Virus record (IMG/VR): IMGVR_UViG_3300021511_000001
Span: 1 to 40,549 of that record
Strand: one strand, 5' to 3'
Origin: a virus
Length of the DNA stretch: 40,549 nucleotides
The notes under the pieces were generated by a model. That model was given only the letters and a program-made list of their open reading frames with translations, was not told the DNA's origin and did no database searches. A program made the translations under genes and the position numbers. Shown piece by piece: positions 1 through 40,549 of the stretch. Each line of letters starts with the position of its first letter. Within the stretch, counting starts at the first letter, position 1.

Positions 1-124
1 GGGCTAAAGAGACTGGAAAAAAGGGTAAAGCTGTGGCTGATGCGGAACATCCTTGTTTCGTGGTTGAGATAAAACACAAAAAAGAAGTGCCTAAATGGAT
101 TACTGATATATTGAAACAAGCGGA
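1..124. repeat. Terminal direct repeat, left copy
   Basis: The first 124 bases are identical to the last 124 bases of the window (40426-40549). A nuclease-like gene reads in frame across the junction when the ends are overlapped. This indicates a closed circular assembly, from a circular or circularly permuted phage molecule, with a unique length of about 40,425 bp. A true short terminal repeat of the packaged DNA is possible, but the arbitrary position inside a gene favours an assembly overlap. Confidence 0.95.
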
Positions 125-278
125 AAAGTATGCTAAGGATATGAAGCTTGATAGACCCCCTTTGGGGATCATTAAACCTAAAGGTAAGCATACAAAAAAT
201 TCTATTGTATTTATGCGTCTTAAAGACTTTCAAGAGGAAATGGGCGACGTGAAGTTTGATGGTCTTGGTTTAGCGTAA
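3..278 (+). CDS. PD-(D/E)XK nuclease-like protein, C-terminal part (continues from 40380)
   Basis: This is the downstream part of a 107-residue protein that starts at ATG 40380 and crosses the circular join. The full protein has D29, then E38-I39-K40 (VVEIKHKK), the D...ExK pattern of PD-(D/E)XK nucleases. It also has the layout of small phage resolvase-like proteins: an N-terminal basic helix, the ExK strand, a P-x-W segment and a C-terminal strand before RLKDF. A role in recombination intermediates or DNA processing is inferred. A GTG at 33 could be read as a start but would remove the N-terminal helix. It follows other small early genes and is followed closely by the gene at 288. Confidence 0.75.
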   Translation, partial: AKETGKKGKAVADAEHPCFVVEIKHKKEVPKWITDILKQAEKYAKDMKLDRPPLGIIKPKGKHTKNSIVFMRLKDFQEEMGDVKFDGLGLA

Positions 279-287
279 GGAGGAGAG

Positions 288-764
288 GTGAAAAAAGCGG
301 AAATTTTCATAAAAATTACAATTATAGTTTTTATAATTTTAATTTTAGGGCTCTTAGGGCTATGGTCTTTTACATTACGGTCTTATCTCCGAACAGATAA
401 ATTAGAAGATGAAGTATTTGAGAAGCAGACAGTAGAGAGTATAGATTCGCTATGGTGTCCTCCGTCTACCGGAGACTGGTATATGCAATTACGATTTGAC
501 GAGGCGGACTTAACTATTAAAATCCGTCTTGATACTCTTTGGCAAATAGCGGAAAGCGTGTGGATCGAGAGGAGAGTGGACGAAGTATCTGAAAAGCAGA
601 CAAATGGTTTCTGGGTATACTGGACTCCCCACATCGAAGCTTCGGGGGATACTTTTGTGGTAACTATGGCGGATAGCCTGTGGATGACAGGTGACACTCT
701 CAAGACAATGGGAACTCTTCGGCATGGCTGGAGAAGGTGGGGACTGTGGTTTTATGTGCGATGA
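288..764 (+). CDS. Membrane-anchored hypothetical protein
   Basis: The protein has 158 residues. Residues about 6-28 form a strongly hydrophobic segment (IFIKITIIVFIILILGLLG), followed by a soluble Trp-rich domain, suggesting a signal anchor with the rest outside the cytoplasm. The start is GTG 288, chosen because AGGAGG-type bases lie just upstream (278-286). The domain contains two related stretches, DEVFEKQT and DEVSEKQT, with similar DNA, suggesting an internal duplication. It is the last gene before the late promoter and terminator region. I do not recognise the family. A role in the cell envelope, such as superinfection exclusion, would be a guess. Confidence 0.7.
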   Translation: MKKAEIFIKITIIVFIILILGLLGLWSFTLRSYLRTDKLEDEVFEKQTVESIDSLWCPPSTGDWYMQLRFDEADLTIKIRLDTLWQIAESVWIERRVDEVSEKQTNGFWVYWTPHIEASGDTFVVTMADSLWMTGDTLKTMGTLRHGWRRWGLWFYVR

Positions 765-784
765 AAAAAAATTAAAGATTTTAC

Positions 785-813
785 TTGACAAAGTTAAAAT
801 AGTTTCGTAGAGT
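785..813 (+). promoter_or_regulatory. Probable late promoter
   Basis: There is a perfect -35 TTGACA at 785-790, a 17-base spacer and a weaker -10 TAGAGT at 808-813. The predicted start near 819-820 falls exactly at the base of the leader hairpin. It lies in the gap between the last early-type gene and the terminase genes, where a late promoter is expected. Confidence 0.55.
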
Positions 814-818
814 CTTTT

Positions 819-881
819 GGGACGTCAAACCTTTCGAGAAAGAAATATTTGAAAGGGTGGACGTCCCTTTCTTTTGGAAAG
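819..881 (+). promoter_or_regulatory. Leader RNA with two hairpins
   Basis: GGGACGTC (819-826) pairs perfectly with GACGTCCC (860-867). Inside it, ACCTTTC and GAAAGG extend the stem with a bulge, giving a long 5'-terminal stem-loop. A second small hairpin, CTTTC/GAAAG (867-871 with 877-881), follows and overlaps the 5' arm of the terminator. The second hairpin and the terminator therefore cannot both form completely, as in attenuator or antitermination leaders. Confidence 0.55.
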
Positions 882-919
882 CCCCAGCGAGCTCAAGAGG
901 GAGGACGTTGGGGCTTTTT
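878..919 (+). terminator. Intrinsic terminator ahead of the late genes
   Basis: GCCCCAGCG (881-889) pairs with CGTTGGGGC (906-914) over 9 bp with one G-U pair, extended by AAA/TTT, and is followed by a run of five T. It lies between the last early gene and the terminase genes. It may end early transcription and may be bypassed in late transcription, as lambda tR' is by Q. That comparison is inference. Confidence 0.75.
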
Positions 920-928
920 GATTTTATA

Positions 929-1162
929 ATGCACTATGAGCACAAAATTACACAGACTCTTTGGTTGCGGCTTCATGGAAAGCGGGGGCTGATTACTCTT
1001 ATTTGTCTTATTGGAAAAGATGAAGGTAAAAAGTGGCGTGTCACAAAAGAGAGGTTTAAACTTGAGTTTAAAAAACTTAGAAAAGAGGAAATCGGAAAAT
1101 TCTTTGAAAGAAAACAGCCAAAAATCAAGTTGCCAGAAATCAACGCCATCTTACAAAAGTAG
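929..1162 (+). CDS. Small basic hypothetical protein
   Basis: From ATG 929 this frame gives 77 residues, rich in Lys, Arg and Phe at the C-terminal half. Its codon pattern over 1020-1162 looks more like a real gene than the overlapping frame assigned to the terminase small subunit N-terminus, which is Ser/Lys-rich and low-complexity. No good ribosome binding site is visible before ATG 929. It may be a DNA-binding protein, or a spurious frame if the small terminase really starts at 1020. Confidence 0.4.
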   Translation: MHYEHKITQTLWLRLHGKRGLITLICLIGKDEGKKWRVTKERFKLEFKKLRKEEIGKFFERKQPKIKLPEINAILQK

Positions 1163-1721
1163 GCACCCAAGGAAAATTAGGAAAATTACCGAAGAACACG
1201 AACCTTTTATTTTTGAGCAACGAGCCAAAGGTTTTTCTTATCGTGGTTTAGCTGATGCGTTGAAGGAAGAATACAACGTGCTGGTTGACCATACTTCTAT
1301 ATTTTATTATTTCCGCTCTCATATAGAAGGTTATAGAGCATATTTATCTGATCTTAAAGAAGTTCGTCTTGCTAATGCAAAGGCTCGGATTTTTGGGCTT
1401 CAACAAATGGCAGAAAAGCTTAGTGAGTCCATTTTTAACATCATACAAACTGTGCCAAAAAAGCAATGGGATGCTATTCATCTGGCTGGATTGATACGAG
1501 AATATCGAGAGCTATTAGCTCAAATTCAGGATGAGGTGGGGGACAAAATTCACAAAGTTAAAGCTGAAGGAATTACTGGGGATTTGATTTTCGGAGATAA
1601 AGTAATCAATGCTTTCGCAGATAAAGCCATCAAAGCAAGAATTGAAACGACAGCTGATCCGGGAAACCGGGTTAAAGCGTTTAGATTTTCTGACTCAAGA
1701 AATTCTTTATCCGGCAACTGA
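1020..1721 (+). CDS. Terminase small subunit (probable)
   Basis: This gene would encode the DNA-recognition subunit of the packaging motor. From ATG 1020 the protein has 233 residues. The part after about residue 50 contains a helix-turn-helix-like region (FEQRAKGFSYRGLADALKEE...) followed by long helices with many charged residues, as in small terminases. It sits directly before and overlaps the large subunit by 113 bases. The first roughly 50 residues are Ser/Lys-rich and overlap another frame, so the true start is uncertain; TTG 1011 is also possible. The family assignment rests on position and helix-turn-helix character. Confidence 0.65.
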   Translation: MKVKSGVSQKRGLNLSLKNLEKRKSENSLKENSQKSSCQKSTPSYKSRHPRKIRKITEEHEPFIFEQRAKGFSYRGLADALKEEYNVLVDHTSIFYYFRSHIEGYRAYLSDLKEVRLANAKARIFGLQQMAEKLSESIFNIIQTVPKKQWDAIHLAGLIREYRELLAQIQDEVGDKIHKVKAEGITGDLIFGDKVINAFADKAIKARIETTADPGNRVKAFRFSDSRNSLSGN

Positions 1722-3087
1722 AGGATTTTATTTCGAGCCGTTTCATTTTGAGTGGCAAAAGTGGCAAAGAAGTCACCTCAAGACCACCTTGCTTGCTCCC
1801 AGGGGGTCACTCAAAACAACGGTTCTCAATATCGCAGATAACGTATTCGATATTTTGAGGGATTTTCTTCTTTTTGGAAATAGATCAATTATGATTGGCA
1901 TTGGGTCAGAGGTTAAATCCAAATCCGTTGCAATGGTGATGGCTATTCGTAGGCACTTTGAAAATCCTGAATTTATAAAAATCTTCGGGGATCTTAGGGG
2001 TGACATTTGGCGAGAAGACGAATTGACTTTTAAAGGAGCTAAACTCAAAGAAAAAGAGGCTAATGTTACAGGGTTTGGTATGGACTCCTCTGCTGTTGCC
2101 TCTAAACACTTTACGAAGTTAATGCTTGACGATATAGTAAGTTTTGAGAATGCTCACACCTTCTCTTCCCGTGACAAACTTCGCAAAAGATTCCTTTTTG
2201 ATGTTCTTCCCACATTGCAACCCGATTCACAGAATAAAATACTGCGAATTCATGGGACTCGCTATCATCCGGACGATTTTTATGGACGGGAGTATAAGCA
2301 ACCACACACAAACATTCGCAGAGAGAAAGCCATTTTGGATAATGGGCAGTCCTTCTGGGAACGGATGTTTCCCTTAGAAAAACTTTTGAAGATGAAAAAT
2401 GACAACCCCGCCGTGTTCGGTGCTCAATACCAAAATGACGTGGAGGCGATGAAAGAATTTATGCCCTTGCGTCAAGAGTGGTTTAGGCTCTATGCTTTCG
2501 GTGAACTTCAGCGGTTTGGTCTGTATTATCAAATAGCAGTAGACCCAGGGGGTATTAGTGAGAAAGAACAAAGTTCCGGTATGGGTGTTTCGGCCATTGG
2601 TGCACAGAGTCAACAAGGGGCAAACTATGGTAATGTCTATGTTTTTGATAGCATGAATCTGTATGGTGACATTTGGAGTTTGGCAAAACAGGTAATTGAT
2701 TTATCAGAGAAGTTGGGGTGGTGTCCCATTGTGGTGGAGGAGGTGGCATTACAAAAAGTCTTTCAGGATATCTTTGCTAAAGAAGCAAAACTTAGGAATC
2801 GTCCCTATTTGAGCGTGCGCGGAGTAAAGATGGCGGACTTAAAAGATAAAATTACGCTGGCTTCAAGTGTAACTCCACAGATTAAGCGGGGACAGGTTTT
2901 CATTGATCCGCTAAAGACCCCGGAACTTTATGGCAAGCTTGAAGATTATCCGATGCAGGGGACGGATGATGTAAACGCACTTTTGATAAACCTGAAGGAT
3001 TTGCAAGACAACTGGATGAAGGGACTTAGTGTAGAGGAAGAGAAACCTCAACCAGAGATCAGGAGACACGGTGTCACAGGTTATTAG
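1609..3087 (+). CDS. Terminase large subunit
   Basis: This is the packaging ATPase and nuclease. Of 492 residues, a Walker A-like LAPRGSLKTT lies at about residues 62-71 and a Walker B-like KLMLDDIV follows at about 170-177. The C-terminal RNase H-type nuclease domain begins near YYQIAVDPGG (about residue 306), with VVVEEVALQ as a further acidic motif and DDVNALLI near the end. The length is normal for the family. ATG 1609 lies inside the small subunit gene, giving a long overlap that suggests translational coupling. The portal gene follows after three small genes. Confidence 0.93.
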   Translation: MLSQIKPSKQELKRQLIRETGLKRLDFLTQEILYPATEGFYFEPFHFEWQKWQRSHLKTTLLAPRGSLKTTVLNIADNVFDILRDFLLFGNRSIMIGIGSEVKSKSVAMVMAIRRHFENPEFIKIFGDLRGDIWREDELTFKGAKLKEKEANVTGFGMDSSAVASKHFTKLMLDDIVSFENAHTFSSRDKLRKRFLFDVLPTLQPDSQNKILRIHGTRYHPDDFYGREYKQPHTNIRREKAILDNGQSFWERMFPLEKLLKMKNDNPAVFGAQYQNDVEAMKEFMPLRQEWFRLYAFGELQRFGLYYQIAVDPGGISEKEQSSGMGVSAIGAQSQQGANYGNVYVFDSMNLYGDIWSLAKQVIDLSEKLGWCPIVVEEVALQKVFQDIFAKEAKLRNRPYLSVRGVKMADLKDKITLASSVTPQIKRGQVFIDPLKTPELYGKLEDYPMQGTDDVNALLINLKDLQDNWMKGLSVEEEKPQPEIRRHGVTGY

Positions 3088-3244
3088 GGAAGAAAAACCA
3101 GTAGGGGAAATGACAGAAAAAGAAAGGGCTGCTGAAATCGAAGAGATTGATTATAGGATTATGGCTTTATTGGCTGAAAAGGCGATACTTGAGATTGTGC
3201 CGGGCTTAATAGAAGGATTCTGTAAAGAAAAAGGATTGATTTAA
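3071..3244 (+). CDS. Small hypothetical protein after terminase
   Basis: GTG 3071 is preceded by AGGAG at 3061-3065 and opens a frame of 57 residues (VSQVIREEKPVGEMTEKE...). The protein is acidic and helical and ends KEKGLI. It overlaps the terminase stop by 17 bases, a typical tight phage arrangement. I do not recognise the family. It may be a small head or packaging accessory protein. Confidence 0.6.
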   Translation: MSQVIREEKPVGEMTEKERAAEIEEIDYRIMALLAEKAILEIVPGLIEGFCKEKGLI

Positions 3245-3262
3245 CAAGAAGATGGTGGAATA

Positions 3263-3520
3263 ATGGACAATATACTTGTTGACCTTTTACAGCGAAGAAA
3301 ACAACATATACTTAAATATGGGCAGGCACCCCAGACAATAAAGTTGACTAAGAATGAGGAAATACAATTGCGGGATGCATTGAAGAAACAAACGGAGTAT
3401 TACATACCACCATCATTTTTAAATCCGAATGGCGAGGCTTGGCGAAGCTATGGACGATTGCGATATAATCTGGAACATACGGATCGGATTTTTGGGATGC
3501 AGATAGAGAGGATAACATAG
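3263..3520 (+). CDS. Hypothetical protein between terminase and portal
   Basis: The product has 85 residues, is basic and largely helical with a Pro/Tyr-containing middle (TEYYIPPSFLNPNGEAW). A weak AAGATGGTGG stretch lies upstream. It lies in the packaging/head cluster in the same direction as its neighbours. No signal peptide, membrane segment or known motif is visible and I do not recognise it. Confidence 0.65.
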   Translation: MDNILVDLLQRRKQHILKYGQAPQTIKLTKNEEIQLRDALKKQTEYYIPPSFLNPNGEAWRSYGRLRYNLEHTDRIFGMQIERIT

Positions 3521-3533
3521 AATTGAGGTTTGA

Positions 3534-3809
3534 ATGGCTGAAGATAAATTTGAGTTTGATTCCACATGTAGATATGGTCTTCGTATTTTGTGGAAACCGA
3601 TTAAACCAACAAGACTTGAGATAGATGCTACAAAGTTTTTATCACCATCAACAAGATCGCAAGTCTTGAAGTATGTAAGACAGTCTATTGCAGAGATTAT
3701 ACCACGTGGCTTTCGGTCAAGAGTAAAGATTCATTCCGGTGTTATGACGAACGATTCTCAACAATGGAGATTTTTTGAGTGGAACTATAATCCAAGAAGT
3801 AAAGCTTGA
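3534..3809 (+). CDS. Hypothetical protein upstream of portal
   Basis: The product has 91 residues with alternating hydrophobic and charged residues, suggesting a mixed alpha/beta fold. It has no signal peptide or membrane helix. TTGAGGTTTG just upstream is a possible weak ribosome binding site. It is immediately followed by the portal gene. The family is not recognised. Confidence 0.65.
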   Translation: MAEDKFEFDSTCRYGLRILWKPIKPTRLEIDATKFLSPSTRSQVLKYVRQSIAEIIPRGFRSRVKIHSGVMTNDSQQWRFFEWNYNPRSKA

Positions 3810-3830
3810 TTTAACTGGAGGATATGACGG

Positions 3831-5675
3831 GTGGCGGATGAGCAAAAACATATAGCTTACAAAAATGATCCTGCACGCTATAACAAACAGTGCGTGAATC
3901 AATGGCAGTCATGGTTTGATAGATTTCGTGATCGAATTATAGAAAACTATCAATTGCTCGACAATTACTCCGAGGATTTAGCTCAACGGAAGGCTGATAA
4001 TAAGAGTGGGAAATTTGTCAGGGCTTGTCTTTTTATTCCTACCATTAACCCTGCGGTTCTGGGTCGTTCTGCTGACATGATGGTTAAGGTTTGGGGGGTG
4101 AATAATCCTATTTCTGCGATCAGCGAAAATAAACTTGGGGGTGACAAAAATTCTGAGAACGTAAAAGATACTATCCATTGGTGTTTAAAGAAAAACAAAT
4201 TTACAAAGACGTTCTTTTTAATGAAGATGGCACAAGAGACTTTACCTATAAGCTTTTTGAGGGTATCGGAACATGAAGATGAACAGATAAACTTGAAAAT
4301 CGAACCCAGGCAATATGGGAAAACCCCCCAAGAACGACAGGCAGGAGTAGAGTTAACAAAAGAAAAAAAGTGGATAAAAACAAAAGGACAATGGTATCCC
4401 AAAATTACTTTCCTTGCCCCCCAGTATGTTTTTTACGACCCTGAACCAAATGAATGGGACAAAAAAAGCTTTGTCGGGACGGTTACTCCGCTGACTTTAG
4501 CGGAACTGGTTAGTCGAAAGAACACTCATTACTACAAATTTAGTGAGGCAGACCTGAAAGACAGGGGGGAAAAATGGAAAGATGAATTTACAAACGAATT
4601 GGCATCTCAAGCCAAACAGGAAAATAAAGCTACCACAGGAACTTCAAGTCGTTACAAGGTTATAGAAAATTATCATTTGGTTGAAGATGAAAAAGGGAAC
4701 ACTCAGGCTAAGAAAACTGTATCGTGTGGTGACTTAACACTGTTTGATGGTGATTTTGCTTATGACAAACTGAAGATTACGGATATATTTATCCCCTGTG
4801 TTGGTTATCCTATGCTTAATCGAGTCGAGGGGACAACAACGGTTGATTTAATGAAGCACCTTCAGCACGGCATAAATGATTTTTTTAACATAGTTATTGA
4901 CACTGCGAAGTATGGTTTGTTTCCTCCCAACCTTAGAGACTCCCGGGCGAAGATTATATCTGAACGAAAGGTTACGCCTGGTGGTGAACAGGTTGTAGAT
5001 CTAACAAATATGCCTCTTGGTGCGACTTTAAATGATGTAATTAAACAACAATTTCAAGTAAGCCCAACGGGCAAAGACTTTTTTGCATTAGGGGATTTTC
5101 TCTTTGAAAGAAGTGAAATAGTTGGGGCGGCACCCCTTGACATATTGATTGGTGGGGAAGGTAAACCTCAAGAGAAAGCAACTAAAACAGTAATGCGGAA
5201 AGAGGGTGCAAGTAAACGCTTAGCGGGCATCAGTCTCATGCAGGACGTAGAAATATTGAAACAGTTAGCTTATGTGATTTGGACGATGATTTTAGAAAGA
5301 CTCCAATATGGGGAAGAATACAAAATTGGCAATAAATCGTTTGAGCTTGAGGATTTGATGGGTGAGTTTGAATTTGATGTCCCGCATCTAAGCGGAACTG
5401 CCGAAAGGGAACTTAGGATAATGCAACTCGATAAATTGCTTTTAATTCTTCAAACAATGCCATTTTTTCGGCAACCTGCCTTGTTACCAGTTTTATACAA
5501 GGTAATTCAAGAAAAGGCAAAGGCAGAATTGATCGTTGATTTTGATAAGATATTTCCTGAGAGTGTGCTTGTGGAAATACAAGAAGAAATACGGGCACAA
5601 ATGGGGGGAGGCGAAGGAGAGATGTCGCCTGCAGACGTTTTAGCTAAAATAATACCACAAGGAGGAGCAAAATGA
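3831..5675 (+). CDS. Portal protein
   Basis: This is the dodecameric ring at the capsid vertex through which DNA is pumped. The protein has 614 residues. It starts at GTG 3831 behind GGAGG (3815-3819) and is acidic and helical at the C-terminus. Features of large podovirus-type portals include a basic aromatic N-terminus (YNKQCVNQWQSWFDRFRDRI), a central beta-rich stem/wing region and a long helical segment after LFERSEIVGAAPLDIL with KEGASKR. Position between terminase and scaffold/capsid supports the call. Its stop overlaps the next start (ATGA). Confidence 0.85.
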   Translation: MADEQKHIAYKNDPARYNKQCVNQWQSWFDRFRDRIIENYQLLDNYSEDLAQRKADNKSGKFVRACLFIPTINPAVLGRSADMMVKVWGVNNPISAISENKLGGDKNSENVKDTIHWCLKKNKFTKTFFLMKMAQETLPISFLRVSEHEDEQINLKIEPRQYGKTPQERQAGVELTKEKKWIKTKGQWYPKITFLAPQYVFYDPEPNEWDKKSFVGTVTPLTLAELVSRKNTHYYKFSEADLKDRGEKWKDEFTNELASQAKQENKATTGTSSRYKVIENYHLVEDEKGNTQAKKTVSCGDLTLFDGDFAYDKLKITDIFIPCVGYPMLNRVEGTTTVDLMKHLQHGINDFFNIVIDTAKYGLFPPNLRDSRAKIISERKVTPGGEQVVDLTNMPLGATLNDVIKQQFQVSPTGKDFFALGDFLFERSEIVGAAPLDILIGGEGKPQEKATKTVMRKEGASKRLAGISLMQDVEILKQLAYVIWTMILERLQYGEEYKIGNKSFELEDLMGEFEFDVPHLSGTAERELRIMQLDKLLLILQTMPFFRQPALLPVLYKVIQEKAKAELIVDFDKIFPESVLVEIQEEIRAQMGGGEGEMSPADVLAKIIPQGGAK

Positions 5676-6040
5676 ATCCGAGAGGAAGACCCAGAAAGCG
5701 ACAATTGGGAGAAGAATCTCAAAATGAAGAGGGACAAAAGGGACAATTGGGAGAAAAATCTCCAATTTTAAGGGAATCAGTTAAAGAAAAGTTTCCTTAC
5801 GAAAAAGGACAGATTTGCGCGGACGTTAAGATTGTGGAAATTAAACCGGAGGTAGAGCGATCCATTGGCTTTGTCTATGCCAAGCGGGGTGTCATTAAAG
5901 ACGATAGAGGTAGGGTCGTCAACACCGATGGAATACTTCATGGTCAATGGCAGGAGAAGATTCACTGGATGACGGTTTCTGATTTTAAGTCTTTTGTTAA
6001 GGCTCAGCTTGATAGTGGGCGATTTGTAAGAAAAATGTAG
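5672..6040 (+). CDS. Hypothetical head-cluster protein with AT-hook-like N-terminus
   Basis: The product has 122 residues. The N-terminus contains GRPRKR, an AT-hook-like minor-groove motif, followed by a short DNA repeat (GACAATTGGGAGAA occurs twice near 5700-5760) encoding QLGEESQ and QLGEKSP. The rest looks like a small beta-rich domain. AAGGAGGAGC lies just before the ATG, which overlaps the portal stop. The function is unknown; nucleic-acid contact is suggested only by the N-terminus. Confidence 0.7.
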   Translation: MNPRGRPRKRQLGEESQNEEGQKGQLGEKSPILRESVKEKFPYEKGQICADVKIVEIKPEVERSIGFVYAKRGVIKDDRGRVVNTDGILHGQWQEKIHWMTVSDFKSFVKAQLDSGRFVRKM

Positions 6041-6048
6041 AGGTGGTT

Positions 6049-6267
6049 ATGGCTAAAAAAATTAGAATAAAAAGAAAAAAGAAGTGGATTCAAGGGGCGA
6101 TTCAGCGTCCGGGTCGAATGATCCAATATTGTAAACGGAAAGGTTATAAAGGGGTAACGGAGGAATGTTTGAATGAGGCTGAAAAATCTGGAGATAAAAG
6201 CCTTGTTGCGGCGGCTCGTTTGGCCCGGAGATTTAGAAGTTCTGAACTTCAAAAAGGGAAGAAGTAA
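6049..6267 (+). CDS. Small very basic conserved phage protein
   Basis: The product has 72 residues, starting MAKKIRIKRKKKWIQGAI with many Lys/Arg, followed by a helical section (AARLARRFRSS). The KKKWIQGAIQRPG... start resembles short proteins found in many phage head clusters; this is recognition from memory. ATG 6049 fits GAGGTGG upstream better than GTG 6043. It may bind nucleic acid. Confidence 0.65.
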   Translation: MAKKIRIKRKKKWIQGAIQRPGRMIQYCKRKGYKGVTEECLNEAEKSGDKSLVAAARLARRFRSSELQKGKK

Positions 6268-6270
6268 GAT

Positions 6271-6447
6271 ATGCCAGCAGTATCTAAGAATCAATTTAAA
6301 CTTTTCAAGGGAATTTGTGAGGGGAATTATCCTGATGGCTATCGGGGCATTTCAAAAGCGGTCGCTTGTGAATTTGTGAAAGGACAAAGTCCCAAAGGAT
6401 TGCCGAAGAAAAAGAAATTTAGAATCAAGAGAAGGAAGAAAGCATGA
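6271..6447 (+). CDS. Small conserved phage protein, MPAxSKxQ type
   Basis: The product has 58 residues, opening MPAVSKNQFKLFKGICEG and ending in a run of basic residues (KKKKFRIKRRKKA). The MPAVSKxQ...F start and the KGLPKKKK part resemble a small basic phage family (DUF3008-like). Its stop overlaps the next ATG (ATGA). The exact function is unknown. Confidence 0.65.
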   Translation: MPAVSKNQFKLFKGICEGNYPDGYRGISKAVACEFVKGQSPKGLPKKKKFRIKRRKKA

Positions 6448-6716
6448 ACGAACATGTGATACCTAAGAAAATTGTTTATGAGCAGGAGAGAAATAGGGTC
6501 GAACCGGTTTGTGCAACTTGCCTGAGAGCATGTAAATTTATACATGAGGTTCCAAACGTAGCAGAGGTATTTCATTGTCCAAACTATTGCCCTCAACCTG
6601 AATATCACGATAAACTTTGGAATACGGGACACTTATTGTTTGACATAAATTACGCTTCACATTTCTCTAAAGAGTTTTTGAAACACGCCAAACGACTCCA
6701 TCCACTAAAATTTTAA
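6444..6716 (+). CDS. Cys-rich hypothetical protein
   Basis: The product has 90 residues with CATCLRAC near residues 23-30 and HCPNYC further on, two cysteine clusters that could hold a zinc ion. It overlaps the previous gene by 4 bases. No membrane segment is visible. I do not recognise the family; a small zinc-binding structural or regulatory protein is plausible. Confidence 0.65.
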   Translation: MNEHVIPKKIVYEQERNRVEPVCATCLRACKFIHEVPNVAEVFHCPNYCPQPEYHDKLWNTGHLLFDINYASHFSKEFLKHAKRLHPLKF

Positions 6717-6729
6717 GAAAGAAGAAAGT

Positions 6730-7056
6730 ATGACTTTCTGGGATAGATTTAGACAAATTTGGTCTAAGCGAAGGCGTAAGTCAACTTTGACCGAAATTGA
6801 ATCATTAAGACGGGACATTAGGTGGAGCAGGGCAAGACTATCCATTAAACAGATGCCCGAATACACTATTTTTAGGGAATGGTTAGAGGATATGATTCTT
6901 ACCTATTACGAAAAGTTGAAGGGTGATCCCTCGAAAGTATATCAAAATATATCTTCAGCAGAAACGGTAGAGTCTATTTTATCCAAAATTGAGTCTTCGA
7001 CACCGGAGCAGATAGAGATAGACGAGAAAAACCTTAAAACCTTACAGAACAGATGA
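6730..7056 (+). CDS. Hypothetical helical protein
   Basis: The product has 108 residues, basic at the N-terminus (FRQIWSKRRRKS) and helical and acidic later. AAGAAAGAAAG precedes the ATG as a weak ribosome binding site. It overlaps the next gene by 4 bases. It belongs to the head operon by position; the function is unknown. Confidence 0.65.
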   Translation: MTFWDRFRQIWSKRRRKSTLTEIESLRRDIRWSRARLSIKQMPEYTIFREWLEDMILTYYEKLKGDPSKVYQNISSAETVESILSKIESSTPEQIEIDEKNLKTLQNR

Positions 7057-7289
7057 AAAAATACAAAGTTAAAAAAAAGAAAAAGACATCAAGGCCCGTA
7101 GCTGAAGCCCCACTTCCTACAAAATCAACGGTTACTCTTGATATGCTCAAAAATACGGAGGGTTTAGAGGTAGGCTCTATGGCTAAGTTAGAGATTGAGG
7201 GAAAAGTAATAGAGGAAAGAATTGATATTTATTCTTCTCCTCAAAAAAAATCATGGGAGATAGAAATTCATAAGGCAAGGGTTTTGTAA
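7053..7289 (+). CDS. Hypothetical small protein with Lys-rich tail
   Basis: The product has 78 residues. The first 13 are mostly Lys (KKYKVKKKKKTS), followed by a Pro/Ala linker and a short beta-rich domain (VGSMAKLEIEGKVIEERIDIYS). It is the last gene before the terminator-like element at 7330-7431. The disordered basic tail plus beta domain would suit a capsid-associated protein, but no family is recognised. Confidence 0.6.
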   Translation: MKKYKVKKKKKTSRPVAEAPLPTKSTVTLDMLKNTEGLEVGSMAKLEIEGKVIEERIDIYSSPQKKSWEIEIHKARVL

Positions 7290-7329
7290 GAATGAAAAAA
7301 TAAAGTAGAAAACCGCTAACGAAACTTTT

Positions 7330-7431
7330 AGCCACTCGGCTACTGAACAAAAAGCCGACCGGCTTCCTTCTTCCCTGTGTGGATGGGTGGTGGATGGGAG
7401 GATAGGGGACGGGAGGGCTGGTCGGTTTTTT
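7330..7431 (+). terminator. Hairpin plus terminator with a G-rich loop, between head genes and scaffold
   Basis: A small hairpin TAGCC/GGCTA (about 7330-7343) is followed by a terminator-like stem: CCGACCGGC (7355-7363) pairs with GCTGGTCGG (7417-7425) over 9 bp with one G-U pair, then six T. The 53-base loop holds five G tracts of three or more (7385-7387, 7396-7398, 7405-7408, 7411-7413, 7415-7417), enough for a G-quadruplex on the RNA strand. The gap 7290-7470 contains no other gene that I can support. Confidence 0.6.
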
Positions 7432-7470
7432 GTTTGGGACCACCGGGGACGACTAAGAGGGAGGATTAAA

Positions 7471-8466
7471 ATGGCTGAAGAAACTCAAGAAAAAGAAAGA
7501 ACGGGTAAAGTTGCTACACCTGCACCATCTCATTTAGACGAATTGGAGGAGAAGATTCTGTCTTCTGGAGAAAAAGAAGACAAATCAAAGGACACTTCTG
7601 GGGAAAAAGCAAAAGAAGATGCTGGGGATGAGATCATTGATTTTGATTGGGACGAGGCTATGGAGAGACATCCCAAAATTGCCAAATTGGGAGTTGAGGA
7701 CATTGAGGATGTTTTATCTAAATATGAGGGTGGTCTGGAGGATTTTCAGAAAAACGCCGAAATTGTCAAGGAACTCAAGAAGCTTGGGTATGAGACACCC
7801 AGTGAGCGTGAGGAGCTTTTCAAGAAATTAGCCACCAAAGAAGAGGTCGCACCCTCCCCAAAATCTGAACAGGGCAAAACCTTCAAAGATATCCGTAGGG
7901 AAAAACTCTCTACTCTCATCCCGAAACAGGTGGTTGATCCAGAAACTGAAGAACCCAGATCGTTGACGGACGAAGAGAAAGATCGGGAACTTAAAAAACT
8001 TGAGGATTTTGCCGAAACGATTTTTCCTTCTCATTTGCAGGACGCGGTGAATCGAATTGAAGCCGGTAGTCTTGATCTAAAGGATGAGTTAGCTTGGACT
8101 CTTTTTAGACTTCAACCCATCCTTGAAAAATTTAAGGATGATCTCATTCCCGATAGTGTCCGGGCAGAGATTATAGAGCACTCTAAGGAATTTCCCAAGA
8201 CTTACGAGGAGATCGTTCAGAAAGCTACGAAGGACGGTAAAAACTTCTATTCTGCGGTTTACCACCATTATACCTCTACAACCAAGAAAGAACAAATTGA
8301 AGCAGAAAAGAAGAAACAATGGGAATCAGAATATAAGGCTAATGAGGAAAAAAGGAAGGCGGCGCAGGCGGAGACAACAAGCAAACCAGGCGAGCCAGGA
8401 AAAGCCAAGACATTCTCTGAGATGTCGTTAGCGGAGAAGGAGAAATACATTGAAGCTCAAAAATAA
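7471..8466 (+). CDS. Capsid scaffolding protein (probable)
   Basis: The product has 331 residues, very rich in Glu and Lys, nearly all helix and low-complexity, as expected for a scaffold that guides capsid assembly and leaves before or during packaging. ATG 7471 is chosen because GAGGGAGG lies directly upstream; an earlier in-frame start at 7387 would lie inside the terminator. It sits directly before the major capsid protein. No protease motif is seen. Confidence 0.75.
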   Translation: MAEETQEKERTGKVATPAPSHLDELEEKILSSGEKEDKSKDTSGEKAKEDAGDEIIDFDWDEAMERHPKIAKLGVEDIEDVLSKYEGGLEDFQKNAEIVKELKKLGYETPSEREELFKKLATKEEVAPSPKSEQGKTFKDIRREKLSTLIPKQVVDPETEEPRSLTDEEKDRELKKLEDFAETIFPSHLQDAVNRIEAGSLDLKDELAWTLFRLQPILEKFKDDLIPDSVRAEIIEHSKEFPKTYEEIVQKATKDGKNFYSAVYHHYTSTTKKEQIEAEKKKQWESEYKANEEKRKAAQAETTSKPGEPGKAKTFSEMSLAEKEKYIEAQK

Positions 8467-8481
8467 TCGAAAGGAGTAAAC

Positions 8482-9774
8482 ATGGCATACATGACTGGGA
8501 CTACTGTTGCGAGTGAAATTCGGGAGTTTTCCAAAGAGAAGGTGCTGACAAACTTCCACAATCAGATGGTGGGAAGCCAGTTTGCCCAAGTGGGGGAGAA
8601 AATTCCCCAGGGCGAAGGCGATACGGTGGAATGGACAAGAAAGATCAAGCTGGCGAAAGCCACCTCTGCTGTTGGTGTAGGATCGGATATTACGCCCAAA
8701 GCGTTCTATACCACCAAAATCTCTGCCAGTGCACAAAAATGGGCTGATGGTATTGCTTCGGAAAGAGAGATATTTCTGATTGCTCAGCATTTTAGAAGCT
8801 GGAAGGACTTGGCGGGAGACGTAGGGACGCAGATGGCGGAAACGCTGGATTATCAGATGATGAAGCTTCTGGCAACCAGGGGTTATCGAATGAGAGCGGA
8901 TGCAGATACTAATTATGAATTTAATGATACGGTGGCGGTTGACGGTGACGCAACTGGTTTGTATTTCGGTCTTACTACCTATGGGGGGGCAGACGATGCT
9001 ATCAATGGTGGATATTGCACCATTACAGGATTGGATACCGCCTTTCTTTCCCGAAAGGCTTATTGTGAAACCCGAAAAATAAGCGATTGGGACTTGACGG
9101 GAGGAACAGTAGAAAAGATGGTCTCTTTTACCGGTGACCTTTGGCCGTGTCAAATCAAAGCAGGTTGCACTGTTCATATCACCGTCGGCACTGACATAAC
9201 GGCAGCCGATGTGATTACCACTTCTGTTTTTGCACTGGGTATCAGGCAACTCCAGAGACACAAGGGTGTGCGATTCACCGATGCCCTGATAACGAAAGGC
9301 ATGGGATTACCCCATCAGGAGACACAGAACTTACCGCCTGGGGCTGGTAGCGGTGCATATTGGGTCTGCATCGTCGACCAAGACCACATCTACGACTTTA
9401 TGAAGGATAGCAACTGGGCGGCAAGGGCTAACTATCATAAGGACGAATGGGTGAACGCTGAAATAGACAAGTGGATGGGTGCAAAACTATTCGGCACGAC
9501 CCAACCCTGGCGGGAAACGGTAGCAGGGGTGGAAGCTGAAGGTTCGGGCGTAGTTCATCCAATCCACTTTCTTGCAACTAATGCCTATGCTATTTCACCG
9601 ATTGCCGACCCCAAGGCGGAGGGTGATTTTGGCACAATTATCACCATCAAAGAGCCAACGGACTTTTCGGACTTCATTCAATACAGATCGTCTATGTCTT
9701 GGCAGACTTATGGGGCATGGAGAAGCTTGAATTCTCTGTGGAACATAGTCATGCTTGGCGGAGCGACTCTGTAA
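8482..9774 (+). CDS. Major capsid protein, N4 gp56-like
   Basis: The product has 430 residues, starts after AAAGGAG and shows a capsid-type pattern: an N-terminal helix (ASEIREFSKEKVLTNFHNQM), then a GEGDTVEWTRKIKLAKAT segment that resembles the GxGxTV...R.Y..L.. region of the N4 gp56 family, followed by an acidic stretch and DYQMMKLLATRG. It contains a beta-rich insert around residues 140-240. It is placed between scaffold and connector genes. Codon use is more GC-balanced than in neighbouring small genes, consistent with high expression. Confidence 0.85.
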   Translation: MAYMTGTTVASEIREFSKEKVLTNFHNQMVGSQFAQVGEKIPQGEGDTVEWTRKIKLAKATSAVGVGSDITPKAFYTTKISASAQKWADGIASEREIFLIAQHFRSWKDLAGDVGTQMAETLDYQMMKLLATRGYRMRADADTNYEFNDTVAVDGDATGLYFGLTTYGGADDAINGGYCTITGLDTAFLSRKAYCETRKISDWDLTGGTVEKMVSFTGDLWPCQIKAGCTVHITVGTDITAADVITTSVFALGIRQLQRHKGVRFTDALITKGMGLPHQETQNLPPGAGSGAYWVCIVDQDHIYDFMKDSNWAARANYHKDEWVNAEIDKWMGAKLFGTTQPWRETVAGVEAEGSGVVHPIHFLATNAYAISPIADPKAEGDFGTIITIKEPTDFSDFIQYRSSMSWQTYGAWRSLNSLWNIVMLGGATL

Positions 9775-9790
9775 ACTGAAACCTCAAACC

Positions 9791-9817
9791 TGGGGGTGGG
9801 TGAAAAACCCACCCCCA
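9791..9817 (+). promoter_or_regulatory. Perfect GC-rich hairpin downstream of the capsid gene
   Basis: TGGGGGTGGGT (9791-9801) pairs perfectly with ACCCACCCCCA (9807-9817) around a GAAAA loop. No T run follows, so it is not a standard intrinsic terminator. It could protect the 3' end of the capsid mRNA, pause polymerase or lower expression of the following genes. Confidence 0.6.
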
Positions 9818-9826
9818 ATAGTAAAC

Positions 9827-10174
9827 ATGCCAAATTATCCGTTTCGATGCCCAAAATGTAACGCCGAATTTGAATTGTATACCTCAGTCAGTGAATACAA
9901 TCACCTGAAGGATAAGATTCGATGTCCGGATTGTGGAATTGTTATGACTCGTGTTTATATGCCTATCAACGTGATATGTCGTTGGGGGACGGGATTTGTC
10001 GGTGGTGAGCGTGTCGGCTATATCCCTGGAGTGGACAATCCACCAACGGAGATCAAAGCAGACATGAAAGCACTTGAGGAAAAAAAGATGCACGAGGATA
10101 ATCCAGCGAAAAGAAAGGATTTAGCCGTTGCGCTTAATCGTTTTGCTGAAGCCCATAAGGATATTTTGATATGA
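9827..10174 (+). CDS. FmdB-family-like zinc ribbon protein
   Basis: The product has 115 residues from ATG 9827. The N-terminus, MPNYPFRCPKCNAEFELY followed by IRCPDCG, forms a two-CxxC zinc ribbon like the FmdB regulatory-protein family. The C-terminus is helical. An earlier in-frame start would lie inside the preceding hairpin. Homologous zinc ribbons are common between capsid and connector genes of phages. The actual role is unknown. Confidence 0.75.
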   Translation: MPNYPFRCPKCNAEFELYTSVSEYNHLKDKIRCPDCGIVMTRVYMPINVICRWGTGFVGGERVGYIPGVDNPPTEIKADMKALEEKKMHEDNPAKRKDLAVALNRFAEAHKDILI

Positions 10175-10851
10175 GCATGAATTTAGATCAAATGGTAGAG
10201 TCAATCTGCATCAGCTTGAATGATTTTTTACAAAAGACCAAAGAGAGGGTTAAGAATTTGATTCCTGAGTCGGTAATTTTTGTGGTTAATATGCACCAAT
10301 GGGAATGCACTCTTAGAACTATCGACCTTATCACCTCTGCAAGTCACGATTGGGTTGATTTGCCAGGTGATTTTGGAAAGGAATATGCTTTAAGGAGAAG
10401 CAATTATACAAAGCCAATAGAGTATATCACGCCAGACGAATACAACAGAAAGCTGGCTTCGGGTTCTACGCCCTGTGGAGCGGAAGCAATCGAATATACT
10501 ATTATGGGGGGGGAATCTTTAAAGCAGAAACGGATACACTTTCTTGATCCGCCGACTTCAGCCCTGACTATTCGGATGACTTACAATGTAAAGGTTAGTC
10601 CTCTTGCGGTTCAAGATTTACCGGATGAGTTTTTACCAGTAGTGAAAGCTCATGTGATTTATCAGATAACACCGCCAATGATCCAAGTAAATGGGATTAA
10701 GCAATCCAATCCTTCATTCTTGGCGGCAAGAAGCGATTACAGAGCAAATTTAAGTCGCCTTATATCCTACGATGAAGGGCGAAGGGGTAGAAATATTCCA
10801 CAGGTATTAGACGATATAGCAAGAAGGACTTCTCAATATATGCACAGATAA
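10171..10851 (+). CDS. Head-tail adaptor protein (no signal peptide)
   Basis: The product has 226 residues, overlapping the previous gene by 4 bases. Its arrangement resembles connector adaptors: an N-terminal helical part (DQMVESICISLNDFLQKTKERVKNLIPES), a beta-rich middle (DWVDLPGDF..., IHFLDPPTSALTIRMTY) and a helical C-terminus that includes LPDEFLPVVKAHVIYQI. The pattern 'structure value, predicted Y of a load, then a helix with a Y' is shared with the next three proteins. It lacks an N-terminal signal sequence, unlike those proteins. Confidence 0.6.
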   Translation: MSMNLDQMVESICISLNDFLQKTKERVKNLIPESVIFVVNMHQWECTLRTIDLITSASHDWVDLPGDFGKEYALRRSNYTKPIEYITPDEYNRKLASGSTPCGAEAIEYTIMGGESLKQKRIHFLDPPTSALTIRMTYNVKVSPLAVQDLPDEFLPVVKAHVIYQITPPMIQVNGIKQSNPSFLAARSDYRANLSRLISYDEGRRGRNIPQVLDDIARRTSQYMHR

Positions 10852-10858
10852 GGAGCAG

Positions 10859-11539
10859 ATGAAAAAGTTTTTGATTTCGATATTTATTCTAATGTCAATA
10901 GGGTTTCGGTTCTGTTATGCGAACGATCTTTTAACTTTAGCGGACTTCCGCAGAGCATCACAAAATCAGTCTGTTTTAAAGACTAATCCTTTTTACCCCG
11001 ACTCAGTGTGGGACAGTTGGATCAACGAAGCTTGCTCTGATTTGAGCAGTTATGGAATAATCGAGAAGCTCGATACTCTTATTTGGATTCCTGGCACCAT
11101 GGTTTATAGTTTGAATAATGATTTTATTGTTTTAACGGCTTTATTTTCATTGCAACCAGAGGGAAAATTGCCTATTGATTTGATCCCAGCTAAAGACGTA
11201 GGCAAAAGTTTGGAACCAAATACACAGAAATGTTGGCAGGCGGGCAAAGGGGGAAATGCAATCGTGGGATTTTTTCCTTTGCCGACGATCAAGGATACCT
11301 TTTTGGTAATTTACGGAGCGGAGGCGAATTACTTGATCTCGGATAACGATACCACCGAGATCCCTTATTCCTATCGACCTCTAATTATCGACTATGTAGT
11401 TTATCGAGCACTTCTCAGAGATGGGAAAAAGGCTTCCTCTAATCGCTATTATGATAGCTACATGAAAAGATTAGAGGTAAAGCTTAAATTCGACTTAAAA
11501 AGATTCGATGTTATTGTTGCACCGAAAGAGATAAAATAG
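10859..11539 (+). CDS. Adaptor-like connector protein with an N-terminal signal peptide
   Basis: The product has 226 residues. Residues 1-21 form a classic Sec signal peptide (KK, hydrophobic core, then CYA before ND). After it, LLTLADFRRAS, the PFYPDSVWDSWINEACSDL helix, DFIVLTALFSL, FFPLPTIKDTFLVIYGAEA and the helix ...YRPLIIDYVVYRALLRDG follow the adaptor pattern. AAGGAGC precedes the start. A cytoplasmically assembled connector should not need a Sec signal, so this is odd. It is the first of three related genes in a row. Confidence 0.65.
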   Translation: MKKFLISIFILMSIGFRFCYANDLLTLADFRRASQNQSVLKTNPFYPDSVWDSWINEACSDLSSYGIIEKLDTLIWIPGTMVYSLNNDFIVLTALFSLQPEGKLPIDLIPAKDVGKSLEPNTQKCWQAGKGGNAIVGFFPLPTIKDTFLVIYGAEANYLISDNDTTEIPYSYRPLIIDYVVYRALLRDGKKASSNRYYDSYMKRLEVKLKFDLKRFDVIVAPKEIK

Positions 11540-11551
11540 GAGGAAATTGAG

Positions 11552-12280
11552 ATGAAGAAAAAAATTGTAGTTCTTGGCTTTGTGGTTCTCTGTCTGGGGT
11601 TATTCTTGGTCAATCAGACACAGGCTATAACCTACGATGATTTAAAAAAGCAACTCAAATACAGATTGGCGGAAAGCTCACCGGATTTTTCGGATGATGA
11701 CTTGGGGGTGTGTATCATCATGGGAAGAATAGCGATTTTGGCTCATGGGTTGGCGAGCGGTCGAAATTACGTTTATTATCCATCAGGTGAGCTTACGCCA
11801 GTTGATTCGGGTCAGCAATTTATTAAACTTCACAATGTTCAAGGTCCAGGGGGTTCATTAGATGTAATGTTTGTAGATGCAGTTATCAAAGTGAGCGGTG
11901 GTGAAAATAGAAGTCTATTGCAAACAACAATAAAGGATGTTGGTCATAAATCTTTAAATACAGATGTGCCACTTTCTTTTTATTATTTTTTCCGCAGTGG
12001 GGATTCCACGAATATCTATATTTTCCCTGCTTCAACTCAACCAGAAACTCTTAGAATTTTAGTATACAGATGTGGTTTTTCTGAAGTAGACATTACGGAA
12101 AATCCAGTTTTTGAAGAATCTTGGCTGGATTATGCTCTTTTTATAGCATATCTCAGGATCGAAAATTATCAGGCGGCGGCGCAGGCTTACAATTCTTATG
12201 CTCAAGGGATTGCTATTTTGCGAGAAGAGATAATAAATACACAACCAGACATAACAGTGATACCTAAAATTATCAAATAG
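11552..12280 (+). CDS. Second adaptor-like protein with a signal peptide
   Basis: The product has 242 residues after AGGAGG. Residues 1-25 form a signal peptide with NQTQA just before the predicted cut. The body repeats the adaptor pattern: YDDLKKQLKYRL, a beta-rich middle (FIKLHNVQG..., NIYIFPASTQPETLRILVYR), then FEESWLDYALFIAYLRIENYQAAAQAYNSY. The final helix resembles the C-terminus of the neighbours. It is probably a paralogue of the genes at 10859 and 12290. Confidence 0.6.
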   Translation: MKKKIVVLGFVVLCLGLFLVNQTQAITYDDLKKQLKYRLAESSPDFSDDDLGVCIIMGRIAILAHGLASGRNYVYYPSGELTPVDSGQQFIKLHNVQGPGGSLDVMFVDAVIKVSGGENRSLLQTTIKDVGHKSLNTDVPLSFYYFFRSGDSTNIYIFPASTQPETLRILVYRCGFSEVDITENPVFEESWLDYALFIAYLRIENYQAAAQAYNSYAQGIAILREEIINTQPDITVIPKIIK

Positions 12281-12289
12281 GAGGTTGGC

Positions 12290-13012
12290 ATGAAAAAGAT
12301 ACTTGTAGTAACATTCGTCTTGGTGACCCATTTATTTTTGGCAAATTCTATATTTGCAGTTGGAGGGGGGGACTTGGATGTTCGCCTTAAATTATTGCTC
12401 AATGATGAGACAAATCCGTTTTATCCTGATAGCATACGAATAGATTTTATTAACATGTCACTAAAAAAGTGTGGACAGTTATCCTATATGGCGGCGGATT
12501 TTGCGGTTAAGTGTTCTGTAATGACGGCTTTTCCTGATTGGATTTTGCCAGCGACTCTACTTGATGGCACTGGGTTTTCCAGTAATACGCCTATAACAAA
12601 AATACAATACGTTTTGCTTGCAAATGATGATTATGGATTGATGCAAATACATCCGAAAGATATTGCTCAGAAAAAAATTGCCACTACTGAACCAGCGAGA
12701 TATTGGTATGAGCAATCCAGAACTGGGGCAAATGGATTTTTTCTGAGAGTTTATCCTAAAGTGGATACCAAGACAATTGTATGGGTATTCGGTTCTGTTG
12801 CTCCATTGTGGGCAGATACTGCTTTTTTAAATCCAGCTTTTGAAAACGAAGTGGTGCTCTACGCTCTATATCTCTGCAAGCAAAGACAGGGAGAGCACGA
12901 AGTAGCCAACTTTATCAGACAGATCGCCATCAACGAGATTATGGATTTGAAGGCTATTTTAGAGAACCGCCCAGTTGATGTAACCGTAGCTAAAGAGGTT
13001 GTGCCCAGATGA
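12290..13012 (+). CDS. Third adaptor-like protein with a signal peptide
   Basis: The product has 240 residues, with AGGAGG upstream. A signal peptide covers residues 1-23 (cut after SIFA). The motif NPFYPDSIRIDFINMSLKKCG closely parallels NPFYPDSVWDSWINEACSDL in the gene at 10859, showing common ancestry. A middle beta section (FFLRVYPKVDTKTIVWVFGS) and a C-terminal helix (FENEVVLYALYLCKQRQGEHEVANF) follow. It overlaps the next start by 4 bases. Confidence 0.65.
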   Translation: MKKILVVTFVLVTHLFLANSIFAVGGGDLDVRLKLLLNDETNPFYPDSIRIDFINMSLKKCGQLSYMAADFAVKCSVMTAFPDWILPATLLDGTGFSSNTPITKIQYVLLANDDYGLMQIHPKDIAQKKIATTEPARYWYEQSRTGANGFFLRVYPKVDTKTIVWVFGSVAPLWADTAFLNPAFENEVVLYALYLCKQRQGEHEVANFIRQIAINEIMDLKAILENRPVDVTVAKEVVPR

Positions 13013-15444
13013 GGCTATTTAGGTTTTTTCTTTCCATCTTTATTCTTATTGGGTTTGTGGTTACTCTTTCCGCACAAGAGATTGACGACGAAGAGCAAGA
13101 GGTCAAGCCTGAAGATTTAAAAACAATAGAAGAGAAAGTAGTTTTACCTATTCAGCCACCCAAGCCTAAACCTACTCCGATAGAGATTCAGCCCATAGAA
13201 CCAAAGGCGGAGTCTTTTCAGAGATTTGCTCCATCTTCTCCGGTGACTCCGCCTGAGAGAAGAGAACCTACGCCTCCGAGTCAATTTTGGTTTAAACAGC
13301 CGACACCTGTAACTGCTCCTGACTATCACAATCCACACAATCCCAATGGCACATCGTCTATGCCTTTCAAACAGCCCGATTTTTTAGCTAACATCCCTTC
13401 TTCTAATCCAGGATCATATCAACCCGAATATGGAAGGATGCCATTCCAAGAGCCACACTCTATACAGGGGGCTTCTTCTGTTTATTCGACTGCACGTTTG
13501 GATGATTTCTCTGGTGGCTTAAATTTAGTCGATTTTCCTAATAAGATTGCAGATAATGAGGCAGTTAATTTAACAAACTTTATCTGGACTTCGGCGGGCA
13601 AATTAAAGCCACGTCCAGGTTTTAGAAAATACAATATCTCTGAATTTGATGCAGGTAAAAGAATCTGGGGACTTTACCCTTATACCACTCCAGACGGTGA
13701 GGATTTTCTTTTGGCTGGGGTAAATGGGACCTTATGGGCGGATACGACCGATTACAACACTGGAAGTTTTGTTTCGGTCAAAACGGGACTTCAGAGCAAC
13801 AGTAAATACTACGATTTTGAGACCTTCAAGGGCAAAGCCATAGTGGCGCATGAGGGGGATTATCCGTTTATTTTGGGTAAAGATGTAAACGAAACTATTC
13901 CCACGTTTGGTTTCGCAGATAGTATTATATGGGCGGGAAGACACGGTAATGCTTGCACCACTTTTATTGAAGCTGAAAATGTAAATTGGCAACCAGGGCA
14001 ATGGGCAGGGTTTGTGCTTTCACGTTCGCTATCTCCGCATGACACTAATACATTAATAATCGCAGATAATAGTTCAGATGAATTGACGATACTCTATCCT
14101 ACTAATGATGCTATTTTGACCTGGGGACTCTATCGATACATTTTTGGATTTTTTGACTACGATAGCGTTACGTCTGGCGTTATAGATTCTGCTCGAATAG
14201 CACCATCAGGTTGCACACACGATATATATTCTGGCAATTGGTCGGAAAGTTGGGAGGAGGGAAGTTACTTTATAAGGATGACCTCTGGCACTGCCCAAGG
14301 GAACCAAAGAAAAATAAAATATGTAGATGATGCAAATGGAGAACCCAATATAAAACTCATACCTCAACATGCGTTTAATGACACCTTGAAAGCGGGAGAC
14401 TCTTACGTTATTTTAAAGGCGGTTTTTTGGAAACCCTGTCTTTGCGAAGTTTATAAAAATAGAGTCTTCTTTGTTACTGAAAATCAATATCCCGCCACTG
14501 GACAGGATTTTGTTGTTTTCTCTGAGAATAATAAACTGACCCATTTTGATCAGGATAATTCTTTTACCGTCAAAACTGAAGATGGCGATAAAATCACCGC
14601 CTTAGCCACTTTCTACGACGATCAGCTTGGCTACAAGGATCGCTCCAGGGACTGTCTGGTGATCTTCAAGCAAAATTCCATCTGGAAACTGGTCTGGGAG
14701 TCCGCCACGAATTACTATCTGGTTCAGGTCTCGGATAACGTGGGGTGTATTGCCCCGCAGTCAGTCGTGAATGTTGAGGGAAAGTATCTGCTCTTTTTAC
14801 ATACTACTGGCGTTTACGCTTTTGATGGGCGGATGGTGACTTTGATATCTGGAAAAATTCAGCCACTTATTGATGATATGAATCAACATATAAATATGGC
14901 GGCAGGTGGTTATTACAAAGATCATTATTATTTGAGTTATACCAATTACGGGAATGGTTATAATCGGGCAACCATCGTGTTTAATGTCAAAACGGGGGCT
15001 TGGGCTATGGCGACTAAACCCTGGACGGGTCTTTTTGCTCAACAAACTGCACTTTCGGATAGTTGTAAACTTCTCTTTGCTCATTATTATGATAATAGTT
15101 TTATCTACGAATTTGCTATGGCAACCACAGATACAGGAGAGGCAATTCCCTTAACCTATAAATCCAAAGCTTTTGATTTCAACTCCATAGCGGATAGGAA
15201 AAGGTTCACTTATTTCGATCTGGACTATAATTTGACCAGTGGGAATTTCACCACTTATTTCTATACGGATTTTGGAGATAGTCTCAAATATAACAAAACA
15301 GTTTCAGAGAGTGGGGGGTATAGATACAGCCGTATTCCTTTGGATTCTGATTGTCTGGGAAGGAATTTTAGTTTTAAGATCACATCGTCAAACAAATTAG
15401 AATTGGATAAAGTGGGGATAAAATTTAAAAAGATAAAGGAGTGA
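13009..15444 (+). CDS. Large tail protein with signal peptide and Pro-rich linker
   Basis: The product has 811 residues. Residues 1-22 form a signal peptide (LSA before QE), followed by an acidic stretch and a Pro-rich linker (about residues 45-130, repeated PxP and PFKQP/PFQEP). The body begins DDFSGGLNLVDFPNKIADNEA, the opening of a family of phage tail/hub proteins with beta-propeller-like strands. Many AFDG-type turns follow (VYAFDGRMVTLISG). It is likely the tail-tube or nozzle protein of a short tail. Its start overlaps the adaptor stop. Confidence 0.65.
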   Translation: MRLFRFFLSIFILIGFVVTLSAQEIDDEEQEVKPEDLKTIEEKVVLPIQPPKPKPTPIEIQPIEPKAESFQRFAPSSPVTPPERREPTPPSQFWFKQPTPVTAPDYHNPHNPNGTSSMPFKQPDFLANIPSSNPGSYQPEYGRMPFQEPHSIQGASSVYSTARLDDFSGGLNLVDFPNKIADNEAVNLTNFIWTSAGKLKPRPGFRKYNISEFDAGKRIWGLYPYTTPDGEDFLLAGVNGTLWADTTDYNTGSFVSVKTGLQSNSKYYDFETFKGKAIVAHEGDYPFILGKDVNETIPTFGFADSIIWAGRHGNACTTFIEAENVNWQPGQWAGFVLSRSLSPHDTNTLIIADNSSDELTILYPTNDAILTWGLYRYIFGFFDYDSVTSGVIDSARIAPSGCTHDIYSGNWSESWEEGSYFIRMTSGTAQGNQRKIKYVDDANGEPNIKLIPQHAFNDTLKAGDSYVILKAVFWKPCLCEVYKNRVFFVTENQYPATGQDFVVFSENNKLTHFDQDNSFTVKTEDGDKITALATFYDDQLGYKDRSRDCLVIFKQNSIWKLVWESATNYYLVQVSDNVGCIAPQSVVNVEGKYLLFLHTTGVYAFDGRMVTLISGKIQPLIDDMNQHINMAAGGYYKDHYYLSYTNYGNGYNRATIVFNVKTGAWAMATKPWTGLFAQQTALSDSCKLLFAHYYDNSFIYEFAMATTDTGEAIPLTYKSKAFDFNSIADRKRFTYFDLDYNLTSGNFTTYFYTDFGDSLKYNKTVSESGGYRYSRIPLDSDCLGRNFSFKITSSNKLELDKVGIKFKKIKE

Positions 15445-15450
15445 TGAATT

Positions 15451-15972
15451 ATGCCAGCTTGGTTAGCTCCAGCTTTAATTAGTGCAGGAAGTTCACTTTT
15501 GGGTGGTTTATTTGGCGGGAAGAAGCAAAAAACCACCTATGAGATGTCTCCAGAAGCACGAAGTCTTTACGCATATTTAATGGGACAAGTCAAAGGGGGC
15601 GTTACGCCTTCTTATTTGACACGACCAATTCAACAAAGATATGGGGCTTTAAGGGCAGGAATCAAAGAGAGAATGGGTGAAAGTTTGGGGGTTGGATCGG
15701 GGCTGGAAACGGCACAGTTAATGAGAGCAACAGCAGCACAAGGTAGAGAGATAGGTGAGGCGGGCGAAAGGTATCGAAGGGGATTACTTGGCACATTAGC
15801 CAGTCTGGTTGGTGGAAGGGGAACCCAAACGACAACGGGGGGTGCTCCCTGGGGAGATATTTTTGGTGGAATAGGCGAAGATATTGGTTTTCTCTGGGGA
15901 TTACAACAGATGATGGGTAACGGACAGAAGAACGGGAAATATGCATCAGCTAAGGGGTATCCCATACCATAG
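15451..15972 (+). CDS. Internal virion / ejection protein, Gly-rich
   Basis: The product has 173 residues. The N-terminus (PALISAGSSLLGGLFGGKKQK) is the Gly/Ala/Leu-rich hydrophobic stretch typical of podovirus ejection proteins that insert into the membrane, followed by a helical Arg-rich middle and a Gly-rich end. AAAGGAG lies upstream. It is the first of three ejection-type genes, an order shared with P22-like phages (gp7, gp20, gp16). Confidence 0.65.
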   Translation: MPAWLAPALISAGSSLLGGLFGGKKQKTTYEMSPEARSLYAYLMGQVKGGVTPSYLTRPIQQRYGALRAGIKERMGESLGVGSGLETAQLMRATAAQGREIGEAGERYRRGLLGTLASLVGGRGTQTTTGGAPWGDIFGGIGEDIGFLWGLQQMMGNGQKNGKYASAKGYPIP

Positions 15973-15984
15973 GAGGATAAAATT

Positions 15985-16881
15985 ATGCCATCTTTAGCAC
16001 AGGGATATGGAAAAGGTCTACTCTTAGGTTTACAGCTCGAAGAGGCGAAGAGACAGAGGCAGAGGGATGAGCTTTCGGATGCGTTTCTGCGTGAGCGACT
16101 TGAAGATATGCGTTTTCAGAGAAAGGCTTTATTATCTCAGTTGAAGCGTGAAGAGGAAGAAAGAAGAGAAGCGGGTCTTGAGAAAGTAGCTAAGGGGCAC
16201 AGAATGGCAAAAGCTGGTGTAGGACTTCGGGATTTGTTGTTGAAAGCGGGTGTTACTATGCCCCAGGCTGAACTTGCTGAAACAGAATATTATGAGACTG
16301 AAAAGATTCCAAGTTATGCGAGTGAATGGTTAACACCGCCAAAGGCAGAAAAACCTTCAGCATCAGCAGAGAGAGAAGCGAGAGAGTGGGAACAGTTTCA
16401 TGAGTTGAAAAGGCTCGGTGTGCCCATTGGTCCACCGACACCTACTCCGATTGTTAGAAAAGAATATCTTGAGCGGAAATTTATACCGAAAGAAAAAGAA
16501 TCCGCAGTGCAAAAGTGGCTTACTGCTTGGGAAAAACATATTTTTGCATTAAAGGATGAATTTGGAGAACCTAAATTTGAAGATTTAAGTGAAAAGGAAA
16601 AACGGGCATACTTTGATAAGTGGGCAAAGCGTATTCCAGCAGATTTAAGGTTGGAGGTTAGAAAACGGGCAAATATGGATAGTCCTATACACCCTATTAC
16701 ACCAGCAGAAGCAAAACCAATCAATTATAAAGGTATGGCAAAGGGTTTACGAGAACTTGAGAAGATTGAAACTCAAGAAACGCTTGAAGCATATAAGGAT
16801 CAACTTTTAGAGCATTATCCTGAGTTAGACTGGGAACAGTTAAAGAGGTATTTTAAAAAAGGAAGTGAACTTCTGGAATAA
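15985..16881 (+). CDS. Internal virion protein, coiled coil
   Basis: The product has 298 residues, starting after AGGAGG. Residues about 10-65 are a long charged helix (LEEAKRQRQRDELSDAF and following), predicted coiled coil. The remainder is Pro/Glu/Lys-rich and helical. It lies between the Gly-rich ejection protein and the giant ejection protein. No catalytic motif is seen. Confidence 0.6.
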   Translation: MPSLAQGYGKGLLLGLQLEEAKRQRQRDELSDAFLRERLEDMRFQRKALLSQLKREEEERREAGLEKVAKGHRMAKAGVGLRDLLLKAGVTMPQAELAETEYYETEKIPSYASEWLTPPKAEKPSASAEREAREWEQFHELKRLGVPIGPPTPTPIVRKEYLERKFIPKEKESAVQKWLTAWEKHIFALKDEFGEPKFEDLSEKEKRAYFDKWAKRIPADLRLEVRKRANMDSPIHPITPAEAKPINYKGMAKGLRELEKIETQETLEAYKDQLLEHYPELDWEQLKRYFKKGSELLE

Positions 16882-16883
16882 TT

Positions 16884-19800
16884 ATGCCCATAGATTTTGA
16901 GAGATTAGATAGAGCCGTCTACGGTCGAGCTAAACCTCAGAAACTTGACTTTGAGAAACTGGACAAGGTGGTTTATGGTGAGGAAGAAGAGTATCCCGAT
17001 TTAAGAACAAGGATACGCAGGCGGTTAGGTGTCCCCGAATGGTTTGATATTCAAGAATTAGGTTATAACATCGTTAAAGACATCCCTCCGATGGTAACTG
17101 GATTGCCTATGTTTCAGCAAGCCCCGGAGGCGGGTATACAATTAGCTAAACAGACAGCAGAAAAAGTGGCTCAAGAAGCCATAAGGGAAGTTGAAAAAGA
17201 ATCTCTGATTGGACCCAAACCAAAAGAACCTTGGTATAAGGGCAAGACAATGGAGAGATTGGGGGAGATTCCATTTTTAGGTGTTCTGCCTCGAACCATA
17301 ACTGCACCAAAAGAGACTTGGTATGAACACCCGCTTCCCTCGGGATTGGAAGCCCTTGCTTTGGTTGCTCCATTGGTGGCTGGATTAAGGGGGGTAAGGG
17401 CTAAACCCAAACCTCATATTGAGCCTGAAATTAGAGTTCCTGGCATCACGGAAAAAGTCGTCCCTGAACCCACCGCCATCCCCGAGGGTGTGATTGAGCG
17501 TATTTTGGGGATTGAGAAGAGACCCTTAAAAGAAGAACCTTCTATCGGTAAGTTACAGAGGCAACAAGCCGAGCTTCTTGAGAAAGCCAAAGAGGTAAAG
17601 GCTAAGCCCAGCACATTGGAAGAGCCCATGACGGAGAAGCCAGCGAAGGCAGAAGTCGAACCCACTCCCACCATTCCTCCCGAACATAGACCTGTTCCAC
17701 TAACAAGAGAAGAAGCTCGATATTTGAGTGGTGAACTTCCTAAAAGTGTAATAGCCAAAAGGGGTAAATTTAAAGCTGGAGATACGCCCAATCCAATAGC
17801 AGAAGCATTATTGATTTCTCGTGGAATTAGAAAAGCACCCGAATTGGCGAAAACGATAAGTGAGAAAAAAGCTAAAATGCGGGAGGATTTTACATTTGCG
17901 ACTGAAGCTGAAGGAAAGGTAACAGCTCCGACTTATACAGAAAGAGATTTATTGACTGGTAAGGTTATGAGAAAAGGCAAAATTACACCTAAAGGAATTA
18001 AATATGAAGTTTCTCCCGAACTTGAGGGACTGGCGGAGGGAAGATATACCTCTGCCGTTAAATTGAAAGGTGGAAAGAAGTTTTATCCAAGTTATTCTGA
18101 ACATGGTTTATTTATGGCAAGAATAGGGGGTAAAGATGTAGTTCTGGACAAGAGGCGAGTAGCTGAAATACATGATATAACAAAACATCCCGAACTCAAA
18201 TCCTTCTGGCGTGCCGCACAGGAGGGGGGGGCTAAAGAGACAATTAGACCCGAAGAGACCTTCAAGGCTGGAATTCCTTTCTTTAAGACAAAGCAAGAGC
18301 GGTTTGCTCAAGCACTCAAAATAGCCAAACTTAAGAAGGGAATAGAAACAGAGAAAGGCTCCCCCATGATTACGATGGAGTTGAAACCAAAAGACGCACA
18401 GACTCTCTTTCAAAGACCTTCTCATAAATATGGAGCCGTGCCCAACGAATTAGGTGAGTTGGAGGCTAACTACGGAGAAGCGGCGGCTAAAGCTCAACAA
18501 GTGCTTATGTTTACAGAGCGAGACATTCGTAGGGACCAGGGCATAGGTCGGGCAGAGCTTGCAGATATACTTAGAAAAACCTCCAGAAAGAATCGGAAGA
18601 AATATCAATCGGATATAGTTGAGGGATTAGAAAACCCTATTGAGCTAACCGAAACAAAGAACATTCCGGGGGACGTTAAGCAGGTTATTCGGGAATTGAA
18701 AGCTAAGTCGAACCGAGAGCGACAAGAGATAATCAGGATAAAGCGAAAAGAGATTCAGCCATATTTTAAGAGGTTAGCTGAAAAGCAGTATAGGGCAGAG
18801 CGTGGATTAAAGGGTAAACGACTCAATGAGGCACAGAGAGGTGAGATAAACGCTCAAGCCGAAGAATTAGTAAAAGTCGAAATTCCTGATGAGTGGGGGA
18901 TTAAAGACTATTATCGTCATCTGCATCTTGGAGAATATGTTTTGCTTAGAAAGGTGGAGGGTAAGTCGGAGTATATAGGTTCTGCCCAGAATTGGACAGA
19001 GGCGGTAAATAAGGTTGTTGAGAACTACGCTGAAAATCCAGAAGCGGGGATGAACTATGAGGTAAATTTGCGTAAGTTTGTTGATCCCGACGTCGTGCGG
19101 GTGTCAAGGCGGAGGCAGTATAAGATTCTCAACGATCTTCGCAATGAGCTTAATGCGGAATCAACCGAGAGGATTCAGACTATTCTCAGAGGAAAGATCG
19201 GAGCAAGAGAAGCTCAGCGCAAATGGGCTGGGTTTATGCAGAGACGAAAAGGTCTGCCTGGATATTCTAAAGATTTTGAATTTGTTTTGAATTATCACAA
19301 TAATCAGTTTCAGCGGTGGAAGCATTTATATCGTTTAAAAGGAGAAATTCAACCTCTGATTAACCAAATTAGAAAAGAGGGGAGAACGCTTGTAGCTGAC
19401 GAGATCGAAACTAACCTAAAGACTCTCTGGGGACAGAAGACAAAGGGTTCTCGGATGCTTGATAATTGGCTGGAAAAAGCTGGTAGGGGTCGGGTTAGAC
19501 CGTTTGCTCTTGAAAGGTGGACAGGGCGACTAAGGAATCTTACTACCACCTTGATGTTAAAAACCAGTATACGCTACAATCTTTTAAATAGTATGCAAAT
19601 TATGCAGACAGGCATGGTTGTGCCTTATAAAAATTTAGTTTGGGCACAGAAGGCGGTTAGAAGTCCTGTGGGGAAGGCTCTGTTGGATCAGCACGGAGTT
19701 TATCACATCATCAAAGGGACTGCTGGGGAAATAACAAGAATGTATACTCCCGTAAAAGTCCGGGCTTCAATGGTGTCGCGGACATTGAGGTTGTCTCCCG

Positions 19801-20909
19801 AAACTGCCAATCAAGCGGAGATGTGGCTGGCGGTATATAAGCATGGGAAAGATGCCTTGAAAATGACCGATGCTCAAGCGGCAGATTACGCCTTTCTGCG
19901 AGGTATGGTCTACTCTCAATTCTTACCCTTAAAGGTCAATTATCCCAGAGCACTCAGGTCTCCAGTTGTCAGAGTGGGTCCAGGGATGTATCGAACCTTT
20001 ACTATTGGTGCTTTAGAATTAGCTTCTGATTTAGCAAGAGGTGTAATTAAGAAAGGCTTACCGTTAAAACAGCGTGTGTCAAACGTTGGGCGATTGTCTC
20101 ATTTTGTCGGAGCAAACATGGCTTTAGGCGGAATACGAGTCGTAACAGGTCCTTTTGCTAAAATCTTTGGTGGTGGATATTTGACGCTCAAAATATACAA
20201 TCAGATTAAAGATGAATATGGGGAAAAGGTCGCAAATTTGATCCATTGGGGGTTGCCTTCTTTAATAAATAGCGATTGGTCGTTATCGGTGCAGTTAATT
20301 GATTTGCCGTTTGCTGAAAATGTGCCGGAGGCGATTGGAGAGGTTGCTTTGGGTCCAATGGGTGGGACTGCACTCAGAATTGGCACTCAGACATTGAGTA
20401 ACTACGGGGAGGAAGATAGCCGCTTAATGAGGGGGTTAAGAGCGGGTATGCAGAAATTCGGTGGAACACGTCAACTCTTGGGTTTGGAAAAAGTTCTAAC
20501 GGGTGATTACGATTTTAAATCTCCTAATGGGAAATTGCGATTTAAGGGAGATTTGAAAGATGCTCTCGTTCAGATGTATGGATCAAGACCATTGAAATCA
20601 TCAATCCAAAGTATGAATTTCGATGCTTTAGCTGAGGTTTGGGGTGAAAGAAATGATGCCATAAATTCGGCTGTCCGATTGATGAATACAATATTAGAAA
20701 AACAAAAAGCTTTGTCTGTTTCTGATAAAAAGAAAATTATGGAAAGGACAAATGAATTTAACGCAAAATGGCCGGAGCTGGCAATCTGCTATGGAGACAT
20801 TAAGAGGCGAGCAAGTGGACAAGATAAACTCAAAGAGTTGGATGCATTTCAAAGAGCGTTAAAACAGAGAGGCAAAACGTATTACAGGCTTTTTGGGAAA
20901 ACTCCATGA
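16884..20909 (+). CDS. Giant internal virion / DNA ejection protein
   Basis: The product has 1341 residues, the largest gene. It begins with a duplicated short motif (FERLDRAVYGR and FEKLDKVVYGE). A Pro/Glu-rich spacer follows to about residue 270. The middle part (about 300-550) is a mixed domain. From about 550 onward it is helical with many Arg/Lys, and residues about 880-1130 contain several moderately hydrophobic helices (LTTTLMLKTSIRYNLLNSMQ, GANMALGGIRVVTGPFAKIF). Large proteins of this type are delivered into the host with the DNA. No lysozyme or transglycosylase motif was seen. Confidence 0.65.
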   Translation: MPIDFERLDRAVYGRAKPQKLDFEKLDKVVYGEEEEYPDLRTRIRRRLGVPEWFDIQELGYNIVKDIPPMVTGLPMFQQAPEAGIQLAKQTAEKVAQEAIREVEKESLIGPKPKEPWYKGKTMERLGEIPFLGVLPRTITAPKETWYEHPLPSGLEALALVAPLVAGLRGVRAKPKPHIEPEIRVPGITEKVVPEPTAIPEGVIERILGIEKRPLKEEPSIGKLQRQQAELLEKAKEVKAKPSTLEEPMTEKPAKAEVEPTPTIPPEHRPVPLTREEARYLSGELPKSVIAKRGKFKAGDTPNPIAEALLISRGIRKAPELAKTISEKKAKMREDFTFATEAEGKVTAPTYTERDLLTGKVMRKGKITPKGIKYEVSPELEGLAEGRYTSAVKLKGGKKFYPSYSEHGLFMARIGGKDVVLDKRRVAEIHDITKHPELKSFWRAAQEGGAKETIRPEETFKAGIPFFKTKQERFAQALKIAKLKKGIETEKGSPMITMELKPKDAQTLFQRPSHKYGAVPNELGELEANYGEAAAKAQQVLMFTERDIRRDQGIGRAELADILRKTSRKNRKKYQSDIVEGLENPIELTETKNIPGDVKQVIRELKAKSNRERQEIIRIKRKEIQPYFKRLAEKQYRAERGLKGKRLNEAQRGEINAQAEELVKVEIPDEWGIKDYYRHLHLGEYVLLRKVEGKSEYIGSAQNWTEAVNKVVENYAENPEAGMNYEVNLRKFVDPDVVRVSRRRQYKILNDLRNELNAESTERIQTILRGKIGAREAQRKWAGFMQRRKGLPGYSKDFEFVLNYHNNQFQRWKHLYRLKGEIQPLINQIRKEGRTLVADEIETNLKTLWGQKTKGSRMLDNWLEKAGRGRVRPFALERWTGRLRNLTTTLMLKTSIRYNLLNSMQIMQTGMVVPYKNLVWAQKAVRSPVGKALLDQHGVYHIIKGTAGEITRMYTPVKVRASMVSRTLRLSPETANQAEMWLAVYKHGKDALKMTDAQAADYAFLRGMVYSQFLPLKVNYPRALRSPVVRVGPGMYRTFTIGALELASDLARGVIKKGLPLKQRVSNVGRLSHFVGANMALGGIRVVTGPFAKIFGGGYLTLKIYNQIKDEYGEKVANLIHWGLPSLINSDWSLSVQLIDLPFAENVPEAIGEVALGPMGGTALRIGTQTLSNYGEEDSRLMRGLRAGMQKFGGTRQLLGLEKVLTGDYDFKSPNGKLRFKGDLKDALVQMYGSRPLKSSIQSMNFDALAEVWGERNDAINSAVRLMNTILEKQKALSVSDKKKIMERTNEFNAKWPELAICYGDIKRRASGQDKLKELDAFQRALKQRGKTYYRLFGKTP

Positions 20910-20943
20910 ACGATCAAATAATTTTTACCGTTAGGAAAGACTT

Positions 20944-21159
20944 ATGACTGAAAGTCCAAATGGCTGGGATGAATGGGGCAAGTTTGTTTTGAAGGAATTA
21001 GAGCGACTTAACGGTTGTTATGAAAGTGTGGATGGAAGGCTTAACAAGATAGTCGCTGAGATCGCCAAGTTGAAAGTCAAGTCCGGTGTATGGGGATTGG
21101 TTGGTGGTGCAATTCTTGTAATCACCAGTTTAGGGATTTGGCTTCTGAAGTCACAATGA
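20944..21159 (+). CDS. Small membrane protein, XhlA-like
   Basis: The product has 71 residues: an N-terminal soluble helix (EWGKFVLKELERLNG...LNKIVAEIAKLKVKSGVWG) and one C-terminal membrane helix (LVGGAILVITSLGIWLL). This layout and the LKVKSGVWG motif match XhlA-like phage proteins associated with lysis. It stands at the start of the lysis cassette, just after the ejection genes. Confidence 0.7.
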   Translation: MTESPNGWDEWGKFVLKELERLNGCYESVDGRLNKIVAEIAKLKVKSGVWGLVGGAILVITSLGIWLLKSQ

Positions 21160-21326
21160 AAACTCCAAGCAAAAAATACCTGCTTCCCATTGGTGATGAC
21201 CAGATCAAGGATTTCGTCAGGGAGGCAAAAGAAGCAGACAAAAAGGGGAGGGTGGTTAAGGTTAGGATAGTATCTAAAATAAAAAGTTTTATCGAAATCA
21301 GTTTTGGAGAGGAGGTGAAAAGGTAA
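21156..21326 (+). CDS. Small hypothetical protein in lysis cassette
   Basis: The product has 56 residues, starting at ATG 21156, which overlaps the previous stop (ATGA). It is basic, with a helix (DDQIKDFVREAKEADKKG) and a beta-strand pair (VVKVRIVSKIKSFIEISFG). A longer frame that starts earlier inside the previous gene is not needed. The function is unknown. Confidence 0.6.
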   Translation: MKTPSKKYLLPIGDDQIKDFVREAKEADKKGRVVKVRIVSKIKSFIEISFGEEVKR

Positions 21327-21454
21327 TGGCGGTAGGAGCGAGACGTATGGGCAGACCAAGAACAGAAGCAGAGCGGAGGGCAAGACACAAAAGGATTTAT
21401 GGCAAAAACTCTCCGTTGCCACCACGAGGGACAGGGCAGAAAAAGAAAAGTTAA
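21326..21454 (+). CDS. Very small basic protein
   Basis: ATG 21326 is preceded by GGAGGTGAAAAGG and opens a 42-residue frame with MGRPRTEAERRARHKR, then IYG and LPPRGTGQKKKS. The GRPRTEAERxARHKRxYG...LPPRGTG layout is common in tiny phage proteins as I remember them. The RPRT motif suggests DNA or RNA contact. Its start overlaps the previous stop. Confidence 0.55.
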   Translation: MAVGARRMGRPRTEAERRARHKRIYGKNSPLPPRGTGQKKKS

Positions 21455-21473
21455 GAGAGGGAGGTGAAAAAGG

Positions 21474-21974
21474 ATGGAGAAAAAAATAGTAATTAGTGCT
21501 TTGCTCGTTTTGTTTTTGGGAGTGATGGTGCAGGCGAAAGATCACACTAAATTCATTCGTGGTCATGGTGGGGTAATCGCTACTGGCGAGCAGATCGAAA
21601 AAGGAAAGGTTTATGGGACTTTCAGGATTGATGGACTATTTAAGACCTACAAACATCTATATGCCGTAGTCGGCTTTCAGGATATTTTAACAGGTGAGAC
21701 AATCAAAGGCGAGAACTACGATGCAGGCTTGTGCTTTTATACCCGTAACCCTAACAGCCCAAAGCCCCAGTTGTATCTCATGGCTGGAAATGGCGGAACT
21801 CACATTAACGGAGGCGACAAGTTCGTAGAGTATACTTACGGTGGAGGGATTGGAATCTTGATACCTTGGTCGGCATTGGACGTAACCTTGATGGGACAAC
21901 TTAAAGTGATGCAGATAAAGAACGATAGAATATTTCATATTAGCTTTGGTGTTCAATCGGGAATTGATTTGTAA
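21474..21974 (+). CDS. Secreted beta-rich protein, possible outer-membrane barrel
   Basis: The product has 166 residues, with GGGAGGTG upstream. Residues 1-21 are a Sec signal peptide (cut after MVQA). The mature part has alternating strands with aromatic edges (KVYGTFRIDGLF, LYAVVGFQDI, LYLMAGNG, FVEYTYGGGIGILI, LDVTLMGQLKVM, FHISFGVQSGIDL), ending in a hydrophobic pattern like that of small outer-membrane barrels. Within a lysis cassette it could alter the outer membrane or modify the cell surface; this is inference. Confidence 0.6.
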   Translation: MEKKIVISALLVLFLGVMVQAKDHTKFIRGHGGVIATGEQIEKGKVYGTFRIDGLFKTYKHLYAVVGFQDILTGETIKGENYDAGLCFYTRNPNSPKPQLYLMAGNGGTHINGGDKFVEYTYGGGIGILIPWSALDVTLMGQLKVMQIKNDRIFHISFGVQSGIDL

Positions 21975-22285
21975 TGAATTTTATCTGGCTTGTGTTTGCT
22001 CATTATATTGGGGATATAGCCTTACAATCAGACTGGCAGGCTAAAAACAAAGCTAAACTGTGGTATGTTATGTTGTCCCACTGTATGATATGGACTGCTA
22101 TAGTTTGTGTTGCCTTACAGTATTTGGGGGTTTTCTGTTTGTGGAAGGTTTTCTTTTTGCTCGTGGGTCATTGGGTTTGCGATAAATGGAAAGCAAATAA
22201 ACCCCAGACACCAGAGGCGTGGCATTTTATTTACTACGACCAAGCGTGGCATATAATACAGTTAATCGTAGTTTATCTGCTGTGA
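21974..22285 (+). CDS. DUF3307-like membrane protein
   Basis: The product has 103 residues with three likely membrane segments. The start FIWLVFAHYIGDIALQSDWQAKNK matches the (H)xLGDxxLQxxxxAxxK pattern of the DUF3307 membrane family, and LSH follows at the next helix. ATG overlaps the preceding stop (TAATG). The role is unknown; in this location it may be holin-related. Confidence 0.6.
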   Translation: MNFIWLVFAHYIGDIALQSDWQAKNKAKLWYVMLSHCMIWTAIVCVALQYLGVFCLWKVFFLLVGHWVCDKWKANKPQTPEAWHFIYYDQAWHIIQLIVVYLL

Positions 22286-22581
22286 TGGAAACGATGCCGA
22301 TTTTCAAACCAAAAAAAGGATCGCTTCTCAGGTGGAGCAGGATAGTGCACTTTTTGATCGCTACGACGATAACTGGCTACGGCGGTTATCTGGGAGGCTA
22401 TCAGGGTTCGATTTGGACGGGATTGGCTGTCATTGCAGGTGGATTCTTATGGGAGCTATCAAATAAGGTTCTTCCTAAATTCACTGGATCGACATCGCAT
22501 CCCTTTGCCGATGCGGTGGATTTTTGGGCGTTTGTTTCAGGGGCGGTCGTGGCAGGAGTGGGATGGATCGTGTTTAGTTAA
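22285..22581 (+). CDS. Small membrane protein, holin candidate
   Basis: The product has 98 residues from ATG 22285, which overlaps the previous stop (TGATG). Hydrophobic segments are ARIVHFLIATTITGYGGYLGG-like at residues 19-38, then IWTGLAVIAGGFLW and FWAFVSGAVVAGVGWIVF. The charged N-terminus and two or three membrane helices fit a holin, but small phage membrane proteins are hard to assign. A longer in-frame start at 22219 lies inside the previous gene. Confidence 0.55.
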   Translation: METMPIFKPKKGSLLRWSRIVHFLIATTITGYGGYLGGYQGSIWTGLAVIAGGFLWELSNKVLPKFTGSTSHPFADAVDFWAFVSGAVVAGVGWIVFS

Positions 22582-22602
22582 TTTTAATGGAGGGGTTAAA
22601 AA

Positions 22603-22812
22603 ATGAGTGACAAAAAACTTACGGTAAATCCACAGACCGGACAGAAGCACACGGCTAAGTGGCCTGTGATTCTTAGTTTTCTTGCCGGTGTAATAATTCT
22701 TGCAATTCCCCTTATATCTCCAAGCTTCACTTTTGGTGAAGCTATCCCTATTACTCTTAGTCTCTGGACAATTGGTGGAATAGGGACTGGGGCAATGGCA
22801 CGGAGGGCATGA
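22603..22812 (+). CDS. Two-helix membrane protein, holin candidate
   Basis: The product has 69 residues: a polar N-terminus, then two membrane helices (VILSFLAGVIILAIPLI and ITLSLWTIGGIGTGAMA) and a basic tail (ARRA). A good GGAGGGG precedes it. This is the class II holin layout. It sits just before the endolysin. Which of the neighbouring membrane proteins is the real holin cannot be decided from sequence alone. Confidence 0.55.
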   Translation: MSDKKLTVNPQTGQKHTAKWPVILSFLAGVIILAIPLISPSFTFGEAIPITLSLWTIGGIGTGAMARRA

Positions 22813-23012
22813 TGGCACTAATTAAATTAACTATCAACACGGATAAAGTTATGGCAGACCTGCGTCGTTGGTTGTCTGATCCAACAGAGAGAGATAGGAT
22901 AGCCAAGAAGATAGACGAATGGACAGATACGGGAGTTTTCGATAAAATTGACGAGGCATTCATTAAGAAGTTCTTGAAAGACATTTTGGCAGAGGATAAG
23001 ATAAAAGAATGA
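22809..23012 (+). CDS. Hypothetical helical protein before endolysin
   Basis: The product has 67 residues and is helical and amphipathic (VMADLRRWLSDPTERDRI). Start codons ATG 22809 and 22812 are both possible after CGGAGGG. It overlaps both neighbours by 4 bases, so the cassette is translationally coupled. The function is unknown. Confidence 0.6.
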   Translation: MMALIKLTINTDKVMADLRRWLSDPTERDRIAKKIDEWTDTGVFDKIDEAFIKKFLKDILAEDKIKE

Positions 23013-23440
23013 GATTCAAGCGGTTGTTGTTAAAGGCTCAATTCAACTCTCCCGAAGTTCATGCTTACTTGCGGGGTTGTGCTTTGGACTTACATCGGTT
23101 TTCTCTCCATAGATTTGAGAAGCCCATGATAGTGACTTCGGTATTGAGAGAACCTGCCAAACAGGTTGCGTTATGCAAAAAGGGTAAGTTCAAATCTTAT
23201 TTTCAGCATTGTGTGGGTGAGGCTTTGGATTTAAGAACTTGGCACTTAAAGCCGGATGAGATAGACGAACTGTTGGAATATTGCCGAATTAACTGGTCGA
23301 CTCTTTGTTATCTGAAGCATCATGCTCTGGGCACCGCTCCACATATGCACTTAGCTTTACGGAGTGAGCTTTCAAACAAGAATAAGATATGGGAAATGGT
23401 AAAAAATACAGAAGATGGACAGGACTATTTTGTGGGGTGA
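23009..23440 (+). CDS. Endolysin, M15-type peptidase
   Basis: The product has 143 residues. The motifs QHCVGEALDLR (about residues 68-78) and H..GTAPHMHLAL (about 108-118) match the zinc-binding pattern of D-Ala-D-Ala carboxypeptidase / L-Ala-D-Glu endopeptidase (M15) endolysins: His and Asp in the first, His-x-His in the second. It has no signal peptide, so it needs a holin for release. It overlaps the previous gene by 4 bases. Confidence 0.75.
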   Translation: MRFKRLLLKAQFNSPEVHAYLRGCALDLHRFSLHRFEKPMIVTSVLREPAKQVALCKKGKFKSYFQHCVGEALDLRTWHLKPDEIDELLEYCRINWSTLCYLKHHALGTAPHMHLALRSELSNKNKIWEMVKNTEDGQDYFVG

Positions 23441-23443
23441 TTT

Positions 23444-23593
23444 GTGGGCTTACGCCGATCCGTTTATGTCTTGATTTTATTTGTTGTTGTAGGTCTACTC
23501 TCCAGCTATCTGGCGCTTAAAACACCGAAAGACGTAGACTGTCCAGAGCGTTCGACTATGTTGGTTGATCCTTGTTATGAAAACGTTTTATAA
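23444..23593 (+). CDS. Tiny membrane protein, spanin-like candidate
   Basis: GTG 23444 begins a 49-residue frame with one membrane helix (VLILFVVVGLLSSYLAL) followed by a polar tail with two Cys (DVDCPERSTMLVDPCYENVL). It follows the endolysin by a few bases and overlaps the next gene. A spanin-like role is possible by position and layout, but no lipobox is seen and I do not recognise the family. Confidence 0.45.
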   Translation: MGLRRSVYVLILFVVVGLLSSYLALKTPKDVDCPERSTMLVDPCYENVL

Positions 23594-24713
23594 ATCAGTT
23601 CTTTTGTTAATATTTGGGATTCTCTTCTGTCCAAACTGGGCACAAGCGGACGTTGACACCTTGCGACCAGCGGGGAATGTTTATACTTATGCTGGTTCAT
23701 GGGTGGCAAATACGGGTGATAGGCATGATGCCATTGATGAGATTACTATAGATAATGATACTACTTATATTGGTGAAGAACTCACGGGTAAGAAATATAT
23801 CTGGTATCCTGAAGATTTTACGTCGGGGAATATCATCGACACAGTGATACTCTATGGTTATGCTCGAATGAAACAGAACGGCACGGCAGATTTTGCTTTC
23901 GGGCGAGCATATAGTTCTGAGCAAGCTTTTATTTGGTGCACATCGGGAATAAGGGATACCACGACCTTGACTACAAGCTACGCTAAAGACTCAATTGTGT
24001 GGACTCAAGACCCGTGCACTGGATCGGCTTGGAGTTCGACTTATTTGAATAGCAATAGCTATGGTTTTGGCTATGAGAGTATCACTCAGATCTCGACTGA
24101 TTCGACAACTGAGCCGGATAGTTTTGGTTTAAATTCGGGTAATTCTGTTTGGAATTATAGCACGGGCTGGGTTGATGTGCAAAGATTTGAGAGCACGAGT
24201 GCGGGGACGTTGACTACGCTTAGGATATATTCTACGGATGTAGATTTAGGCTCCAATGTAAAGATGGCGATTTATTCTGACACGGTTATCTCATCTATTG
24301 GTTGGCCCAAAAGAAAATTGTGGGGCGATGAAACTGGAGTAGCTATTACTAATGGATGGACTTCTGTGACAACCGATAAGATACTTATAGAAGCAAATAC
24401 ATATTATTGGCTTGCCTCCAAGATAAGTGCAAGTTGTAGTTTGTCATACCAGTCTGGAGGGCCGACGTATTCCCATAGAACCAGAAATGACCAACCTTAT
24501 GCAAACGCATGGCCTGACTGGACGTGCTTTACAGCTGGAGCGTCCTGTTGGGATTACAACAATGGAAATCAGATTGTGGAAAAAGCTATTATAGATAAAG
24601 TTATTTTGGCTCCACAGGAGCAAAGGATCACCCAGGCTTTTATTGTGGTCAAGAGTCACGCGGAGGCGGCAGAGGGCAATCCTCGTCGGAGAAGAATTAT
24701 AACAGGAGATTGA
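23577..24713 (+). CDS. Secreted Thr/Ser-rich surface protein, fibre-associated
   Basis: From ATG 23577 the product has 378 residues with a Sec signal (cut after NWAQA, residue 24). The mature protein is rich in Thr, Ser, Asp, Tyr and Trp and made of beta strands, suggesting jelly-roll domains, possibly carbohydrate-binding. The C-terminus is basic (RRRRIITGD). No ribosome binding site is obvious, so coupling to the overlapping 23444 gene is likely. It lies just before the long fibre-like gene, so a structural or surface-binding role is inferred. Confidence 0.55.
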   Translation: MKTFYKSVLLLIFGILFCPNWAQADVDTLRPAGNVYTYAGSWVANTGDRHDAIDEITIDNDTTYIGEELTGKKYIWYPEDFTSGNIIDTVILYGYARMKQNGTADFAFGRAYSSEQAFIWCTSGIRDTTTLTTSYAKDSIVWTQDPCTGSAWSSTYLNSNSYGFGYESITQISTDSTTEPDSFGLNSGNSVWNYSTGWVDVQRFESTSAGTLTTLRIYSTDVDLGSNVKMAIYSDTVISSIGWPKRKLWGDETGVAITNGWTSVTTDKILIEANTYYWLASKISASCSLSYQSGGPTYSHRTRNDQPYANAWPDWTCFTAGASCWDYNNGNQIVEKAIIDKVILAPQEQRITQAFIVVKSHAEAAEGNPRRRRIITGD

Positions 24714-24714
24714 A

Positions 24715-27700
24715 ATGAAAAGATTTTGGGCATTGATGTTCATTGCCTTACTGATCGGCTGTGGTAGTTGGGTGGGAGCTAATTTAGAGGTAACCACTAC
24801 TTCTGTAATTACCATTGCCAGTAGAGCGGTAGATGATACGGGAACTTATGTTACTCCCGATTCGGTGCGGATTGTGGTTTATCGTGAAGGCGTAGAGGCT
24901 TTTGACGCTTGGTTTAATTCTGCCGATGGTCAATGTTCCGCACTCAATAATCAATTGGTATTTTTCGATGCCTTCGGTGACATAGACGGAGATGCGGGCA
25001 CGGGGATTTATCAGGTTTCAGCGAACTTTTACAAGGGTGACGATGAATACTGGATAAATACGTGGTATGAATTAGTTGATACAACCCAACAGACCTTTCA
25101 TAGCTTAAATTATTTAAAGACGAAAAATATACATGAAACCATAGAGCCTTATAGAAATAGAAAGAATTTATATGTTGTGCCTGATGGCGATGCGGTTAAT
25201 GGAGGAGCTGCCACAACTTGGGCTACCGCCTGTTCCCTAAACACGGTTTTAGAACGAGCTACGGGGGCGGATGAATATTATATTTATGTGGCTCCGGGGA
25301 CTTATAGGAACGTCGAAGTAACGGACAGTATTGGCAATACTCATTGGATTGGAAGTGGAGTCGGGAGAACTATTCTTTGGGGGAAAGTAGATGATCCACC
25401 TGATGGAATAGGTGGTATAAGAAGGCATGTTTTCCAATTTGAACCTAATGATACATTGGCTACGGAAATATACGGTTTTGAATTACATGGTTATGAGGCT
25501 ACAAGTGGGATGGAGGATAGTGTAACTAACAGAGGTTTTAGAATAAATGAACCTGCCAGTGGTTATTATATTCATGATAATGCCATACTCAACTTCTATG
25601 ATGCAATTAACATTTGTTCAAATACCCAACGTGGTAGAATTGAAAACAACGTTATCTGGAAGCCGACCAATTGTGGAATTTACGCATCTGGGGGTTATCA
25701 AACCAAAATGGAAAACAATATTATTGATAGTTTAATAAGTGGAAGAAGTGGTTTCTATATAACTGCCTATCAGGGAAGTAATATTTTATCTAACAATATT
25801 GTAAATGCAACAAGTGGACGTGCTTTTTATTTAAGTGCAACCAGTAAAGGAAATATTTTAGTAGGGAACTATGTTAGGGCTTTGTCAGATTCAGCTTTTG
25901 TGGAAGGTGGAAGTAATATCTTCATAGCCAACCATAGACGAAGCCAGGTATCTGATCCTCAGACGATCGAGGAAGATATTTACAATGCTCCCCGCTCTGC
26001 CAATTTTGATTCAGGTTACACCAAACCGCTATCGGACGATCTCAATACGTTTATTGCCATGTTCGATAGCCTGCGGAATAAAGAATGGGGTGTTCGTGTG
26101 GATTCCATTGACACGGCGGCTGCCAGAAAGGGTATCTGGAACGTCCAGGCGGGATCTGGCGATTTTACTACTGGTTCGGCAGGCGACGATCTGGTCATAA
26201 TAAATAGCAAAATGCCAAGTAATCCTGGAATTTGTCTGAGCACGTTAGACTGGACGACTTCACGAGCGCATAAAATCGACAGCATTTTGTTCTCTATCAG
26301 CCCCAAATACGGCTGGACGGATTCAACGGGAACTACGACTATGGCTCGTGATTCGTCACATTTTGCAAGCGTGGCAGACGACTTTTATAATGGTATGCTT
26401 TTACAGTTTACCAATGGGAACAATGTTGGACTCGTTAGGCTGATTACCGATTTCGGAAATTATGGAGAATTTACTCTTGCTCCCGCATTGCCTAATGCAG
26501 TGGCTTCAGGGGAATTTTTCAGGATATTATCTGCCTCTGAAGATTGGCTATATACATTCAGGGATTCAGTGGAAAACGCTATAACTGACGACAACAAAGC
26601 CAATTTTAAAGCAGATATAAGTGGAGTATCAACTTTCGATCCTACATCTGATTCAGTGATGACGGCGAATCCTCCGGCATATCAATCTTCAGGTGATACG
26701 AATACCTTTGACATTACAAACCAATTGGCTAATCGCCCAGCCATCGGTGATACAAACACCAATCCATTCCAAGCGGGGACGGATGATGTTCTTTTAGCCT
26801 CAAATTATGCTCAGATAGCCAATGATAATTATGACACGCTTTTTGTCCATAAGGAAAACTTTCACTCTTCTGGGGACACGAATACAAATCCGTTTCAAGC
26901 AGGAACGGACGATGTGATTCTTACAAGCAATCTTGAGGACATTGCCCACAGGAACTATGACACTATGTATGTGCACAGGGATGATTTTAAAGGTGGGACT
27001 GCCGATTCGGTTTATCTCTATGATTCTGAATTCCCTGTAATTGCGAATAAAAACTATGATACCATGTATGTGCATAGAGACGAATTTAAGGGCGGGACGG
27101 CGGATAGTGTTTATTTGTATGATGTAGAAAGGGCAGAAATATCTCACGATGTTTACGATACAATGTTACAACACGCCTCTGATTTTCATTCGTCAGGTGA
27201 CACCAATACTTTTGACATTGTAAGTCAATTAGCTAATCGACCTGCCATTGGAGATACCAACAGCGATCCGTTCGATCCCTCAAGCGATTCCGTTATGACG
27301 GCAAATCCCCCAGCATACAAGGCAGATGTTTCAGGATTATCAACGTTCGACCCTTCAACTGATGTGGTTGTTAGGGTGACTTATGTAGATTCAGCGGAGA
27401 CAGTTATCACTCAGCCTGCTGGCGGTTCGGGATCAGATACGACCCAAATTAGTCTTTGGTATCACAACAACTACGATAGAGATTCAAGTGGATCAATTGA
27501 CAGGGTAACTTATGTGGATTCAACGGATACTATACTCAAGGACGTAGGGGCTACGGCTACGGTGGACACGGAATCGGTCGCTCGATCTACTTGGAATGAT
27601 GATATAATTCCCCAGGCATCTCGCACTGTCACTGCTTCCTGTGCTGGATCAGGTGCTGATACCTTTGACATCTACATCTTAGATGGGGACACCACCGCAA

Positions 27701-28278
27701 TAGAGGGAGTTGACATAACCATCTATAATAATGCTAAGACTGCCGTTCCCGTGCCTTCAAGGCTTACCGACGTAAACGGAAAAGCTCAGGTCTTTTTGGA
27801 TGCAGATACATACCAGCTTTACATGCAAAGACTTGGGGTTATTTACAATAAGTGGGATACCATCACAGTGACAAACAATGGAGTAGATACTATTTGGGTA
27901 ACCAGACAAAGCACCAGTTCTCCACCAAGCGCAAATCTTACACGAATCAGGGCAGACCTTCGGACATTAACCTATGGACAAATAATTAGTGGGGCCAAAG
28001 TTAGCTTTGCATTACATGACCAGAACGTTTTTGATACTACACAAACACATTGGGTTTTGATGGATCCCAGACCAATTGTGGTTTCATGTCCTACTGGAAG
28101 TCTTATTGTGGATGTGACGCCTTCTGTTAATCTTTTGTCAAAAAACTTTGGGGTTGAAAAAGACAGTGTTCGATACGACATAACAATTTCTGCCCCGGGT
28201 GCCCAGATATTTGAATGGAACAATATTTTTATTCCTCGTTCGGAGGGTGAGGTTTGGCTAAATGATTTATTTGATTAA
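24715..28278 (+). CDS. Long fibre/spike-like protein with lipoprotein signal
   Basis: The product has 1187 residues. The N-terminus has a lipobox, ALLIGC (Cys16). Residues about 155-410 (VVPDGDAVNGGAATTWATACSL then APGTYRNVEV, then many short strands with ENNxI and SNNIV) are typical of a right-handed parallel beta-helix such as a pectate-lyase-like spike. Residues about 640-890 hold nested repeats, with DTNTNPFQAGTDDV twice, NYDTMYVHRDxFKGGTADS twice and FDPxSDSVMTANPPAY twice. A carboxypeptidase-regulatory-like beta domain (EGVDITIYNN...RLTDVNGKAQVFLDADTY) follows. A host-binding or depolymerase role is inferred. Confidence 0.65.
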   Translation: MKRFWALMFIALLIGCGSWVGANLEVTTTSVITIASRAVDDTGTYVTPDSVRIVVYREGVEAFDAWFNSADGQCSALNNQLVFFDAFGDIDGDAGTGIYQVSANFYKGDDEYWINTWYELVDTTQQTFHSLNYLKTKNIHETIEPYRNRKNLYVVPDGDAVNGGAATTWATACSLNTVLERATGADEYYIYVAPGTYRNVEVTDSIGNTHWIGSGVGRTILWGKVDDPPDGIGGIRRHVFQFEPNDTLATEIYGFELHGYEATSGMEDSVTNRGFRINEPASGYYIHDNAILNFYDAINICSNTQRGRIENNVIWKPTNCGIYASGGYQTKMENNIIDSLISGRSGFYITAYQGSNILSNNIVNATSGRAFYLSATSKGNILVGNYVRALSDSAFVEGGSNIFIANHRRSQVSDPQTIEEDIYNAPRSANFDSGYTKPLSDDLNTFIAMFDSLRNKEWGVRVDSIDTAAARKGIWNVQAGSGDFTTGSAGDDLVIINSKMPSNPGICLSTLDWTTSRAHKIDSILFSISPKYGWTDSTGTTTMARDSSHFASVADDFYNGMLLQFTNGNNVGLVRLITDFGNYGEFTLAPALPNAVASGEFFRILSASEDWLYTFRDSVENAITDDNKANFKADISGVSTFDPTSDSVMTANPPAYQSSGDTNTFDITNQLANRPAIGDTNTNPFQAGTDDVLLASNYAQIANDNYDTLFVHKENFHSSGDTNTNPFQAGTDDVILTSNLEDIAHRNYDTMYVHRDDFKGGTADSVYLYDSEFPVIANKNYDTMYVHRDEFKGGTADSVYLYDVERAEISHDVYDTMLQHASDFHSSGDTNTFDIVSQLANRPAIGDTNSDPFDPSSDSVMTANPPAYKADVSGLSTFDPSTDVVVRVTYVDSAETVITQPAGGSGSDTTQISLWYHNNYDRDSSGSIDRVTYVDSTDTILKDVGATATVDTESVARSTWNDDIIPQASRTVTASCAGSGADTFDIYILDGDTTAIEGVDITIYNNAKTAVPVPSRLTDVNGKAQVFLDADTYQLYMQRLGVIYNKWDTITVTNNGVDTIWVTRQSTSSPPSANLTRIRADLRTLTYGQIISGAKVSFALHDQNVFDTTQTHWVLMDPRPIVVSCPTGSLIVDVTPSVNLLSKNFGVEKDSVRYDITISAPGAQIFEWNNIFIPRSEGEVWLNDLFD

Positions 28279-28287
28279 GGGGTTTTT

Positions 28288-28851
28288 ATGAAAAAAAAGT
28301 TTTTACTGTTAGCCATAGGCTATCTGTTGTTTGCCGGCTGTGCCTCAAAGTCTTTTGTCCAGCAAGAGATAAGGCGATCTGAGGCAGGGACTTTGGCAAG
28401 AGAAGTTAAAGTAAAGCATGAGATAGCCCAGTTGAGTGAGGAGGTTACCAGTCTAAAGATAGATACCCAAAATGCCCTTTCTCTTGCTAACCGTGCCCTG
28501 TGGAAAGTGAAAGTTATTAGATATAAGATCGTTGAGGAAAAGGAGATTTTCTTTGCTTTTGACGAATACAGGTTGAATCCTACTGCTAAAAAGCTACTGG
28601 ACAGCCTTAGCTCTTCACTGAGCGACGATCTCAGTCTTACCATAACTGGGCATACCGATAAAATCGGCTCAGAGGGCTATAATTTGAATCTGGGCAGGAA
28701 TAGGGCAGAGGAGGTTCAAAGATATTTGGTGGAGAAATGGGGAATTTCTCCCCATCGAATATCTTGTATGACTTTTGGGGAGTCTAAGCCTCTGGGTGAG
28801 GATAGGGCTAAAGACAGAAGGGTGGTTTTGCAGATATGGAAGCCGGAATAG
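28288..28851 (+). CDS. OmpA/Pal-like lipoprotein
   Basis: The product has 187 residues. A lipobox, LLFAGC (Cys18), gives a lipid anchor. Residues about 20-80 form a Glu/Lys-rich helix, then FFAFDEYRLNPTAKKLLDSL and ITGHTDKIGSEGYNLNLGRNRAEEVQRYL with FGESKPLGEDRAKDRRV, the standard OmpA-C peptidoglycan-binding pattern. A phage Pal-like protein could bridge the outer membrane and cell wall, replace a host protein or act in lysis. It is the last plus-strand gene before attP. Confidence 0.8.
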   Translation: MKKKFLLLAIGYLLFAGCASKSFVQQEIRRSEAGTLAREVKVKHEIAQLSEEVTSLKIDTQNALSLANRALWKVKVIRYKIVEEKEIFFAFDEYRLNPTAKKLLDSLSSSLSDDLSLTITGHTDKIGSEGYNLNLGRNRAEEVQRYLVEKWGISPHRISCMTFGESKPLGEDRAKDRRVVLQIWKPE

Positions 28852-29067
28852 TTACAGTTTTTTTCTTAACTCCTTATATCTTTTATGATTTTTAAGCTTT
28901 ATGATTCCTCTGCTCTAACCAACTGAGCTACGCCGCCAAGTCCTTGAAAGATAAGATATTCTTTTGTGGATGAAAAGCTTAAGATTTTTCTTTGCTTATT
29001 TTCAAATTAGGTATAAGTGGTTAAAAATAGGTATAATTCGGTAAAACGGTTACAGTTTGGTTACAGT
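28851..29067. repeat. Putative integrase arm-site repeats around attP
   Basis: GTTACAGTTT occurs at 28851-28860, and GGTTACAGT at 29048-29056 and 29059-29067, an 11-bp spacing that is about one helical turn. AGGTATAA occurs at 29009-29016 and 29029-29036. These short repeats flank the tRNA-half core and resemble arm-type binding sites of tyrosine integrases. Confidence 0.4.
28899..28937 (-). other. attP candidate: 5' half of a CAU-anticodon tRNA
   Basis: On the minus strand from 28937, bases fold as the 5' half of a tRNA: acceptor arm GGCGGCG, TA, D stem GCTC/GAGC around AGTTGGTTA, then a base, the 5' anticodon stem and ATCATAA with anticodon CAT. The following bases do not pair with the 5' anticodon stem, so only nucleotides 1 to about 38 are present. 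It lies directly next to the integrase 3' end. The likely host target is tRNA-Met or tRNA-Ile2. Integration would rebuild one full copy of the tRNA. Confidence 0.65.
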
Positions 29068-29071
29068 GTTT

Positions 29072-30091
29072 TCATCCTCCTAAAGCCTCCCGGACTCCGG
29101 CAATATCTTCCAAGACATAAATCTTCAAGGTAGTGCTGATAGTCGAATGTCCCAGAGCGTGTTGGATCGCTTTTGGATTCGCTCCCTTTCTGATAAGCTC
29201 TGATGCTCGCAAGTGTCTTAGATGATGAATACCATCGATTCGTTCCAGCTTCAAATCCTTTTTTAACCGCCGGAACTTAGTCGTTACACTGTGTTGTTTC
29301 CAGGGAAAGAGTTTCTCTCTTTCATGTGGCAATTCCTTCAATATCCGCCATAACTTTTGCGTGATCGGAATAGTCCGGGGTTTTTTGCTTTTGGTTTGCA
29401 TTAAGGTTATAGTTCTTCTTCTAAAATCAATATCACTCCATTTTAGATTCAAGGCTTCAGTCCTTCTCATAAGGGTATAATAGATGACTTTCAGATATAT
29501 GAGAAAAAGTTTATCGGGTATAGAGAGAAGTTTTCTTAGATCACTACTTTTGAATCTTGCTGGACGGGTAAAAGGGATTCTTGTCATAAGAGGAAAATCT
29601 CTTAAGGGGTTTTCTTTTAAATAGCCTTGCCTTTTTGCATGTTCAAGAGATGCCCTGATTATGGTGATGTAAGTATTGATGGTAGTGTTTTTTATCTTGT
29701 TTAGACATGTCTGAATGAAGGAGCTTAAAAGCGGTTTGTCTATATCTGCAATCTGTGTGACGTGCTGAAGTTTGAGGAATTTCAGCCACCTTTTGAAGCG
29801 ATATTTGTCTCCGCGGATGGTGTTATAAGTTTTATTCCGGTCACAAAATCTGAAGTATTCTGAATAGAACTGGTCGACTGAAACGGAATTTGACTGTTCA
29901 ATTCCCAACTCTTGTTTGATCTCTTTCATTCGCAAATTTGCCAAGAGAAGCTCGGCAGTCTGTCTATCTGTAACTGGGAAAGAAAGATTTAAGAATTTAT
30001 GTAAGGATTGAGCTTTCCTCTTGCCATTCTCCACGATCCCGCCTAAATACCAGTTGGGGGAATCTTTGCGCTTGTAGATGAAAAGAGACAT
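29072..30091 (-). CDS. int: Tyrosine integrase
   Basis: The product has 339 residues and is a site-specific recombinase for integration and excision. It has an N-terminal arm-binding part (about 1-60), a SAM-like core-binding region (about 80-170) and a catalytic domain. The catalytic residues seen are R in YYTLMRRTEAL, K in KSKKPRTIPIT, the HHLRHLR motif (R about 292), H about 315 in LGHSTISTT and Y about 325 in KIYV. It is on the minus strand in the same operon as the repressor and its gene ends beside attP. Confidence 0.93.
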   Translation of the reverse strand: MSLFIYKRKDSPNWYLGGIVENGKRKAQSLHKFLNLSFPVTDRQTAELLLANLRMKEIKQELGIEQSNSVSVDQFYSEYFRFCDRNKTYNTIRGDKYRFKRWLKFLKLQHVTQIADIDKPLLSSFIQTCLNKIKNTTINTYITIIRASLEHAKRQGYLKENPLRDFPLMTRIPFTRPARFKSSDLRKLLSIPDKLFLIYLKVIYYTLMRRTEALNLKWSDIDFRRRTITLMQTKSKKPRTIPITQKLWRILKELPHEREKLFPWKQHSVTTKFRRLKKDLKLERIDGIHHLRHLRASELIRKGANPKAIQHALGHSTISTTLKIYVLEDIAGVREALGG

Positions 30092-30097
30092 AGTTTT

Positions 30098-30199
30098 TTA
30101 TCCTTTCCCAAACACCTTTAACAAAACCCAGATCACGCCCAGGGTGAGAAACAGAATTAAGCCAAAGGTGAGACGGGATTCAAGATATTTAGGGAACAT
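30098..30199 (-). CDS. 33-residue single-helix membrane peptide
   Basis: The frame from CAT 30197-30199 encodes MFPKYLESRLTFGLILFLTL and GVIWVLLKVFGKG in succession: one membrane helix with a short basic tail. It is 6 bases from the integrase start and lies in the same minus-strand operon. The function is unknown; prophage-expressed tiny membrane proteins sometimes act in superinfection exclusion. Confidence 0.5.
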   Translation of the reverse strand: MFPKYLESRLTFGLILFLTLGVIWVLLKVFGKG

Positions 30200-30201
30200 G
30201 G

Positions 30202-30417
30202 TTATTTTTTCCACTTAACTTTTTTACCTTCTGCACGCACAATCCACCATGCGTTTCCTGTCCATTTATCAATTTGATAAAGACAAGGATATTTTGAAGT
30301 AATTTTTATATAAGAATATCTTCCATGTAGACCAAAAGTATAAACCATATCCACAATGAAAAGAACCGCTAAGATGAAAACAATTTTCTGGATTATTGGA
30401 TTTTGCATAAATTTCAT
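30202..30417 (-). CDS. Membrane-anchored small protein in lysogeny operon
   Basis: The product has 71 residues from ATG 30417, chosen because AAAGGAGG lies just before it; an upstream in-frame start would add five residues. It has one membrane helix (IVFILAVLFIVDMVYTFGL) followed by a small Tyr/Trp-containing domain (YLYQID-like KYPCLYQIDKWTGNAWWIV). It lies between the repressor and the integrase. The role is unknown. Confidence 0.6.
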   Translation of the reverse strand: MKFMQNPIIQKIVFILAVLFIVDMVYTFGLHGRYSYIKITSKYPCLYQIDKWTGNAWWIVRAEGKKVKWKK

Positions 30418-30428
30418 CTTTCCTCCTT

Positions 30429-31085
30429 TCACTCAAACTTTTTCCACGCCCAGACTACTTTACCCAAGATCAAACCATCTTTCTGGGGAGTAATCAGGGG
30501 TGCATTTTCTTCTTCCCATTTTTTATTCCAAGCCCTGAAGTAAAATTTTTGATCCACGATCAAAAGCTGTTTGATGGAGACCTGAAAGTCTCCGGTATGA
30601 CAGGCGACCAATTTCTTTTTAAGTTTCCTGGGATCGCGCTCACCAACATCGACCGCTACGATATCTCCATCGCCCAAAATCGGGATCATGGAATCACCCT
30701 TGACGAAGATAGCTCTATAGGTATGTCCTTTCTTCAAAATTCTTTTGTGAATTAGACAGGGTTCCTCCATCACTTCGGCTTCGTCAATTGAAAGACCGGA
30801 TCCTAAAGAAGCGGAATCGGCAAGTAAGGGAACAGAGGCAAAATGATCATCCGCCTTAATTTCGATGATGGGACGGGGTTTTTCTTCATAACCTAAAAGT
30901 TCTCCAACATCAACTTTCAATCCTTCCGCTAACTTTTCTAAAGTTCTTAACTGTGGAGTTTGTCGACCATTTATGATTCGGGAAATTTGTGAAACATAGA
31001 TACCAGTCTTTCTCCAAAGATCATAACTCGACAACTTTTTGATCTCCATTAATCTTTTTAGATTTGAACCTATCTCTTTAAGCAT
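30429..31085 (-). CDS. CI-like repressor, HTH plus S24 peptidase domain
   Basis: The product has 218 residues and is the probable lysogeny repressor. Residues about 5-60 form an XRE-type helix-turn-helix. The C-terminal domain is LexA/CI-like, with catalytic Ser132 in KGDSM and Lys172 in VSIKQLL. The usual Ala-Gly cleavage site is not seen; the region reads ADSASLGSGLSIDE, with Leu-Gly at 94-95. No ribosome binding site precedes ATG 31085, and the predicted promoter would give a leaderless message, as in lambda cI. Confidence 0.9.
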   Translation of the reverse strand: MLKEIGSNLKRLMEIKKLSSYDLWRKTGIYVSQISRIINGRQTPQLRTLEKLAEGLKVDVGELLGYEEKPRPIIEIKADDHFASVPLLADSASLGSGLSIDEAEVMEEPCLIHKRILKKGHTYRAIFVKGDSMIPILGDGDIVAVDVGERDPRKLKKKLVACHTGDFQVSIKQLLIVDQKFYFRAWNKKWEEENAPLITPQKDGLILGKVVWAWKKFE

Positions 31086-31090
31086 ACGAC

Positions 31091-31119
31091 AATTTGCAAG
31101 GTGTTAACTTAAAAGTCAA
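31091..31119 (-). promoter_or_regulatory. Leftward promoter for repressor operon
   Basis: On the minus strand, -35 TTGACT (31114-31119), 17-base spacer and -10 CAAATT (31091-31096). The predicted transcription start falls at about the A of the repressor ATG (31085), so the mRNA would be nearly leaderless. This is analogous to lambda PRM. Confidence 0.45.
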
Positions 31120-31121
31120 TA

Positions 31122-31175
31122 CCTAAAATATAAAATAGGGTGTTGACCATAGGCAAAATAGGGTATATTGCCTAT
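31122..31175. promoter_or_regulatory. Putative operators of the genetic switch
   Basis: A perfect inverted repeat ATAGGCAA (31149-31156) / TTGCCTAT (31168-31175) overlaps the -35 of the rightward promoter by one base. A second, CCTA...TAGG (31122-31139), lies 20-odd bases to the left. AAAATAGGGT occurs at 31132-31141 and 31155-31164, giving a 23-bp period. These are likely binding sites for the repressor or the Cro-like protein. Confidence 0.5.
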
Positions 31176-31203
31176 TGACAAGAATGTTATTAGTGTCGAT
31201 ATT
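31175..31203 (+). promoter_or_regulatory. Rightward early promoter
   Basis: -35 TTGACA (31175-31180), 17-base spacer and -10 GATATT (31198-31203). It points to the Cro-like gene at 31237 and the early operon beyond. A further possible -35, TTGACC, lies at 31143-31148 with a TATATT 15 bases downstream. Confidence 0.6.
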
Positions 31204-31236
31204 AGTGGCGCAGACAAAATTGCAAAGGAGTAAAAT

Positions 31237-31458
31237 ATGATAAATAGTCGTCTGAAAGAGATTTTGGAAAAGCGAGGCATGAGCCAGAGAGAGCTTGCTC
31301 GCCGGACAGGTATTGATCCCATATACATCAACAGGCTCGCAAATAAGCAAATGAATGTGACCATGGAGACTGCGGGCAAGATCGCAGATGTTTTGGCTAT
31401 GCCAGTCGAACAGATTTTTGTGCCAGAGACAAAACCTGATTCTGTCCAACAAAAGTGA
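31237..31458 (+). CDS. Cro-like XRE helix-turn-helix regulator
   Basis: The product has 73 residues: a single XRE-type helix-turn-helix, with SQRELARRTGIDPIYINRLA as the helix-turn-helix core (residues about 16-35) and a short polar tail. AAGGAG lies 8 bases before the ATG. It is divergent from the repressor across the operator region, so a Cro-like role in the lytic switch is likely. Confidence 0.85.
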   Translation: MINSRLKEILEKRGMSQRELARRTGIDPIYINRLANKQMNVTMETAGKIADVLAMPVEQIFVPETKPDSVQQK

Positions 31459-31476
31459 TACAAAAGTGAGGTTGCC

Positions 31477-31770
31477 ATGAAAAGCATAAAATCCTTTGAA
31501 GCCCTTTCTGAATATGTGGATGAGTTGCGAGCAAAGGGAAAACTAACACAAAAAAAAGCAATCCGGCTTCGGTGCTTTGATTGTTGTGGATACTCAATGT
31601 CGGAAATCGAAAAGTGCAACATTGAAGGATGTCCTCTTTTTGAATTTCGTTCACCGTCCGCAAGGAAAATCAGAAGAAGCCGCCTAAAATCCAATTCTAC
31701 GTCTGTGAACCGCTCCTACGGACGGGGTAACGCAAATAAAATCGTTCAGAGTAGTCAGATAAGAAAATAA
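31477..31770 (+). CDS. Cys-rich early protein
   Basis: The product has 97 residues. The central section, AIRLRCFDCCGYSMSEIEKC with CNIEGCPLFEFR, matches the CxxC...C...CPLxxxR pattern of small phage zinc-binding proteins often found near the switch and replication genes. A Lys/Arg/Ser-rich tail follows. GTGAGG precedes the ATG. The function is unknown. Confidence 0.65.
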   Translation: MKSIKSFEALSEYVDELRAKGKLTQKKAIRLRCFDCCGYSMSEIEKCNIEGCPLFEFRSPSARKIRRSRLKSNSTSVNRSYGRGNANKIVQSSQIRK

Positions 31771-31846
31771 TTAACATCTTTTTGATTTTTGGTGCTTTTA
31801 TTTCACAACTCCTTGTCTGACAACAAACTTAACTTTTTGACCAAAA

Positions 31847-32230
31847 ATGATGACCAAAGACGACTCAAAGCACAGACTTGATTTGCTTCTTGACGATGAG
31901 AAACCCACGATCGACCTACTTGTAAATTTGGGTTTCGATCTGAATGAATTGAAAGCAGAGCTAAAGTTTCGGCTTTTGTATAAGAAGGGTCTCATATTCT
32001 ATCTTTCGCCTCAAGAGTTCTCGTGGATCACCGGCATTTCAAAGGACATGATCTATGACAAAATCCAAGACGAATACTCCTTTTTCAAAAAGCCCAATGG
32101 CTATGGCAGATACAGATGCCATGTCTCTTGGGTTGGTTTTTATATGTCGGGAAAGAGCCTGCCGAGGGATGCCCGAACGAAGAAATCAAAAAGGGTGCCG
32201 GCGGTGATCGCCGAAACCCCTCAGTTATAA
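31847..32230 (+). CDS. Excisionase-like / winged-helix DNA-binding protein
   Basis: The product has 127 residues. The C-terminal half, LSPQEFSWITGISKDMIYDK then FFKKPNGYGRYRCHVSWV, has the helix-turn-helix followed by a beta-hairpin wing expected of AlpA/Xis-like proteins. The N-terminal part is helical and acidic. There is no clear ribosome binding site; ATG 31847 and 31850 are adjacent. A palindrome TTGTCTGACAA lies upstream at 31813-31823. An excision or regulatory role is inferred. Confidence 0.5.
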   Translation: MMTKDDSKHRLDLLLDDEKPTIDLLVNLGFDLNELKAELKFRLLYKKGLIFYLSPQEFSWITGISKDMIYDKIQDEYSFFKKPNGYGRYRCHVSWVGFYMSGKSLPRDARTKKSKRVPAVIAETPQL

Positions 32231-32246
32231 ATACGGAGAGAAAAGG

Positions 32247-32342
32247 ATGACGTTGGAGGAAATAGAAGAGGACGCCTGTGCTGGAGCGGTTTTGATTCTC
32301 TTTGCGCTTCAAGCCCTAATTTACATGATAATTATTCGATGA
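32247..32342 (+). CDS. 31-residue membrane peptide
   Basis: ATG 32247, behind GAAAAGG, encodes an acidic start (MTLEEIEEDACAG) and one membrane helix (AVLILFALQALIYMIIIR). It overlaps the next start by 4 bases. Too short for a confident family call; included for its clear start, membrane helix and coupling. Confidence 0.45.
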   Translation: MTLEEIEEDACAGAVLILFALQALIYMIIIR

Positions 32343-32419
32343 GAGAGAAAACTTTATCTGAAAAGATCGCTGAGTGGGTTGAAGAGTTAGCACGGAAAAT
32401 AAAAGGAGGTTCAAAATGA
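32339..32419 (+). CDS. 26-residue acidic/basic peptide
   Basis: ATG 32339 overlaps the previous stop (ATGA) and the peptide MREKTLSEKIAEWVEELARK plus a short basic tail is amphipathic and helical. The end of the gene contains AAAGGAGG, the ribosome binding site of the next gene. Real but tiny genes of this kind are common in phage early operons; the call remains tentative. Confidence 0.35.
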   Translation: MREKTLSEKIAEWVEELARKIKGGSK

Positions 32420-32571
32420 AATCCCTGAATGAAGAAGTAAACAGAATCATTCGGATAGGAAAGATCACAGAAGCAACTTTGGCGGCTGAGGAAGAATTAG
32501 AAAAAGAGAAAAAGAGAAAAAGGGAAACCGGTTCCATATCCGCTCGCACAGTAAAGTGGTATTCCTCTTAG
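32416..32571 (+). CDS. 51-residue helical protein
   Basis: ATG 32416 overlaps the previous stop and follows AAAGGAGG. The peptide MKSLNEEVNRIIRIGKITEA continues into a charged helix (EEELEKEKKRKRE) and ends KWYSS. No known family is recognised. Confidence 0.5.
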   Translation: MKSLNEEVNRIIRIGKITEATLAAEEELEKEKKRKRETGSISARTVKWYSS

Positions 32572-32644
32572 AAAAACAAACGCTCTGGACACAACCCCTT
32601 CCTTTCTTCTGATTTGTTGGGCACAAGAAAGGATAAAGACTGGT

Positions 32645-32726
32645 GGTGGCGTGCTTTTAAAACAAAAACATAGGAAGTTGAACAAGTCGACTGATTCAAT
32701 GTCCATTCACGCCACCTCACGCCACC
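32645..32726. repeat. Tandem and inverted CACGCCACC repeats
   Basis: TCACGCCACC occurs twice in tandem (32707-32716 and 32717-32726). Its inverse, GGTGGCGTG, occurs at 32645-32653. The set lies in the 175-base gap between two small genes. The repeats could form a stem-loop or bind a protein; otherwise the gap contains no gene that I can support. Confidence 0.4.
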
Positions 32727-32746
32727 GCCGGTCTTGAAAGGAAAAA

Positions 32747-32962
32747 ATGACACTATTGGGTAGGGCAAGATTTAACATAGAATACAAAGGGAAGACGTAT
32801 GGCGTCTTGGTTACACAAAAACGATATTCTTATTTATATAAAATTGCTAAATCTCCCTTCAAAAAAGAAACCGCCACCCTTCGTGAAGAGTTTGTGTTGG
32901 GCGTTTTAAAAAACCCCAAGACAAGACGAAGGTTTTTTAAGGGTGGTGTTATTGAAGTATAG
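32747..32962 (+). CDS. Small basic hypothetical protein
   Basis: The product has 71 residues, basic and beta/alpha-mixed (ARFNIEYKGKTYGVLVTQKR). Weak GAAAGG precedes the ATG. It lies in the early operon. No family recognised. Confidence 0.6.
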   Translation: MTLLGRARFNIEYKGKTYGVLVTQKRYSYLYKIAKSPFKKETATLREEFVLGVLKNPKTRRRFFKGGVIEV

Positions 32963-32978
32963 TCTGTCAATAAACCCT

Positions 32979-33075
32979 GGCTGGGTGAGGCACTTCTATG
33001 GTTCCCATGTTAGACGCAAATAATGTAACCTCTAATTCCTTTTCTTTTATCCTTCTTTAGTGCCTCTCCCCAGCC
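32979..33075. ncRNA. Putative structured element with a long stem
   Basis: GGCTGGGTGAGGCAC (32979-32993) is nearly complementary to GTGCCTCTCCCCAGCC (33060-33075), giving a 15- to 16-bp stem with one bulge around a 66-base loop. The loop also holds GGTT...AACC. No T run follows, so it is not a simple terminator. The gap 32963-33100 contains no good gene. It may be an RNA regulator, a protein-binding site or an inserted element. Confidence 0.45.
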
Positions 33076-33100
33076 ATAAAAAAAAGAAAGAAGATAGGTT

Positions 33101-33406
33101 GTGATTAAACAAAAAAATCAAGAGGAAAAGGACAAGGAAGAATTATCAAAGAAAGTTGACGAGCTTAAAAAACCCGTAGGTCTGGATCGGCTTAACACAT
33201 TTAAAACTCACATCATAATCAACCTTACAACCTTTAATAAGGATATTTGTCCCTTTATAAACCTTCCAGCAGGTTTACTTTTACCTTTGTCTTTAAGTTT
33301 TAGTGAATCTTTTGATGGTCAATATGTATCAGAAGAAGTTTATATCACTATAATGCCTGTTTCTTCGCAGAAAGTGAAAGAGTTAAAAAATAAAAATTTA
33401 ATCTAA
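33101..33406 (+). CDS. Hypothetical early protein
   Basis: The product has 101 residues, starting at GTG 33101 with a charged coiled N-terminus (KNQEEKDKEELSKKVDELKK) followed by a beta-rich domain (THIIINLTTFNKDICPF...VYITIMPV). The ribosome binding site is weak. The family is not recognised. Confidence 0.55.
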   Translation: MIKQKNQEEKDKEELSKKVDELKKPVGLDRLNTFKTHIIINLTTFNKDICPFINLPAGLLLPLSLSFSESFDGQYVSEEVYITIMPVSSQKVKELKNKNLI

Positions 33407-33418
33407 AGAAGGTGAACC

Positions 33419-33583
33419 ATGAAGTTTGAATTGGATGAAGAGGAAATGTCGGCGAAAACGTTTGCTGAGAAATGTATTAAATGTGGTGCCCTCGCTCAGC
33501 CAGACACGGATCCGCCGATGTGCACCGATTGTATGGCTCAAAAGGGTGGGGGGAATGATCCTGAAACTGCAAAGGAGGAATGA
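33419..33583 (+). CDS. 54-residue zinc-ribbon-like protein
   Basis: ATG 33419 lies just after GAAGGTGAACC. The peptide contains CIKCG (residues 19-23) and CTDC (residues 35-38), a two-CxxC zinc ribbon. It ends GNDPETAKEE, whose last codons form the AAAGGAGG ribosome binding site for the next gene. The function is unknown. Confidence 0.5.
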   Translation: MKFELDEEEMSAKTFAEKCIKCGALAQPDTDPPMCTDCMAQKGGGNDPETAKEE

Positions 33584-33591
33584 TAAGTAAA

Positions 33592-33747
33592 ATGACCATA
33601 GTTAAATGTGGTGCCAAAGATTGCATTCACTGGAAGGAAAGGAATGAAAAACGGTGTATGTGGCTTGGTTACACACTAAACGATAAAGGGGTAGTTATTA
33701 AAACAGAATGCTTTAATTATGAGAAAAAGGAGAAAGAAAATGAGTGA
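33592..33747 (+). CDS. 51-residue Cys-containing protein
   Basis: ATG 33592 follows AAAGGAGGAATG. The peptide has CGAKDCIHW and RCMWLGYT and C at residue 40, i.e. four Cys. It may bind a metal. It overlaps the next small gene. No family recognised. Confidence 0.5.
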   Translation: MTIVKCGAKDCIHWKERNEKRCMWLGYTLNDKGVVIKTECFNYEKKEKENE

Positions 33748-33805
33748 ACATAGAGCTTTTGAAGCAATGAAAGGAAATGACCCTGAAACCGTAAAGGAGG
33801 AGTGA
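33740..33805 (+). CDS. 21-residue peptide
   Basis: ATG 33740 follows GGAG. The peptide MSEHRAFEAMKGNDPETVKE ends in E. Its last 10 residues match the end of the gene at 33419 (GNDPETAKEE) with the same underlying AAAGGAGG bases. It may be a duplicate remnant that carries the ribosome binding site for the following gene. Confidence 0.3.
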   Translation: MSEHRAFEAMKGNDPETVKEE

Positions 33806-33809
33806 AAAA

Positions 33810-34301
33810 ATGATTTTAGAAGAACTACAAAAAATCAAAGATGAGATTGTTGGCATCATGGACGGTTTTGCTTCTTTTGATATGCTCCGGGAAAAGTTGA
33901 AAAAGGACTTTCAACTGGACGGGTTAAAAGAAAAACTTCGATCCATTCCCGAAGATATTGAAAATAAACAAAAAGAGGCACAACAGATAAGGAGTCAGAT
34001 TCCAAATATTGAAACAGAGATGAAAGAAATCGAGGCAGATTTAGCTTTTCAAATTAGCATGGAAATGAATGGAACGGATAAACCAAAACCTTTGTTTTCC
34101 AATGCTGATTCAAGGAAAGCAGAGTTGATAAAAAGGCTCAAAATCAACAAACGATACATTGAGTTAAAGCAAAAAAAGGCTGATTTAGATTTTGCTTTAA
34201 TGAATTTTGATTTTGAAGTCGACAGGCTCCGCAATACGTTCAGGGTCAATCTGGCGATCAAAGATTTGATCGTCGCCGAAATGAACCTTTATCGAAACTA
34301 A
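33810..34301 (+). CDS. Coiled-coil early protein
   Basis: The product has 163 residues, nearly all helical, with heptad character (IENKQKEAQQIRSQIPNIET and so on). A strong AAGGAGG lies just upstream. It directly precedes the SSB-like gene, so a recombination or replication role is possible; the family is not recognised. Confidence 0.65.
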   Translation: MILEELQKIKDEIVGIMDGFASFDMLREKLKKDFQLDGLKEKLRSIPEDIENKQKEAQQIRSQIPNIETEMKEIEADLAFQISMEMNGTDKPKPLFSNADSRKAELIKRLKINKRYIELKQKKADLDFALMNFDFEVDRLRNTFRVNLAIKDLIVAEMNLYRN

Positions 34302-34315
34302 GGGAGTGATGAAAA

Positions 34316-35164
34316 ATGAAAAAGAATAGCTTATCAAAGAAAAAAGAAAATGGTATAAAGAACGGACAACTTATACCTTTAAAAGGAAATTTGCCTGCCG
34401 GAGTTACGATGGAAAAAGTTCAGTCAATGCTTCAAGAAGATTTAAAGCGAACAATGGAAGGTGTGATACCACGCTTACCATTGATCAACATTCTTCACGC
34501 CGGAGCACTGTCTTTTAAAATGCCCCCCGATGAAACAGGAAAAGAAGCAAGAGTAAGCGAATTTGAGGGAATTATTATTGACCAACATCCCTGTAATGCC
34601 TACTGGGAGCAGGCGTTCAAAGATTCAGGTGGCGGAACCCCCCCAACATGTTCAAGCTTAGACGGAAAAAGAGGCTCTCTACCAAGAGATGAAGAGGGCA
34701 GATTTGGGGATTGTGCCACCTGCAAGTTGAACAAGCCCGGCTCTGGCAACGATACTGAATGGGGGCGGGCTTGCAAAAACATGAAACGCCTACATATCCT
34801 TATGGATGGTTATGAACTTCCCAGGAGATTAACCCTTCCCCCAACGTCAATAAAACCGGCAGACAATTTCTTTTCGGGTCTATTGGACAGAAAAATGCCC
34901 TATACCGCCTTCAAGGTAAAATTCAGTTTAATAGAAGGAAAATCTTCAACTGGTATAGCTTATTCAAAAATCCAATTAGCAACAATCGATCAAATTTCCA
35001 TTGAAAAGTATCTCGAAATAAAAGCATTTTTGGAAAATCATCTTGCAAGCATCCGCGGTCAAGAAATTTTGACTGAGGAATATATCAGTGAAGAAAACAA
35101 AGAATCGGAGAGAATGGTTAATGAAGTTTTGGAACCCGAAGAAGATGACAGTTTACCTTTTTAG
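34316..35164 (+). CDS. Single-stranded-DNA-binding-like protein with zinc site and SSB-type tail
   Basis: The product has 282 residues. A zinc-finger-like set of Cys lies in the middle: CSSLDGKRG, then FGDCATCKLNKPGS and RACKNMKRLHIL. The layout resembles a phage ssDNA-binding/recombination family. The C-terminus, EPEEDDSLPF, is an acidic SSB-type tip, which in host SSB recruits partner proteins. GGAGTGATG lies upstream. It probably coats ssDNA in replication or recombination. Confidence 0.65.
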   Translation: MKKNSLSKKKENGIKNGQLIPLKGNLPAGVTMEKVQSMLQEDLKRTMEGVIPRLPLINILHAGALSFKMPPDETGKEARVSEFEGIIIDQHPCNAYWEQAFKDSGGGTPPTCSSLDGKRGSLPRDEEGRFGDCATCKLNKPGSGNDTEWGRACKNMKRLHILMDGYELPRRLTLPPTSIKPADNFFSGLLDRKMPYTAFKVKFSLIEGKSSTGIAYSKIQLATIDQISIEKYLEIKAFLENHLASIRGQEILTEEYISEENKESERMVNEVLEPEEDDSLPF

Positions 35165-35173
35165 GAGGTTAAC

Positions 35174-35353
35174 ATGATCTGTCCCGTCTGTGAAGAACCT
35201 TTAAAGAAAATCGAAGGCGAAACCCCTGGCGTTATCAAATGGTTCTGCCCTGCTTGCACCAATCTGTTTGACGATTTTGGCAAACAAATCAACAAGGTAG
35301 GCAAGTTTGCGGGGATTACGGTGTGGGAATATGAGGAAGAAGATTTTGGATAA
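35174..35353 (+). CDS. 59-residue zinc-ribbon protein
   Basis: ATG 35174 follows a strong AGGAGG (35163-35168). CPVC at residues 3-6 and CPAC at residues 25-28 form a zinc ribbon, and the C-terminus is acidic (YEEEDFG). It lies behind the SSB-like gene. The function is unknown. Confidence 0.6.
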   Translation: MICPVCEEPLKKIEGETPGVIKWFCPACTNLFDDFGKQINKVGKFAGITVWEYEEEDFG

Positions 35354-35403
35354 AAGTTAAACACAGGATAGCCAAACACAGGAGAAGATAATCGAGAGGT
35401 AAA

Positions 35404-35463
35404 ATGTTTGCACGGGATTTAAGTTCTGAAAAGGAGAAGTTTAATGGCAACCACAATTCTTGA
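35404..35463 (+). CDS. Possible 19-residue leader peptide
   Basis: ATG 35404 follows GAGAGGTAAA and opens MFARDLSSEKEKFNGNHNS before a stop that lies inside the start of the next gene. It could be a translational leader that couples to 35444, but it may equally be chance. Confidence 0.2.
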   Translation: MFARDLSSEKEKFNGNHNS

Positions 35464-35674
35464 AACATTGTGTAATGCAGAATACAACTTAGCACACGGC
35501 TATCCTTTTCAAGCCTCACTTTGCAGAGAACAACTACACAATGCTATAGTCCTTTTGAAAAAAGGGTATTCAATCTATGATGAAGTGGAAACGCTTATAG
35601 AGAAATATGGTTATGGTGAGGTTGAAGATATTCCTGAACTAAAAGAGAGTTTGCCTAAAGAAAAGGAAAAGTAA
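35444..35674 (+). CDS. Hypothetical helical protein
   Basis: The product has 76 residues, helical (ILETLCNAEYNLAHGYPFQA...LHNAIVLLKKGYSIYDEVE) with an acidic end. AAAAGGAG precedes the ATG. It lies immediately upstream of the structured RNA at 35681. The family is not recognised. Confidence 0.6.
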   Translation: MATTILETLCNAEYNLAHGYPFQASLCREQLHNAIVLLKKGYSIYDEVETLIEKYGYGEVEDIPELKESLPKEKEK

Positions 35675-35680
35675 ACCTAA

Positions 35681-35780
35681 CGGGTCGCCTCGGTCTGGCG
35701 GTAACAGACCTGCGCTGGTGGGCCGGGTGCATAATGCCAGGTTTTGGTTCCGTGCCGGTGAAAATCCGGTGGGCGACCCG
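35681..35780 (+). ncRNA. Unclassified structured RNA, riboswitch-like aptamer
   Basis: A GC-rich block in AT-rich surroundings. P1: CGGGTCGCC (35681-35689) pairs perfectly with GGCGACCCG (35772-35780). Inside, P2 GGTCTG (35692-35697)/CAGACC (35705-35710) around GCGGTAA; P3 CTGG (35715-35718)/CCAG (35737-35740) with further G-U pairs; P4 GCCGG (35754-35758)/CCGGT (35766-35770) around the loop TGAAAAT, which has T-loop character. GCCGG at 35722-35726 could compete for the same CCGGT. The arrangement recalls a riboswitch or tRNA-like domain, but no known class is recognised. Confidence 0.6.
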
Positions 35781-35789
35781 ATAAAAAAA

Positions 35790-35840
35790 CCTCTTGTCCT
35801 TGTCAAAGGAAACAGATGTCAGACCTTGAGGAGCTTTTTT
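35790..35840 (+). promoter_or_regulatory. Expression-platform hairpin before the gene at 35843
   Basis: CCTC (35790-35793) can pair with GAGG (35828-35831), with inner GTC (35796-35798)/GAC (35822-35824), followed by AGC and six T. The GAGGAG that it would cover is the likely ribosome binding site of the ATG at 35843. The element could act as a weak terminator or hide the ribosome binding site, as in riboswitch expression platforms. Confidence 0.4.
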
Positions 35841-35842
35841 AA

Positions 35843-36136
35843 ATGGAGAATGACTATCCCACCGAAGCAGAATTGCGAAGAATTAGAGAGTGGCGTGTCG
35901 ACAAAAAATCAATGTTTGATTTTCTTGGCTATATTAAAAGCTTGTGGTGGTGTGCTGAAAGAGGCTTTGTGTGTAAGGGTAAGAAAGTTTTAAAGCTTGA
36001 ACTACACACTGGTGGTTGGTCGGGCAATGAGGATATAATCCATGCCTTAAAAGAAAATAAAAGTCACTTTTGGTTTTTCTATTGGCAGAAAAGTGTGCGA
36101 GGCGGGCACTATTATTTTCGGATTCCGTTATTTTAG
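35843..36136 (+). CDS. Conserved phage protein with LHTGGWSGNEDII motif
   Basis: The product has 97 residues. The sequence YPTEAELRRIREWR, then ELHTGGWSGNEDIIHAL and FWFFYWQKSVRGGHYYFRI corresponds to a widespread small phage family that I recognise by its TGGWSGNE and GGHY.F motifs, without a known function. It directly follows the structured RNA at 35681-35840, which may control it. Confidence 0.7.
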   Translation: MENDYPTEAELRRIREWRVDKKSMFDFLGYIKSLWWCAERGFVCKGKKVLKLELHTGGWSGNEDIIHALKENKSHFWFFYWQKSVRGGHYYFRIPLF

Positions 36137-36168
36137 GGAGCTTTTCTAAACAGAAAGCAGAGGCGGGG

Positions 36169-36330
36169 ATGCCCTTTGAAAAGGACATAAGAAAGATTAG
36201 AAGGGCTCTTAATAGGGCTGTGAGATTAAAGTATGCAAAAAGATACTGGGATAAAAAGGAAAACTGTTTTAAATATTCTATTACTGCCAAAGGGGAAAAA
36301 CACTTAATAAAACGAGGTGAGGATGCCTAA
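36169..36330 (+). CDS. Small basic protein
   Basis: From ATG 36169 the product has 53 residues (MPFEKDIRKIRRALNRAVRL...), basic and helical, ending in a beta-like turn (FKYSITAKGEKHLIKRGEDA) that resembles a winged-helix tip. A longer in-frame start at 36070 lies inside the previous gene and is less likely. The next gene overlaps its end. Confidence 0.5.
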   Translation: MPFEKDIRKIRRALNRAVRLKYAKRYWDKKENCFKYSITAKGEKHLIKRGEDA

Positions 36331-36583
36331 GAAGAAAATATCAAACTCAAGAAAAATGAGTAAGCAACAAATGATAGAAGCTATTTGTAAAAAGGTAGGA
36401 ATAGACGCAGAGATGGAAAGAAGAGACCCTATGGGACAATGGGCTGGTTATCTTGTTTCGTTAGAAAGCTTCTGGTCACGAAGAGCAACAGTTGAAGCTA
36501 TATATAGAAAAATGTTCAATGTTCAACCAGAAAGCGAGGAGAATAACATGGATCGAATAATTGAGAATGCCAAGAAAGATTGA
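36323..36583 (+). CDS. Hypothetical helical protein
   Basis: From ATG 36323 (after GAGGTGAGG) the product has 86 residues, basic and helical (MIEAICKKVGIDAEMERRDP), with an acidic end. Its start overlaps the preceding stop. GTG 36317 is an alternative start. The family is not recognised. Confidence 0.6.
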   Translation: MPKKKISNSRKMSKQQMIEAICKKVGIDAEMERRDPMGQWAGYLVSLESFWSRRATVEAIYRKMFNVQPESEENNMDRIIENAKKD

Positions 36584-36595
36584 AAAAATATTGAG

Positions 36596-37681
36596 ATGAA
36601 ATTCATTGATCTTTTCTGTGGAATAGGAGGATTCAGGCTTGGACTCGAAAGAGCGAATGATTCAATTGAAACGGGGATTCAACAAAGGATCAGACAAAGA
36701 GGTAAAAGTAGCTCCACCACTAAGCAGTCATTCATGGGAACAGAACAATTTACTTGTGTCTGGTCGTGCGACATTGACAAATACGCAAGACGAATCTACA
36801 AAAAGAACTTTGGAGAAGAGCCAGAAGGCGACATCACCAAAATCCCAGCAGAGTCTATTCCCGACCACGATCTTCTCTGTGTGGGATTTCCTTGCCAGAG
36901 TTTTAGTATTGCTGGCAAAAGGAAAGGATTCCAAGATACGAGGGGCACACTATTTTTTGACATCTGCCGAATCCTTCGGGTTAAAAGACCCAGCTATTGT
37001 CTGCTTGAAAACGTCAAAGGACTCCTTTCGCACGACAAAGGGGAAACTTTCAAAACTATCTTGGAGTCGCTGGATGAACTGGGGTATGATTGTCAATGGC
37101 AAGTGCTTAACAGCAAATGTTTCGGAGTTCCGCAGAATCGGGAAAGAGTGTTCATTATCGGACATCTTAGAGGAAAACGTAGACCAGAAGTATTTCCTAT
37201 CGGAGAAAGCAATGGAATTTCTGAACCGACAGATGGAGGAAAACAAGAAAACGGGGAGAGGGTTTCAAGCACAATTGATTCCAGATATGGAGCTTTAAGG
37301 AATGCTGGAGAAACTTATTTGATTCAGACTGCTCAAGTTGGGGAAAAAGATAATATGGGACAGCGGATTTACGACCCTAAAGGAATAGCTTGTTCAATTA
37401 GAAGTCAAGGTGGTGGACAAGGAGCCAAAACAGGACTTTATGAACTTTCACCTTGCATTAGATCAGAACATCACAATACTGCTGATGTTCACTTTGTTGG
37501 TAACTTTCCTAAAATTCGTCGTCTTACTCCCGTCGAATGTGAGCGCCTTCAAGGCTTTCCTGATAATTGGACGGCTGGTATTTCGGACACCCAAAGATAT
37601 AAATGTCTGGGGAATGCGGTAACGGTGAACGTAATAAATTTTTTGGGTAGAAAAATAAGAAATTGGAGAGAAAAATGTTGA
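36596..37681 (+). CDS. DNA (cytosine-5) methyltransferase
   Basis: The product has 361 residues and would methylate cytosine in a specific DNA sequence, often to evade host restriction. The motifs seen are I (FIDLFCGIGGFRLGLE), IV (GFPCQSFS, catalytic Cys100), VI (YCLLENVKGL), VIII (QNRERVFIIG) and IX/X (RRLTPVECERLQGFP...KCLGNAVTVNV). About 28 extra residues (22-50, rich in Gln, Arg, Ser, Thr) lie between motifs I and II. A second long frame lies within this gene (36639-37298). Confidence 0.93.
   Translation: MKFIDLFCGIGGFRLGLERANDSIETGIQQRIRQRGKSSSTTKQSFMGTEQFTCVWSCDIDKYARRIYKKNFGEEPEGDITKIPAESIPDHDLLCVGFPCQSFSIAGKRKGFQDTRGTLFFDICRILRVKRPSYCLLENVKGLLSHDKGETFKTILESLDELGYDCQWQVLNSKCFGVPQNRERVFIIGHLRGKRRPEVFPIGESNGISEPTDGGKQENGERVSSTIDSRYGALRNAGETYLIQTAQVGEKDNMGQRIYDPKGIACSIRSQGGGQGAKTGLYELSPCIRSEHHNTADVHFVGNFPKIRRLTPVECERLQGFPDNWTAGISDTQRYKCLGNAVTVNVINFLGRKIRNWREKC
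36639..37298 (+). CDS. Overlapping +1-frame gene inside the methyltransferase
   Basis: A 219-codon frame starts at TTG 36639, 8 bases after a perfect AGGAGG (36625-36630), in the +1 frame of the methyltransferase. It also has ATG 36657. Its C-terminal part includes LSWSRWMNWGMIVNGKCLTA, CSLSDILEENVDQKYFLSEK and AMEFL. I recall CSLSxxLE...KYFLSxKA stretches as real parts of phage proteins next to or in methyltransferase genes; this recollection is unverified. The function is unknown; it may be an overprinted gene or the origin of those fragments. Confidence 0.5.
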   Translation: MDSKERMIQLKRGFNKGSDKEVKVAPPLSSHSWEQNNLLVSGRATLTNTQDESTKRTLEKSQKATSPKSQQSLFPTTIFSVWDFLARVLVLLAKGKDSKIRGAHYFLTSAESFGLKDPAIVCLKTSKDSFRTTKGKLSKLSWSRWMNWGMIVNGKCLTANVSEFRRIGKECSLSDILEENVDQKYFLSEKAMEFLNRQMEENKKTGRGFQAQLIPDMEL

Positions 37682-37706
37682 CAGGGTCGGGGGAGTGTAG
37701 TATATT
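37678..37706 (+). promoter_or_regulatory. Strong promoter before the replication genes
   Basis: Perfect -35 TTGACA (37678-37683), a 17-base spacer and -10 TATATT (37701-37706). The predicted start near 37713 is exactly at the base of the long stem described next. It overlaps the methyltransferase stop. Confidence 0.7.
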
Positions 37707-37712
37707 GAGATC

Positions 37713-37830
37713 GTCGCAAGAAAGTCAGCATTTTTATGGCTGGCAATATATCGCCACCGGCTTCACTTGAAGATAAGTCGTAGCTGACTTTCTTGTGACC
37801 AGGTGAATGCTGGTGGCTTTTTTATTTTTG
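37713..37830 (+). promoter_or_regulatory. Leader RNA with 17-bp stem and terminator before the replication initiator
   Basis: GTCGCAAGAAAGTCAGC (37713-37729) pairs with GCTGACTTTCTTGTGAC (37783-37799), 17 bp with one G-U. GCCACCGGC (37753-37761) in its loop can pair with GCTGGTGGC (37809-37817), just before a T-rich tract (TTTTTTTATTTTT). That pairing would form a terminator or a pseudoknot, in competition with a local ACCAG/CTGGT hairpin (37798-37814). The arrangement suggests conditional termination or antitermination. Confidence 0.6.
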
Positions 37831-37845
37831 AGGGGGAATGATGCA

Positions 37846-38691
37846 GTGAAGCGATACACCAGAATTAAGCATGAGGTTTTTGAGAACATATTCGCAAGGG
37901 GGCTTTTGAATGTAAGAGAGTTACAGGTCATCTCAGTAATAATTCGAGAAAGTTGGGGGTGGGATAAAGGAAAAAGCAACTGGACAAAAAGACCCCTATC
38001 TAATAAGTATTTTGTCAAAAAAACAGGTATTTCTAAATCACACATTTGTGAATTACTGCAACAAATGATCTTAGAAAAGAAAATCCTAAAAAAGGATGGA
38101 TACTATTCTTTTAATGAGCATTTTGACCAATGGGAAAAGTTCCCAAAAAGGGAACTTTTAAAGTCCAAAAAAGTTCCCAAAAAGGGAACTCAAAGTTCCC
38201 AAAAAGGGAACTGGAAGTTCCTAAAAGGGGAACTTTTGGTTCCCAAAAAGGGAACTTTTGACGGTTTGGAAATCGACGTAACCACCATATCAATGAAAGA
38301 CTTACGGGCACTCCTAAAACTCCCTAAAGAAAGTATTAAAGAAATATTTAAAGAAATATTTAAAGAAAGCACGGATTCTCTCCGCCTTTTTTATGAAGAA
38401 AAGATCGGGAGAAAACTCAGAACCTTCGGTAGGGATAGAGAAAAGAAACTTAAAGATCGAATGGAAAATTTCTCCTTAAATGAATTAAAAAAGGTAATAG
38501 AGAATATTTCAAAATCAGACTGGCATATGGGACGAGATCCCAAAAGTAATGGAAGGGCTTATAATGATTTTGAGCTTCTCTTTAGATCGGATGCTAAGGT
38601 TGAACAATATTTAAACCTAAAATCTAATGAACCGTTTGCCGGTGAAAAGCAATGGCTTTTAAGAAGGAGGCTTGCAAGTGGAAAGGTCTGA
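37846..38691 (+). CDS. Replication initiator, O-protein-like
   Basis: From GTG 37846 (after GAGGGGG) the product has 281 residues. The N-terminus, YTRIKHEVFENIFARGLLNV, then ELQVISVIIRESWGWDKGKSNW and KTGISKSHICELLQQM, resembles the winged-helix N-terminal domain of phage replication protein O. A repetitive VPKKGT/KFPK segment in the middle encodes the origin iterons (38138-38256), as in lambda O. A three-codon frame, MMQ, overlaps the GTG start. The helicase-loader-like gene follows. Confidence 0.8.
   Translation: MKRYTRIKHEVFENIFARGLLNVRELQVISVIIRESWGWDKGKSNWTKRPLSNKYFVKKTGISKSHICELLQQMILEKKILKKDGYYSFNEHFDQWEKFPKRELLKSKKVPKKGTQSSQKGNWKFLKGELLVPKKGTFDGLEIDVTTISMKDLRALLKLPKESIKEIFKEIFKESTDSLRLFYEEKIGRKLRTFGRDREKKLKDRMENFSLNELKKVIENISKSDWHMGRDPKSNGRAYNDFELLFRSDAKVEQYLNLKSNEPFAGEKQWLLRRRLASGKV
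38138..38256. repeat. Five palindromic iterons: replication origin
   Basis: AGTTCCCAAAAAGGGAACT or a close variant occurs at 38138-38156, 38172-38190, 38194-38212, 38216-38234 (variant CCTAAAAGGGG) and 38238-38256 (starting GG). The last four have an exact 22-bp period, about two helical turns. Each is an inverted repeat with 7-bp arms. Their location inside the O-like gene matches the lambda-type origin layout. Confidence 0.8.
38338..38366. other. AT-rich tandem repeat next to iterons, probable unwinding element
   Basis: AAAGAAATATTT occurs twice in tandem (38338-38349 and 38350-38361) and continues AAAGAAAGC. It encodes KEIFKEIFKES. It lies about 80 bases downstream of the iterons, like the AT-rich region of lambda ori where DNA is opened. 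Confidence 0.5.
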
Positions 38692-39271
38692 CGATCAAAA
38701 ATTTGCTGGCTTGATGGCAATACTGGCGACGACCTTCGGGAAAGAAAATACGGAATTGAGAATTGAGGTTTATTTTGAATCTCTCAAAGATTTTTCTATT
38801 GACGAAATAGAACAAGCTGTTTATCTGGCAGTTAAAACCTTAAAATTCTTTCCCAAGCCGGCGGAACTCCGAGAGTTAATTGAGGGCGATCCGGATTCAA
38901 GGGCACTGATAGCGTGGAAAACAGCAATTGATAACAGGGATGTGCGTCGCACGGTAATATTTGACGACCCCATCATTCATTACTGCCTTCAGGAGATATT
39001 CGACGGTTGGATGCCTTTTTGTGAAAAAACCCTCGAAGAATTAAAGTGGGAGGAAAAACGATTCGTGACTTTGTATAAGTTGGCTCTAAGGCGCCCAGAT
39101 ATAGTTCAACATGCTCCTACGATAATGATCGGATCGCATGAGACCCAAGATTTAGTTTCGGGATTTCATGATAATAAACCACAACACTATATATTGAAGA
39201 TTGAGACTGGGATTAGAAAAACAAAAGAAATTGAAGCTCCCAAATCCAAAGAATTGTCAGGGGAAGTATAA
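38678..39271 (+). CDS. Replication protein, helicase-loader-like
   Basis: From GTG 38678 the product has 197 residues; AAGGAGG (38664-38670) sits 7 bases upstream, which favours GTG over TTG 38672. The section FAGLMAILATTFGKE...YFESLKDFSIDEIEQAVYLAV followed by KFFPKPAELRELI matches the N-terminal region of phage P-like / DnaC-loader-associated proteins. It follows the O-like gene, as P follows O in lambda. No ATPase motif is visible. Confidence 0.6.
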   Translation: MERSDDQKFAGLMAILATTFGKENTELRIEVYFESLKDFSIDEIEQAVYLAVKTLKFFPKPAELRELIEGDPDSRALIAWKTAIDNRDVRRTVIFDDPIIHYCLQEIFDGWMPFCEKTLEELKWEEKRFVTLYKLALRRPDIVQHAPTIMIGSHETQDLVSGFHDNKPQHYILKIETGIRKTKEIEAPKSKELSGEV

Positions 39272-39288
39272 GTTGAGGAGGAAAAGCA

Positions 39289-39477
39289 ATGAGTGATGTT
39301 TTTATTCATAGGAAACAAGCCCCTTCTGTGCTCAAAAGGGCGCAAGAGACTAAAGAGATGATTGGACGGATACTTGACGATCCGAACGACGCAGAAGCAC
39401 GGGAATATTTGAGGCAAAAGGGAATTAGTTATGTGGCAAAAACCATCAGGGGAAGATTGGTGGAAAGGAGACTTTAG
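39289..39477 (+). CDS. Hypothetical small protein
   Basis: The product has 62 residues, basic and helical (KQAPSVLKRAQETKEMIGRIL). GAGGAGG precedes the ATG. It overlaps nothing and is followed at once by the repeat protein gene. The family is not recognised. Confidence 0.6.
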   Translation: MSDVFIHRKQAPSVLKRAQETKEMIGRILDDPNDAEAREYLRQKGISYVAKTIRGRLVERRL

Positions 39478-39945
39478 ATGAAATTACAAAAAGAATGGCA
39501 AGAAAGGTTAAAGCTTTATAGGAGGGCGAATGAATTTCGAGCAAAAGCGTATGAGCTTTGGGCAAAGGGAAGTGAGCTTCGAGCAAAGGGGGACGAGCTT
39601 TATGCAAAGGGAGATGAACTTCGAGCAAGGGAAAGGGAGTTTCGGGTAAGGGGGGGCGGGCTTTATGTAAAGGGGGATGAGCTTTGGGCAAGGGGGGATA
39701 AGCTTCAAGCAAGGGGAAGGGAATTTCGGGCAAGGATGAACGGGCTTTGGGCAAGGGGAGATGGGCTTCATGCAAAGAGGCATAAGCTCCGTGCAAAGGC
39801 GGATGAGCTTTGGGCAAAGGCTGTCTTGAGGGTATATGGGAATATTACAATAAAATGGAAGAACTGGAATAAGCAATATGAGTCTTTTGAGTGTCACCTT
39901 GAAAATGGAGAGGTGTATGGGTTTAAAAAAAGGAGGATTAGGTGA
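39478..39945 (+). CDS. Heptad-repeat protein (ELxAKGD repeats)
   Basis: The product has 155 residues. Residues about 20-120 are some 14 copies of a 7-residue unit close to E-L-x-A-K-G-D, coded by 21-bp DNA repeats; x varies among W, R, Y, Q and H. The C-terminus is non-repetitive (ITIKWKNWNKQYESFECHLE). The repeats predict a long helix, probably a coiled coil or extended rod. I have seen similar phage proteins; their function is unknown. Confidence 0.65.
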   Translation: MKLQKEWQERLKLYRRANEFRAKAYELWAKGSELRAKGDELYAKGDELRAREREFRVRGGGLYVKGDELWARGDKLQARGREFRARMNGLWARGDGLHAKRHKLRAKADELWAKAVLRVYGNITIKWKNWNKQYESFECHLENGEVYGFKKRRIR

Positions 39946-40217
39946 AACATTACTATAATATCAATCAAATAAATCGGCGCGTAGCTAAAACTAAGTTAAA
40001 AAATGGTTTTATGGTGTCAACTGTTTTTTTGGGCATAGATCATAATTTTAGTGGTCAAGAGAACCCATTACTTTTTGAGACGATGGTTTTTCCTTCTGAA
40101 GAAAATTTTAAAGATTTAGAGTGTGAACGATACTCAACCAAAGAACAAGCTGTTGAGGGTCATAAAAAGATGGTAAGAAAATGGGAGAAAGAAAGTGATA
40201 ATCAAGGTTGGACATAA
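39942..40217 (+). CDS. Hypothetical early protein
   Basis: The product has 91 residues from GTG 39942, which overlaps the previous stop; AGGAGG lies upstream. It has a beta-rich core (GFMVSTVFLGIDHNFSGQENPLLFETMVF) and a helical, charged C-terminus. It ends just past the next start. The family is not recognised. Confidence 0.6.
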   Translation: MKHYYNINQINRRVAKTKLKNGFMVSTVFLGIDHNFSGQENPLLFETMVFPSEENFKDLECERYSTKEQAVEGHKKMVRKWEKESDNQGWT

Positions 40218-40383
40218 ATACGTTAACCGCCAGACTGGAGATACGGTTGTTGTTTGGGGCTTGCCATACAAAAAGAAAATCTATAAGATTTCTTTTGAGT
40301 ATCTTAACAACAAGAAAAAAGGGGAATATGACATGATGACTAAAAGCGAATTTCAGGCAAGATTTAAGGAGGAAGAGGAATGA
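40195..40383 (+). CDS. Small hypothetical protein
   Basis: The product has 62 residues from GTG 40195. It is basic and beta-like at first (VGHKYVNRQTGDTVVVWGLPYKKK), acidic at the end (KEEEE). It overlaps both neighbours by some bases. The family is not recognised. Confidence 0.55.
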   Translation: MIIKVGHKYVNRQTGDTVVVWGLPYKKKIYKISFEYLNNKKKGEYDMMTKSEFQARFKEEEE

Positions 40384-40549
40384 AAAATTGGCAGAGAACC
40401 CAAACTGAAGTTTCTAAGTTTTTGGGGGCTAAAGAGACTGGAAAAAAGGGTAAAGCTGTGGCTGATGCGGAACATCCTTGTTTCGTGGTTGAGATAAAAC
40501 ACAAAAAAGAAGTGCCTAAATGGATTACTGATATATTGAAACAAGCGGA
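40380..40549 (+). CDS. PD-(D/E)XK nuclease-like protein, N-terminal part (continues at 3)
   Basis: ATG 40380 opens MKNWQRTQTEVSKFLGAKET, in frame with the reading frame at 3-278 once the 124-base overlap is closed. The basic helix and FLGAKETGKKG are typical of small phage resolvase-like nucleases, before D29 and the E38-x-K40 motif. AAGAGGAATG contains its weak ribosome binding site. The start overlaps the previous stop by 4 bases. Confidence 0.7.
   Translation, partial: MKNWQRTQTEVSKFLGAKETGKKGKAVADAEHPCFVVEIKHKKEVPKWITDILKQA
40426..40549. repeat. Terminal direct repeat, right copy
   Basis: Exact copy of bases 1-124. See the left copy. It shows that the contig closes on itself; one copy should be removed when the circular genome is drawn. 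Confidence 0.95.

Follow-up and report, generated by a model that had tools for sequence, protein, structure and literature searches.

Three head-tail adaptors and the nozzle of a temperate short-tailed phage begin with Sec-type signal peptides, and sequence comparison indicates that these tags are real, additional, under selection and travelling with an exchangeable tail cassette. The best explanation, to which we assign a probability of just under one half (about 0.47), is that the distal tail is exported via Sec, that barrel and nozzle form in the periplasm, and that heads are joined to them once the holin has breached the inner membrane.

The DNA analysed here, referred to below as the window, is a virus record from IMG/VR with a length of 40,549 bases. 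It carries a direct terminal repeat of 124 bases, so that the 40.5-kb genome is most likely complete. Since an integrase and a repressor-like gene are encoded, the phage is temperate. Terminase (phrog_38), portal (phrog_1216) and major capsid protein (phrog_1357) were recognised by family match. They are followed by genes 10171, 10859, 11552, 12290 and 13009 (genes are named by their first base), ejection-like genes, the lysis region and late exported proteins. In addition to integrase and repressor-like gene, the genome encodes a DNA methyltransferase whose matches are spread over phages of many phyla. Around the tagged genes the late operon is tight, with gaps of 6-12 bases or overlaps, and promoter-like or terminator-like sites show no clear excess in it. 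The tail region comprises the following features:

10171..10851, + strand: adaptor 1 (Ad1), head-proximal ring protein without signal; PF24175 SU10_adaptor
10859..11539, + strand: adaptor 2 (Ad2), predicted cut after residue 21; PF24175, phrog_399
10859..10921, + strand: signal peptide of Ad2, MKKFLISIFILMSIGFRFCYA, cut before ND; rule-based test
11552..12280, + strand: adaptor 3 (Ad3), predicted cut after residue 25; PF24175
11552..11626, + strand: signal peptide of Ad3, MKKKIVVLGFVVLCLGLFLVNQTQA, cut before IT; rule-based test
12290..13012, + strand: adaptor 4 (Ad4), predicted cut after residue 23; hhalign, Foldseek
12290..12358, + strand: signal peptide of Ad4, MKKILVVTFVLVTHLFLANSIFA, cut before VG; rule-based test
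13009..15444, + strand: nozzle with signal, disordered Pro-rich linker (to about residue 156) and core (157-811); fold and profile
13009..13074, + strand: signal peptide of the nozzle, MRLFRFFLSIFILIGFVVTLSA, cut before QE; rule-based test
13075..13476, + strand: Pro-rich linker of the nozzle; missing in untagged homologues, longer in the relative L021 (see below)
15451..15972, + strand: probable small ejection protein without signal; function judged from position and sequence style
15985..20909, + strand: two ejection-like genes (15985-16881 and 16884-20909) without signal; function judged from position

Signals were scored with a rule of our own that requires a positive n-region, an uncharged h-region of 10-16 residues and small residues at -3/-1. 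A preliminary description of this DNA had placed Sec peptides on 10859, 11552, 12290 and 13009 and none on 10171. The open reading frames and N-termini bear this out: each of the four opens with a Sec-type signal of 21-25 aa with Ala at -1, and 10171 is negative. Among the about 50 window genes, the rule marks exactly four consecutive structural genes, namely these, and also 21474, 23577, 24715 and 28288; the sole additional positive at a listed start is gene 288, a plain membrane protein. The signals are not a virion-wide property, as the same test found none in terminase, portal, capsid, Ad1 and ejection proteins. The background is about 1% (5 positives among about 520 genes of at least 120 aa from 60-odd phage loci, with the L021 contig excluded). 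Amino-acid composition does not separate tagged from untagged proteins. Ribosome-binding sites precede the listed starts of 10859 (AAGGAG), 11552 (AGGAGG) and 12290 (AGGAGG), and 13009 is translationally coupled to the gene before it by an ATGA overlap. One feature counts against export: Ad2 has an Arg between hydrophobic core and cut site.

On sequence and fold evidence, 10859, 11552 and 12290 are predicted to be genuine podovirus adaptor (tail-ring) proteins. Against PF24175, whose curated cut-off is 27 bits, Ad2 scores 39.8 bits (E=8.8e-10, aligned from residue 26) and Ad3 28.3 bits (E=3e-6, from residue 27), both above it; Ad1 falls just below it with 26.3 bits (E=1.2e-5, from residue 3). 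Ad4 has no PF24175 match in either the window phage or L021. However, its profile matches those of Ad2 (90.6%, E=1.3e-6) and Ad3 (93.8%, E=1.8e-7) in hhalign. Its structure model, of a pLDDT of only 50, retrieved phage neck or tail structures in nine of nine Foldseek matches at E<=0.001, among them Pa223 (4e-6), the SU10 adaptor (6.1e-6), KHP30, A4 and DEV (range 4e-6 to 9e-5). In L021, Ad2 reaches 53.6 bits on PF24175 and Ad3 23.4 bits, just below the cut-off.

Gene 13009, previously described as a tail protein, can be specified as the nozzle. It matches phrog_511, its family profile matches tail tubular protein B of cyanophage A4 (PDB 9k09_U, 8e-14), and its model finds the nozzles of Pa223 (2.4e-22) and SU10 (5.8e-20) in Foldseek, as well as A4, P22 gp10 and T7 gp12. 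The alignment for the structure prediction was built from collected phage loci, with the named phages left out. The model is good over most of residues 157-811, with the exception of an insert at about 294-408. Fold and profile searches thus confirmed the adaptor and nozzle identities, and an unrelated fold, which the preliminary description had named as grounds for giving them up, was not found.

The signals appear to have been added to proteins that are complete without them. The SU10_adaptor match starts at residues 1-6 of untagged adaptors, whereas in those tagged ones that align from the start of the profile it begins at residue 26-28, right after the predicted cut. This argues that the signal was added to a complete domain. 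Untagged nozzles begin near residue 155-165 of the window nozzle, which is about 155 residues longer and thus carries a signal and a disordered Pro-rich linker in addition.

In one close relative, L021 (IMGVR_UViG_3300024433_000074), these four genes recur in unchanged order, all of them with signals, and an untagged adaptor-like gene precedes them. The loss of the N-terminal segments in relatives, which had been proposed as a further argument against the signals, is therefore not seen in L021. Identities are 63% for Ad2, 59% for Ad3, 58% for Ad4 and 56% for the nozzle over 1-811; the two linkers share an unchanged block, LPIQPPKPKPTPIEIQPIEPK. Identity falls to 38-48% in the signals, compared to 62-68% in the mature parts. 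Despite this divergence, charge pattern and hydrophobic core are kept, and 8/8 peptides from the two phages score as type I signals by the rule-based test, each with Ala at -1. In a simulation of neutral drift to the same divergence, which assumes free substitution, the pattern was retained in 6-25% of the runs per gene and jointly in about 3e-4. The L021 terminase reading frame also opens with a hydrophobic segment, which we disregarded as a probable overlap artefact.

When all window proteins were compared with the L021 contig by tblastn, only five consecutive genes matched: the four tagged ones and 15451 (51%), the fifth and last common gene. No relation to L021 was detectable for Ad1, the major capsid protein and the other head genes, and no L021 counterparts were detectable for the ejection-like genes 15985-16881 and 16884-20909. 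This pattern of sharing assigns Ad1 to the head module and places a recombination boundary between the untagged Ad1 and Ad2. As judged from these comparisons, the tagged genes represent a distal tail cassette, and Ad1 would travel with the head.

This module was found in two genomes only, the window phage and L021. Single-protein scans (P0002, P0005, P0006 and P0012 in viral contigs, P0012 in genomes) yielded no relatives, tblastn searches of phages with Ad2, Ad3 and the beta-helix protein gave no match, and further scans revealed no second close relative beyond L021. A terminase alignment search found 13 distant terminases; in those loci with gene listings, the tail genes have no signals. A nozzle alignment search found L021, 29 distant nozzles and 3 more in genomes. 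By the rule-based test, 42 other nozzles are all without a signal; of about 107 genes situated just upstream, a single one is positive, and it is holin-like. SU10_adaptor matches occur in 8 of 292 bacterial genomes of one phylum, and the adaptors read there lack signals. Since the signals are present, added, conserved in L021 and absent from 42 other nozzles, we regard the tags as real, additional and selected. In the open literature, signal peptides are described for endolysins or listed per genome (rumen Bacteroides phages); none was found for adaptors or nozzles.

Known tails provide the parts of this arrangement. Escherichia phage SU10 (Kuravirus; gp11, gp17) has an adaptor of the same PF24175 family, a nozzle of the same fold (platform, beta-propeller) and the same order of portal, adaptor and nozzle (PMC9509320). 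However, its tail contains a single type of adaptor ring, and signal peptides are not reported for it (PMC9509320), whereas three of the four adaptor genes of the window phage are tagged, as is its nozzle, which has a Pro-rich linker in addition. The multi-ring tail barrel is a defining feature of crassviruses such as phi-crAss001, in which portal and a nozzle-like muzzle are separated by a stack of several paralogous ring proteins and disulfides are present in the barrel (PMC10172136). The Ad4 model matches crAss001 ring proteins by fold, too. In contrast, ring and muzzle proteins of crAss001 start without signals, its genome comprises 102.7 kb versus 40.5 kb here, and its rings belong to Pfam families of their own with 200-400 bits on CrAss_Ring. 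The window phage shares with Crassvirales several paralogous ring genes (four adaptor genes in 10171-13012); it has neither a CrAss_Ring Pfam match among its genes nor a genome of about 100 kb. Cys residues are kept in both tagged phages at C59 of Ad2, C54 and C174 of Ad3, and C61 and C196 of Ad4. With them, disulfides like those of the crAss001 barrel could form, which is only suggestive. The nozzle fold is also common to P22 (gp4/gp10) and T7 (gp11/gp12), and Ad4 weakly matches the T7 adaptor fold. P22 and T7 tails have a single adaptor, lack signal peptides and assemble in the cytoplasm. The window phage resembles filamentous phages in that their virion proteins (M13 pIII, pVIII) are Sec-type precursors matured at the envelope. 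However, those belong to another realm, are extruded through the membrane without lysis and have neither a head nor packaged double-stranded DNA.

Signals of this kind are known to direct export via Sec and to be removed by signal peptidase. From what was computed, i.e. protein identity, signals, conservation, placement before complete domains and the Ad1/Ad2 module boundary, we infer export, cleavage and the site and time of assembly as follows. Ad2 to Ad4 and the nozzle would be made as Sec precursors and exported. The host signal peptidase would cut off the signals, leaving complete, ordinary tail parts, which would gather in the periplasm and form the barrel-nozzle there. In the cytoplasm, heads would be filled with DNA and receive the untagged Ad1 as a cap. 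Upon opening of the inner membrane by the holin, capped heads could meet the exported barrel, Ad1 would bind the next ring, and the virion would be finished just before or during lysis. In current understanding, tailed phages assemble entirely in the cytoplasm, and tail building outside it is not known for them. Furthermore, exporting parts that must join a cytoplasmic head looks costly.

The lysis region and the late genes are relevant here:

21974..23440, + strand: DUF3307 membrane protein 21974, holin-like 22219 and M15-like endolysin 23009; PF11750 4.2e-10, phrog_894 1.3e-3
23577..24713, + strand: late protein with signal, possible tail appendage; no family match
24715..28278, + strand: late beta-helix protein, likely tail appendage; PF13229 9.7e-7

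The membrane protein encoded by 22219 is presumably the holin. By the rule-based test, the endolysin has no signal, which is consistent with a holin-gated end of infection. Signals recur in 21474, 23577, 24715 and 28288 as previously described. Only 24715 resembles an appendage by family, and its signal is ambiguous (type I or lipobox, LIGC). Gene 28288 encodes a Pal/OmpA-like lipoprotein with a lipobox; the 21474 product looks, by eye only, like a small outer-membrane barrel.

The preliminary description had suggested, as possibilities, tethering to the inner membrane or a use in DNA entry. Uncut or late-cut signal anchors would tie rings and nozzle to the inner membrane, with heads docking there and tails assembling on its cytoplasmic side, or would provide hydrophobic virion segments that insert into the membrane of the next host during DNA entry. 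The hydrophobic N-terminal helix of the nozzle model fits such an anchor, the long Pro-rich linker behind it could span the periplasm, and proheads of other phages assemble at the membrane. However, an anchor needs neither Ala at -1 in 8/8 peptides nor permitted -3 residues, the hydrophobic cores are short, and N-in anchors would put the mature domains outside, away from the head. Moreover, three rings of 12 and a hexamer, as in known barrels, would bring about 40 hydrophobic helices into each tail. As Ala at -1 is invariant and the domains start directly after the cut, cleavage and release fit better than a retained anchor, which we consider unlikely.

A shade less likely again are Sec look-alikes acting in the cytoplasm, either as inefficient or masked signals or as assembly-control peptides removed at maturation, with tails built normally. 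Signals can be inefficient, and all related podoviruses examined make their tail proteins without them. Yet signal-peptide properties are retained while the sequence diverges fast, and the N-terminal regions of the four proteins share little beyond these properties, with a typical n-h-c structure and Ala-type cuts. It is improbable that the exported adaptors and nozzle are not virion parts and instead have a role in the cell envelope during infection or lysogeny, e.g. against superinfection. The temperate lifestyle would suit such a role, and the phage encodes other envelope proteins; the products of 21474 and 28288 might act in this way. However, the tagged genes form part of the tight late operon, with capsid genes on one side and ejection genes on the other, and the 40.5-kb genome with its terminal repeats yielded only this one nozzle gene. 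The virion nozzle should therefore be the tagged one, without which the phage would be left with none, and the other tagged products, too, are expected in the virion. The view that the segments are untranslated and the true starts lie downstream, for which a single TTG with a G-rich stretch after the Ad4 cut could speak, is already largely refuted by strong ribosome-binding sites at the upstream ATGs, conservation of all four segments as signals in L021, lack of conservation of the TTG and absence of an in-frame start codon from nozzle residues 18-60 in both phages.

Export of the distal tail with joining at holin opening makes a direct prediction: the N-termini of virion adaptors and nozzle should be the predicted cut sites. 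The broader reading, a morphogenesis in two compartments in which the fibres are probably periplasmic too and the exported tail is a cassette swappable between unrelated heads, is tentative and somewhat short of even odds. If true, some tailed phages build half of the virion across the inner membrane. This would have consequences for lysis timing, for protein folding under oxidising conditions, for recombination between heads and tails and for the dependence of phage and host on Sec.

The tail cassette of the window phage (three adaptors and the nozzle, each with a predicted Sec signal peptide) also occurs in the relative IMGVR_UViG_3300024433_000074 (L021, also L067), where the adjoining module of terminase, portal and capsid is another one, with a weak SU10_MCP match. 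This pairing of one cassette with two head modules amounts to a head-tail module exchange. The nozzle proteins of both phages were compared in their linker, which lies between signal peptide and nozzle core:

window 13075-13476; L021 10067 onward: Pro-rich nozzle linker

A block of 21 residues, LPIQPPKPKPTPIEIQPIEPK, is 100% identical in both. After this block come repeat-like, Pro-rich units with the pattern P..I.AP.Y....P...FQ.P, and L021 has more of them than the window phage. Possibly, the linker combines a spacer of variable length with a fixed putative binding site.

Further genes were found near the head genes and, for a repeat protein, at 39478:

window 288-764 (+) and L021 3101-3733 (+): membrane-anchored proteins, Asp/Thr-rich outside part
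window 9755-10174 (+): FmdB-type zinc-ribbon protein (phrog_385, 3e-6)
window 39478-39945 (+): tandem-repeat protein, short units (ELWAKGSELRAKGDELYAKGDELRARE)

Family searches with both membrane-anchored proteins yielded no match. The zinc-ribbon gene, located between capsid and adaptor genes, has a TTG start that overlaps the capsid gene.

Among the lysis-region and exported late proteins are:

window 21474-21974 (+): small protein with predicted export signal
window 21974-22285 (+): lysis-region membrane protein, PF11750 (DUF3307; 4.2e-10)
window 28288-28851 (+): Pal/OmpA-like lipoprotein (lipobox FAGC; PF00691, 1.5e-20)

The first, without a match in family searches, looks like an outer-membrane beta-barrel, judged by eye from its alternating hydrophobic pattern. 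The PF11750 gene is overlapped by a holin-like gene. The lipoprotein gene is the final late gene ahead of the integrase; similarly, Cellulophaga phage phi14:2 encodes an OmpA-domain protein. This phage-encoded lipoprotein might play a role in lysis or envelope change.

Follow-up and report, generated by a model that had tools for sequence, protein, structure and literature searches.

In the yjdF riboswitch a tRNA-like leader precedes an open reading frame, and translation rose 2- to 6.3-fold when such elements were grafted upstream of a Shine-Dalgarno site, according to PMC9142559. Irregular or allo-tRNA-like sequences have been described from soil, some of them polycistronic and translation-incompetent in E. 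coli (Mukai et al. 2017, via the review PMC7609411). Phage-encoded tRNAs, for their part, counter tRNA-targeting defences, according to PMC10264068 and PMC11555353. Among the open-licence listings and abstract openings searched, no described phage RNA resembles the one reported here, a coverage that leaves its absence from the literature unproven.

The window, by which we mean the whole 40,549-base stretch of DNA that was analysed, is a virus record. It encodes a terminase, a major head protein, an O-like replication protein and a C5 DNA methyltransferase, together with minus-strand frames at 29072-30091 and 30429-31085 that we take, by their look, to be an integrase and a phage repressor. A structured RNA lies in the 168-base gap between the plus-strand frames 35444-35674 and 35843-36136; it is codirectional with both flanking genes, and the start codon of the second is on the same strand, 62 nt downstream. 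The features of the locus are as follows.

35681-35780, plus strand: tRNA-like RNA, the whole cloverleaf-type domain of 100 nt, assigned from the fold, the layout descriptor and a relative
35681-35689, plus strand: 5' strand of the acceptor-like stem, 9 bp with 35772-35780; a wobble pair 35690-35771 is optional
35692-35710, plus strand: D-like arm, with a 6-bp stem (35692-35697/35705-35710) and the loop GCGGTAA (35698-35704)
35711-35753, plus strand: middle domain of 43 nt, in place of the anticodon and variable arms, with no 7-nt anticodon loop in its best fold
35754-35770, plus strand: T-like arm, with a 5-bp stem (35754-35758/35766-35770) and the T-loop TGAAAAT (35759-35765)
35772-35780, plus strand: 3' strand of the acceptor-like stem, followed by ATAAAAA and no CCA
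35828-35833, plus strand: GAGGAG, the ribosome site for the 35843 gene; its predicted pairing partner is coding sequence
35843-36136, plus strand: gene of a 97-aa protein of the TGGWSGNED family, function unassigned, found in many phages without the RNA

The window RNA folds with a predicted minimum free energy of -49.7 kcal/mol (z = -2.3, with a range of about -2.3 to -2.6 across runs), and shuffled sequences folded equally well in 3/200 cases in one run and in 18 of 1000 in another. The plus strand is better than the minus strand by 11.5 kcal/mol (-49.7 vs -38.2). The first-pass annotation had described a GC-rich RNA with a perfect 9-bp closing stem (P1), two clear inner hairpins, a weaker third element and a T-loop-like TGAAAAT, and each of these recurs in our analysis. 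P1 is the acceptor-like stem, the hairpins are the stems of the D- and T-like arms, and the third element corresponds to two weak stems in the best fold of the middle domain (35711-35716/35726-35731 and 35736-35739/35745-35748). The loop fits the T-loop form U-N-N-R-A, and the RNA region is the highest-GC 100-mer of the window (0.66 vs 0.41). The proposed competition of GCCGG (35722-35726) with P4, here the T-arm, is also borne out by an alternative fold lying 0.9 kcal/mol above the best and predicted at about 15%. What the earlier reader missed is the tRNA-type layout of the RNA. The arms follow one another in cloverleaf order (acceptor, D arm, middle, and a T arm with a 7-nt T-loop beside the acceptor), the link from acceptor to D arm is 2 nt, the T-like arm stands 1 nt from the acceptor strand, and GG is present in the D-like loop. 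A 9-bp Watson-Crick stem at a span of 80-110, which was set after the RNA had been seen, arose in 0/1000 shuffles; across the whole window, however, 3 GC-rich 9-bp inverted repeats are observed against 1.15 expected, so that the 9-bp stem by itself is no proof. The structured RNA is nonetheless real in the sequence.

We rejected the idea that the stretch is coding because the overlapping frames at 35718-35990 (plus) and 35642-35806 (minus) gave no match in a Pfam search, and the first gave none among phages. A thermophilic host was also weighed in view of the GC-rich RNA, and was set aside when a protein composition index, of a kind fitted on whole proteomes, indicated about 36 C. No relatives of the capsid or of the 34316 gene were found in viral contigs. 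Elsewhere in the window, tandem GTTCCCAAAAAGGGAAC-type inverted repeats at 38135-38260, within the O-like replication gene (37807-38691), are probably origin iterons, and terminator-like strong hairpins with T-runs occur at 7325-7430 (which includes a G-rich stretch), 811-925 and 37711-37825. A long inverted repeat (GACTGGTGGTGGCGTG.../...CACGCCACCGCCGGTC) lies between early genes at 32642-32735, and a predicted 155-aa protein (39478-39945) carries degenerate 7-residue repeats of the WAKGDEL/RARGDEL type.

Compared with the systems described above, the window RNA shares with the yjdF leader its place ahead of an open reading frame and a fold of tRNA type bearing D- and T-like loops (PMC9142559), but it has no Rfam yjdF match at E up to 10 and shows neither pairing of the T-loop with the ribosome site nor a tie to the downstream family. 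Its long acceptor, long middle and cloverleaf recall the allo-tRNA-like and tRNA-Sec-like sequences with their 8-9 bp acceptors (PMC7609411). It differs from them in its 9/5 rather than 8/4 or 9/3 arrangement, in lacking an anticodon loop and a match to the Rfam tRNA model, in its T-loop TGAAAAT, and in residing in a phage, a word absent from PMC7609411. As with the phage tRNAs that counter defences, a tRNA-type molecule would be supplied in the contest with the host, but those molecules are described as tRNAs in PMC10264068 and PMC11555353, whereas the window RNA has no recognisable anticodon.

That the RNA falls outside known classes, as the first-pass annotation had held, agrees with our searches. 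Rfam models run over the window gave nothing at gathering score, and for the RNA region the matches at E up to 10 were all below threshold and to unrelated families. When phages, plasmids and E. coli genomes were searched for nucleotide similarity, nothing but short chance matches came back, and the viral contigs searched gave no exact 22-mer match. Two matches were discarded, namely an exact one of 21 bases to a phage record, which falls within a coding frame (presumably UvrC), and a 17-base stretch of L349, which is inside a 556-aa open frame. Patterns built on the loop letters retrieved 6, 48, 5 and 43 stretches from viral contigs and 0 and 83 from genomes. The full scaffold is present in just one of the 169 usable loop-pattern matches, in the viral contig L109, the set of 5 stretches having been left out of this strict test and examined less strictly; none of the 83 genome stretches has it. 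With flanks and middles shuffled, 0.0005 full scaffolds are expected (14 in 27,965 rounds). We also built a model of the window RNA (R1) and a model from the window RNA and its L109 relative (R2). The best matches of R1 in 39, 395, 297 and 167 prokaryote genomes are at chance level, no R2 match in 398 + 398 prokaryote genomes reaches E 0.01, and nothing else was found with R2 in 49 further virus records. The sole R2 match in 94 loci (L104, 24.5 bits) had been drawn by the loop pattern and is coding by eye, and it was dropped.

The tRNA-type layout can be stated in a descriptor that uses arm lengths, the general T-loop form and the closeness of the arms, and no loop letters. As devised, after the RNA had been seen, it requires an outer stem of at least 8 pairs with at least 6 G-C, and two hairpins of at least 5 pairs each. 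It matches the window once and only 3 sites elsewhere in about 2.5 Mb searched on both strands (5.0 million strand-bases), and all three are tRNA genes called by ARAGORN. Specificity depends on these settings. Without the T-loop rule there are 33 non-tRNA sites; lowering the G-C pairs to 5 and the T stem to 4 bp admits 5 non-tRNA sites, including both elements of L109 described below; with all stems shortened there are 18 non-tRNA and 20 tRNA sites; and with an outer stem of 9 there are one of each.

Two elements of the L109 contig are central to the comparison.

L109 3921-3825, minus strand: L109A, relative of the window RNA, found through the loop letters
L109 3740-3658, about 80 bases downstream of L109A and in tandem with it: L109B, a tRNA-like element

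L109A has an 8-bp acceptor (AGGATCGG/CCGATCCT), a D-like loop CGGTAA, a 43-nt middle with a 12-nt loop in the best fold, and the T-loop TGAAAAT; its D- and T-loops are nearly identical to those of the window RNA. In the R1-guided alignment 48/103 positions are identical, with 22 of 40 stem columns and 12 of 43 middle columns conserved. All 38 cells of its scaffold are paired and both sides have changed in 7/20 pairs, against 0-1 both-side changes in slid-partner controls, and these figures come from an alignment that leans towards structure, since it was the loop letters of the window that led to L109A and the structure-carrying R1 that aligned it. The L109A cloverleaf (-41.8) is about as stable as the best alternative, non-cloverleaf fold (-42.0). 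L109B, which the loop pattern did not select, has the acceptor and T stem of L109A, a D arm that is different yet paired, and the canonical T-loop TTCGATT. Its best fold is a cloverleaf (z = -4.0), and its best Rfam match is tRNA-Sec at 22.9 bits, under the cut-off of 47. We also noticed a third tRNA-like stretch in this contig (2836-2904, minus strand) with a sub-threshold tRNA-Sec score of 17.2 bits and a best fold that is not a cloverleaf. ARAGORN calls none of the three L109 elements. Comparison of 21 window proteins with 28 kb of the L109 contig gave no matches; the context of L109A is unrelated to that of the window, and nothing shared was seen beyond the RNA type. On this comparison L109A appears to be a convincing relative, and it is the sole one found outside the window.

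At the level of sequence, these comparisons establish a predicted cloverleaf-type layout, together with a relative whose stems appear compensated and which has a tRNA-like neighbour in tandem. The explanation that we favour, tentatively, is that the window element is a phage-encoded tRNA-like RNA, a look-alike acting in trans. It is probably non-decoding and akin to the irregular tRNA-Sec- or allo-tRNA-like sequences. We read the RNA as tRNA-like because the only outside sites of the descriptor are tRNA genes, because the stems of L109A are compensated at a scaffold frequency that shuffling almost never produces, and because L109B adjoins L109A, with tRNA-Sec the best weak match for L109B and for the third stretch. 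The position of the RNA also counts in favour, since it is codirectional, occupies the top-GC spot of the window and is not tied to the family of the gene that follows. On the other side weigh the lack of an Rfam tRNA match, the single relative, the unconserved middle, the off-consensus T-loop and the equally stable non-cloverleaf fold of L109A.

Chief among the rival readings is that the RNA works in cis, as a yjdF-style tRNA-like leader on the 35843 mRNA in which a ligand or the fold itself alters translation. We think this unlikely, if still worth serious attention. The short distance to a same-strand start codon and the two near-equal folds are consistent with it, and the yjdF leader and the grafted translation-raising elements (PMC9142559) are precedents. 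The relatives of the 35843 gene argue the other way. The family, in which the TGGWSGNED motif is invariant, occurs in 75 viral loci, and R1 finds nothing significant among them (best match 12.3 bits, E 4.3). The upstream gap is at least 100 nt in only 3 of the 73 viral relatives with a placeable start, one of these three gaps being ended by the contig end; cover was counted as any frame of at least 45 codons, which may over-cover, so that the gaps are lower bounds, and a chance frame masks the window's own gap here. No conserved association of aptamer and gene is therefore seen among the loci of the 35843 gene. Moreover, a different gene follows L109A, and the yjdF model, as noted, finds no match.

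The expression platform described in the first-pass annotation fares no better. The hairpin downstream of the RNA has a pair probability of about 0.5 and is thus weak, the search for a terminator-like site found none, and folding models predict the same pairing of the ribosome site with the coding sequence with and without the RNA. Given the gap, R1, folding and terminator results, we see no conserved link between aptamer and gene and no functioning platform, and we rejected a riboswitch of the 35843 gene as the main reading because relatives lack the RNA and the ribosome-site pairing is the same without it. Like the layout, the independence of the RNA from the 35843 gene family is seen in the sequences themselves. 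The 97-aa family itself has no match in Pfam, PHROGs, PADLOC or NCBIfam. An AlphaFold model of the protein (mean pLDDT 94.5) yields two uncharacterised viral matches and no solved structural relative at E <=0.001, and gives no clue to the RNA.

A second rival, which we regard as distinctly unlikely, sees in the element a tRNA gene (class II, tRNA-Sec- or allo-tRNA-like) that has diverged or is decaying and that reads a codon now or did so formerly. Arm order and arm lengths agree with a long-acceptor (9/5) class II tRNA, tRNA-Sec is the best weak match of the neighbouring L109 elements, and irregular allo-tRNA-like sequences are known from soil, some in polycistronic form (PMC7609411). Against this, the predicted best folds of the window RNA, L109A and L109B have no anticodon arm with a 7-nt loop and U33, no CCA is encoded 3' of the acceptor strand, and the stems are fully paired and compensated rather than decayed. 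ARAGORN reports no tRNA in the RNA at default settings or at -ps90 (at -ps70 it counted four weak genes in a 300-base test piece), and the Rfam tRNA, tRNA-Sec and other tRNA-like models do not match the RNA at E up to 10. The 12-bp acceptor branch of allo-tRNAs (8/4 or 9/3) is likewise not found, the window RNA having 9/5 and both L109A and L109B 8/5. In tRNAs, the T-loop consensus differs from the UGAAAAU of the window RNA, in which the canonical G19-C56 pair cannot form. The anticodon loop, a covariance match and an acceptor branch of the required size were all looked for and not found, and for this reason we file the RNA under neither tRNA nor allo-tRNA.

It is improbable, in our judgement, that a GC-rich patch merely folds by chance here, or that the stretch is a DNA inverted repeat, with no function as RNA. 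The z score, at only about -2.3 to -2.6, and the expectation of roughly one GC-rich 9-bp inverted repeat per such window are compatible with it, but the specificity of the descriptor, the compensated stems of L109A and the strand asymmetry of the fold argue against it.

The cobalamin likeness noticed in the first-pass annotation holds for the T-loop hairpin alone, and this hairpin is also FMN-like. The hairpin CCGGTGAAAATCCGG is shared with both riboswitch families, and FMN riboswitches have in addition the GGCGGTAA block in the same order, but the window RNA is without the other conserved blocks. The loop scan of genomes retrieved FMN riboswitches, with an FMN signature by pattern in 10 of the 83 genome loci and Rfam confirmation in both of the two tested. 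Against 25 FMN, 29 cobalamin and 28 TPP riboswitches and 200 shuffles, mean Smith-Waterman scores were 21.4 vs 15.6 for FMN and 18.8 vs 15.9 for cobalamin, above 200/200 shuffles for both families, whereas TPP was not above shuffles; some FMN rows had been taken from loop-pattern matches, which biases this test. The cobalamin RF00174 profile scores 2.4 bits, a value that one shuffle equals. Derivation from an FMN or cobalamin riboswitch is close to refuted, since the profile match covers the T-loop hairpin alone (3.0 bits vs 2.9 for the best shuffle), the strongly conserved 5' and 3' consensus blocks of FMN riboswitches are missing, and neither covariance model (RF00050 for FMN, RF00174 for cobalamin) matches at E up to 10. 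In our reading, the resemblance probably reflects a common T-loop module and not descent.

Returning to a tRNA look-alike acting in trans, we envisage that the D- and T-like loops would dock in the fashion of the tRNA elbow, and that host tRNA-processing enzymes may excise the RNA from an early transcript, or that it may stay within it. Having no recognisable anticodon loop and no encoded CCA, the RNA could be recognised as a tRNA without decoding. Its likeliest use would be in trans, where it might, for instance, serve as decoy or effector towards tRNA-acting host factors, tRNA-targeting defences among them.

More speculatively, and with a good deal of doubt, the window RNA and L109A may be the first members of a family of phage tRNA look-alikes in which the anticodon part has been swapped for another domain, free RNAs that would occupy or redirect host tRNA-handling factors, with phages as a possible source of the irregular tRNA-like clusters of soil. 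The second member came from combining a layout search with loop letters; neither Rfam nor plain similarity searching yielded anything. If the proposal is true, the host factors affected would be those of tRNA processing, modification, quality control or tRNA-targeting defence, and anticodon-less tRNA-like RNAs would mean that phages use the tRNA shape beyond decoding. Irregular tRNA-like sequences overlooked by tRNA finders would also gain a function open to testing, and the proposal would bear on how phages handle host defences acting on tRNA.
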